A DNA stretch of 36,934 nt from a virus. This document shows positions 1 through 36,934 of this stretch, piece after piece. Below the pieces are notes generated by a model. It ran no database searches. It had not been told where the DNA came from and worked only from the letters and a program-made list of their open reading frames with translations. The stretch spans positions 1 through 36,934 of the IMG/VR virus record IMGVR_UViG_3300005618_000037; one strand, 5' to 3'. A program made the translations under genes and the position numbers. Numbering within the stretch: position 1 is the first letter of the stretch; each line of letters starts with the position of its first letter.

Positions 1-31
1 GTCGATAGACCTCTTGATCTTCGATGGTCAC
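1..31 (-). CDS. Start of a phage early gene, cut by the window edge
   Basis: On the minus strand a GTG at 31 overlaps a TGA at 30-28, giving the GTGA junction used throughout this operon. A purine-rich GGAGGGTGGGG lies upstream as a possible ribosome binding site. Only ten codons (VTIEDQEVYR) are inside the window, so no function can be given. The 14-codon frame that ends at the same TGA (from ATG 72) may or may not be translated. Confidence 0.3.
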   Translation of the reverse strand, partial: MTIEDQEVYR

Positions 32-80
32 CCGGCCCCCCACCCTCCGTCATCACCAGTGGTGTAACGCATAGCGATGG

Positions 81-347
81 TCACCATCTGCGACTACGCA
101 CAACGACATGATCTAGTCGTCCATCGCGCTTGCGACTGTTACAGCTACGACACAGCACCGACAGCGGGCCATCCTCCGCGCCACCCGCACCCACCGGTGC
201 CAGGTGGTCGGCGGTCAGATCCCCCGACGGGTGGGCGGGGCACCGATAGCCCGGGCACCAGTCCCCGTACTCAGCCCGCCACGCCCGCACCACGGCGGCA
301 CGTCGCTTGCGTTCACTCCAGTCATGCGTGAGTGCCAGCCTGACCAT
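81..347 (-). CDS. Small HNH endonuclease
   Basis: This 88-residue protein has the HNH layout. A CPGYRCPAH cysteine pair is followed by ADHLAPV, the DH of the first catalytic block, and then CRSCNSRK, a CxxC zinc pair with the usual N-x-x-K. HNH proteins of this size in actinophages are often encoded near the terminase and may nick DNA for packaging or recombination; that role is not shown here. The ATG at 347 is preferred over the TTG at 371 because GGAG sits about nine bases before it and the TTG falls in a hairpin. It is the last complete gene of the early operon in the window. Confidence 0.8.
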   Translation of the reverse strand: MVRLALTHDWSERKRRAAVVRAWRAEYGDWCPGYRCPAHPSGDLTADHLAPVGAGGAEDGPLSVLCRSCNSRKRDGRLDHVVVRSRRW

Positions 348-371
348 GCCACTCAGCTCCAGGTACGCCAA

Positions 372-407
372 AGGCGAGGCGCCCCTGGTTCCGGGTACAC
401 CTCGCCT
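372..407 (-). terminator. Hairpin before the HNH gene (weak terminator or attenuator)
   Basis: On the minus strand AGGCGAGG and CCTCGCCT form an 8-bp perfect stem, with a further CCC/GGG pairing in the loop, followed by TTT. The T run is short, so partial termination or attenuation between the 60-aa gene and the HNH gene is more likely than a full stop. The surrounding gap (348-477) shows no convincing gene. Confidence 0.4.
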
Positions 408-477
408 GCTGCGCTTCTATCGTGCGGACTGATCACCTTCGTGTCAAGCATGGTTGACGTGGGCGCGTCGTAGCAGG

Positions 478-660
478 TCACGAGCACCGGTCATCCGGCC
501 TGACCTTGTCCTCACTGCGCAACTGGAATCTGCGGGCACGCAGTCCGCTCTGATCGGGACACCGACCGAGATGACGACCGCCACCGTGCGCCTCGCGTGG
601 CTCGCCACACCTGGCGCAGACAGCACCCATCCCTGGATCCGGCAGCCGGCCGCCGCGCAC
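478..660 (-). CDS. 60-aa zinc-ribbon-like miniprotein
   Basis: The GTG at 660 overlaps the TAG of the upstream gene by one base, which fixes the start. The product has CARCGEPREAH followed by RHLGRCP, a Cys/His set that could bind one zinc ion. The longer frame extending to 873 is a shadow of the preceding gene up to this point. No family is recognised and the function is unknown. It belongs to a series of small Cys-rich products of the early operon. Confidence 0.6.
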   Translation of the reverse strand: MRGGRLPDPGMGAVCARCGEPREAHGGGRHLGRCPDQSGLRARRFQLRSEDKVRPDDRCS

Positions 661-902
661 TACCGCAGTCCCGGTAGTTGGTGCCACCAGCGCCTCGGCT
701 TCGTTGCGGCCATCCACATACCGTCGCCGCGATCCGTCATACCCTGCTCGATCAGCTTGTCGCGCTGCTCCTCGTTGAACTGCCGCTGAAGGTTCGCCAT
801 CTCGGTGCGCCAATCCTCGGTGTGCACGATGCCCCGCGCGACCTCGGCGTTGCAGCGACCAAGAGTCACCCACGGATCCTCGGTCAGTCTCCAGTCCATC
901 AC
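660..902 (-). CDS. Phage early protein, unknown function
   Basis: 80 residues, hydrophilic, with a charged helical middle (around DWRTEMANLQRQFNEEQRDK) and several tryptophans near the C terminus. It starts with an ATG pair; the first overlaps the upstream stop by 4 bp. No domain is recognised. The 1-bp overlap with the next gene suggests translational coupling. Confidence 0.6.
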   Translation of the reverse strand: MMDWRLTEDPWVTLGRCNAEVARGIVHTEDWRTEMANLQRQFNEEQRDKLIEQGMTDRGDGMWMAATKPRRWWHQLPGLR

Positions 903-1876
903 GCCGCTCCTGCCGTCCTGTCTGCTCGTCGCTGCGCCTTGGCTTCCCGCCTGGCCACCCTCGCCCGCTCGGCCGCCTCCTGCTCCTCGATCACGTCGAG
1001 CACGTCACCTACCCGGTACGTCGGGTCTCCTGCCGCGTTCGATCCCTTGGCCATCAGCCGGCCATGCCGCGCCATCCCACGGACCCTGGCCGCGGTCACG
1101 TCCTCGATGCCCAGAGCGGTCAGCGCCCGGGCCATCAGCTCGGCGTGGACCAGGGCGCCGCGTGCCTCGTCGAGCAACCACTGCTTGCGGGCCTTCGCGT
1201 CGTACTCGGTGCCGCACTCCCGGCACCGGACCTTCGTCGCGCCCGGCGCCGCGGTCAGTACCGTCTGGCACCGCAACTGCTCGCCGTCCTCGTCGACGCC
1301 GCCGATCGGCTCCCAGCAGGGCCCGGCGTACCAGCGGGACACCGGACGGTCCACCAGTCGCTGAAGGTCCCTCGACGCGTCCCGTAGCTCCCCGAACGCC
1401 TCCGCCGCTTCCGGCTGGTGACGCAGCCACTCCACCTGCTCGACGAGCCAGTCCGCAGCGAGAGCAACGCCGATCGCCCGGCCACGCCGGCGGATGTCCG
1501 CGCAGCTCCCGTGCGCACAGCTCGGCCGGGACCGGTCCAGCAGCGGCAACGCCATACCCAGGCGGCACAACGGACCCTGGACCCTCGTCCACTCCGGCAG
1601 CCGGCGACCCCTCGACTCCGCGACATGCCTGGCCCACGTCGCGACCGTGTTTCCCACCATGGCGGCCCGCTCGACTGCCTTCTCGTCGAACGGCACCGGG
1701 CGTTCACCCGATCGGCCACCCGAGCCGTAGCGGGTCAACTTCACGATCGCGGTCTCCACCTCGCCGGCCAAGTCGACGATCCGGAGCAGGTCCACCCGGA
1801 GCAAGCCGGCGCAGGTCGAGCACACGTACGCCTGATCTGGGAGTGGGCGCGAGCACTGCTCGCAGTCAGTGGTCAC
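899..1876 (-). CDS. Actinophage protein with N-terminal zinc ribbon and C-terminal helical part
   Basis: 325 residues. The N terminus carries two CxxC pairs (CEQC and CSTC, residues 5-21), a classic small zinc ribbon. A second set, CRECGTEYDAKARKQW, lies near residue 220. Between them the protein is mostly helical and Arg-rich. The C-terminal segment, from about 235 (KQWLLDEARGALVHAELM) through RVRGMARHGRLMAKG to PTYRVGDVLDVI, looks like a helix-turn-helix that reads a dictated template, as in actinophage DNA-binding proteins. A DNA-binding or regulatory role is inferred. It overlaps both neighbours by 4 bp and is clearly coding by third-position GC. Confidence 0.7.
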   Translation of the reverse strand: MTTDCEQCSRPLPDQAYVCSTCAGLLRVDLLRIVDLAGEVETAIVKLTRYGSGGRSGERPVPFDEKAVERAAMVGNTVATWARHVAESRGRRLPEWTRVQGPLCRLGMALPLLDRSRPSCAHGSCADIRRRGRAIGVALAADWLVEQVEWLRHQPEAAEAFGELRDASRDLQRLVDRPVSRWYAGPCWEPIGGVDEDGEQLRCQTVLTAAPGATKVRCRECGTEYDAKARKQWLLDEARGALVHAELMARALTALGIEDVTAARVRGMARHGRLMAKGSNAAGDPTYRVGDVLDVIEEQEAAERARVARREAKAQRRADRTAGAA

Positions 1877-2172
1877 GGCTGCTCCGGCAATGCCCAGGTG
1901 TCGTTGACTTCCACAACCGCCGGTCCGCCATCGCGGTGCGGATGTGGCTCGCCGATCGGCTCCTGGATGACCCCGGCCCTGTCCTCGCTTACCTCGACGA
2001 GGAAGAAGGTGTGCGGCATCTCGTACACCCGACCGCAGGCCACGCAGCGCAGGAAGTACGCGAAGTCCCCGTCGAAGTGCCCGTCATGGCCGCACCGGCA
2101 GTGGAGATCCAGGCATACGTCGGTGCCCTTCCACTGGACGAAGACGCTGCTCGCGTGGCGCTCGGTGGTCAT
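1873..2172 (-). CDS. Zinc-binding phage protein, unknown function
   Basis: 99 residues from the ATG at 2172, chosen because AGGAG lies nine bases upstream and the ATG overlaps the upstream TGA by 4 bp. CRCGHDGHFDGDF and CVACGRVYEMPH supply two Cys pairs for a zinc knuckle. The rest is an acidic, beta-rich chain. No named family is recognised. Confidence 0.65.
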   Translation of the reverse strand: MTTERHASSVFVQWKGTDVCLDLHCRCGHDGHFDGDFAYFLRCVACGRVYEMPHTFFLVEVSEDRAGVIQEPIGEPHPHRDGGPAVVEVNDTWALPEQP

Positions 2173-2645
2173 GGAGTGTTCTCCTGACCACACCCGCTAG
2201 ATCGTCCTAGGTCAATTTGCCTAGCGTCGTCGCGGTACATCGCCCCACAAGAGCACCGATGCCACGGATAGCCATGACCGGCCTCCGACACGCAGACGTG
2301 CTCGGCGCAGACCGTCGAACCGAAGCTCCGCCGGTACCGACACACCTCGACAACCCGATAAGCGCCACCCGCCTCAACGTTTCGGGCTGCGTCCTCTCGG
2401 CCAGCTCGGTACGCCTCCGGCCACATCAGCGGCGCGATGAACTCGATGTCCGCGCGGGCTCTCCCGAGGTACCTGTCACGCCAGTAGCCGGTCTGCAGAG
2501 CCCAGTACTCGACACCCTCCGCATACCGTTCCGCCTGGTCCCTCCCGGTCGGATTCGCCGGCATTTCCAAAGCCCACCGATGTTGGGCAAGGGCTTCCAC
2601 CCATTCGTCACGGATTTCCGGTAGCTCAGGTGTCATCCCGTCCAT
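2169..2645 (-). CDS. Phage early protein with C-terminal Cys-rich segment
   Basis: About 158 residues. Three ATGs (2654, 2645, 2636) are possible. A GAGGAGGG abuts the first, so 2645 has the best spacing, while 2654 would give a 4-bp overlap with the previous stop. The N-terminal two thirds is helical and rich in Trp/Tyr/Arg (EYWALQTGYWRDRYLGRARA). The C terminus holds CAEHVC and HRCSCGAMY, a likely zinc site. Function unknown. Confidence 0.6.
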   Translation of the reverse strand: MDGMTPELPEIRDEWVEALAQHRWALEMPANPTGRDQAERYAEGVEYWALQTGYWRDRYLGRARADIEFIAPLMWPEAYRAGREDAARNVEAGGAYRVVEVCRYRRSFGSTVCAEHVCVSEAGHGYPWHRCSCGAMYRDDARQIDLGRSSGCGQENTP

Positions 2646-2650
2646 GCTGG

Positions 2651-2848
2651 TCATCCCTCCTCGATCGTCTTGCCGCACTCCGAGCACGTCGGAGTCGGAT
2701 GATTCGGCGACCGGTACGGATGCGCGCACCGGGCCGTCCGTACCGCGGTGGTGCACATCGTCAGTTCCGCGCCGTGCATCAGGCAGCGATCGCCGGGGAT
2801 CATGTGCACCGGCCGGCCAGAGTCGACGCAGTACCGCTCGCTCACCAT
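2651..2848 (-). CDS. 65-aa zinc-ribbon miniprotein
   Basis: The ATG at 2848 lies seven bases inside the end of the DnaC-like gene, so it is coupled to it. The protein has many Cys and His residues (CVDSGR, CLMHGAE, CAHPYR, CSECGK), compatible with one or two zinc sites. The longer minus frame reaching 3292 is a shadow of the DnaC-like gene. Unknown function; possibly an accessory of the replication genes it follows. Confidence 0.6.
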   Translation of the reverse strand: MVSERYCVDSGRPVHMIPGDRCLMHGAELTMCTTAVRTARCAHPYRSPNHPTPTCSECGKTIEEG

Positions 2849-3534
2849 TCGGTGACCACCTTCCGTACGGCGGGCCCGTCGAGGACTACCGCGCCGCCGT
2901 CGTCGATGAGCCGCTCGACGATCGGGTCCCCGTACCGCGCGACGAGTTCCTCGTACGCCGCCTCGGCGGTGGACCCGCTGTTGGTCGTGACGACCATCCG
3001 GCGTTCGTTGGCGCAGCGGTTGTCGACGATGCGCTGGAGCTGCTCGAGCCACCAGTCGGTGACGCGCTCGCGGCCGAGGTCGTCCAGGACGAGCAGGTCG
3101 CAGTCGGTGGCGTAGTTGAACGCCAGCGGCTCCCCGTCCGGCTTCAGCGACGCGGACAGGTCGGCCGCGGTCCACACCATGACCCACTCGCCCTGGGCGT
3201 GAGCGTCGTTCGCGATCGCGTACGCGGCCGTCGTCTTGCCCGTGCGGGCCGGGCCGGCGACGACCAGGGCGCGGGGGCCGCGGAGCCGCCACGAGCTGAC
3301 CATGCCCTTCGGGTCCTGGTTGGGGCGCAGGGTCTCGTACGAGGCGGTGGCGTACCTCGAGGGCCGGTGCTTGGCGTAGATCGCCGAACGGTTCGCTGCC
3401 TGCCGCGCGCGGATCGCCGCGAGTTCGGCGCGGTCGGCCTCGAGCAGGAGTTCTGTTGCGCCGGTCGCGTCGACGGTGGCGACGAGGGCGCGCCAGGAGG
3501 CGAGCTGGGGTGCGAGGGTCAGGGGCGTGTTCAT
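2842..3534 (-). CDS. dnaC-like: DnaC/IstB-like replication helicase loader
   Basis: 230-residue AAA+ ATPase. Walker A is GPARTGKT (94-101), Walker B is LLVLDDLGRE (147-156) with the DD that coordinates Mg, and VVTTNS (about 181-186) matches sensor 1. In phages, such proteins load the replicative helicase (DnaB) onto the origin melted by the initiator, as lambda P and host DnaC do. The gene directly follows the O-like initiator with a 4-bp overlap, the usual initiator-loader pair. No helicase gene is seen in the window, so the host DnaB is the likely client. Confidence 0.85.
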   Translation of the reverse strand: MNTPLTLAPQLASWRALVATVDATGATELLLEADRAELAAIRARQAANRSAIYAKHRPSRYATASYETLRPNQDPKGMVSSWRLRGPRALVVAGPARTGKTTAAYAIANDAHAQGEWVMVWTAADLSASLKPDGEPLAFNYATDCDLLVLDDLGRERVTDWWLEQLQRIVDNRCANERRMVVTTNSGSTAEAAYEELVARYGDPIVERLIDDGGAVVLDGPAVRKVVTEW

Positions 3535-4451
3535 GAGGGACCTCCGGCGGCGATCTTGCTGGCGTGCACCGCGCTGGTGAACGGGTTACGGGCTGCCCGC
3601 TCTTCGGGCGGGAGTTGGTCGATGTGGCGGTTCGTGGAGTGCGAGCGGCCGTTGGTCGCTGGCGCCTTGCCCTGCGCCTCGAGCCGTAGGCGGTCGTAGT
3701 TCTTGCGCAGCTTCGGCATCGACATGACGTTGGCGCGCCAGAAGTGATGGTTTTGGCACCAGTCGATTGCCCGGATGACCTGCTCGACGGTCTTGCCGTC
3801 CAGGTCGATGAGCCGCCGTCCCTCGTCGCGCCACTTCTTGGTGATCGTCGGTCGCTTCGAGCCGTTGGCCACGATTCGGTCGGCTAGGTGCTGGCAGATC
3901 TTCTCGACGTCTGGGCGGGCGGGGTCGGAAGGTTCGGCTTCCGACGTAAGGGTTTGTTCTTCTATCTGGTTCTTATCTGAAGAAGATCTGTATCTGTGTC
4001 CAGCCACCGCACTAGGTGGTCCAGCATCTGCACTAGGTAGTCCATCTCCCGCACTAGGTAGTCCAGCCACCGCACTAGGTTCCTGGTCCTCCTGGTCCAG
4101 CTCCTGGACTAGCTCCGACGCCGCGGCGGCCATCGATTCCGGCACCCGGAGTTGATAGCGAGTCCGCTCACCCCGACCAAGCGCCTCGGCCGTCGTCGGC
4201 CGCACCCGAACAACCCACCCACCAGCCTCCAGCGCCCGCAGATGCTCGGCCACCGTCGAACGCCCCAGGCCGGTCTCGTCGGCCAACACAGTCAACGACG
4301 GAGTCCTATGAGGAGGAATCTCCGCCGTACCCGCCGTAGCGACATCAGCCAGCACGAACATGACCAACTTCGCCGACGAAGGCAGCTTCGACGCCCGGAC
4401 GGCCTTGGTGACCCTCCACTTCAGCCCCTTCGTTGGTTCGCCGGTCGACAT
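3531..4451 (-). CDS. O-like phage replication initiator containing its own origin
   Basis: 306 residues from the ATG at 4451, preferred to the TTG at 4490 because GAGGAGGG stands about ten bases upstream. The N terminus is a winged helix: LPSSAKLVMFVLADVAT, then LADETGLGRSTVAEHLRALEAGGWV. A low-complexity linker with repeated PSAxAG units is encoded by the DNA iterons at 4,000-4,080. The C-terminal part (VEKICQHLADRIVANGS and HFWRANVMSMPKLRKNYDRL) resembles the C-terminal region of phage replication proteins that contact the helicase loader. Gene order (initiator then DnaC-like) and the iterons inside the linker are as in lambda O. The role is to bind the iterons and start bidirectional phage replication. 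Confidence 0.8.
   Translation of the reverse strand: MSTGEPTKGLKWRVTKAVRASKLPSSAKLVMFVLADVATAGTAEIPPHRTPSLTVLADETGLGRSTVAEHLRALEAGGWVVRVRPTTAEALGRGERTRYQLRVPESMAAAASELVQELDQEDQEPSAVAGLPSAGDGLPSADAGPPSAVAGHRYRSSSDKNQIEEQTLTSEAEPSDPARPDVEKICQHLADRIVANGSKRPTITKKWRDEGRRLIDLDGKTVEQVIRAIDWCQNHHFWRANVMSMPKLRKNYDRLRLEAQGKAPATNGRSHSTNRHIDQLPPEERAARNPFTSAVHASKIAAGGPS
3950..4080 (-). other. Candidate phage replication origin: four 21-bp iterons plus AT-rich tract
   Basis: Four copies of GCACTAGGT lie at 4009-4017, 4030-4038, 4051-4059 and 4072-4080, spaced exactly 21 bp, within partly conserved 21-bp units (common parts AGCCACC and GGTAGTCC). The first unit has a dyad, CCACC to GGTGG. Next to them, 3950-3998 is unusually AT-rich for this genome and holds three TATCTG motifs. 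In the direction of transcription the iterons come first and the AT-rich tract follows, as in lambda ori within gene O. Confidence 0.7.
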
Positions 4452-4543
4452 GCGTTGCCAGCCCTCCTCGTTGATGGTCTTCGGTGCCAAGCCTCGGCGC
4501 GGACACCCGAAAGTGGCCGCGCCGGAATACGTGTATGTGCAGG

Positions 4544-5218
4544 TCAGATCAAGTTCTCAGCGACAGGAGGACCGAGGAATTCGACCTCCTCAGCCGTCAG
4601 TCGCCGCCAGACCCGACCCTCGACCGGCGACGACACGAGCACCACCTTCCGAGGCGCCTGCACCAACTGGCAGCCGTTGACGAGCAGCCGCTTGTGCAGA
4701 CAGCCCCGGTCCGAGCAGGGCACCTCCACCTCGTGGACCGTCAACTGCCACCCGTCGGTGCGCACGTACAGCGCGTACCACTCGTGCGCCGGATCACCGG
4801 AGGCGTCGTACGCGTTCGGATCGGAGTCGACGAACCCGCCACAATCGCAGCCGGCCGCCGGACACACATGGCCGCGGCGGCCCTCAGCGAGCCGCTCCCG
4901 GGCGGCGTAGCGCGCCAGCCTGCCCGCCACCATCGGACACGCCCGCGACGCGTACACGGCGCACGGCGGGCACAGTGGAGGCTCATCGAAGCGCCGCGTA
5001 CGGACCTGACGCGGCCCGCCCAGCAGCACCGACAACGGCCCGAGCGGATTCCCGCACGTCTGGCACAGCCCCTTCCGCCAGCAACGCTCATACGTCGCCT
5101 GATGCGGAGTCCGGAAGTCCACTCCCCCGTCAGCGAGCCGGATGTTCACGAACGGCGCGACCAAGCCGCCGACGAGCGGACGCGCGGCGCAACTCATAGG
5201 GACAGCGACGTCAGCCAC
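4544..5218 (-). CDS. Cys-rich phage protein, unknown function
   Basis: 224 residues with at least four Cys clusters: CWRKGLCQTCGNP, CPPCAVYASRAC, CPAAGCDCGG and CSDRGC. Two or more structural zinc sites are likely. The GTG start at 5218 lies in the repeated junction GGAGGTCTCTGGTGGCTGA, which supplies both a strong ribosome binding site and the stop of the preceding gene. It stands upstream of the replication genes, with about 90 non-coding bases between (4452-4543). No named family is recognised with confidence. Confidence 0.6.
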   Translation of the reverse strand: MADVAVPMSCAARPLVGGLVAPFVNIRLADGGVDFRTPHQATYERCWRKGLCQTCGNPLGPLSVLLGGPRQVRTRRFDEPPLCPPCAVYASRACPMVAGRLARYAARERLAEGRRGHVCPAAGCDCGGFVDSDPNAYDASGDPAHEWYALYVRTDGWQLTVHEVEVPCSDRGCLHKRLLVNGCQLVQAPRKVVLVSSPVEGRVWRRLTAEEVEFLGPPVAENLI

Positions 5219-5594
5219 CAGAGACCTCCTGAACGCGCGAGCGGCGGGAAATCACACTGACCCGACCCAATAGCCGCTGGCCGTCCACATCAGCCAGGAG
5301 ACCGCCCGCCGGAGCGCAGCCGTACGGGCACGGCATGCCCTCCACCGCACCCCACAGACGGCACACCATCGGACGGACCTCGTAGACCGAGCACCGGCCG
5401 GCCACCAGCGCCGGACACGAGTCGGTGAACGCCGCCATCAACGGCAACCTCACGCCATACCCGGCGATCCGGCGCTGCTCCACCGGAGCCATCGCCACCG
5501 ACCCACAGGACTCCGCACACAAGCCCTTACAGCCGACGTCAGGGACCTGGTCGTAAAGGCCCTTCAGCTCCCGCTCAGCCGCTCCGTCAGCCAC
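5211..5594 (-). CDS. YkgJ-like cysteine-cluster protein
   Basis: 127 residues from a GTG at 5594 that has GGAGG at ideal spacing. The pattern CKGLCAESCGS, then CPALVAGRCSVYEVRPMVCR, then CPYGC follows the CxxxC...C..RP..C layout of the YkgJ/UPF0153 family of putative metal or Fe-S binding proteins. In that family the YExRPxxCR block is the hallmark. Its role in phages is unknown. The upstream part of the longer frame (to 5774) is a shadow of the next gene. Confidence 0.65.
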   Translation of the reverse strand: MADGAAERELKGLYDQVPDVGCKGLCAESCGSVAMAPVEQRRIAGYGVRLPLMAAFTDSCPALVAGRCSVYEVRPMVCRLWGAVEGMPCPYGCAPAGGLLADVDGQRLLGRVSVISRRSRVQEVSGG

Positions 5595-5877
5595 CAGAGA
5601 CCTCCACTGGTGCGTGGTCTTCTTCGAGATCACCGCAACGGGCGCACTCGTCGATGGCGAAGAACCTGTTATCCGCGACGAAGGCGTGAGGCTTCGGTGC
5701 GCAGCGAGAGCAGAAGTCGCCGTCCGGTGACGAACCGCCAACCTCCGCCTCACGAATCGCGGTGCGGGCCTCACCCGGGTCCTCGTAGTGAAGGTTCACG
5801 CCATCGGCGTCGACCTCGATGTCATGCCCGCACGAGTCGCAGACCACCGTGAAGCAGGTACGGGTCCTAATCGACAT
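5587..5877 (-). CDS. 96-aa zinc-finger phage protein
   Basis: The ATG at 5877 has AGGAG nine bases upstream and overlaps the previous gene by 11 bp. CDSCGHDI, CSRCAPKPH and CARCGDLEEDH give three CxxC pairs with His, typical of a small two-zinc fold. The sequence ends in EVSGG because of the shared gene-junction repeat. No specific family or function is recognised. Confidence 0.65.
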   Translation of the reverse strand: MSIRTRTCFTVVCDSCGHDIEVDADGVNLHYEDPGEARTAIREAEVGGSSPDGDFCSRCAPKPHAFVADNRFFAIDECARCGDLEEDHAPVEVSGG

Positions 5878-6259
5878 CGGAGGGCTCCTGTGTAGACACG
5901 GGAACAACCGGTGGCATCGCATCCGCGTCGCCCTCGAAGTGCTCGCAACGACGGGCCAAATGCCAGATCTCAGCAACGAGGCCCTGGCCGCAGCCGTCGC
6001 TCCCCTCGGTGCCCAGCAGCTCATCCAGCGCCATCGAGGCGGCGTCATAGGTCCGCGAGTACATGCACTCGTGCGAAACGCTGACCTCTCCTCCGGGCCG
6101 GAGTAGTACGTAGCCTGCGGCTTCAAGAGCAGCGACAACGGCGCGGGCGATCCATCCCGTCACCGTCTCGTAGGGCTCCCCAGCGCTCTGGCTGTAGGAA
6201 GGCAGAACGGAGCCGGGGTCACCGATGGCCGCCGCGATGACCTCCCGTAGCTCAGCCAC
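5867..6259 (-). CDS. Phage early protein, unknown function
   Basis: 130 residues starting at GTG 6259 within the third copy of the junction repeat. The N-terminal half (VAELREVIAAAIGDPGS to WIARAVVAALEAAGYVLLRPGG) is helical; the phrase ARAVVAALEAAGY VLLRPG is common in hypothetical actinophage proteins. Three Cys and two His are scattered in the second half. Function unknown. Confidence 0.6.
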   Translation of the reverse strand: MAELREVIAAAIGDPGSVLPSYSQSAGEPYETVTGWIARAVVAALEAAGYVLLRPGGEVSVSHECMYSRTYDAASMALDELLGTEGSDGCGQGLVAEIWHLARRCEHFEGDADAMPPVVPVSTQEPSDVD

Positions 6260-6401
6260 CAGAGACCACCGCCGCTACCGCAGCAGCCCCATACGACTGC
6301 TTCACACACCGATGACAACCAGCAACCCGGTCATCAGTGGTCATCAGGTACCAGTCATGACCCGTACGCCAACAGCGGAGCCGGGCCCACAACCAGGTCA
6401 C
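6252..6401 (-). CDS. 49-aa miniprotein with possible zinc knuckle
   Basis: The GTG at 6401 overlaps the TGA of the deoxyribosyltransferase-like gene (GTGA). The peptide has CWRTGHDW and CHRC, a Cys/His set that could bind zinc, and ends in VVSGG. The longer frame to 6812 is a shadow. It is very short but has the coupled start, the junction repeat at its end and good third-position GC. Confidence 0.5.
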   Translation of the reverse strand: MTWLWARLRCWRTGHDWYLMTTDDRVAGCHRCVKQSYGAAAVAAVVSGG

Positions 6402-6859
6402 GACTGCTTCACCGACTCGGCCAGCCGGTCGACGACGGTCAGGAAGTCGTGCCACGTCTCGTAATGGCGGACCTGCGGCAGCCAGCAGAAGACGTTCTCC
6501 CGCGGGCCGATCACAACGACCGGCTTGCCGAGCCCGAGCGCGATGCCCAGCTCGACGTGCCGGCCACCGCGCGAGTTGCCCGACCGCGGCTGCTCGGTGA
6601 ACGCGACCAGCACGTCGCAGGCGAGGACGTCGTCGTAGTCGTCCTGAGCGAACTTCTGACGATGGTGGTCGGCTTCGGGCGAGCCGATCTCGAACAACAG
6701 CTCCCCCGCCTCGCCGAGCGGCCGGCCGTGGTTGTCGAGTTGGTGTGAGCCGTTCAGCCACCTCGCCGGGACGCTGTGTCCTCGGGCTTCCAGGTCGCCT
6801 CGGTAGTCGCACAACTCAAGCCGCCGCGTATACCGGGCAGCGAGGTAATAGACGGTCAC
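6398..6859 (-). CDS. Nucleoside 2-deoxyribosyltransferase-like protein
   Basis: 153 residues. The N terminus MTVYYLAARYTRRLELCDYR and the later DVLVAFTEQP followed by GGRHVELGIALGLGKPVVVIG match the Rossmann-like nucleoside 2-deoxyribosyltransferase fold; the Glu of the HVELG block would be the catalytic nucleophile. The family exchanges bases on deoxyribonucleosides, and related phage proteins act in nucleotide salvage or in making modified bases. Which applies here is unknown. It lies in an operon with two methyltransferases and a radical-SAM-like DUF5131 gene. Confidence 0.7.
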   Translation of the reverse strand: MTVYYLAARYTRRLELCDYRGDLEARGHSVPARWLNGSHQLDNHGRPLGEAGELLFEIGSPEADHHRQKFAQDDYDDVLACDVLVAFTEQPRSGNSRGGRHVELGIALGLGKPVVVIGPRENVFCWLPQVRHYETWHDFLTVVDRLAESVKQS

Positions 6860-7113
6860 GCCAGTCCCTTTCGTTGATGATTTGAAGATCCCTGATCCGG
6901 ACCCGAAACGTCCTCGACCACAGCCCGGGCCGGACGGTGCTTCCCTGACAGCGGCCGCGTCTCTCCCTCAAGACGGCGCACACCACCTATGACCTCGCCC
7001 GTAGCCGGGGAACGGCGAACAGGACGGCGGCGCCGGGGATGATCGACCCGCCACAAGACGAACAACGACAAGGCGAACACCCCCGCGCCAGCAGCCAGAC
7101 CCACCACCATCAC
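6856..7113 (-). CDS. Small single-pass membrane protein
   Basis: 85 residues. One N-terminal membrane helix (VGLAAGAGVFALSLFVLWRV) is followed by a strongly basic cytoplasmic tail (DHPRRRRPVRRSP). It overlaps both neighbours by 4 bp. No family is recognised. A superinfection-exclusion or membrane-anchoring role is possible but unsupported. Confidence 0.55.
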   Translation of the reverse strand: MMVVGLAAGAGVFALSLFVLWRVDHPRRRRPVRRSPATGEVIGGVRRLEGETRPLSGKHRPARAVVEDVSGPDQGSSNHQRKGLA

Positions 7114-7343
7114 CCCTGACCCCCTTCGCCGATGATCTGAGCCGACCGGTCCCCGTCAGGCACTGAAGGAAGACCGATCAGCGACAACGGAAGAGCGTCT
7201 TCGGGGTGCTGCTCGTCGCCAGCTCGCCCCGCCTTACCGCAGCGACAGAACTCGGTCCCCTTGAAATCGGGCGGGACGTCGACGTCCACCTCGAACGCGT
7301 GAGCAGCCAACGACGGCTCCGCGGTCTTCTTTGCCGCGTTCAC
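7110..7343 (-). CDS. Small acidic phage protein, unknown function
   Basis: 77 residues, overlapping both neighbours by 4 bp. The segment FEVDVDVPPDFKGTEFCRCGKAGRAGDEQH contains a CxC and is otherwise featureless. No family is recognised. Confidence 0.5.
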   Translation of the reverse strand: MNAAKKTAEPSLAAHAFEVDVDVPPDFKGTEFCRCGKAGRAGDEQHPEDALPLSLIGLPSVPDGDRSAQIIGEGGQG

Positions 7344-8122
7344 GACGTCCCCAACGGCAGGACGTCCTGCTGCAGCCGGTTGACGATCGCCTCGCAGTAG
7401 CGCTCATCCGCCTCAATCAGCACCGAGCGGCGACCCGACATGCGCGCGGCGACAGCGGTCGCGCCGGAGCCCGCGAACGGGTCGAGCACCACCCCGCCGG
7501 GTGGCGTGCATTCACGGACTAGCTCGGTGACGATCTTTACCGGCTTTTCGTCCTGGTGGCGCTTTTGGCCGCGCACCGACGGGGCCTCGACGACTCGGAC
7601 TGAGCGCGGCTGACGAGTGCCGTCGTCGGTCCAAACGGTTTCCCGACCTGGCCGCTGATGTGCAGCGGCGCGGCCCGCCTTGCGTACCGTGTCACCGCCA
7701 CGCATTGCCTGTGCGGCCCCCGCTGGTTCCCGATTCCATTCGTGATGCAGGTCGGTCCACCGGCCCCGGTACCAGTGGTAGGCCCACTCGTGGACCTTCA
7801 GTAGGCGGTCACGCGAGCCCGGTCCCGAACCGTTTCGCTTCAGCCACAACGCCTCTTGGGCGTGCCGCCAGCCGACGAAGTCCACAGCGTGGTCGAGGAA
7901 CATGCGGGCCGAACCGAAGGACCACAGCGTCGCTGAAGCGGGGACGGCGCTATCGAGGGCCTTGACCCAGCCGTCGGGCCACCGGTCCCACGCGGCGGCC
8001 GTCTCGCCATACGGCGGATCAGCCACCACGGCATCGGCCACGAGGCCCAGCGCGGGCAAAACCTCCCGCATATCGCCGAGGTACAGCGTCACCATTTCGT
8101 CAGCGAAATAGGGCTCAACCAC
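7340..8122 (-). CDS. N4-cytosine/N6-adenine DNA methyltransferase
   Basis: 260 residues from the GTG at 8122, chosen for GGGGAG nine bases upstream and an 8-bp overlap with the upstream gene. Motif IV DPPY is at 35-38 and motif I DPFAGSG at 214-220 near the C terminus. That order, catalytic motif first and SAM-binding motif last, is the beta class (as in MboII or CcrM). The middle (HEWAYHWYRG to KRHQDEKPVKIV, with the H-x-x-EKP block) is typical of this class. No partner restriction enzyme is visible, so it is probably an orphan phage enzyme that protects DNA from host restriction. Confidence 0.85.
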   Translation of the reverse strand: MVEPYFADEMVTLYLGDMREVLPALGLVADAVVADPPYGETAAAWDRWPDGWVKALDSAVPASATLWSFGSARMFLDHAVDFVGWRHAQEALWLKRNGSGPGSRDRLLKVHEWAYHWYRGRWTDLHHEWNREPAGAAQAMRGGDTVRKAGRAAAHQRPGRETVWTDDGTRQPRSVRVVEAPSVRGQKRHQDEKPVKIVTELVRECTPPGGVVLDPFAGSGATAVAARMSGRRSVLIEADERYCEAIVNRLQQDVLPLGTS

Positions 8123-8309
8123 GACGCTCAACTCCCCGAGCGAAGTGCTCCAACCGACGGAACACCTCGACACCAACCGACCGGCCACGAGAGTCGTACA
8201 GGTACACCGCACCTGTTCCGTCCCCGGACACCGTGCACGTCACCCGATGCGCCTTCAGACGCCTGATCAGGACCACGCCGTCGACGAGGTAGGTCACCGT
8301 CGCCTTCAC
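8115..8309 (-). CDS. 64-aa phage protein, unknown function
   Basis: A short beta-rich protein (MKATVTYLVDGVVLIRRLKA and AVYLYDSRGRSVGVEVF) wedged between the DUF5131 gene (4-bp overlap) and the methyltransferase (8-bp overlap). No family is recognised. Confidence 0.55.
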   Translation of the reverse strand: MKATVTYLVDGVVLIRRLKAHRVTCTVSGDGTGAVYLYDSRGRSVGVEVFRRLEHFARGVERRG

Positions 8310-9211
8310 CTGGACACCACCGGGTACTCATCCCAGGTCCGGCCGTCCATGTCACGCAGGGACTTCGACTTCGCGGCATACATGAAGACGCTGTTCCGCC
8401 CAGCCTCGTCATCGACCCACGTTGAACGCGAGTACCACCCATGGACATCCGCAGGAGCCCACGTTCCCCACTGCTTGAAGAAGAACGCCGTGCCGGCCGC
8501 GGCACACTGGTCGCGGAGCGAGCGTGCCCAGTCGGGGTGCATCGGCCTGGCGCCCGGACCGGACTCGCCGCCGACGATTACCCAGTCGATGGCCCGCCAA
8601 CAGCCGACCTCCGTACAGGGGTGCCGGGGGTGGTCGCAGGCCAGGGAGTCCCACAGCGTCACCGGGCCGAGCAGCGGCTCGCAGGACAGGAACCGGACGG
8701 CGGCCGGCGTTTCGAGTAGCGCGGGGATGCGGATGTCGGCCCATTTCTGGTCCTCGACGGAGACGCCCAGCCATACGTTCGGCAGAGGCCACTCCACCCG
8801 TTCGGCAGCCTTCCGTCCGATCGACTCCGAGAGTCGCAAATCGAGCGCGATGTTGAACGCTGGGCTGTTGAGGAGGGAACGCATCCGAGCGTGCCGCTTG
8901 GTCAGGATCTGGTACGTGTGCTGCGGCGTGGCCGCCATGACCGCGAACACTCGGGCGATGTAGTCGTCTGGTACGTCGTCGTGGAACAGGTCCGACATCG
9001 AGTTGACGAACACCCGGCGCGGCTTCCGCCACTTCAACGGCGCGGCCAGGCGCTCCTCGTTCAACGTCACCTGCGCGAAAGCGCCCTTGCCCTTGAATCG
9101 CTCGACGATCCGCTCCGCGTAGCAGTTGTCGCAGCCAGGACTCACCTTCGTACAGCCGGTGACCGGATTCCAGGTGGCGTCAGTCCACTCGATCTTGCTG
9201 TTCTCACCCAT
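8306..9211 (-). CDS. Phage Gp37/Gp68 family protein (DUF5131)
   Basis: 301 residues. The opening SKIEWTDATWNPVTGC followed by SPGCDNCYAER is the signature of DUF5131, the phage Gp37/Gp68 family. C20, C27 and C30 resemble a radical-SAM-type iron-sulfur cluster site. Further family blocks are VFVNSMSDLFH, QILTKR, WLGVSVEDQ, RFLSCEPLLG and WVIVGGESGPGARPM. The reaction is not established; the fold and cysteines suggest nucleic acid or nucleotide modification. It is next to a methyltransferase. The full length is present and all conserved blocks are intact. Confidence 0.85.
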   Translation of the reverse strand: MGENSKIEWTDATWNPVTGCTKVSPGCDNCYAERIVERFKGKGAFAQVTLNEERLAAPLKWRKPRRVFVNSMSDLFHDDVPDDYIARVFAVMAATPQHTYQILTKRHARMRSLLNSPAFNIALDLRLSESIGRKAAERVEWPLPNVWLGVSVEDQKWADIRIPALLETPAAVRFLSCEPLLGPVTLWDSLACDHPRHPCTEVGCWRAIDWVIVGGESGPGARPMHPDWARSLRDQCAAAGTAFFFKQWGTWAPADVHGWYSRSTWVDDEAGRNSVFMYAAKSKSLRDMDGRTWDEYPVVSR

Positions 9212-9488
9212 GGTTGGCCTCCAGTACCTTCCGGCCCGCCTCGGTCAACCGCACCGAATAGACGGATAGCGGTCCCTGTCCGTGCGGCCTGCCCTTCTCC
9301 ACCCACGGCGGAACCTCACGCAACATCTCCTCGACGCGGTCCGTGACCTTGCGGCCACCGCCGTCACCGTCCTGGTAGAACTCGTCGCCATGCCGGTCCG
9401 AGTACGACGGGTAGCCGAACACCTCACCGCGCTGGACACCCGCCAGCAGCGCCCGTCGGGTCTGCGTCGGGAATAGATCAGCGGACAT
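9204..9488 (-). CDS. Phage protein, possibly winged-helix
   Basis: 94 residues. The C-terminal phrase YSVRLTEAGRKVLEANHG and VEEMLREVPPWVE suggest a small winged helix with a terminal LTxxGRxVL, as in many short actinobacterial DNA-binding proteins. It overlaps DUF5131 by 8 bp and the LuxR-type regulator by 11 bp. Function not assigned. Confidence 0.55.
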   Translation of the reverse strand: MSADLFPTQTRRALLAGVQRGEVFGYPSYSDRHGDEFYQDGDGGGRKVTDRVEEMLREVPPWVEKGRPHGQGPLSVYSVRLTEAGRKVLEANHG

Positions 9489-9930
9489 CGGGTGCCTCCC
9501 GGAGCAGGCCGGCCTGTACCGCGATCCAGACGAGATTGGCTCGGTTACGGGCCCCGAACTTGCGGGTCAACCGCTTCAACAGCCCGTCGACCGCCTTGTC
9601 GGAGCAGCCCAACCGGCCGCCGATCTCCTTGCTGTCGAAACCCTCAGCGACAAGCCGAAGCGCCTGAAGCTGCCGGGCGGACACCTGCGGCACGGGTCCC
9701 CTCCTGATCGCCGCACGATGACGCTGAACGGTTCGGCAGGCCAAACCCAGCCGGTACGCCACCTCGTTGCTCGACAACCGCGCAGCGGTCAACAGACGCA
9801 CCGCCTCGGTACGCTCCGCCGTCGTCAACGGCATCGGCTCCGCGTTCACCGCCCGATAGACGGCCACCTCATCCAGGCCCCGACCCCGGCGCCAGCCGGA
9901 CGTACGACCCGAACGTTGACGGGCGCTCAC
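9478..9930 (-). CDS. LuxR/GerE-type HTH regulator
   Basis: 150 residues. The C-terminal half (about 82-145) is a LuxR-type helix-turn-helix: SARQLQALRLVAEGFDSKEI, then GGRLGCSDKAVDGLLKRL and ARNRANLVWIAVQAGLL. A second HTH-like segment, LTTAERTEAVRLLTAARLSS with NEVAYRLGLACRTVQRHRAAI, lies before it. There is no sensor or receiver domain, so it would act by expression level alone, probably as an early-gene switch. It starts with a GTG inside a family-2 junction repeat. Confidence 0.75.
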   Translation of the reverse strand: MSARQRSGRTSGWRRGRGLDEVAVYRAVNAEPMPLTTAERTEAVRLLTAARLSSNEVAYRLGLACRTVQRHRAAIRRGPVPQVSARQLQALRLVAEGFDSKEIGGRLGCSDKAVDGLLKRLTRKFGARNRANLVWIAVQAGLLREAPDVR

Positions 9931-10148
9931 CGGACACCTCGCAGGACGTACGGAGCCACCCGACCCCGACCCTCACGAACCTCACCAGCAGCAACAGGAC
10001 CCTGCCTGTACGGCACCAGAGCACGACCACGGTGCCTCGCCGGCATCGGCAACAACTCCCGACCCCGAACCTCCCCCGGCCCCTGGTCGTCACGATCGAA
10101 ACCGGCCGACACCGTCCAAGCCATCGCCGCCCACAAATCACCGACCAT
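9927..10148 (-). CDS. 73-aa phage protein, unknown function
   Basis: Arg- and Gly-rich peptide (VREGRGRVAPYVLRGVR at the end). The reading frame is supported by its overlap with the upstream gene (11 bp) and by the family-2 junction repeat that ends it. No family is recognised. Confidence 0.45.
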   Translation of the reverse strand: MVGDLWAAMAWTVSAGFDRDDQGPGEVRGRELLPMPARHRGRALVPYRQGPVAAGEVREGRGRVAPYVLRGVR

Positions 10149-10347
10149 TAGGGCCCTCCCACGGGGGATGAAGCAGGTAATCCGTCAGCGGCTCCGCATC
10201 GGGCAAACGGTCAACAGGACGACGGACCGGGACCTCACCGGGCTCTACGCAGCGGACATCAGTACACGTCTCGCTGTCCCGACCTGAGATCGCACCAAGA
10301 GGACAGACCCCACCCACCCAGCGGTCAGCCACCACGACGTCGCTCAT
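10138..10347 (-). CDS. 69-aa phage protein, unknown function
   Basis: It starts MSDVVVADRWVGG at the ATG in a family-2 junction repeat. Three cysteines (VCPLGA, CTDVRC) could form part of a metal site. No family is recognised. Confidence 0.5.
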   Translation of the reverse strand: MSDVVVADRWVGGVCPLGAISGRDSETCTDVRCVEPGEVPVRRPVDRLPDAEPLTDYLLHPPWEGPNGR

Positions 10348-10592
10348 AAGGTCACCTCGCTCACGTACAACCGCTCCAACTCGGCGAGGTCAACCGGCTC
10401 GACCGACGCCTGGAGCATCACGAAGGCGTCCTGAGCCTCAGACCACGAGAAGCTGTCCAGCACGAAGTTCTTCCGGTCCTGCTCGTACGCAGCAGCGTCC
10501 GAGAGACCGTCGAGGCGGACATAGACGTTGTCCCCGCCCCGGCCCTGCAACACGTGCCAGACGAGCTTCAACACCAGCACCCAGACCTTCAT
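10344..10592 (-). CDS. 82-aa phage protein, unknown function
   Basis: The N terminus MKVWVLVLKLVWHVLQGRGG is hydrophobic but short. The middle NVYVRLDGLSDAAAYEQDRKNFVLDSFSW and the acidic C terminus suggest a small alpha/beta protein. It ends in SEVTL through the junction repeat. Confidence 0.55.
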   Translation of the reverse strand: MKVWVLVLKLVWHVLQGRGGDNVYVRLDGLSDAAAYEQDRKNFVLDSFSWSEAQDAFVMLQASVEPVDLAELERLYVSEVTL

Positions 10593-10888
10593 CGCTCCAC
10601 CTCGATCCCGGACGCGTTGGCCAGATTCCAGAACGACGCCTCAGTCGCCTTGTCCTCGGGAAGGTGGTCATGGGAGCCATCCACCAGCGGGACCGTGACC
10701 TCATCACCGAGAAGCACGGCCATCTCTTCGGCGCGCTCTTCAGGGACCTCGGCCACCTCGCCGCGCGACCCGAGCCGCTTCACCGCCGCCCGGACACCGA
10801 CAGCGGCCACCAGCAGCAGCGGGATCACGCAGCCCAACGACACCGCGCCCAGCACCAGATAGGCGAAGACCGCCCCGACAATCCTCAT
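10589..10888 (-). CDS. Small membrane protein with acidic cytoplasmic tail
   Basis: 99 residues from the ATG at 10888, which overlaps the upstream stop by 4 bp (the frame continues to 10960 but that part is a shadow). Residues 1-35 form one long or two short membrane helices (IVGAVFAYLVLGAVSLGCVI and PLLLVAAVGVRAAV). The soluble tail is Glu-rich. No family is recognised. Confidence 0.55.
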   Translation of the reverse strand: MRIVGAVFAYLVLGAVSLGCVIPLLLVAAVGVRAAVKRLGSRGEVAEVPEERAEEMAVLLGDEVTVPLVDGSHDHLPEDKATEASFWNLANASGIEVER

Positions 10889-11112
10889 GACGTCGACTCC
10901 CCGTCCACCACGCGCCGCGTCAGGCACGGATGCGGAACCGCGCGGTCGAAATTGCTGCACTCGGAGCAGTTCCCATACGGGTCCGGACCGTGCAACCGCC
11001 TCACCGTGGCGACCACGCCCTGAAGACGCATCGACATGTCATGCATCGAGTCCCGCTGACGCCTCAACAGCTCAGGAGGCTCCTCACCGATGAAGTACGC
11101 GCCGCCGCTCAC
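10885..11112 (-). CDS. 75-aa phage protein with C-terminal zinc-like site
   Basis: GTG start at 11112 inside a family-2 junction repeat. A helical N terminus (PELLRRQRDSMHDMSMRLQG) leads to HGPDPYGNCSECSNFDRAVPHPC, a plausible Cys3-His zinc site. Function unknown. Confidence 0.55.
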   Translation of the reverse strand: MSGGAYFIGEEPPELLRRQRDSMHDMSMRLQGVVATVRRLHGPDPYGNCSECSNFDRAVPHPCLTRRVVDGESTS

Positions 11113-11489
11113 CGGGTCACCTCGAAGAGGAAGAGATGAGCCGGGGCGCACGCACTGCACAGCGCCTTCGCCGCCTCGATCCGCGCGTACTTGTCACCGC
11201 TGACGAAGTGCACCTCGCACGCGGCGCAGAACTGATCGCGCTCGAAGTAGCTGCGCAGCTTCTCGTGCCGCTCTGCACCGAGCATGGAACGGGCCATCGG
11301 ATCAAACCGGGCCGGCGTCAAGTCCTCCCGAAGCTGGACCAGCATCGACCGACCGGCCTCACAGAACTCGACCTGGTCGTCGAGCATGTTGATCGCGAAG
11401 CGGAAGATGTCCTGGCCGCCGGTCAGGCGCAGTTCCATGAAGGCGTCGCGGCCAGACCAGCCAGGCTCGAAGCGTGCATCGATGCTCAC
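11109..11489 (-). CDS. Phage early protein with CxxC motifs
   Basis: 126 residues. The C-terminal third holds CAACEVHF and CSACAPAH, two CxxC pairs typical of a small zinc ribbon. The N-terminal part (FMELRLTGGQDIFRFAINML) looks like a compact alpha/beta domain. It starts with GTG in one junction repeat and ends in the other (FEVTR). Confidence 0.55.
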   Translation of the reverse strand: MSIDARFEPGWSGRDAFMELRLTGGQDIFRFAINMLDDQVEFCEAGRSMLVQLREDLTPARFDPMARSMLGAERHEKLRSYFERDQFCAACEVHFVSGDKYARIEAAKALCSACAPAHLFLFEVTR

Positions 11490-11707
11490 CGGGTCACCTC
11501 GTTGATGACCAGCAGGATCGGGCCGCCGTTGCGGAAAGCCGCCGGGTTCAGCAGGATCCGGTGGGCCGCCTCATCGACCGCAGCCTCGCGGGTAGCGAAC
11601 TCGTGATCCATCAACGTCATCCCGTGCCGGGAACAGACCTCTTCCAGCACGAACACCGTCGTCGATGCGATCTTGTCGGGGGGCTTTGATACCGTTGTCG
11701 TCGCCAT
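11486..11707 (-). CDS. 73-aa phage protein, unknown function
   Basis: The start at 11707 (MATTTVSKPPDKIA) is chosen because AAGGAG lies nine bases upstream; the frame continues to 11836. The core TTVFVLEEVCSRHGMTLMDH with EFATREAAVDEAAHRIL reads as a small alpha/beta fold. It ends NEVTR through the junction repeat. Confidence 0.55.
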   Translation of the reverse strand: MATTTVSKPPDKIASTTVFVLEEVCSRHGMTLMDHEFATREAAVDEAAHRILLNPAAFRNGGPILLVINEVTR

Positions 11708-11742
11708 GACCTTGATCTCCTTCATCAGGTCGTGGGCCTTGC

Positions 11743-11772
11743 GAGTCCCTGACGATGCGACCGTCAGGGCTC
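11743..11772 (-). other. Hairpin between two early genes
   Basis: CCCTGACG (11747-11754) and CGTCAGGG (11762-11769) form a perfect 8-bp stem with a 7-base loop. Three further outer pairs form if one base is bulged. It lies in the only real gap (11708-11780) in this part of the operon. There is no T tract, so an RNA-processing site, attenuator or protein-binding site is as likely as a terminator. Confidence 0.5.
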
Positions 11773-11780
11773 GCTCTGTC

Positions 11781-12029
11781 TCAGGGCATTTCCGCGAGCA
11801 GTAGGTCGATCTCGTCGTAGCTGTGACCAGCCGCATGCAGCCGATCCACCTCGCGAGCGAAGGCCGCCTCGTCGTCGCGCCGCCGCTGTTGCGCTGCTTC
11901 GTGCTCAGCGACCCGCTCAGCGCGAGCGGCGCCGCAGTCGTGCGAGCAGAAGCCGGTACCAGTCGGGTCGTAGCCGCCGCATTCGCTGCAATCGCCAGGG
12001 ACTCCCTGGTAGAGGCAGAGGAAGGCCAT
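11781..12029 (-). CDS. Zinc-finger phage protein with helical tail
   Basis: 82 residues. CSECGGYDPTGTGFCSHDC near the N terminus is a compact four-Cys zinc site of the kind that ends in FCSxxC. It is followed by a charged helix (ERVAEHEAAQQRRRDDEAAF) and a short helical end. The ATG at 12029 and a GTG just before it both overlap the upstream stop. Confidence 0.6.
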   Translation of the reverse strand: MAFLCLYQGVPGDCSECGGYDPTGTGFCSHDCGAARAERVAEHEAAQQRRRDDEAAFAREVDRLHAAGHSYDEIDLLLAEMP

Positions 12030-12655
12030 CACGCACCCACTTCCTCAAGCGACCAGACGCCGCCAACGTCATCCAGATAGGACGGGACACCCCGGTACAG
12101 GACCGGCTCCCGGCTCGGGTCCTGCCGGTCCTTAAGCACCCAGCCGTTGTCCTTCGCCTTCACCTTCGAGGCGTACCGGGTAATCGCCAGATGGCAGTAC
12201 ACGCACGAATCCAGGAGGTTCGAGGGACGGTCAGAGAGCCGCTTCGCCACGCCATGCCGACCACCAGCGCCGCGTGCTATCCGATGCGACTTTTCCAACG
12301 CCTCGCCCCAGCAGCCCTCCATGCCGATCTCGCAGCGACCGCCGGAGCGCTTACGGACGATCGCCGCCAGATCCGGCTCGACCCGGTGACCAGTCGGACG
12401 CGAGTGGGCCAGCCAGCCCTCAGAGGCGGCGCCCCCGGCCCGCGGGCGGAGGGACTTGACCGGTACCCCTACCCCCACCCCACCCGCGGACCCCTCCACA
12501 CCGGACACCTCGAAGGGACGAGACGTACGGGGAAGCTTCAAGAACGTCGACGACGGATAGCCGCCACCGTTGGCCAGGACGTTCGCCAGCCGCTTCGCCG
12601 ACATCGGACGCATCGGCGACTTCGGGCGCGGCATCCAAGAGCGCTTCAACGCCAT
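12029..12655 (-). CDS. HNH nuclease-like protein with basic N terminus
   Basis: 208 residues. The N-terminal 95 residues are basic and low complexity. The second half has RSGGRCEIGMEGCWGEALEKSHR, then GVAKRLSDRPSNLLDSCVYCH. The Cys pairs around a central SHR and the late N-LL...C-x-x-CH are those of an HNH/McrA-type zinc nuclease. The family includes phage recombination and homing nucleases. It overlaps the methyltransferase gene by 10 bp. Confidence 0.7.
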   Translation of the reverse strand: MALKRSWMPRPKSPMRPMSAKRLANVLANGGGYPSSTFLKLPRTSRPFEVSGVEGSAGGVGVGVPVKSLRPRAGGAASEGWLAHSRPTGHRVEPDLAAIVRKRSGGRCEIGMEGCWGEALEKSHRIARGAGGRHGVAKRLSDRPSNLLDSCVYCHLAITRYASKVKAKDNGWVLKDRQDPSREPVLYRGVPSYLDDVGGVWSLEEVGA

Positions 12656-13395
12656 GACGCCACCAGCTCACGATCGGCAGTGACGATCAGGCGTCCGATG
12701 TGTTCGGCGACGGCGGGGACGACGGCTCGGCCGCCGGCTGCAACCATTTGTCGGGCAGACCCATCAGCCTCTCGATCATCAGAACGGGAGGCCGCCAGTG
12801 CCCCAACAACGTGATCACGCCATGCACCCGCTCGATCACCGAGGCCCGGTACCGACCCTGCTCGTACCGGCCCAGACCCCAGCCCCGCTTGCCCATGGAC
12901 GCCGTCGGGGTAGGCCACCAAGAGCAGCCGTTCACGCACGTGTGGTGCACCCACGGAGCACGCGGATAGCACCGACCACTCCGCATCGAACCCGATGCCG
13001 GCCAGGTCACCGAGCAAGCATCCGAAGGCGTCTCGATCAGCAAGGAGAGCTGCGACGTTCTCCACGACGACGTACCCGGGTCGTAGCTCGCGAACGACGT
13101 TGAACATCCACGGCCAGCCCCACCGAGCGTCTTCCGTGCCCATAAGGAGGCCAGCGGTCGAGAACGGTTCACAAGGGAACCCGCCGGCGACAACGTGAAC
13201 AGGTGGCCTTGGCTGTCCTCGCCACCAGTCGACGCAGGTTCGGACGTCATCGTGACGGGGCACCTCCGGCCAGTGCTTCGCGAGAACTCGACGGCAGAAC
13301 GGATCGATCTCCACCTGGCCGACCGTCGTCATGCCGGCCCGCTCCAGGCCCAACTCCAGGCCACCGATTCCAGAGAACAGCGACAGGACGTTCAC
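12646..13395 (-). CDS. dcm-like: C5-cytosine DNA methyltransferase (frame anomaly in the C-terminal third)
   Basis: 249 residues. Motif I SLFSGIGGLELGLE (5-18), motif IV GGFPCEPFS with catalytic C75, motif VI ENV (112-114), motif VIII VRERLLLVA (153-161) and a motif X-like GGRAVVPAVAEHIG (221-234) are all in this frame. Between 12,741 and 12,920, however, third-position GC falls to about 50% here, while the neighbouring frame has about 87% and spells WWPTPTAS and RLMGLPDKWL, segments that belong in this enzyme class. Either two indels hit the target-recognition region or the segment is read in another frame. Motifs for catalysis are intact; sequence recognition may be altered. Probable role: protection from restriction. 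Confidence 0.75.
   Translation of the reverse strand: MNVLSLFSGIGGLELGLERAGMTTVGQVEIDPFCRRVLAKHWPEVPRHDDVRTCVDWWRGQPRPPVHVVAGGFPCEPFSTAGLLMGTEDARWGWPWMFNVVRELRPGYVVVENVAALLADRDAFGCLLGDLAGIGFDAEWSVLSACSVGAPHVRERLLLVAYPDGVHGQAGLGSGPVRAGSVPGLGDRAGAWRDHVVGALAASRSDDREADGSARQMVAAGGRAVVPAVAEHIGRLIVTADRELVASWR
12687..13250 (-). CDS. Overlapping frame with phage methyltransferase-associated sequence
   Basis: A 187-codon open frame on the same strand as, and inside, the C5 methyltransferase gene. It contains SFASYDPGTSSWRTSQ, VTWPASGSMRSGRCYP, WWPTPTAS and LMGLPDKWL, phrases I recall from phage proteins annotated near C5 methyltransferases. Over 12,741-12,920 its codons have strongly GC-rich third positions, as real genes here do. 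Over its first half both frames look about equal. It may be an overprinted gene, or only its middle segment may be coding as part of a frameshifted methyltransferase. Confidence 0.35.
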   Translation of the reverse strand: MTSEPASTGGEDSQGHLFTLSPAGSLVNRSRPLASLWARKTLGGAGRGCSTSFASYDPGTSSWRTSQLSLLIETPSDACSVTWPASGSMRSGRCYPRAPWVHHTCVNGCSWWPTPTASMGKRGWGLGRYEQGRYRASVIERVHGVITLLGHWRPPVLMIERLMGLPDKWLQPAAEPSSPPSPNTSDA

Positions 13396-13592
13396 GGCGC
13401 ACGCTCCGCGAGCTGGACACGACGCCTACCCGGATGACCAGACAGGCCCTTACCGCGAGCCGGATTACGAGGCTCGTGGCCGGCAAGGAAGTCACGCTCC
13501 GACTTCCGGGCGGCCCGTCGCTGCTGGCGAGGAGTGAGGTCATCGCCTGTCGCCCACGCCGGCCGACCGTAGGAACTGCGGTAGTTGCTCAT
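13392..13592 (-). CDS. 66-aa basic phage protein
   Basis: Starts at the ATG at 13592 that overlaps the DUF397 gene stop by 4 bp. It is strongly basic (TPRQQRRAARKSERDFLAGH) and probably binds nucleic acid, but no domain is recognised. Confidence 0.55.
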   Translation of the reverse strand: MSNYRSSYGRPAWATGDDLTPRQQRRAARKSERDFLAGHEPRNPARGKGLSGHPGRRRVQLAERAP

Positions 13593-14629
13593 GACGCAGC
13601 ACCCACCGGGCCGTGCTGGACCAGCGGACCGGTACCCCACGCCGGATCGACACGCTCGGCAACCGCTTCCTTCCAGCCCTCCACCACCTCAGGCGGGACC
13701 GGGTACGGCTCCATGTCCAACTCGGCGTCCCACACAGCCACCGCAGCAGCGACAGCCGCATCGGCGCCCTCGTACAGGTAGTCCCGGAACGAATCGTTGA
13801 CCACCGTCTCGCCGAACTCCCGCTCATGCACCGCAACGAGAGCGGCCCTCGCAGCATCACGAGCACGGTCGTCGACGTCAGGTCCCGGCTGGCCGGGTGT
13901 AGCGGTCGCATCGAGATGACCCTCGGGGATCAGGTCAACAAGATGTCCCCGACCAGCCGGGACGTTCAGGAATCCCGGCTGGCCAGCAACGGTGTTGGCA
14001 CATCCGCACTCCGCCGACGCGGACGGCTGGCCAGCCGGGAGGTCATAGGCGGCAACGTTCATTCCAGCAACGACAGGGACCAGGGCGGGGGCGGCGCTGA
14101 GTTCCCCGGCCCCTGTCGTCACGTCGGACCGCTCAGCGTTGAGCGGCCCCTGCCCCGCGGGGACAGTCTCAGAAGCAGCGACAGGAGCGGAGGGCGGACG
14201 GGAGGAACGCTCCCCCGCCCCTGTCGCTGCGATTCGGCCAGGTCCCACCGGGCTAGCCGGCCCAGTGTCAGCGGTGGACCCAACCAGGCGTCCCGCACTC
14301 GACCCCCGAGATGCAGGACTAGAAAGCTGATCGAAATCGAACTCGCCGGCTCGGACGCCCTCGACGAACGCGTCCCACTCGGCATCGTCGAACTCGAACG
14401 ACTCGCGGACCTGGTAACCGAACAGGACCCCGCCGCCGTCGAGGTGAACAACCGCCGGATGCAACCGGTCGTGGGTCACGGCGTCAATCAGGCCGGACCA
14501 CTCGTACAGGTCCCACGCCTGAGGCTTGATCGACAGGTCCTTGGAATCCCGGACCCAAACCGTGACGCCCTGGCGGATGACCTCGACGCAGTCACTCTTG
14601 GCACACCGAGAGGAACGCTGCCAACTCAT
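13589..14629 (-). CDS. DUF397-domain protein fused to a long repetitive linker and helical tail
   Basis: 346 residues. The first 100 residues match DUF397: WQRSSRCAKSDCVEV, then VWVRDSKD and, after an unusually long insert, FDDAEWDAFVEGVRAGEFD. DUF397 proteins are normally 60-80 residues and pair with XRE regulators in actinomycetes. Here about 150 residues of Ala/Pro/Gly-rich linker follow, with five PAGQ- or AGQP-like units, then a helical C terminus (about 250-346). The coding DNA is repeat-rich, with CCGGCTGGCC at several places and an 11-bp inverted repeat GCAGCGACAGG. A regulatory partner role is inferred from DUF397 only. Confidence 0.7.
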   Translation of the reverse strand: MSWQRSSRCAKSDCVEVIRQGVTVWVRDSKDLSIKPQAWDLYEWSGLIDAVTHDRLHPAVVHLDGGGVLFGYQVRESFEFDDAEWDAFVEGVRAGEFDFDQLSSPASRGSSAGRLVGSTADTGPASPVGPGRIAATGAGERSSRPPSAPVAASETVPAGQGPLNAERSDVTTGAGELSAAPALVPVVAGMNVAAYDLPAGQPSASAECGCANTVAGQPGFLNVPAGRGHLVDLIPEGHLDATATPGQPGPDVDDRARDAARAALVAVHEREFGETVVNDSFRDYLYEGADAAVAAAVAVWDAELDMEPYPVPPEVVEGWKEAVAERVDPAWGTGPLVQHGPVGAAS

Positions 14630-14868
14630 GCCGCACCCCGCCGGTCCGCGGCTTCACGGCGGAGGCGCTCGACGTACGCCTCGATGGAGGCTCGGGGAAC
14701 GAACGACCGGCGGCCGAGTTTGACGCGCTCCATGTCACCGGCGTCGAGCCGCTTGTACAGCTCCCGGAGCGTGATGCCCCCGAGCAGTTTGACGGTGTCG
14801 CTCAGGGGGACGAGGAGTGCTACGTCTTCCCCGACGACGGGAATGTTCGTGTCTGTTTCCCCATGCAT
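14626..14868 (-). CDS. xis-like: Excisionase-like / MerR-type HTH protein
   Basis: 80 residues. Residues 24-70 (LSDTVKLLGGITLRELYKRLDA, then KLGRRSFVPRASIEAYVERLR) form the excisionase-type winged helix with the typical LGRRSFVPRxxIExYV ending. It is the first gene of the early operon, next to the operators at 14,857-14,902, and lies about 1.2 kb from the integrase. It could be the recombination directionality factor or a Cro-like early regulator; the family alone does not decide. Confidence 0.75.
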   Translation of the reverse strand: MHGETDTNIPVVGEDVALLVPLSDTVKLLGGITLRELYKRLDAGDMERVKLGRRSFVPRASIEAYVERLRREAADRRGAA

Positions 14869-14902
14869 GGGAAGACCGTACGCTCTTCCCGTCTATGGGG
14901 AG
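14857..14902. promoter_or_regulatory. Two operator-like dyads in the lysogeny control region
   Basis: Site 1 at 14857-14874 contains the perfect palindrome CCCATGCATGGG. Site 2 at 14885-14902 reads CTTCCCGTCTATGGGGAG. Aligned on their centres (28 bp apart) the two share 12 of 18 bases, with TTCCC in the left arm and ATGGG-AG in the right. Site 1 covers the start codon of the excisionase-like gene. They lie between the divergent early operon and the HTH repressor gene, where phage repressor operators are expected. Confidence 0.6.
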
Positions 14903-14947
14903 AGTCATACTTTCGGTCAGTTCTTGTAGGCCGTCTCGTGGCATACC

Positions 14948-15496
14948 GTGGTGACTATGCAGCCGCATTCATCCGTGTTCACGGAGGATCTACCGCCACC
15001 GTGGACATCTCCCCGTGTGCGGGGTTCACCCCTCTTGCGGGACCTCGTCCCCGTCGACGGGACTTACCTTGACGATGTGTCAGCAGTCCCGGACGCGCGG
15101 CGTGCGGCCTACGCCAACTTCGTCAGGCGTGCGCTCACCCACGCCAAGGCGACCCGCCGGTGGAGCATCCCGAAGATCGCCGAGGTGTCGGGCGTTGGCC
15201 AGAGCACGATCTACCGGTGGCGGGATGGCGACTGGACCCGCAGTCCGGGCGGCGATCAGGTCGCGGCGTTCTGCGCAGCGCTCGACATCCCTGCCTCTTC
15301 AGCGTTCTCGATCCTTTGGCCGAACAAGGACGAGCGTCCGGTGGACTCGACGCCGCTACCTACCGACCCCGACCTCGAACTGTTGGCGCGCCGCTTGGCC
15401 GACCCAGCCGTACCGGAGCAGGAAAAGTTCCTGATCCGCGAGGTGATCAGTGGATTGGCGGCTCGGTCGGCGCGACCTAAACGAGACGTCGGATGA
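14948..15496 (+). CDS. HTH phage repressor candidate
   Basis: 182 residues at most. A helix-turn-helix lies at about 70-125: WSIPKIAEVSGVGQSTIYRW followed by RDGDWTRSPGGDQVAAFCAA and LDIP, the XRE/phage-repressor pattern. The C terminus is a short helical tail. It is divergent from the early operon across the operator pair, the usual place for the lysogeny repressor. The start is uncertain: GTG 14948, ATG 14957 or GTG 15078 (VSAVPDARRAAY) are possible and none has a clear ribosome binding site. A leaderless message is possible. Confidence 0.7.
   Translation: MVTMQPHSSVFTEDLPPPWTSPRVRGSPLLRDLVPVDGTYLDDVSAVPDARRAAYANFVRRALTHAKATRRWSIPKIAEVSGVGQSTIYRWRDGDWTRSPGGDQVAAFCAALDIPASSAFSILWPNKDERPVDSTPLPTDPDLELLARRLADPAVPEQEKFLIREVISGLAARSARPKRDVG
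15050..15061. promoter_or_regulatory. 12-bp perfect palindrome near the repressor start
   Basis: CCCGTCGACGGG lies 17 bases before the alternative GTG start of the repressor. A second small hairpin, CCCCGTGTGCGGGG, lies at 15011-15024. Both could be regulatory, but they also fall within the possible N-terminal coding region, so the call is weak. Confidence 0.3.
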
Positions 15497-15627
15497 CCCA
15501 GAGTTATTCGCCCAAACGAATGAGTCATCGACTGTTGCCTTAAGGCTAGCGTTCGGATACCCAGTTGATCCGTTGGCGACAGGGCGGGTGGCGCGGATCA
15601 ATTTCTCCTGTTCCTGGAGGCTTGCGC

Positions 15628-16119
15628 ATGCCCAACGACCGGACCCTGCCTAGCAAACGTCCCACACAAGACGATCAACACATACGCAAGCCTCTGGGCA
15701 TCAATCGCTGGCTGATTCCGTTCGGGGTCATGGCGACCATTACGTTGTGGGTAACCACGGCCGTTCTGATCGGCACCGACACCGACCCTGGAATTACGAC
15801 CATCGAAATGGCGATCTTTGCTGGGACGTCGATCGCCACCATGACGACCGTGGTGCGGGGCCTCCAGTACGTGCTGCACAAGTCGATGGCTGACGATCAC
15901 CAGATGATCCGCGACGACGTCGAGGATCTCCGCGGAATAGTCCTCGAACTGCGGGCCCGGCTGGTCGTTGCAGCCAGCGAAACCCGCGCATTGCTTGAGC
16001 AGATTTCCGCCAAGCAGAATCGGCTCGCCGAGTTGTACTGGCAGAACCTCGCCGACGAGGTTTCAGCCGACGCAAAACCAAATGGCAGCGTCGTTCCCTT
16101 CGGGCGCCGGCACACCTGA
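15628..16119 (+). CDS. Two-pass membrane protein with coiled-coil tail
   Basis: 163 residues from the ATG at 15628, which has GGAGG seven bases upstream. Two membrane helices are near 30-52 (WLIPFGVMATITLWVTTAVL) and 60-80 (IEMAIFAGTSIATMTTVV). They are followed by a long charged helix (DDVEDLRGIVLELRARLVV onwards) likely to form a coiled coil. It overlaps the integrase start (TGATG). Genes between repressor and integrase in temperate actinophages are often superinfection-immunity or exclusion genes; this is a positional guess. No family is recognised. Confidence 0.6.
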   Translation: MPNDRTLPSKRPTQDDQHIRKPLGINRWLIPFGVMATITLWVTTAVLIGTDTDPGITTIEMAIFAGTSIATMTTVVRGLQYVLHKSMADDHQMIRDDVEDLRGIVLELRARLVVAASETRALLEQISAKQNRLAELYWQNLADEVSADAKPNGSVVPFGRRHT

Positions 16120-17477
16120 TGGCCAGGCATCGGCCCAACGGCCACGCCTCGCCGTACCTGGGGGCTGACGGGTGGTGGCACTGCCACGTCACCATCGGAG
16201 TACGCGGCGACGGCCGGCCCGACCGGCGGCACGTACGCCGGCGCACGGAGAAGCTGTGTGCCGATGCCGTTGACGAGCTACGCAGCCGGGTCCGCGGTGG
16301 CCAGCAGGTGGTAGCGAAGTCCCCGACCGTCGGCGAGTGGCTGGACCACTGGCTCGAAACGGTGGTGAAGCCAAACCGGAAGTGGAAGACCTACCAGGCG
16401 TACGACCCGATCATCCGGCTGCACCTGAAGCCGCGGATCGGGCAGTACCGCATCGGAGGAACCCGCAAGCTGCTTCAGCCCGAGCACCTTGACACCTGCT
16501 ACGCCGAGCTGCGCGCCGCCGGCATGGCACCCGCCTACGTGCTGCAATGCCACCGGGTGCTGAGTCGGGCGTTGAAGGTCGCGGTACGGCGGGGCCGCGC
16601 GAACCGCAACGTCTGCGACCTCGTCGACCCGCCTGCGACGACGAGGCGGAGGCCGAAGGCGTTGAGCATGGAGGCGGTCAAGAAGATCATCGGCGCCATC
16701 GCCACCGACCGGATGTCCGCCCGCTGGCTTCTGGCCCTGCTCCTCGGTCTACGTCAAGGCGAGGTGCTCGGGCTGCGCTGGGGCGACGTCGACCTCGACG
16801 CCGAGAAACCGATGCTGAGTCCTAAGAAGCAGGCACAGCGACGCACGTGGCAGCACGGCTGCAAAGAACCGGCGGTGTGCGCGCGGCGACACTGCCGGGT
16901 CAAGCCCTGCCGGCCCGGCTGCACGCGGCACAAGACCTGCCCGGCCCCGTGCCCGGCAGGCTGTACCGGGCACGCGCGCGCCTGCAAGGAGCGCACCGGC
17001 GGCGGGATGGTGTTCGTGGACCTGAAGAGCGACGGCAGCGAACGGCCCCTGCCGCTCGACCCGGTCCTGGTCCGCGCGCTGCGCGAGCACCGGCGCCGCC
17101 AGCGCGAGGAGCGGATGGCGCTCGGCAAGGGCAAGGCCACCGACAAGGACCTCGTCTTCACCACCGTGCTCGGTACGACGATTGACCCGCGCCGTGACCA
17201 TGAGGATTGGGAGCAGGTCTTGGTCCGCGCCGGTCTGCCCGACGCTGCGCTGCACGCGGCCCGGCACACCGCGGCGACGCTGCTCGTCGCGACGGGTACG
17301 GACATCGCCGTGGTGCAGGAAGTGTTGGGCCACGCTGACATTCGGACCACACGCGGCTATACCGACGTGGCGGCAGAGTTGAAGCGCGAGGCGGTCGACC
17401 GGCTGGCAACGGTCCTCTTCGGCGGCGCCCTCGACGCGCTGGTGCAACAGCCCGGTGCGACAGGACGAGTCCAGTAG
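16119..17477 (+). CDS. int: Tyrosine recombinase (phage integrase) with Cys/His-rich insert
   Basis: 452 residues. An arm-binding N terminus (1-60) and SAM-like core-binding domain (68-165) precede the catalytic domain. Catalytic residues R212 (GLRQGEVLGLRW), H379 and R382 (HAARHT), H405 (LGHADIRTT) and Y414 (RGYTDV) are all present. Between R212 and the rest lies an insert (about 245-295) with eleven Cys and several His, of a type seen in actinobacterial integrases and likely to bind zinc. The gene ends beside a Thr-tRNA 3' half, the expected attachment site. Its last codons contain two putative arm-type sites. Confidence 0.95.
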   Translation: MARHRPNGHASPYLGADGWWHCHVTIGVRGDGRPDRRHVRRRTEKLCADAVDELRSRVRGGQQVVAKSPTVGEWLDHWLETVVKPNRKWKTYQAYDPIIRLHLKPRIGQYRIGGTRKLLQPEHLDTCYAELRAAGMAPAYVLQCHRVLSRALKVAVRRGRANRNVCDLVDPPATTRRRPKALSMEAVKKIIGAIATDRMSARWLLALLLGLRQGEVLGLRWGDVDLDAEKPMLSPKKQAQRRTWQHGCKEPAVCARRHCRVKPCRPGCTRHKTCPAPCPAGCTGHARACKERTGGGMVFVDLKSDGSERPLPLDPVLVRALREHRRRQREERMALGKGKATDKDLVFTTVLGTTIDPRRDHEDWEQVLVRAGLPDAALHAARHTAATLLVATGTDIAVVQEVLGHADIRTTRGYTDVAAELKREAVDRLATVLFGGALDALVQQPGATGRVQ

Positions 17478-17663
17478 CGGCCTGTCGATCTACATTCATG
17501 CAGCTCAGAGCGGAGCCGACGGCGGGACTTGAACCCGCAACCTTCCGATTACAAGGTCTCTGGTATATAGGGAACGGAAGTGAATACGTGGTGCTCACAC
17601 GCCGTTTCCGAACTCCCATTCACCCCCGTTCACACGTGTTCGGTGCAACAGTTGGTGCAACAG
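17441..17663. other. attP: attP candidate: tRNA-Thr core with tandem arm sites on both sides
   Basis: GGTGCAACAG occurs at 17441-17450, with a one-mismatch copy GGTGCGACAG at 17454-17463. Two exact copies lie at 17642-17651 and 17654-17663. All four have the same orientation and a 12-13 bp period within each pair. The tRNA-derived core lies between the pairs. This is the layout of an intact attP with P and P' arms. The right part (17560-17640) has further TTCAC/GTGAA motifs that may bind Xis or host factors. Confidence 0.65.
17513..17556 (-). tRNA. 3' half of tRNA-Thr(UGU), att core, not a complete tRNA
   Basis: On the minus strand the sequence runs from an anticodon loop CTTGTAA (anticodon TGT) through a variable loop, T arm GCGGG-TTCAAGT-CCCGC and acceptor strand CGTCGGC, then TCC. 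The expected 5' half (acceptor, D arm, 5' anticodon strand) is absent; the bases upstream do not pair. Phages that insert in tRNA genes carry just such a 3' half to restore the host gene. Confidence 0.8.
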
Positions 17664-17667
17664 CACA

Positions 17668-18891
17668 TCAGGCCGCAGTCAACGCACGAAGCTCATCGAG
17701 GTACAGATTCGCCTCCGGCTCGTCCGGGTACCGATGCACCAACTCCGCACCCAACTCCCGCGCGCACATAGTCAACGACGGCAGCGATTGGCGGTTTCCA
17801 CCCAGTGCTCGCCGCCCGTACATCAGCGCACCCTCAAGGTCATTCTGACGCGCGGCGACGACGCCAAGCGTCACCCGCGCCTCGGCCGCGCGCATCGGCC
17901 GGAGGTCGACACCGTTGCGGTCCGTCGACGTACGCAGCACCTCACGGGCATACTCCTCCGCCAGGCGGTCCTCGCCGACATGCCGGTAGGCATCCATCGT
18001 GTAGAAGTCCCACTTCGACGGATCGACCACGAAGTGATTGTCTGGGTTGTCGGGATACGGCAGCGCCTCCAGCACCGTCCGGCCGCTCTCCAACGCAGCG
18101 TCGACCTCGGCCCGGTTCCCCATCCGCGCCCACGCCTTCGCCCGGTGCGCCTGCATCTGGACGACCACGCTGTGCGCCGGCCCGACAGCGGCAAGACCAG
18201 CGTCGGCGGCCGCGATCGCTGCCCGGTACTGGCCGTGGGTCAGTGCGAACCAGGCCCGCATCTCGTGCGCCCAGCCCACCGTGTTCGAGTCCCCCGCCTC
18301 CTGGCCGAGCAGCAGCGCCCCGCGGCGCGTCGTCTCAGCCGGCTGCTCCAGGCCGAGGTCGTACTCAACGCAGCCGACCAGCAACGCGATCTGACCGGCG
18401 AGCGCCAGGATCTCGCGGTGCTGCGCGAGCGTCATCTTCCGGTCGCGGAGTTCCGTTAACCGCTGCAGCCAGTCGCGCCCTTCGACATACAGGTCACCAG
18501 CGGGTACGCGAGAGTATTCGCACCCCAACCGCTCGGCCGTGATTTGCAGCGCCTCGATCGTCGCTTGCGACACGTCCGAGGAGCGCAGCCGCGTGATGAC
18601 CTCCAGAGTGTCGAGGCCCGTCGACGAGAGAAGCTCCGCGTCATGGCTGGTCTGGCGAGGGAACAGCGCCGCGGTGACCGTGCCGAACACCTTCGCGAGG
18701 AGCGGCTTGTGAACCCGATCGGGTTCCACCTCGCCGGTTTCCCAGCGCTTCCAGTTGCGCACCAGATTCGCCTGATCCATCGGCTTGTCGGCAATCCGCC
18801 GCAGCTCACGGGCGGCGTCAGCCAGCGACCAGCCACGGGCGCACCGGGCGGCGCGAATCCGGATGGCCCATGCCGGGCGGTCGTCAGGCAT
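17668..18891 (-). CDS. Long XRE-family regulator with TPR-like C-terminal region
   Basis: 407 residues from the ATG at 18891, which has AGGAGG seven bases upstream. Residues 8-75 (WAIRIRAARCARGWSLADAA to NWKRWETGEVEPDRVHKPLL) are an XRE-type HTH. The remaining 300 residues are helical repeats resembling TPRs (for example AAIAAADAGLAAVGPAHSVV and ARVTLGVVAARQNDLEGALM). Such regulators are common in Streptomyces and Micromonospora, where several sense unknown signals. It lies beside the att site and divergent from the 91-aa gene. It might be phage cargo or a captured host gene. Confidence 0.8.
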   Translation of the reverse strand: MPDDRPAWAIRIRAARCARGWSLADAARELRRIADKPMDQANLVRNWKRWETGEVEPDRVHKPLLAKVFGTVTAALFPRQTSHDAELLSSTGLDTLEVITRLRSSDVSQATIEALQITAERLGCEYSRVPAGDLYVEGRDWLQRLTELRDRKMTLAQHREILALAGQIALLVGCVEYDLGLEQPAETTRRGALLLGQEAGDSNTVGWAHEMRAWFALTHGQYRAAIAAADAGLAAVGPAHSVVVQMQAHRAKAWARMGNRAEVDAALESGRTVLEALPYPDNPDNHFVVDPSKWDFYTMDAYRHVGEDRLAEEYAREVLRTSTDRNGVDLRPMRAAEARVTLGVVAARQNDLEGALMYGRRALGGNRQSLPSLTMCARELGAELVHRYPDEPEANLYLDELRALTAA

Positions 18892-18909
18892 CGATCCTCC
18901 TCTGCGGCT

Positions 18910-18931
18910 GGGGACACGGTGGGGACACGGT
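18910..18931 (-). promoter_or_regulatory. Tandem 11-bp repeats upstream of the XRE-TPR gene
   Basis: GGGGACACGGT is repeated head to tail at 18910-18920 and 18921-18931, just upstream of the regulator start at 18891. One helical turn per repeat suits a binding site for the regulator itself. The rest of the 182-bp gap (18892-19073) also holds the repeated GTGAAC-CGGGTG phrase at about 18962-18995. Confidence 0.4.
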
Positions 18932-19073
18932 GTTGACCCCATCGTGACACCTGTTCCGGCCGGTGAACACGGGTGACCCTGAGTGAACGGGTGCGACGCT
19001 CGCAGACCCGCTCAATCTCAAGCTTGCGCGGCAAACCACGGGCGTCGCGCCCCCTCAATGAAGGTGGGCGCTC

Positions 19074-19349
19074 ATGGCGAAAGCGACCGGTCTCTGGCGA
19101 CCAATGTGGTGCCACGACGGCAACCAGCTCACGAAGCCGATCACGGTGCCGCTTGCCGCCGGCCGAGACGTGCCCTTCCTTGAGGTCTCCGCCGCACTGA
19201 CCGCCGCGGGCAGGCCTGGCGTGTACGTCGGCATGTTCGATCTCACCGCCGAGGCTTGCGTGGCCGGAATCGGGAACCCGCTGGATGCCGTGACGGTCGC
19301 CGCCGCGCTGCTGTCCCAGGCCGCTGCCGCCCAGAACCGGTGGGGTTGA
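19074..19349 (+). CDS. 91-aa conserved-looking actinobacterial protein
   Basis: The ATG has AAGGTGG nine bases upstream. MAKATGLWRPMWCHDGNQLT and the later GRPGVYVGMFDLTAEACVAG read as a small soluble alpha/beta protein. It is divergent from the XRE-TPR regulator, which often means a regulator-target pair. No named family is recognised. Confidence 0.6.
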   Translation: MAKATGLWRPMWCHDGNQLTKPITVPLAAGRDVPFLEVSAALTAAGRPGVYVGMFDLTAEACVAGIGNPLDAVTVAAALLSQAAAAQNRWG

Positions 19350-19429
19350 TGTCCCGGTGACCGAACTCTTAGGACAGTCAATCCGATCATCCGGTGATCT
19401 GTTGGCCACAAGGGGTCACACTCGGGGCC

Positions 19430-20125
19430 GTGACCGTACCCCTGCCTCCGGTCTCCCCGGAACCCCTCAGTCCCCAGCCTGCGGCGCCGCCTCCGAAGAA
19501 GAGCATGTCGCAGGGGAAGATCGCCCTGATTGCCCTCGGTGGAGCAGTCGCCTTTCTCCTGTTCATGGTCGGCCTGGCCGCGATCGCGACCAGTTACCGG
19601 GAATCCGCCGACAAGCCATCGCCGAATACCGGGCCGGGCGCGTACTGCGACGTGAGCGGCTGCCGTACTACGGACCCGCCATTCAGGCAGGCACAGACCC
19701 AGGTGACGACACCGCCAGAGCCGAGCCCTTCGCCGTCGATCAGCGAGACATGCTCCAACTCCGCAGCATGGGCGCAGGACGGCGACACCTCGCTCCTCGA
19801 CGCCTACATCCAGAACCAGACGAGCGGGAACATCAACGTCGAGGACCTGAAGGCCACCTGTCCGCAGTACCTCCCGGTATGGGAGCGCGCACAGGGCGGG
19901 ATTGGCGGCGGCGAGGTGCACGCCGTACCCGACGAGGTGAAGCCAGGTACGTACGAGACGACCAGCTCGGCTATCGAGGGCTGCTACTGGGAGCGTGGGC
20001 GCAAGGGTCAGGTCATGGCGAACAACTTCATCACCGCGTCGACGGTGAAGCAGCGTGTGACGATCCGGGCCGGCGACGACACGTTCGTCAGCAAGAACTG
20101 CGGCGACTGGGTCAAGGTCGGGTAG
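19430..20125 (+). CDS. Membrane-anchored extracellular protein
   Basis: 231 residues from a GTG at 19430; the start is uncertain because no good ribosome binding site is seen. A Pro-rich cytoplasmic N terminus (PLPPVSPEPLSPQPAAPPP) leads to one membrane helix (IALIALGGAVAFLLFMVGLA, about 30-52), a Ser/Pro spacer and an extracellular domain with six Cys. The C-terminal 70 residues (VKPGTYETTSS, GCYWERG, CGDWVKVG) match a domain frequent in secreted actinobacterial lipoproteins. Function unknown. It is followed by a strong terminator. Confidence 0.65.
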   Translation: MTVPLPPVSPEPLSPQPAAPPPKKSMSQGKIALIALGGAVAFLLFMVGLAAIATSYRESADKPSPNTGPGAYCDVSGCRTTDPPFRQAQTQVTTPPEPSPSPSISETCSNSAAWAQDGDTSLLDAYIQNQTSGNINVEDLKATCPQYLPVWERAQGGIGGGEVHAVPDEVKPGTYETTSSAIEGCYWERGRKGQVMANNFITASTVKQRVTIRAGDDTFVSKNCGDWVKVG

Positions 20126-20144
20126 CTCCTCGGCACAACGCAGC

Positions 20145-20183
20145 GCGGCCCCGTCAGTCCCTGAGGACCGACGGGGCCGCTTT
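20145..20183 (+). terminator. Rho-independent terminator
   Basis: GCGGCCCCGTC (20145-20155) pairs perfectly with GACGGGGCCGC (20170-20180). Further pairing in the loop (GTCC/GGAC) and TTTG follow. It ends the transcript of the extracellular protein and also lies just past the end of the converging HTH gene. Confidence 0.8.
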
Positions 20184-20196
20184 GCTGTGCGCGCGA

Positions 20197-20442
20197 TCAT
20201 TCTGCGTCCGGCTTGCCTGCGCTGATCTGTTGGGCGCGTCCTCGGGACATGCCCAGCTCGGCGCCGATCTCGGCGAAGCTCATGCCCTTGGCGCGCATTT
20301 CCAGGATTGCGTTCTGGCGCATCACTTTCAGGCGCTCCTGGAAGCCGGGGATCTCCCCCAGTCGTCGGCCGATCTCCCGGGCGCGTTCCGCCGGGTCCGC
20401 AATCTCCTCAAGCCGCTCGATGCCGTCCAAGGGGTTCTCCAC
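20197..20442 (-). CDS. Small HTH regulator of the plasmid-like module
   Basis: 81 residues from the GTG at 20442, the first start after the predicted minus-strand promoter. A helical N terminus (DPAERAREIGRRLGEIPGFQ) precedes a sigma-4/XRE-like HTH (MRAKGMSFAEIGAELGMSRG then RAQQISAGK). It is divergent from the 20,567-27,482 gene block, with a symmetrical operator-promoter region between. It is therefore the likely repressor of that block and of itself, in the place that Kor repressors take in actinomycete plasmids. Confidence 0.75.
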   Translation of the reverse strand: MENPLDGIERLEEIADPAERAREIGRRLGEIPGFQERLKVMRQNAILEMRAKGMSFAEIGAELGMSRGRAQQISAGKPDAE

Positions 20443-20484
20443 CTCGCGATCGTAATGGGAGCCCTTACAGAACTCGTGGACCCG

Positions 20485-20545
20485 AGTGTATTGGGTACCT
20501 TGACACGTTGTCCAGGGACCCAATACAGTCTTGGGTACCTAGACA
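20485..20545. promoter_or_regulatory. Divergent overlapping promoters with three operator half-sites
   Basis: TGTATTGGGTACCTTGACA (20487-20505) is mirrored, with two mismatches, at 20509-20527. A third related copy in the first orientation is at 20527-20545. Plus promoter: TTGACA (20500-20505), 18 bp, TACAGT (20524-20529). Minus promoter: TGGACA (complement of 20509-20514), 18 bp, TACACT (complement of 20485-20490). The promoters lie inside the repeats, so a bound repressor would block both. Confidence 0.75.
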
Positions 20546-20566
20546 ACAGCAAGGAGGGAGACCGAG

Positions 20567-20725
20567 ATGACCAAGCAGGGCGCTGACCGCTCGATGCATG
20601 ACGGCTATCGCTACGCGGTCTACACAGACCAGACGGGTCGTGCCGCCCTGACGTCCCGCCAGGCGCGCCGGTTCGCGAAAAAGGTGCGCCGCCGCAACAA
20701 GCGCCTGTTCGGCCTGGAGTCCTGA
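20567..20725 (+). CDS. 52-aa basic protein, first gene of the module
   Basis: The ATG follows GGAGGG and lies about 30 bases past the predicted start of transcription. The product is basic (ALTSRQARRFAKKVRRRNKR near the C terminus) and probably binds nucleic acid. No family is recognised. It is too short to be found by length alone, but has a strong ribosome binding site and coding-like third positions. Confidence 0.6.
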   Translation: MTKQGADRSMHDGYRYAVYTDQTGRAALTSRQARRFAKKVRRRNKRLFGLES

Positions 20726-20786
20726 CGGTTCCGTCCCCACCTTCCTTGCCCTTATTCGTTGCGATCTTGATTGGAGATATCCCCTG

Positions 20787-21047
20787 ATGTCCGAGCAGAC
20801 GGTTCAGCGCGAGGCGATGACCTTGCCGGAGGAGCTGACCGCAGCGGCAGCGATGGTGCGTGCCGAGATGGCTGAGGACGCCGAGTTTCTGGGCGACGAG
20901 GGCTACAAGGCTTCGGAAGCCTTGGCGGTGCTGCTGGAGAAGACGGCTAAGAACTTCGGTCGCGTCCCGGCTGGTGTGGTGTTCGCGACGCGGGACCTGG
21001 CCCGGGCACTGGTCGCGCTGATGGCAGACGACGGGGACGACGAATGA
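20787..21047 (+). CDS. 86-aa acidic protein, unknown function
   Basis: All-helical, Ala/Glu-rich (LPEELTAAAAMVRAEMAEDA and ASEALAVLLEKTAKNFGRVP). GGAG lies about ten bases before the ATG. Its stop overlaps the next start by 4 bp. It is likely translated with the two genes that follow. No family is recognised. Confidence 0.6.
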   Translation: MSEQTVQREAMTLPEELTAAAAMVRAEMAEDAEFLGDEGYKASEALAVLLEKTAKNFGRVPAGVVFATRDLARALVALMADDGDDE

Positions 21048-21427
21048 GCGCCGCGACCCGCCGGGAGGTGTTGGCGTTCATCGCGTTGCAGGACCTGTCG
21101 ATGCCGGGCTTCGTGTCGATGGTCGAGTCGCTGACGGCCTCGGATCCGGGCGGGGCGTTGTCCTTGAAGTTTTTCGGGCCGAGTGCTGAAGCGGACCTGA
21201 ACGCTTGGGGCGACCTGCTCGGTGCGGGTGAGCCGCGCTCCTACGACGACGACCCTGATCCTGACGACAAGGACCGGCGGCGAAACATCTTCCGTAGCGG
21301 AACCTGGCGGGGCCGGGATCTGACTCTGCGGGCGCAGGTGCCGCTGCAGTCGCCGAGTACTCCGCCGGAGCCACTGGACGAGGACACCTCGGCGAAGCTT
21401 CGGGAGATCGCCGGAGGCGACCAGTGA
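21044..21427 (+). CDS. 127-aa protein, unknown function
   Basis: Starts MSAATRREVLAFIALQDLSM; a central acidic loop (DDDPDPDDKDRRR) is followed by a short basic, beta-like stretch. It overlaps both neighbours by 4 bp. It has no recognised domain and is coding by third-position GC and coupling. Confidence 0.6.
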   Translation: MSAATRREVLAFIALQDLSMPGFVSMVESLTASDPGGALSLKFFGPSAEADLNAWGDLLGAGEPRSYDDDPDPDDKDRRRNIFRSGTWRGRDLTLRAQVPLQSPSTPPEPLDEDTSAKLREIAGGDQ

Positions 21428-22152
21428 GCGCCCCGACGATCAACGGTGTCTCGGTCGAGGAGTTGATGCCGGCCGCCCGCGACTTGGCGATCACGCTCGA
21501 TCGTGTACCGGCCTGTAACGAGATCCGTCGGGAGTTGAAGGTCGGCTACGAGCGGGCGAAGGAGATCCAGGAGCGGTTGGAGGAGCAGGCCCGCCGATAC
21601 GACGAGGCCGCTGCGACTGACGCCGACCTGATCAGTCCCGAGCCCGACGAGCCGGCCGAGCCGGCGCCCGCCCCCACGGTCCCGGATTCGCAGGTCACGA
21701 CGGTCGCAGAACCGGTGAGGCCGGCGGCCCGGAAGCTGTCCGTCTGGCCGCTGATTCCCTTGGCCCTTCCGGCGTCGGTGGCGATCTGGTCGGGCTGGGT
21801 CGGGCTGGGTGGGCTGACCGGCTTCGGGGTGGTCCATCCGCTGCCCGGTATCTGGGACGAGGCGAGGTTGAACACGGCGATCACGTTGCCGATCGGGGTC
21901 GAGGCGTACGCCGCCTACGCGTTGCGGGCTTGGCTGACCCCGGGTGTCCTGGACCGGGCGCGGCGGTTCGCGAAGAAGTCCGCGATCGGCTCACTGCTTC
22001 TCGGTGCGCTTGGTCAGGTGGCCTTCCATGTCATGGCCGCCGCCGGGATCACTGCTGCCCCGTGGTGGATCACCACTTTGGTCGCCTGCCTTCCGGTTGG
22101 CGTCTTGGGCATGGGTGCCGCTCTTGCCCATCTACTCCGCACCACTGACTGA
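21424..22152 (+). CDS. Membrane protein with N-terminal HTH-like part (DUF2637/Spd-like)
   Basis: 242 residues. Residues 1-60 (ARDLAITLDRVPACNEIRRE, then LKVGYERAKEIQERLEEQ) resemble the HTH found at the start of actinomycete plasmid transfer or spread proteins. Residues 100-240 contain four membrane helices, starting WPLIPLALPASVAIWSGWVG and ending WWITTLVACLPVGVLGMGAA, with the AITLPIGVEAYAAYALRAWL block typical of DUF2637. DUF2637 proteins are linked to plasmid spread within mycelium. That supports a plasmid-like origin of this module. Confidence 0.65.
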   Translation: MSAPTINGVSVEELMPAARDLAITLDRVPACNEIRRELKVGYERAKEIQERLEEQARRYDEAAATDADLISPEPDEPAEPAPAPTVPDSQVTTVAEPVRPAARKLSVWPLIPLALPASVAIWSGWVGLGGLTGFGVVHPLPGIWDEARLNTAITLPIGVEAYAAYALRAWLTPGVLDRARRFAKKSAIGSLLLGALGQVAFHVMAAAGITAAPWWITTLVACLPVGVLGMGAALAHLLRTTD

Positions 22153-22168
22153 TCGGAGATCCGCTGTC

Positions 22169-22363
22169 ATGAACCGCCGCGACTACGTCATCTACTTCCT
22201 GCTTTCGGTCGGCTGGATCGGAACTGGGCTGTTGTTCGCTACTGCTGGTCATCCCGGCACCGGTACCAGGGTCGTCGCGCTGGCGGGTGTCGCTGTTGGC
22301 GTGGCCTGTGTGGTCAGGTCGGCGGTCGGCGCCGTCGCGCATCTCGTTCGCACCACTGACTGA
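22169..22363 (+). CDS. 64-aa two-pass membrane protein
   Basis: The ATG has GGAG ten bases upstream. Two membrane helices (VIYFLLSVGWIGTGLLFATA and VVALAGVAVGVACVVRSAVG) make up most of the chain. It ends HLVRTTD, nearly the same as the end of the preceding gene product (HLLRTTD), and the DNA after both stops also matches, which suggests a local duplication of the gene end. Function unknown; possibly a spread (Spd) protein. Confidence 0.6.
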   Translation: MNRRDYVIYFLLSVGWIGTGLLFATAGHPGTGTRVVALAGVAVGVACVVRSAVGAVAHLVRTTD

Positions 22364-22376
22364 GGAAGGGATCGAC

Positions 22377-22553
22377 ATGGCGAAGAAGGGCCGTCTGAAG
22401 CTCGGCGACAAGGTCAAGTTCGCGTACTGGACCGAGGAGTTCTGTGACCGGGGAGTCGTCATAGGGCTATTCGGCGACGAAGTCGTCCTTGTCCAGGACG
22501 GCGGGGACGGCAGCAGCATCAGCGTGGACCGCCGGGGCGTGAAGAGGCTCTGA
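22377..22553 (+). CDS. 58-aa beta-rich protein
   Basis: MAKKGRLKLGDKVKFAYWTE and GVVIGLFGDEVVLVQDGGDG suggest an SH3-like or KOW-like small barrel that binds nucleic acid or protein. GAGGAAGGG precedes the ATG. Third positions are GC-rich. No family is recognised. Confidence 0.6.
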   Translation: MAKKGRLKLGDKVKFAYWTEEFCDRGVVIGLFGDEVVLVQDGGDGSSISVDRRGVKRL

Positions 22554-22564
22554 CTAAACGAGGC

Positions 22565-22597
22565 GGCCCGGTCGGCGTCGTAACCGCCGGCCGGGCC
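22565..22597 (+). terminator. Strong intra-module hairpin
   Basis: GGCCCGGTCGGCG (22565-22577) pairs with CGCCGGCCGGGCC (22585-22597) over 13 bp with one G-T pair and a 7-base loop. There is no T tract. It may be a partial terminator or may stabilise the upstream message and lower expression of the genes downstream. Confidence 0.5.
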
Positions 22598-22667
22598 CAG
22601 AGAGTTCCATCCGCGAAGAGGGGGTGTCTCCGTCTTGATGGTACGGCTACGAGCACTGGAGATGCCC

Positions 22668-22928
22668 ATGTCAGCACGCCAGTACCGGGTCCGCGTCTTC
22701 GACGACGGTAGCGAGGTCCTTTCCGATCGGGAGTACGTCGAGGTCCTGGACCTGGCCGCGGGCGCGACGTTGCGGGAGGCACAGGCCCGGCTCGATGAGT
22801 TGGCCCGGACTCTCGCCCGCGCTTCCGGCGCGAAGCCGCAGCACCTGCACCGCTACTACCTGGCCGTTCATGACCGGGACACCGACGACCTGCTGTTCCA
22901 CTGGCCGGCCAAAGAGACCGATTACTGA
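22668..22928 (+). CDS. 87-aa protein, unknown function
   Basis: The start MSARQYRVRVFDDG at 22668 has GGAG six bases upstream; two earlier ATGs in frame are less well placed. The fold looks alpha/beta (YRVRVFDDGSEVLSD, then LREAQARLDELARTLARASG). No family is recognised. It lies after the 22.57-kb hairpin. Confidence 0.6.
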   Translation: MSARQYRVRVFDDGSEVLSDREYVEVLDLAAGATLREAQARLDELARTLARASGAKPQHLHRYYLAVHDRDTDDLLFHWPAKETDY

Positions 22929-22959
22929 CCCGAGACCTGGGGAAACGGAAGAAGCCATC

Positions 22960-23481
22960 ATGAATCACGCCATGTCCCCGACCGGGGTGGCGGTCCTGCT
23001 AATGCTGGCCCTGGTCGTCGACTACCTGTCCGTCGGCCCGAACTCCATCCGTGACCGGTTGGCGTTCTTCTTGGGCCTGGCCGCGATCCGGGAGGGGTTC
23101 AACGGCTCGCCGCTGGACAACTGGACGGTCGGGCTCCTGTCGGGCGTAATCGACCAGCTCAAGCACTCGACCGGCGCCGCGTACATCGCGGGCGCCACGA
23201 CCAGCGCGGTGATCGGCGCCGGGATCGGCGTGCTCGCCATATACACGGTGGGCGCACTGCTGCCTACCAAGTTCTCCAAGAAGCTGGGCCGGTTCGCGAC
23301 CATCAAGTTCCCGACGTCGGCGATGCACCGGATCAACTACAAGCTGTGGCTGTGCGCGGCCCTTCTCGGCATGCTCGGCGACCTGTCCGGCGGTTGGGTC
23401 GGCGACCTGGTCACCCAGTTCACGGACGCGGACGTCCACCTCTGCGCATCGATTCCCTTCAAAATCTTCGGGGTGAGCTGA
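22960..23481 (+). CDS. Multi-pass membrane protein of the plasmid-like module
   Basis: 173 residues. Hydrophobic segments near 8-25 (VAVLLMLALVVDYLSVG), 80-105 (AVIGAGIGVLAIYTVGALL) and 125-145 (LWLCAALLGMLGDLSGGWVG) are likely membrane helices. A small basic loop (TKFSKKLGRFATIKFP) lies between the last two. No named family. Multi-pass proteins next to the FtsK/TraB-type gene are usual in actinomycete conjugative plasmids, where they help spread DNA between compartments. The role here is inferred from position only. Confidence 0.6.
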   Translation: MNHAMSPTGVAVLLMLALVVDYLSVGPNSIRDRLAFFLGLAAIREGFNGSPLDNWTVGLLSGVIDQLKHSTGAAYIAGATTSAVIGAGIGVLAIYTVGALLPTKFSKKLGRFATIKFPTSAMHRINYKLWLCAALLGMLGDLSGGWVGDLVTQFTDADVHLCASIPFKIFGVS

Positions 23482-23482
23482 C

Positions 23483-23899
23483 ATGATCATTTTGGCTGCC
23501 GGTGAGGCCCATATGAACGAGAATCCGGGCTGGGGAAAGCTGGTCGCGTTCGTGTTGGCGGCCCTCCTCTTCTGGGCCGGTAAGAGCGCGTTCGAGCGTT
23601 GGAAGGGGTTGGATCAGGAGCCCCTCTCCCCCACTTCTGAGGGACCCCCCGCGGGTGGGGTCAAACCGCAGGTCACTGACCCTGCTGACCCCATTTTGAC
23701 CCCCCGGGGGAGGGCCGCCACGGTAGCGGATAACGATCTTGATGTGTTCGTCGAGACGAACCTGGAGCGGCTGCCTCGCAACGAGCTGAAGCGGCAGGCG
23801 ATGGCCCTGTTCCGCAAGTCCGAGTCGACTATCAAGCGCCGCATCCGCGAGGCGCGCGAGGCGCGCGAAGGCGTGCTGCGCGAGGACGACGAGTCATGA
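23483..23899 (+). CDS. Membrane-anchored protein with C-terminal HTH-like helix pair
   Basis: 138 residues (an inner ATG at 23513 is a possible start). One membrane helix ([18 protein letters not shown]) is followed by a Pro-rich spacer and then [20 protein letters not shown], a short HTH-like region, and a basic-acidic helix. It overlaps the FtsK gene by 4 bp, so the two are probably made together and may form a complex at the membrane. No family is recognised. Confidence 0.6.
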
Positions 23900-25773
23900 C
23901 TCCCCGGCTGATCCGGGCACTGCTGCTCGCCTTCGCTGCGCTCGTCGTCTCGTGCGCCTGGAGCTGGCTGCCCGTCCTGCTGTTGATCGGGATCGGGGTA
24001 TGGTCGGCGCCGTTCCGGGCCTGGCTGCTCGGCGCGCTGCTCGACCTCGGCGACTGGTTCCGTTCGTCGTACACGGTCAGTCGGGCCTGGTACCTGCTGT
24101 CCGGGATGCGGACCGGCCCGATGCGCGGCCCGGTCATCCACGCGGACGTGATCCCACAGGCGACCGTCGAACTGGACGACCGACCAACCGACGACGAACC
24201 GGCCGCCACTCCCCCGCCGCCGACCGCGCCAACGCCAGCCGCCGCGCCGGTTGTGCCGATGCCCGCCGCACCGGTTGTGCAGGCGCCGCAGCCGGAGCCC
24301 CTCGTCGCGCCGGCCGGCGCGTACCAGCCGCCGCCGCTGTCGATGCTGGCCGTCGGCGACGCGCCGCGCGCACGGACCCGAGCCAACGAGGAGACGATAG
24401 GCGCGCTCACCGGCGTGTTCGTTCAGTTCAAGGTGGACGCCGAAATCACCGGCCTGACCCGCGGCCCGACCGTCACCCGCTACGAGGCCGAGGTCGCGCC
24501 CGGCGTGAAGGTCGAGCGGGTCACCGCCCTCGCCAAGAACATCGCCTACGCGGTGAAGACCCCGGACGTGCGGATCCTCTCCCCGATCCCAGGGAAGTCC
24601 GCAGTCGGTATCGAGATCCCGAACGTCGACCGGGAAGACGTCCTCCTCGGCGACGTGCTCCGCTCCCCCGCCGCGGTGGTCGACCCGCACCCACTCGTCG
24701 TCGGCCTGGGCAAGGACGTCGACGGCAGCTTCATCGTCGCGAACCTGGCGAAGATGCCGCACATCCTGATCGCCGGGGCGACCGGCGCGGGCAAGTCCGT
24801 CTGCCTGAACTGCCTGCTGACCTCCGTGCTGAGCCGGGCCACCCCGGACGAGGTACGGCTGCTGCTGGTCGACCCGAAGCGGGTCGAGCTGTCCGACTAC
24901 GCCGGTGTGCCACACCTGATCACGCCGATCATCACGAACCCGCGCAAGGCCGCCGAGGCGCTGGACTGGGTGGTGCGGGAGATGGACGACCGGTACGACG
25001 CGATGGCGGCGGCCGGCGTCCGGCACATCGACGAGTACAACCGCCGGGTACGGGCAGGGAAGCTGCCGGGCCGGCCGCTGCCGTACCTGCTCGTCGTCAT
25101 CGACGAGCTGGCCGACCTGATGATGGTCGCCCCCCGCGACGTCGAGGACTCGATCGTGCGGATCACCCAACTGGCCCGGGCCGCCGGCATTCACCTCGTG
25201 GTCGCCACCCAACGGCCGTCCGTCGACGTGGTCACCGGACTGATCAAGGCGAACATGCCGTCCCGGCTCGCATTCGCCACCAGCTCGCTCGCCGACTCGC
25301 GGGTCATCCTGGACCAACCCGGCGCCGAGAAGCTGATCGGCCGCGGCGACGCGCTGTTCGTGCCGATGGGCACCAACCGGCCGTTCCGCCTACAGGGCGC
25401 CTGGGTCAGCGAGAACGAGATCCGCTCCGTCGTCCAGTTCTGCCGCGACCAGCGCCAGCCCGAGTTCCGCCCCGACATCACCGAGCAGCCGTCCGGCCCG
25501 ACCGGACCGGCCGACGACGCCGGCGACGACGCGGACCTGCTGCGCGAAGCGACCGAGCTGGTGGTGTCCAGCCAGTTCGGCTCGACCTCGATGCTGCAAC
25601 GCAAACTGCGGGTCGGGTTCGCGAAGGCCGGCCGGTTGATGGACCTCATGGAGCAGCGCCGCATCGTCGGCCCGTCCGAAGGCTCGAAGCCGCGCGACGT
25701 CCTCGTCAAGGCCGACGAGCTGCCCGAGGTCCTCGCCGGGCTGCGCGGCGAGCGGAAGGCGGTCCGGTCATGA
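23896..25773 (+). CDS. ftsK-like: FtsK/SpoIIIE-type DNA translocase with gamma domain
   Basis: 625 residues. Residues 1-50 carry about two membrane helices. A Pro/Ala-rich linker (95-150) follows, then the alpha-beta motor: Walker A GATGAGKS (294-301), Walker B LLVVIDE (398-404), [20 protein letters not shown] (437-456) and [14 protein letters not shown] (472-485). At 553-604 lies a gamma winged helix ([17 protein letters not shown], then [20 protein letters not shown]), which in FtsK reads orientation sequences and activates XerCD. Host FtsK has more N-terminal membrane helices and is longer. The motor likeness is to chromosomal FtsK more than to short TraB proteins. It could move element DNA between cells or compartments, or resolve multimers with the recombinase just downstream. 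Confidence 0.9.
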
Positions 25774-26222
25774 CCGACGTCGTACGCCAACCCGAGCTGC
25801 AGGTGATGTGGCTGACCGACACCCGGGCCTCGATCACCGGCCCGCTCGCCCGCGTGAACACCGCCCTCGGCCTGCTGCGCGAGGAGGGCCGGCTCGTTAC
25901 CACCACCGATCCGCAGCCGACCGCCGACGGCGGGGTCCTCGTCACCGTGAAGGTGCTGTCCGCTGTCGCTCCTCAGCCGCCGGTCGGGCCGGCGCCGAGC
26001 GCGTGGACGCCGCGAATCGTCACCATCCTCGCCGCGATCGTCGGCACCGTACTCATCTCCTGCGGCGTGATGGCGCTACACGGGCTGGCCTGGGTCGGTG
26101 CCCACGGCACGCTCCTGCTCGGCCTGCTCGCCGTCGTCGTCCTGGCCGTCGCCTTCGTGGCGGTGAACGCGCTCAGCGGTGGCCGTCTCGTCGAGGTTCT
26201 CGTCCGCGTCCGAGTCAAGTAG
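25770..26222 (+). CDS. Two-pass membrane protein coupled to FtsK
   Basis: 150 residues; the ATG overlaps the FtsK stop by 4 bp. The N-terminal 70 residues form a soluble alpha/beta part ([34 protein letters not shown]). They are followed by two membrane helices ([20 protein letters not shown] and [18 protein letters not shown]). No family is recognised. Coupling suggests it serves as a membrane partner of the translocase. Confidence 0.6.
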
Positions 26223-26232
26223 GGAGACGTTC

Positions 26233-26895
26233 ATGGGTCAGACGATCGGGTACGCCCGGGTGTCCGCAGCCGACCAGAACCCGCAGCTGCAGTTGGACGC
26301 GCTTCGCGAGGCGGGCTGCGGGAAGGTGTTCGTCGAGAAGATCACCGGGTCGCTGCGTGAGCGGCCGCAGCTCACCGCAGCGCTTGAGTACATCCGGCCC
26401 GGCGATGTCCTGGTCGTCTGGAAGCTCGACCGACTCGGGCGGTCGCTGCTGCATCTTATCGAGGTCGTCACCGGGCTACGCGACCATGGGGTCGACTTCC
26501 GGTCACTGAAGGAAAACATCGACACGACCACGGCGACCGGTCGCCTGATCTTCCACATCCTCGCGGCGCTGGCCGAGTTCGAACGCGACATGATCCGTGA
26601 GCGCGCGGCGGCCGGCCGGGCCGCGGCGATCGCGCAGGGCAAGACCGGCGGGCGACCGCGGTCGATGGACGACGACAAGCTGGCGGCAGCGAAGGCTCTC
26701 CTGGCGACGAAGCGGACCGTGGCGCAGGCGGCGAAGTCGATCGGGGTGTCCCGGGCGACGTTGTACCGGTACCTCACCGAATCTGTCGCAGAAGTCATCG
26801 ACGCTGCGGTTGATGAGACGGAGGTTCCTGACGCGGGTTTTGAGATGCCCGAATGGCTGGCCCACCCGGCGCCGGCCGGCCGAGCACAGAAGTAG
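26233..26895 (+). CDS. Serine recombinase (resolvase/invertase type)
   Basis: 220 residues. IGYARVSAADQNPQLQLDAL holds the nucleophile S11. R-rich catalytic blocks follow (VVWKLDRLGRSLLHLIEVV, about 62-80, and LAALAEFERDMIRERAAAGR, 113-132). A C-terminal HTH (TVAQAAKSIGVSRATLYRYL, 157-176) reads the site. The size is that of Hin/Gin invertases and Tn3 resolvases, not of large integrases. It has AGGGAG upstream and follows the FtsK block by 10 bp. Roles to consider: dimer resolution of a circular form, or inversion of a segment. No transposase or transposon ends are seen next to it. Confidence 0.9.
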   Translation: MGQTIGYARVSAADQNPQLQLDALREAGCGKVFVEKITGSLRERPQLTAALEYIRPGDVLVVWKLDRLGRSLLHLIEVVTGLRDHGVDFRSLKENIDTTTATGRLIFHILAALAEFERDMIRERAAAGRAAAIAQGKTGGRPRSMDDDKLAAAKALLATKRTVAQAAKSIGVSRATLYRYLTESVAEVIDAAVDETEVPDAGFEMPEWLAHPAPAGRAQK

Positions 26896-26928
26896 ACCTT
26901 TCGAGACAGTCACAGAGAGGTACGAGCG

Positions 26929-27183
26929 ATGACCGACGACGAGGTGGATTACGAGGCGTGCCCGTCCGGGCGCTGCTTCGAAGAGGTCGAATGCAGCTGC
27001 TACGACGAGGACATGGAGGACTGCTGGCACTGCGGCGGCACCGGCTATCGGGTACCTGACCACTGCTGCGCCTGCGGTGGCTCGCCGTACTGCACCTGCT
27101 GTCGGAAGTGCGGCGCCGACTGCGTTGGCGACTGCAAATGCCCGATCGAGACGGAACGCGACGGCAAGATTGTCACCGTATGA
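26929..27183 (+). CDS. Cys-rich protein with zinc-finger clusters
   Basis: 84 residues with 17 cysteines: CPSGRCFEEVECSCY, CWHCGGTGY, CCACGG, CTCCRKCGADC and CKC. The CWHCGGTGY phrase is like a DnaJ CxxCxGxG repeat. It probably binds three or four zinc ions. GAGAGG precedes the ATG. Unknown function; it sits between the recombinase and the long inverted repeat and may bind DNA there. Confidence 0.65.
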   Translation: MTDDEVDYEACPSGRCFEEVECSCYDEDMEDCWHCGGTGYRVPDHCCACGGSPYCTCCRKCGADCVGDCKCPIETERDGKIVTV

Positions 27184-27194
27184 GCGGGGCGACC

Positions 27195-27282
27195 TTCTTA
27201 TCGGGCCAGTTTCCGGTGACGGTCTACTCGGCCTCGGTCGGTGTTATCGCACGAGTCACCCGGTGAACTGGCCTGATAAGAA
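27195..27282. repeat. Long imperfect inverted repeat (26/28-bp arms, 34-base loop)
   Basis: The left arm (27195-27220) and right arm (27255-27282, read on the other strand) share TTCTTATC, one differing base, GGCCAGTT, a short gap and GG-TGAC. The loop (27221-27254) holds another TTATC. It lies in the only large gap of the module, after the serine recombinase and the Cys-rich gene and before the 56-aa gene. It could be a recombination (res) site, a transfer or replication origin, or a strong RNA hairpin. Confidence 0.7.
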
Positions 27283-27311
27283 CAGTTATCGACGGAGGAG
27301 GAAGGTGCGGC

Positions 27312-27482
27312 ATGGAGGCGTTGGAGAAGGAAGCGATGCGGTGGACAGCCGACCCACCCTCGGCCAGCGACCCCGGCGTAAAGGTCGAGCCGACCGTCCC
27401 GGCAGGACACTGCCGCATCACGATGCCCGATGGTGCAGTGCTGTACGACGGCCCTGCGTACGAGTGGGCGACCGAGGAGTAG
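27312..27482 (+). CDS. 56-aa protein, last gene of the module
   Basis: MEALEKEAMRWTADPPSA to AYEWATEE, preceded by GGAGGAGGAAGG. A soluble acidic peptide whose C-terminal RITMPDGAVLYDGPAYEWA looks like a short beta hairpin. It ends with two stop codons just before the strong terminator. No family is recognised. Confidence 0.55.
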   Translation: MEALEKEAMRWTADPPSASDPGVKVEPTVPAGHCRITMPDGAVLYDGPAYEWATEE

Positions 27483-27502
27483 TAGTCCCGGACACAGCAA
27501 AG

Positions 27503-27536
27503 AGCGCCCCGCCGGTCCTGAGACCGGCGGGGCGCT
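27503..27536. terminator. Bidirectional terminator between plasmid-like module and late operon
   Basis: AGCGCCCCGCCGGTC (27503-27517) and GACCGGCGGGGCGCT (27522-27536) form a perfect 15-bp stem with loop CTGA. TTTCGTT follows on the plus strand, and CTTTGCTG on the minus strand. The plus-strand module and the minus-strand late operon both end here. Confidence 0.9.
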
Positions 27537-27556
27537 TTCGTTGACAGATGATCTGT

Positions 27557-28015
27557 CTATCTCGTGCGGGACGGTTTAGGCGGCCTCATGGGGCAGACCG
27601 TCCGAGTCGGGGTCGGGGTGGTCTTCACGACCGGTGGAGGGACGGCAGGTGCGGGGATCGGCCGTCGCGGAGGTCTGCTCGTCGCTGCGCTCTTAGGTCT
27701 CGACGACAGAGGCGGAGCGGCCGGTCGTTCAGTGGGTACGGGAACGGTCGACGGTGGCTCGGATGGTGCTGTCGACGTGGGGAAGCAGTCCGAGCAGATC
27801 CCCGGCAGTTGGACGACCGTTCCCCGGTGGGGCGGGTTGACGTAGCCGAGCAACAACGGCACACCAACCGCGGCGGTGACGAGGACCGCGGCGGCCGGGC
27901 CGAGCACCGAGCGGACATCGAACGGCTGCCGGTGTCGGGGTGCCGGCATCAGCCCACGGCGGGGCCACCGGTGGATGCCTATCCAGCGCTGGTTGTCGCC
28001 AGCGATGGCGCGCAT
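27557..28015 (-). CDS. Late-operon membrane protein with Pro-rich tail
   Basis: 152 residues from the ATG at 28015, which shares one base with the upstream stop. One membrane helix (VLGPAAAVLVTAAVGVPLLLGY, about 38-60) is followed by a Cys pair (GICSDC) and a tail made almost only of Pro, Thr, Ser and Arg. The tail would lie outside the membrane. Unknown function; as the last gene of the late operon it may act in lysis, for example as a spanin-like wall-contacting protein. Confidence 0.6.
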   Translation of the reverse strand: MRAIAGDNQRWIGIHRWPRRGLMPAPRHRQPFDVRSVLGPAAAVLVTAAVGVPLLLGYVNPPHRGTVVQLPGICSDCFPTSTAPSEPPSTVPVPTERPAAPPLSSRPKSAATSRPPRRPIPAPAVPPPVVKTTPTPTRTVCPMRPPKPSRTR

Positions 28016-28200
28016 CAGAACGTCTTGGGGCTGCCCGACTCCGGCTTGTTCGGCACGGTGACCACGCCCAGTGCGGTAGCGACAGCGATCGCGATCTCGC
28101 CCCACTCGGCCGGGTCGATGTGCCCGTCGGCGAGGGTCTTCGCGACCACGGCAGCGACAGCAGCAGCAGTGATCCAGAACTTGCGGTACTTGGAGAACAT
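28015..28200 (-). CDS. Small holin-like membrane protein
   Basis: 61 residues from the ATG at 28200, which has GGAGG four to five bases upstream. Residues 5-25 (YRKFWITAAAVAAVVAKTLA) and 36-52 (WGEIAIAVATALGVVTVP) are short hydrophobic helices, with an acidic DGHIDPAEW turn between. This pattern is common in actinophage holin-type proteins encoded after the endolysin. Holin activity is inferred. Confidence 0.6.
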   Translation of the reverse strand: MFSKYRKFWITAAAVAAVVAKTLADGHIDPAEWGEIAIAVATALGVVTVPNKPESGSPKTF

Positions 28201-28202
28201 CA

Positions 28203-28454
28203 CTACCTCCATGGGAGGGGATGGGTCGGCGTCAGCCAACCGAAGGTCAGGTGGAGAAGGAGCCAGAGCAGGAACAGGCCGAGGACCATGCGGCCGGCCA
28301 CGACGAGCCAGGTCGGCCGCGGGTCCCGGACGTGAAACACGCGCCAGACGTGCTCGGAGAGCGTGTCCCCGTCGCGCTTGTTGAACAGCGCCTTGCCCTC
28401 GACTACCAGGAAGAAGACGACCCAGAACAGCCAGGCGACCGTGTACCAGCTCAC
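28203..28454 (-). CDS. Two-pass membrane protein of the lysis region
   Basis: 83 residues from the GTG at 28454 (GTGA overlap with the SNase gene; GGAAGG upstream). Two membrane helices (WYTVAWLFWVVFFLVVEG and LVVAGRMVLGLFLLWLLLHL) flank a soluble loop (ALFNKRDGDTLSEHVWRVFH). It is another holin or antiholin candidate; no named family is recognised. Confidence 0.65.
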   Translation of the reverse strand: MSWYTVAWLFWVVFFLVVEGKALFNKRDGDTLSEHVWRVFHVRDPRPTWLVVAGRMVLGLFLLWLLLHLTFGWLTPTHPLPWR

Positions 28455-28846
28455 GTGCCACCTTCCGCCGAGATCGGCCAATACGGATACGGGGTGGGCT
28501 TGGACCGGCCATCCCAGGCGACCGCCCATCCCTCAGCGATGAGCATCTGACTGAGGTCCCGGCCGTCCGGCAAGGTGCAGGCCAGCACGTACCGCTCGAA
28601 CGAGGTCGCGGTGGCCGGGTCGTGGCCGGTCTTGACGGACTGGACGACCAATTCCGTGCCGGCCGGCAGCACCCCGGCGAGATGCGCGGCGGCTTCCTCG
28701 CCGCCGGGCTGGGACAGCTCTCGGGCGGAGATGCCCGCGAGTCGGATGTGGGTGGTGCGTCGCCAGATGTCCCAACCGAGGTCGACGTCAGCGGTGATGG
28801 TGTCCCCGTCATGGACGCCCGCCACGACTGCCCGATAGACGTACAC
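28451..28846 (-). CDS. Staphylococcal-nuclease-like (SNase) protein
   Basis: 131 residues from the GTG at 28846. VVAGVHDGDTITADVDLGWD, then HIRLAGISARELSQPGGEEA and SFERYVLACTLPDGRDLSQM, with LIAEGWAV, follow the SNase/TNase barrel. DGDT gives the Ca-binding Asp, IRLAGISARE carries Arg and Glu of the active site, and SFERYVL has the second Arg. There is no signal peptide. In a late operon it might degrade host or competing DNA at lysis or protect against uptake. The longer frame to 29314 is a shadow. Confidence 0.8.
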   Translation of the reverse strand: MYVYRAVVAGVHDGDTITADVDLGWDIWRRTTHIRLAGISARELSQPGGEEAAAHLAGVLPAGTELVVQSVKTGHDPATATSFERYVLACTLPDGRDLSQMLIAEGWAVAWDGRSKPTPYPYWPISAEGGT

Positions 28847-28848
28847 CG

Positions 28849-29064
28849 TCAGCCGAGCGCGGCCCGCACGAAGCAGTCCTTGGCTTCGAGCAGCTTCCGC
28901 AGCCCGACGGTCAGTTCCGGGCCGTCGCCGAGCTGGTCTGCCATCTCGTTGGCCAACTCCCCGCACGGCCGCGAGATCGCCTGCAGGTGCTCGGGGAGGT
29001 GGGCGTACTCGAAGAACTTCAGCAGTCCCGTTGTGGCCGGGTGGCGGCCGGTCGTTGTGCTCAT
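28849..29064 (-). CDS. Small helical hairpin protein, Acb2/Tad1-hairpin-like
   Basis: 71 residues from the ATG at 29064 (MSTTTGRHPATTGLLKFFEY). It has the two-helix plan of small phage proteins with HLPEHLQAISRPCGELANEM followed by GPELTVGLRKLLEAKDCFVRAA. The KLLEAKD.xVRA ending is like that of phage proteins now grouped with the Acb2/Tad1 hairpin class, some members of which bind cyclic nucleotide signals and block CBASS or Thoeris defence. The resemblance is by eye and the function is not shown. It lies in the lysis region, where actinophages often carry such genes. Confidence 0.6.
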   Translation of the reverse strand: MSTTTGRHPATTGLLKFFEYAHLPEHLQAISRPCGELANEMADQLGDGPELTVGLRKLLEAKDCFVRAALG

Positions 29065-29104
29065 TACTCGGTGCGCTCCTTCGAACGGTTGTACGATCCC
29101 CGTG

Positions 29105-29341
29105 ATGGCGGACAAGGTCTATCCCCTGGTCAAGCGGTGGAACCCGCAGGGTTGGTACGAGTGGGTGGAGACCGAACCGGAGTCCTGCTCGAACGGTCAC
29201 CTGTGGGGAAAGCCGTTCACGATGCTGCGCGGGCACATAGCGTGCCGGGAGCACGGCGGGCACCGGACGTGGACGTGTCGGACCTGCGGGGAGCTGATCC
29301 TGGACCCGGTGCACGAGGGCGAGCTACCGCGTCACGTCTAG
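29105..29341 (+). CDS. Lone plus-strand zinc-finger gene in the late operon
   Basis: 78 residues. CSNGHLWGKPFTMLRGHIAC and CREHGGHRTWTCRTCGELIL form a Cys4/His zinc finger. Third positions are strongly GC-rich, so the gene is real. It is the only plus-strand gene in the nine-kb late block. TACGAT at 29091-29096 is a possible -10 box seven to eight bases before the ATG, which would make the message leaderless. Its stop overlaps the convergent neighbour's stop. It has the profile of a moron, expressed on its own in lysogens. Confidence 0.7.
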   Translation: MADKVYPLVKRWNPQGWYEWVETEPESCSNGHLWGKPFTMLRGHIACREHGGHRTWTCRTCGELILDPVHEGELPRHV

Positions 29342-29709
29342 GTCATCCCGTTGCCGGGGTAGTCGGGGCCGACCATGGCCCGCAGCCGTTCCAGGGTGGC
29401 GTTCGGGTCGAGGATCGCCCGGCGTAGCTGCTGAAGCTGGGCGGCGAGCCATTCGGCCTCGGCGCGGATGGCGCGCATCTGGGCATGCGCCTCGGTCGCT
29501 TCCGCCCGAGCCGCGAGCGACTCGGTGCGGGCCTCTTTCGCGTTGTCCTGGAACTCGTTGACCCACTTCAACGTTTCGTCGGACAGCCGGGCCGCAGCGT
29601 CGACCTTGACCGTGCGGCGTTTCGCGAACGCGTTGACGATGGCGACCAGGCCGCCGCCGGCCATGAACGAGCCGAGGATCGTCGCGGCGATGGTGGACGG
29701 GTCAGCCAT
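29338..29709 (-). CDS. Membrane-anchored coiled-coil protein
   Basis: 123 residues from the ATG at 29709. A weak membrane helix at the N terminus (IAATILGSFMAGGGLVAIVN) is followed by a long charged helix (about 30-110; AARAEATEAHAQMRAIRAEA) and a short end. This resembles lysis-region proteins of actinophages that sit by the holin. No named family is recognised. Confidence 0.6.
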   Translation of the reverse strand: MADPSTIAATILGSFMAGGGLVAIVNAFAKRRTVKVDAAARLSDETLKWVNEFQDNAKEARTESLAARAEATEAHAQMRAIRAEAEWLAAQLQQLRRAILDPNATLERLRAMVGPDYPGNGMT

Positions 29710-30193
29710 GGATGTTCCGCAGGTCGCGGTGGATCTGGACGGCCCGGACCAGGTTCGCGGCCAGCCACGCCGCGCAGAAGCCGCCGCCGAACAGGCCCCG
29801 CAGCCCGGCGTAGTTGAACACCGCGACGGTGACGACGAGGAGGGCGCCGGCGCCGATGAGCATCGCCCCGGCCTCCAGTTGCAGGGACAGGCGCACGTCC
29901 AGCGGTGGTAGTACCGCGGCCAGGCCGACAACGCCGGAAACGAGCAGGCCGATCGCCCAGACCCGGACCGTCACCTCGGGCATCGTCGCGGCCACCGACT
30001 GAGGTGGTGCGGTGCCGAGGGTGAAGGCGACCCCGACCATCAGGGAGAAGAGGAGGAACGCGATCTCGTGCGGTCGGTGGCGGCCGGCCACGACCAGCAC
30101 CGGGCGGGAACCTGTCACCAGGTGAACCCACTTCCTGTCCGGTGTGCCCACGGCGGGGTCCGGGCCGCAGGGTGGTGCTAATTGCCCTTCCAT
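29702..30193 (-). CDS. Four-pass membrane protein (holin candidate)
   Basis: About 163 residues (the start is uncertain; ATG 30193 overlaps the upstream gene by 16 bp). Four hydrophobic segments: IAFLLFSLMVGVAFTLG, VRVWAIGLLVSGVVGLAAVL, AGAMLIGAGALLVVTVAVFN and GGGFCAAWLAANLVRAV. The position two genes after the endolysin suits a holin or a phage membrane-exclusion protein. Confidence 0.65.
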   Translation of the reverse strand: MEGQLAPPCGPDPAVGTPDRKWVHLVTGSRPVLVVAGRHRPHEIAFLLFSLMVGVAFTLGTAPPQSVAATMPEVTVRVWAIGLLVSGVVGLAAVLPPLDVRLSLQLEAGAMLIGAGALLVVTVAVFNYAGLRGLFGGGFCAAWLAANLVRAVQIHRDLRNIHG

Positions 30194-30513
30194 GCCACAT
30201 ACAGACTGACGACCGCGACCAGGGCCAGGATGACGGCGATCAGCTTCGCCCACGGCGACCAGGACTGATCCGTCTTGGCCCGCCGGGCTTCCTCCGCGTC
30301 CTTCAACGCGGCCGCGGTGGAGATCCGGGTGGTGGCGTCGGATGCCGCCTGGTCACCGAGTCGCTGGACGGCGAGCTTCAGACCGTGCATCTCGTTGGCG
30401 ATGTCCGCGAGGGACCCGTTGATCGATGCGAAGTGTTGGTCGTGGCCGGCGAGCCGGGCGTTGATCTCGCCGGCCAGATGGCCCCGGTCGTAGGCGTCAT
30501 CCTGCTCTGCCAT
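30178..30513 (-). CDS. Coiled-coil protein with C-terminal membrane anchor
   Basis: 111 residues. A long charged helix (about 10-80) ends in one membrane helix (LIAVILALVAVVSLYVAW) and KGN. The layout, a soluble coiled coil with a tail anchor, is that of some phage holin-accessory and XhlA-type hemolysin proteins. No direct family match by eye. Confidence 0.65.
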   Translation of the reverse strand: MAEQDDAYDRGHLAGEINARLAGHDQHFASINGSLADIANEMHGLKLAVQRLGDQAASDATTRISTAAALKDAEEARRAKTDQSWSPWAKLIAVILALVAVVSLYVAWKGN

Positions 30514-30518
30514 CGGGG

Positions 30519-30674
30519 TCAGGCCAGGTGCAGCGCCGGGATCAGGAGCGCCACCGCGACAGCGATGATCGCCCAGCGGACGAGGCTCCTGCCCCGGGCG
30601 ATGGCCTGCTCGACGCCGGCCAGGGTCAGGGCGACGATGACGAGCGCGAGGATGAGCGCGGAGGTCACGGGCAT
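30519..30674 (-). CDS. 51-aa two-helix membrane protein (small holin candidate)
   Basis: The ATG at 30674 abuts the stop of the endolysin gene directly. MPVTSALILALVIVALTLAG and WAIIAVAVALLIPALHLA are two membrane helices joined by a short basic loop (QAIARGRSLVR). This is the pattern of class II holins, encoded immediately after an endolysin. Confidence 0.65.
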   Translation of the reverse strand: MPVTSALILALVIVALTLAGVEQAIARGRSLVRWAIIAVAVALLIPALHLA

Positions 30675-31640
30675 CTACTTCGCGGCGGCGAGGCAGTAGC
30701 CGATCGAGACGGCTGACCGGTCGTCGGTGGCCGAGGTCTTGACCCGGGCGATGGAGATCTTCGCCGTGTTGGGCGGCAGCACCAGGTACGGCCGGGGGCT
30801 CGCGGCGCTGATCGTGACGACCTCGATGCCGTAGCTGGCTCCGCCGTCACCGATCGCGACGCGCAGCTTCAGCGGCACGGTGCCGGTGAAGTCCGCGGTG
30901 AACGACAGCACCGCATTGCGGGTCCAGCCGGTGTAGGCGCCGGCGTTCGTTGGCGGGGTCGGCTCGGATGAGATCTGGGTCGTGACGGCCTTCGGGTCCG
31001 GGTCGGCCGGGTCGATGACGTTCCCGTCCTCGTCGAGCAGGTGGGCCATCGTCTCGTCGAACCCGAACCCCGGATTGACCTGTCCGGCCTGAATCGCAAC
31101 CATGTCGTCGTCCTCCTGGGATGTCGCCGGGGCCGGGTTCGCGGCCGCCTGCACGTAGCTGATGAACGTCGACCACGGGAAGTTGGCGCCCGGGTCGGTG
31201 TGGGTGCCGCGGTCGGACGGGAACGCGTTGGTGATGTCCAGGTGCCCGCAGATGCCCTTCGCCCCCGCCGAGACCTGCGAGGCGTTGCGTTTCACCATCG
31301 GCAGGCCGTAGCGGGTACAGAGTTCGGCGACGATCGGGGCGGCCTGACGCATCGTCGCGTCGCTGATCCGGTTCGACAGCCCGGTCAGTTCGAGCTGGAC
31401 CGAGATCTGGTTGCCGTGGAACAGGCAGCCGTAGGCGATGTTGTCCAGCGGCAACGCCCGGATCGCCGAGTCGTCGTCGACGTAGAAATGCGCCGAGGTG
31501 TGGTCCGGTCGGCGGGTCGCGTATGCGGCTTCCGCCGAGTCCGACGCGGTGTTGTCGGTGGCGTGGATGACCACGACCTGGGTACGCGGCCGGGGGCCGC
31601 CGTCGCCGAGGGCGTGCAGGTAGGGAAGGTCGCTGATCAT
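30675..31640 (-). CDS. Endolysin: N-acetylmuramoyl-L-alanine amidase (type 2)
   Basis: 321 residues from the ATG at 31640 with GGAGG upstream. The Amidase_2/PGRP domain occupies 1-165: VVVIHATDN with zinc ligand H26, then SAHFYVDDDSAI, GICGHLDIT with H133 and THTDPGANFPW with D149. It cuts the bond between MurNAc and the peptide stem. A 160-residue C-terminal part (FTGTVPLKLRVAIGDGG, PRPYLVLPPNTAKI) is a beta-rich domain probably for wall binding. No signal peptide is seen, so it needs a holin. The small membrane genes directly downstream are candidates. Confidence 0.9.
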   Translation of the reverse strand: MISDLPYLHALGDGGPRPRTQVVVIHATDNTASDSAEAAYATRRPDHTSAHFYVDDDSAIRALPLDNIAYGCLFHGNQISVQLELTGLSNRISDATMRQAAPIVAELCTRYGLPMVKRNASQVSAGAKGICGHLDITNAFPSDRGTHTDPGANFPWSTFISYVQAAANPAPATSQEDDDMVAIQAGQVNPGFGFDETMAHLLDEDGNVIDPADPDPKAVTTQISSEPTPPTNAGAYTGWTRNAVLSFTADFTGTVPLKLRVAIGDGGASYGIEVVTISAASPRPYLVLPPNTAKISIARVKTSATDDRSAVSIGYCLAAAK

Positions 31641-31692
31641 CCGTCCTCCGGGGTGAGATCGAGTTCCCCGCTGCGGACCTGCCGGCCGCCGG

Positions 31693-32109
31693 TCACGGCA
31701 GGGCCATGAGTGTTGCTCGCCGGTACGTTGCCGTGAGCGTGGCGAGATCAACTTCGGGAACGGTGGCCGCCGCCGCGTTCGCCGCGGCCGTCCCGGCAGT
31801 CTGAGCCCGGTTCCAGCGCGTGGCCCGGCTGTCGTAAACGTTCTGCATCGCCGCGTACAGCTGTTGGTCGGTTCGAGCCCCGGCCCACCACTGGGCGAGC
31901 TTGTCCCGGGCACTGATTTCCTCGCGCAGCACGCATGTGGACAGGTCTGTCAGAGGGGGCGGGCTGGTGGGGACGTCCCAGATCCGCAGCCGACCCTTAA
32001 CGGCATCCGGGGTGACCGCGATCTCCAGCTCCACGACGGGCCCGTCGTCGGTGCGCAGGCGCAGTATCCGCGGATACTGCCCGGCGCCGGTATCGAACTG
32101 CTCGCTCAC
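31693..32109 (-). CDS. Tail-region protein, unknown function
   Basis: 138 residues. YPRILRLRTDDGPVVELEIA and the start of a beta domain come first, then a helical part (LREEISARDKLAQWWAGART) and an Ala-rich end. It is encoded between the fibre-like protein and the endolysin. A structural role is inferred from position. It ends about 50 bp before the endolysin start. Confidence 0.65.
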   Translation of the reverse strand: MSEQFDTGAGQYPRILRLRTDDGPVVELEIAVTPDAVKGRLRIWDVPTSPPPLTDLSTCVLREEISARDKLAQWWAGARTDQQLYAAMQNVYDSRATRWNRAQTAGTAAANAAAATVPEVDLATLTATYRRATLMALP

Positions 32110-32123
32110 CGGTCAGCCCTCTC

Positions 32124-32729
32124 TCAGTTCTGCGGGTACACGAGGATGGCCTGGTCATCGAACGTGCCGGTGCCGCCGTCGACGCGGAAGTTGCAGGTGT
32201 AGGTGTAGCTGGTGCCGGGAGTGAGCCCGGAGACACGTTTGCGAGTACCGAACCTGCCGCCGTTGGTGCCGGCGATCCAGGTCGACCAGGTGTCATCGGC
32301 AGCGGTGATGGCGCCCCCGGACTGAGCCCAGGACAGGTACGTCTTCTGCGCACTGGAGCTGTTGAAGATCACGCCGCTGATGCAGACGATCACGATGCCC
32401 GACGGCGGGGCGGTGATCGTGGCCGACGCGGCGGACGACCCGGACAGGGTGCTGGTGTAGGAGGTGGAGGTGGTTGTGCCAACGGTGTTCTGCGTGCCCT
32501 CGGCGGACACCGAGGCGCCATAGCGCCACACGGGTTTCCAGCTACTGCCGTCATAGGTGTACATGTGATCGTCGTCGGCCAGGTAGCTGACCATGCCCTC
32601 GACCGGTGATGTGATCGCCGAGGTGCGGGCCGCCGCCGTGGCGAACGGGGTGACGACCTGGTCGCGGACGCTTGCGTTTGCCCAGCTCGCGGTGATCGTC
32701 GTGCCCGCAACGAGGGTGGTATAGGGCAC
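32124..32729 (-). CDS. Tail tip or fibre-like protein
   Basis: 201 residues from the GTG at 32729. The N terminus VPYTTLVAGTTITASWANAS and VRDQVVTPF is the pattern that opens many tail fibre and tip proteins of actinophages. The remainder is Ser/Thr-rich beta structure (TTTSTSYTSTLSGSSAASAT; CNFRVDGGTGTFDDQAILVY at the end). It probably contacts the host surface. The larger frame to 33134 is a shadow of the next gene. Confidence 0.7.
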   Translation of the reverse strand: MPYTTLVAGTTITASWANASVRDQVVTPFATAAARTSAITSPVEGMVSYLADDDHMYTYDGSSWKPVWRYGASVSAEGTQNTVGTTTSTSYTSTLSGSSAASATITAPPSGIVIVCISGVIFNSSSAQKTYLSWAQSGGAITAADDTWSTWIAGTNGGRFGTRKRVSGLTPGTSYTYTCNFRVDGGTGTFDDQAILVYPQN

Positions 32730-32731
32730 CG

Positions 32732-33019
32732 TCAACCTCCGATCGAGATGTGGTCGCCACCGGCGGGGATCGGGTCGTGGTCGAGGTGCTCGGTCCGGCA
32801 GCCGGCGGGCAGGCCGGCTATGCGCAGCGCCTTCACGACGGCGACCGCGACCATCTCGCCTTCGAGGTCGGCCTCGGCCTCGGTCGGGTTGTAGCGGGCC
32901 TCGGCGCAGCGGTTCATGTCGTCGTACGGGCCGTCGCCGACCATGACCGCCCACCGCCAGCCGGGCGGAACCGTTGGATGCTTCTCGGTGTCGATCGGAT
33001 GGATGACCAGCGTGATCAA
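32732..33019 (-). CDS. Small tail-region protein, unknown function
   Basis: 95 residues. MITLVIHPIDTEKHPTVPPG, then WRWAVMVGDGPYDDMNRCAE, and a C-terminal GGDHISIGG. A compact alpha/beta fold; no named family. It lies between two tail proteins and shares the operon. Confidence 0.65.
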   Translation of the reverse strand: MITLVIHPIDTEKHPTVPPGWRWAVMVGDGPYDDMNRCAEARYNPTEAEADLEGEMVAVAVVKALRIAGLPAGCRTEHLDHDPIPAGGDHISIGG

Positions 33020-33031
33020 CGGCGTCTCCGG

Positions 33032-34306
33032 CTAGTAGAAGAACAGGGACGTGTCCCACACCGCGGTGTCCCACAGCGAGCCGGAGAACAGGGTGTACGG
33101 GGTCGCGGACGAAAGCGTGAACACCGTTTCCCACGTGTCCGGGGTGATGGTGTGGGCGATGCCGGCGATGAAGCAGTCCTGGGTGATCGTGTGGCCGCCG
33201 GGCGGGCGGCGTTTGACCCGCACGAGGTCGCGGACCTTCAACCCGAGCACGATCGGGAACAGCAGCACTGGGTTACGCCGCGGCTTGATTGTCAGCGACT
33301 TGATCCGGCGTTCCGGCGCTTTGAACCGGGCCACCTTCCACGAGGCCAGCGACATGGTCTGCGCGTCGGACTCGCAGATCAGATCGGTGCGGGTGTCCCG
33401 CTTGTCGCCGTATAGCGCCCTGCTCGTCGCGTCCGCCACGGTCTGCGTTGTCGACCCAACCCGGGCGTAGGAGGCGATGTTGATGATCTGGTCACCGGCC
33501 GACGACAGTTGTGGATCCGTGTACGGGATTTCCGTCCCGCCGCCGTCGCCGAAGGTTGCCTGGACGTTGATGGAGCGGCTGTTCTGGACCAGCGCGTACT
33601 GCTGCTCGCCGACCACAGTGCCGGCGGCGTCGATGTAGACGGCGCCGCCCTCCGAGTCTGCGGTCAGCTTCAACTCGGTGCTGGTGTCCGCGGCGAGGGT
33701 GGTGGCCTGCATCGTGATCGTGCCGGCCTCGATCGCCCGTTCCCCCACGTGGCCGGCGTTGTTGAGCAGCCGGTGGATCCGGGTGCCGAACAGTTCCCCC
33801 GCACCGACCGCGGGCTGCTCCAGGCCGTCGAAGCCGGCGAGCTTGCCCAACTCGTCGGTGCACGGCACGGTGACGATCGCGTCGCCGGCGTTCGTCCGGT
33901 TCGGGCCGCCCGGCCAGGACTCCAGCCAGTCCAGCGCGTACCCGCGGTACACCGGGTAGGTGACGCCGGCGAAGGTGGCGTTCACCCGGATCGCCCGCCA
34001 CGGCCGGATCTCGGTCACACCGGCGGTGACGAACGGCCCCGACAGGTTGTCGGGCGACAGGTCACCGGAGCGGTTGTCGAGGACCAGCGTGGCGGCGCCG
34101 GCCTCCCACGCCTGGACCTCGCGGCCGAAGTGCCGGTCGGTGCTCAGGCGACGCAGCGGATACGCGGACAGGTCCACGAACAACTCGTCGGGACCCCACG
34201 TGTCGGTGTCCCAGACCGCCGAGTCCCACGCCCCGTAGTCCCCCGTTGCCGCCGACAGGGCACCTTCGATGGTGAGGGTCAGCCCGTCGCGCCAGGCGAC
34301 CGACAT
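33032..34306 (-). CDS. Minor tail protein
   Basis: 424 residues. Directly after the tape measure gene, where siphophages encode distal tail and hub proteins. Aromatic repeats occur at both ends (AWDSAVWDTDTWG and LWDTAVWDTSLFFY). VYRGYALDWLESWPG, then TVPCTDELGKLAGFDGLEQP are features of actinophage minor tail proteins. The start shares one base with the tape measure stop. A baseplate or hub role is inferred. Confidence 0.75.
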   Translation of the reverse strand: MSVAWRDGLTLTIEGALSAATGDYGAWDSAVWDTDTWGPDELFVDLSAYPLRRLSTDRHFGREVQAWEAGAATLVLDNRSGDLSPDNLSGPFVTAGVTEIRPWRAIRVNATFAGVTYPVYRGYALDWLESWPGGPNRTNAGDAIVTVPCTDELGKLAGFDGLEQPAVGAGELFGTRIHRLLNNAGHVGERAIEAGTITMQATTLAADTSTELKLTADSEGGAVYIDAAGTVVGEQQYALVQNSRSINVQATFGDGGGTEIPYTDPQLSSAGDQIINIASYARVGSTTQTVADATSRALYGDKRDTRTDLICESDAQTMSLASWKVARFKAPERRIKSLTIKPRRNPVLLFPIVLGLKVRDLVRVKRRPPGGHTITQDCFIAGIAHTITPDTWETVFTLSSATPYTLFSGSLWDTAVWDTSLFFY

Positions 34307-36315
34307 CAGGTGTCCCGCCAGCCGGTGCCGTTGTACGTCTCGTACTGCTTGAGTGCGGCGACAGTCGCCGCGCCGACCGCGGCGAGGTCTGCGTTCGGTG
34401 GAACATTGACGGTGGTGTTGTAGACGGCGGTTCGGTTCGACGTGGTCCCCGCGCCAGCACCACCCCAGCCGGCCCGGTCGGCCACGACATGCCCGCCATG
34501 CCAGGACGCCGCGGTGTTGGCGTAGGCGAGGCCCTGGGCGTCGGGGATTCCTAGCTTCGGGATGAACGCCTCGACACCGGTCTGGCGCTCGCCGAACAGC
34601 ACCGTCGGCGAGTTGGCGATCATCGCGCCGGTGGCGGCGGCGAAGATGCCGCCCTTCGCGTGGGTCGCTGCGTTCTCCAGGACCCGGTCCGGGCTCGTCG
34701 ATAGGGTGCCGACGCTGGAGAAGTGCGTCGTTACGTAGATGTCCCGGCGTGTCGGTAGGCCGTTGAGCCGCCGGAGGGTGTCGTCGAGGCCCTGGATCGC
34801 GGCCTGGAGGCCGTGCATGGCGATGTCGGTGTCGACGTTGGCGGGCACCGACCGGTATTTGCCGATCAGACCGTCGATCGCGCCCTGCGTGAAGCCGGCC
34901 TTGTGGAGCTGCTTGTCCAGCGCCGCGGTGTTCTGGTCATAGGCCGCGGCGGCCTCGTCGGCGCCAGCACCAGACCGGATCATCGCGTCGTACTGGGCGA
35001 TGTTGGCCTGCACGGAACCGAGGATTGCTTCGCGGTTGGCCTGACCTTTTGCCGTGTTTATGTCCAGCTCGTGGCCGTTATCCTTCACTGCGGCGGTGAT
35101 CCGCGACAGCGACTCGGCGGTGCCGAGGTTGGCCCGGTCCAGACCGAGGGTCGCGCCGAGAACCCTGTCGATCGCGGCGACCTGCTGTCCGAACTGCTCG
35201 GTAGTAAGGGCTACCTCCCCGGCCATGCCGGCGAGCGCCTGGTGGGCCCTGTTGCCCTCGGCGTTGTAATCGGCGAGGCTCTTCTGCGCCCTGCCGGTCG
35301 ATTCGCTGGCGTGATCCATGAGTATGACCAGCGGACCGAGGAGCTGCAGCTTGTCCAGCCAGTCGAACGCCTTGCCGCCGATCTCGATCATCTTGCCGGT
35401 CCAGGTGATCGTCGCCTCGATGACGAAGATCAGATCCTGGAGGGCCTTCTTGCCGCCCTCACCACCCGCGGCGATCGACTGGAAGAACGAGCTGAGCGCG
35501 TCACCGATGTGCGGCAACTCGTCGCCGATCATGTTGATGATCGGCACGGATGCCTGAATCGCGGCGTTGAAGCCGGGCATCGTGTGGGTAGCGAGCCCGG
35601 CAACGCCCTCACCGAAACGTTCCACCGACGGGGCAAGCGCGTCCCAGTCCGACTTCAGCCCTGGCAGCACCGACTGCCAGTCGGCACGGAAGTCCTGCGC
35701 CAGGCGGAGCAGCGGCATCTTGAAGTCGCTGGTGGCCACGGTCAGGTCGGCCATGATGTCGTGGCCGAGCGCCTTGTACGCGGCCTGGATCTGCGGGTCG
35801 CGGGCCTGCGCGGCTATCCCGGCGCCGATGCCGATGGAGCCGACGCCCGCGAGGAGCGCGCCGTTGATCGCGGCCAGCAAGGCTGGCGCGGCCACCACGC
35901 CAGCGGCCGCCACCCATTGGATCAGCCCGGTCGGTGCTGTCCCGGACAGCGAGTCGAATCCGCCGGAGACCTGCTCCCCGAAGCGGGCGAAGAAGCCTTT
36001 CCCGCCCTGATCACCCGCGTTGGTCAGGTCTTTCGCGATCGCGTCGGCGCCACGACTGATCGCCTTCTGCACGCTGACAAGCTGCCGCTCGTCCTTGATC
36101 AGCGACTTGAGCGGTGAAATGTCGCCGGTTTCAGCGAACGTCCGGCCGGCGGCCACCATTGCCGCGCGGGTCTCCAACAGTTTGCGGTCAAGTTGGGCTA
36201 GTTCGTCTCCGGCGTTGTCGGCGGCCTTCGCCACCAACTCCAGGCCGGCCGCGGCCTCCTTGTCGCCCGACCCCTTCTTGGAGATGTCGATGTTCAGATT
36301 GACGTCGGCGGGCAT
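34306..36315 (-). CDS. Tail tape measure protein
   Basis: 669 residues. An N-terminal helical region (about 20-110), a hydrophobic stretch near 135-165 (GVVAAPALLAAINGALLAGV), long helical segments and a C-terminal GGIFAAATGAMIANSPTVLF followed by GERQTGVEAFIPK. That last motif is a hallmark of tape measure proteins. The start codon overlaps the stop of the frameshifted chaperone. The length sets the tail: at 1.5 angstrom per residue about 100 nm, a rough expectation for a short siphophage tail. Confidence 0.9.
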   Translation of the reverse strand: MPADVNLNIDISKKGSGDKEAAAGLELVAKAADNAGDELAQLDRKLLETRAAMVAAGRTFAETGDISPLKSLIKDERQLVSVQKAISRGADAIAKDLTNAGDQGGKGFFARFGEQVSGGFDSLSGTAPTGLIQWVAAAGVVAAPALLAAINGALLAGVGSIGIGAGIAAQARDPQIQAAYKALGHDIMADLTVATSDFKMPLLRLAQDFRADWQSVLPGLKSDWDALAPSVERFGEGVAGLATHTMPGFNAAIQASVPIINMIGDELPHIGDALSSFFQSIAAGGEGGKKALQDLIFVIEATITWTGKMIEIGGKAFDWLDKLQLLGPLVILMDHASESTGRAQKSLADYNAEGNRAHQALAGMAGEVALTTEQFGQQVAAIDRVLGATLGLDRANLGTAESLSRITAAVKDNGHELDINTAKGQANREAILGSVQANIAQYDAMIRSGAGADEAAAAYDQNTAALDKQLHKAGFTQGAIDGLIGKYRSVPANVDTDIAMHGLQAAIQGLDDTLRRLNGLPTRRDIYVTTHFSSVGTLSTSPDRVLENAATHAKGGIFAAATGAMIANSPTVLFGERQTGVEAFIPKLGIPDAQGLAYANTAASWHGGHVVADRAGWGGAGAGTTSNRTAVYNTTVNVPPNADLAAVGAATVAALKQYETYNGTGWRDT

Positions 36316-36856
36316 TACTCCTCACCCCCCGACCGCTCATCGATGATGTCCATCAGCGACACGAACAGGCCGTACGGAAGGTGCGGGATCTCATCCCAGC
36401 GGATCGACGGGAACACCTGCAGGATCGCCGGGGTGTAGCGGCGGATCAGGACGTCGATATCTCGGTCGGGGTGGAGCTTTCGTCTTTTCCCTCGGCGTCA
36501 ACGTCGAAGTCGAGTTGTGCCCAGGCGATCTGAAAGTCCATGTCGGCGAGCTCGGCGAGCATTTCGTCGCCGTGGCGGGCGTCCAGATGGCCGTTGTGGC
36601 GCAGCGCCAGCCAGGTGAAGGCCAGGTACAGGTCCGTGTCCTTGCGGACTCTGGTGACCTTTCCATCGCCGTCGACGTCGAACATGTCCCGCAGCGCGTC
36701 GGAGAGGTCCTGGAGTTCGTGGTAGCCGAACGCCCGCTGTAGCGTCGCCTGCTCCCGTGCGGTGGTGTCGCGCAGGTCGAGGCGCATTCGGTCGGAGCAG
36801 CCGAACTTCTTCTGGTCGGACTCCGACAGACACACGTAAATGTTCGCCGTGGTCAT
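36315..36856 (-). CDS. Tail assembly chaperone, frameshifted long form (G-T)
   Basis: 180 residues if the ribosome slips back one base at GGGAAAA (36491-36485 on the minus strand). The first 124 codons are shared with the short form. The remaining 56 come from the -1 frame (DRDIDVLIRRYTPAILQVFP, then SIRWDEIPHLPYGLFVSLMD and IIDERSGGEE). The frame ends in TAA that overlaps the tape measure ATG. The long form binds the tape measure protein during tail assembly in phages that use this shift. Confidence 0.8.
36446..36856 (-). CDS. Tail assembly chaperone, short form (G)
   Basis: 136 residues. TTANIYVCLSESDQKKFG, then RDTTAREQATLQRAFGYHEL and YLAFTWLALRHNGHLDARHG, match the all-helical tail assembly chaperone of long-tailed actinophages. 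It lies between the major tail gene region and the tape measure. The slippery heptamer is twelve codons before its stop. Confidence 0.85.
   Translation of the reverse strand: MTTANIYVCLSESDQKKFGCSDRMRLDLRDTTAREQATLQRAFGYHELQDLSDALRDMFDVDGDGKVTRVRKDTDLYLAFTWLALRHNGHLDARHGDEMLAELADMDFQIAWAQLDFDVDAEGKDESSTPTEISTS
36485..36491 (-). other. Slippery heptamer for -1 programmed frameshift
   Basis: On the minus strand G-GGA-AAA is in phase with the short chaperone frame (GAG GGA AAA GAC), the classic X-XXY-YYZ arrangement, and the -1 frame from here is open for 56 more codons to the tape measure gene. GGGAAAG, a near relative, is used by lambda G/GT. Confidence 0.85.
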
Positions 36857-36934
36857 AGGCTCGCCTCGATTTCCTTCGCCGCCTTCGCGACGGCCTCCTC
36901 CAGCGAGTTGCGGACCTCGTCGACCAACTCGTCG
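36853..36934 (-). CDS. C-terminal end of a tail-region protein, cut by the window edge
   Basis: Only 26 residues are in the window: DELVDEVRNSLEEAVAKAAK then EIEASL, followed by TGA overlapping the chaperone ATG (ATGA). The Glu/Ala-rich helical end is common in the gene before the chaperones in actinophages, but the identity cannot be fixed. Confidence 0.6.
   Translation of the reverse strand, partial: DELVDEVRNSLEEAVAKAAKEIEASL

Follow-up and report, generated by a model that had tools for sequence, protein, structure and literature searches.

The window analysed here, a viral contig of 36,934 nucleotides, carries the 3′ part of a tRNA gene beside an integrase gene, and the question raised by this locus (17441-17663) is whether it is an intact phage attachment site (attP) or a junction (attL or attR) formed by an integrated prophage. 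We regard the locus, with little doubt, as the complete attP of a temperate tailed phage whose host is an actinobacterium, probably of the family Micromonosporaceae, with a lambda-like integrase and tRNA-Thr(UGU) as its target; we infer both this host assignment and the non-integrated state of the DNA when it was sequenced.

The attP core (17512-17555, minus strand) was assigned by its identity to tRNA-Thr genes and corresponds to the 3′ part of tRNA-Thr(UGU), from the anticodon loop to the 3′ end. The alignment to tRNA-Thr genes suggested by the first-pass annotation showed 43-44 bp (17512/17513-17555) to be identical in the tRNA-Thr(UGU) genes of Dactylosporangium, Planosporangium, and Rugosimonospora, extending from the anticodon loop (17555), with the anticodon at 17551-17553, to past the discriminator base (17512/17513). 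The match to the tRNA-Thr of Planosporangium mesophilum reached 49 bp with one mismatch. No complete tRNA gene was found in the 36.9-kb window, and no tRNA-Thr 5′ half was found in it at ≤ 3 mismatches, in agreement with the claim that only the 3′ half is present. A second copy of the core, which had been proposed as a possible mark of prophage ends, was absent from the window and from the overlapping contigs. Strand exchange, and with it the exact crossover point, would lie in the anticodon loop of the core. Because the core extends to the tRNA 3′ end, integration would restore the tRNA-Thr gene. Genomes of Dactylosporangium and Planosporangium contain extra copies of the tRNA-Thr(UGU) 3′ half (L027/L031, L026/L032, L029/L034, and L035), which are probably remnants of other elements using the same site.

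The ORF at 16119-17477 (plus strand) encodes a tyrosine integrase of 452 aa, as indicated by hits on phrog_1 (E 4.6e-62) and on Phage_integrase (1.4e-19) and Phage_int_SAM_3 (4.2e-7) in Pfam, and by alignment. It comprises a SAM-like core-binding domain and a catalytic domain, and R212, K303, H379, R382, and Y414, invariant in the alignment among four relatives, form the catalytic R-K-H-R-Y set. Residues 1-69 generated no Pfam match; strands and a helix were predicted there at low confidence (pLDDT mostly 34-57), in a structure prediction of low overall quality (mean pLDDT 60.9). The catalytic domain contains a Cys/His-rich, repeat-like insert (16854-16986, residues about 246-289) ahead of the catalytic Lys303, placed by the low-confidence model between strands 237-242 and 296-301. 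The length of the insert varies among relatives (it is longer in L002, L050, L057, and L088), a related form is present in the tRNA-Val group (L042-L045), and a simple pattern search gave no recognised match in most other integrases. Zinc binding by the insert is possible as a guess from its residues. The integrase may tentatively be assigned to a subfamily defined by this insert, perhaps a zinc-folded extra module for contact or control in the integrase-attP complex, a proposal that we hold to be rather less probable than not; a literature search did not turn up a tyrosine integrase variant with such an insert.

Four TGCAAC-type repeats, all on the plus strand, flank the core. The left pair consists of GGTGCAACAG at 17441-17450 and GGTGCGACAG, a sequence match with one mismatch, at 17454-17463 (13 bp start to start). 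The right pair consists of two copies of GGTGCAACAG at 17642-17651 and 17654-17663 (12 bp start to start); they have equivalents at attR of the lysogens G276 and G248 described below and in a second viral contig, L002. The coordinates confirmed the first-pass annotation in its count of two repeats on each side of the core, in the same orientation, with a 12-13 bp period and one mismatch. The left pair is left of the core as stated, but both of its units fall within the final codons of the integrase ORF; the right pair occupies noncoding sequence with respect to int, in the stretch that separates the core from the following gene. The arms had also been called symmetric. Measured from the anticodon, the units start at -108, -95, +93, and +105 in the window; relatives are only approximately symmetric (-145, -132, +113, +125, and +137 in G276).

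When the whole window was simulated 100 times with a third-order Markov model, no simulation produced a non-overlapping cluster of this kind (three exact 10-mers and one with one mismatch, within 225 bp). The real window contains one further match to GGTGCAACAG at ≤ 1 mismatch in its 36.9 kb (minus strand, 3453) and a second such 10-mer cluster at 4007-4071, formed by 21-bp spaced repeats in a replication gene. TGCAAC repeats with a period of 13 were also present at the left arm position in L002, L050, L057, L069, and L088, and the repeat variant, unlike between phages, is alike in the left and right arms of each phage. The region of the int stop was surveyed for the best tandem repeat of 10-mers with a period of 11-14, counted at 9 or 10 matches of 10. 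Such repeats were found for 24 of 35 integrases vs 63 of 1205 control stretches; a pair at the int stop like the left arm pair is therefore common in the integrase family. In other integrase groups, the int stop carries an equivalent pair of different sequence (TGAGACC, TACACCC). As the left arm pair is inside coding sequence, part of its conservation may be at the protein level. Exact tandem GGTGCAACAG pairs elsewhere in viral contigs (23 stretches) were considered and dropped, none having a same-family integrase or a nearby tRNA signature.

The second viral contig (L002, also L085; IMG/VR 3300005437_000026) encodes an integrase 50% identical to that of the window. Its int gene harbours a TGCAACCA pair (period 13) at the 3′ end; a tRNA-Thr(UGU)-type core comes next, and after it a TGCAACCA/CGCAACCA pair of period 12. 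It thus shares with the window the type of core, the 13/12 bp arm layout, and a related tail gene on the same side, but differs in the repeat itself (TGCAACCA) and in most other genes, which are unrelated.

Integrated relatives were sought in 355 genomes from the family to which D. vinaceum belongs. A genome-wide scan with the window integrase as single query found no relative, whereas the family search identified an integrase relative in 75 of the 355 genomes. At most loci examined, int and an intact tRNA gene faced each other with their 3′ ends, a convergent layout as in the window. No close lysogen of the phage in the window was found; the closest relatives were in G276 and G248, where the integrase adjoins tRNA-Thr(CGU). 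The integrases of the integrated relatives are about 46-50% identical to that of the window. In both genomes the core is a 44-bp direct repeat, with the second copy 37.3 kb away in G276 and 41.1 kb away in G248. The int-side copy is accompanied by the left TGCAAC pair (period 13) and by the 5′ half of the tRNA. This half is missing at the far copy, which carries the right arm, consisting of three TGCAACG units with a period of 12 in G276 and two units with a period of 13 in G248. The arms are thus parted to opposite ends of the prophage, each beside one copy of the 44-bp core, while both arms stand on one core in the window and in L002; therefore, the site in the window is attP, as the first-pass annotation had claimed. 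The two prophages, both of Micromonosporaceae, resemble the window in their integrase family, in the convergent arrangement of int and tRNA, in having TGCAAC arm pairs and a core of 44 bp, and in similar distal-end genes, and differ in the isoacceptor gene targeted, tRNA-Thr(CGU), and in arms located further from the core. A tRNA-Val core pattern had no match in five other lysogens, but the pattern was guessed and the result says nothing about those lysogens. The G248 contig C116 carries four core copies (51468, 92590, 135671, and 136976) at one tRNA-Thr(CGU) gene within 86 kb (51468-137008; L073, L076, L078, and L079), with another integrase beside the second copy. This region is apparently a tandem array of integrated elements.

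Phage genes are present on both sides of the core. To the left are int, HNH, and DNA methylase genes, and replication genes for an O-like initiator and a DnaC-like loader (2842-4490, minus strand; PHROGs). To the right are a putative transcriptional regulator ending beside the right arm (17668-18942, minus strand; phrog_10886, E 6.3e-14), an FtsK-like translocase, a serine recombinase, and lysis and tail genes (30675-36315, minus strand; endolysin/amidase, minor tail, and tape-measure-like; PHROGs and Amidase_2 in Pfam). Genes at 22795-23899 (5.2-6.3 kb to the right of the core) have counterparts in the G248 prophage, located 5.2-6.2 kb inward from its distal end, and the tail gene at 33032-34306 has matches in the same direction in G276 and in the L002 contig. 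Genes right of the core thus match those at lysogen distal ends, with similar spacing and the same orientation, and the view that the DNA on the two sides belongs to one element was upheld. There is no direct junction between the two window ends. At the right, positions 34170-36934 are 100% identical over 2765 bp to IMG/VR contig 3300026095_000155 (L038/L095), where genes for the major tail protein, tail terminator, head-tail adaptor, and head follow. Its outer end overlaps by 129 bp (99.2%) with contig 3300026095_000117 (L094), on which the major head, protease, portal, and terminase genes are located. Judged from these overlaps, the attP belongs to the interior of a single phage map, about 52 kb long by summed lengths. 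No exact match extending the left end of the window was found. A weak HNH match, below the Pfam cut-off, is located at that end (81-371). HNH genes often sit just before terminase, and the ends of the map may nearly meet; no overlap between them was found.

Several other features were observed on this map. Five direct repeats of about 20 bp, mostly 21 bp apart, are located at 3996-4112 inside the O-like initiator gene (3531-4490) and look like origin iterons. The phage-borne FtsK (23896-25773), between attP and the lysis genes, has alpha, motor, and gamma domains, and a weak FtsK-gamma-like protein is encoded at 21424-22152; an FtsK homologue was found neither in the L002 contig nor in those parts of G276 and G248 that the comparison covered. 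Besides its tyrosine integrase, the phage encodes a small serine recombinase of the resolvase/invertase type at 26179-26895. A DUF5131 protein (8306-9211) is a conserved phage protein without an assigned function (phrog_2045). Glycosyltransferase and sugar epimerase genes are among the head genes of L038/L095 and L094. DNA comparison of the window with a phage database yielded short, weak matches only. An actinomycete integrative-conjugative element, considered for the FtsK/SpoIIIE gene, was rejected on two grounds: the map includes tail, lysis, head, and terminase genes, and the FtsK has the full alpha-motor-gamma set.

The reading of the locus as attL or attR of a single integrated prophage that borders on host DNA at one side would account for the lone tRNA 3′ half, such as an attR leaves behind. 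Phage genes flank both sides, however; host gene order starting after 17,560, which the first-pass annotation had named as refuting its attP claim, was looked for where possible and is absent. No tRNA 5′ half occurs on the side away from int, and both arms are present, as against one arm each at attL and attR of the relatives; we consider this reading hardly credible. It is also very unlikely that the repeats are coding or regulatory repeats lying near the core by chance. The left pair is in the int ORF, where the C-terminal peptide of the integrase (LLQP..AT) is conserved, and similar tandem 10-mers occur in other viral contigs lacking a nearby tRNA signature; yet the right pair, outside the int gene, is of the same variant as the left pair within each phage, L002, G276, and G248 share the positions and periods of the repeats, and other integrase groups have an equivalent pair at the int stop.

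The locus could also be the internal junction of a tandem array, in which two prophages occupy the same tRNA gene and the distal end of one abuts the int end of the next. The four core copies of G248, with another integrase beside the second, indicate that arrays occur in this family, and tandem prophages have been described in Mycobacterium abscessus (PMC9934374). A homotypic tandem prophage would hold an identical junction, which sequence alone cannot separate from free or virion DNA. At the mixed junction in G248, however, the int 3′ end of the second element has no TGCAAC pair, whereas the left and right arms of the window carry the same repeat; therefore, tandem elements here would need to be identical or nearly so. 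Read together, the contigs also form one phage map that extends from attP as far as terminase. An array is thus improbable, though it is the least improbable of these readings, and the complete attP of one phage is preferred.

At this attP, the lambda-like tyrosine integrase would contact the two TGCAAC-type repeats of each arm, four in all, through its N-terminal domain and the tRNA-like core through its core-binding and catalytic domains. Strand exchange would take place in the anticodon loop and would place the phage within the tRNA-Thr(UGU) gene of the host. As the sequence between the anticodon loop and the 3′ end would come from the phage core, the tRNA would be restored at the integrase end, and the old tRNA 3′ half of the host would stay at the far end of the prophage.

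Putative arm-site pairs flanking a tRNA core have been published for actinophage attP sites (PMC10865867). The actinobacteriophages Boilgate, Fionnbharth, and LeBron (PMC10865867) resemble the window in having a lambda-like integrase, putative arm-type site pairs on both sides of a tRNA-derived core, and a core at or near the anticodon loop; the window integrase is a distant match (33% identity) to that of Boilgate. These phages use tRNA-Lys, whereas the window has tRNA-Thr(UGU), and in contrast to them, its core reaches the tRNA 3′ end and no phage-encoded tRNA was found. As the core extends that far, a phage-encoded tRNA would be needless; tRNA-dependent lysogeny, in which a phage tRNA replaces the disrupted host tRNA, was rejected on the reach of the core and the lack of a tRNA gene in the window. 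The attP design is thus ordinary and already known, and the copy in the window is well preserved. It fixes the phage ends for lysogens, names tRNA-Thr(UGU) as the target gene, and points to Dactylosporangium, Planosporangium, Rugosimonospora, or near relatives as the likely host group. Arms that are joined or split provide a clean criterion for distinguishing attP from attL and attR in metagenomic contigs, and the complete integrase-attP pair is a possible integration vector for actinomycetes with few genetic tools.
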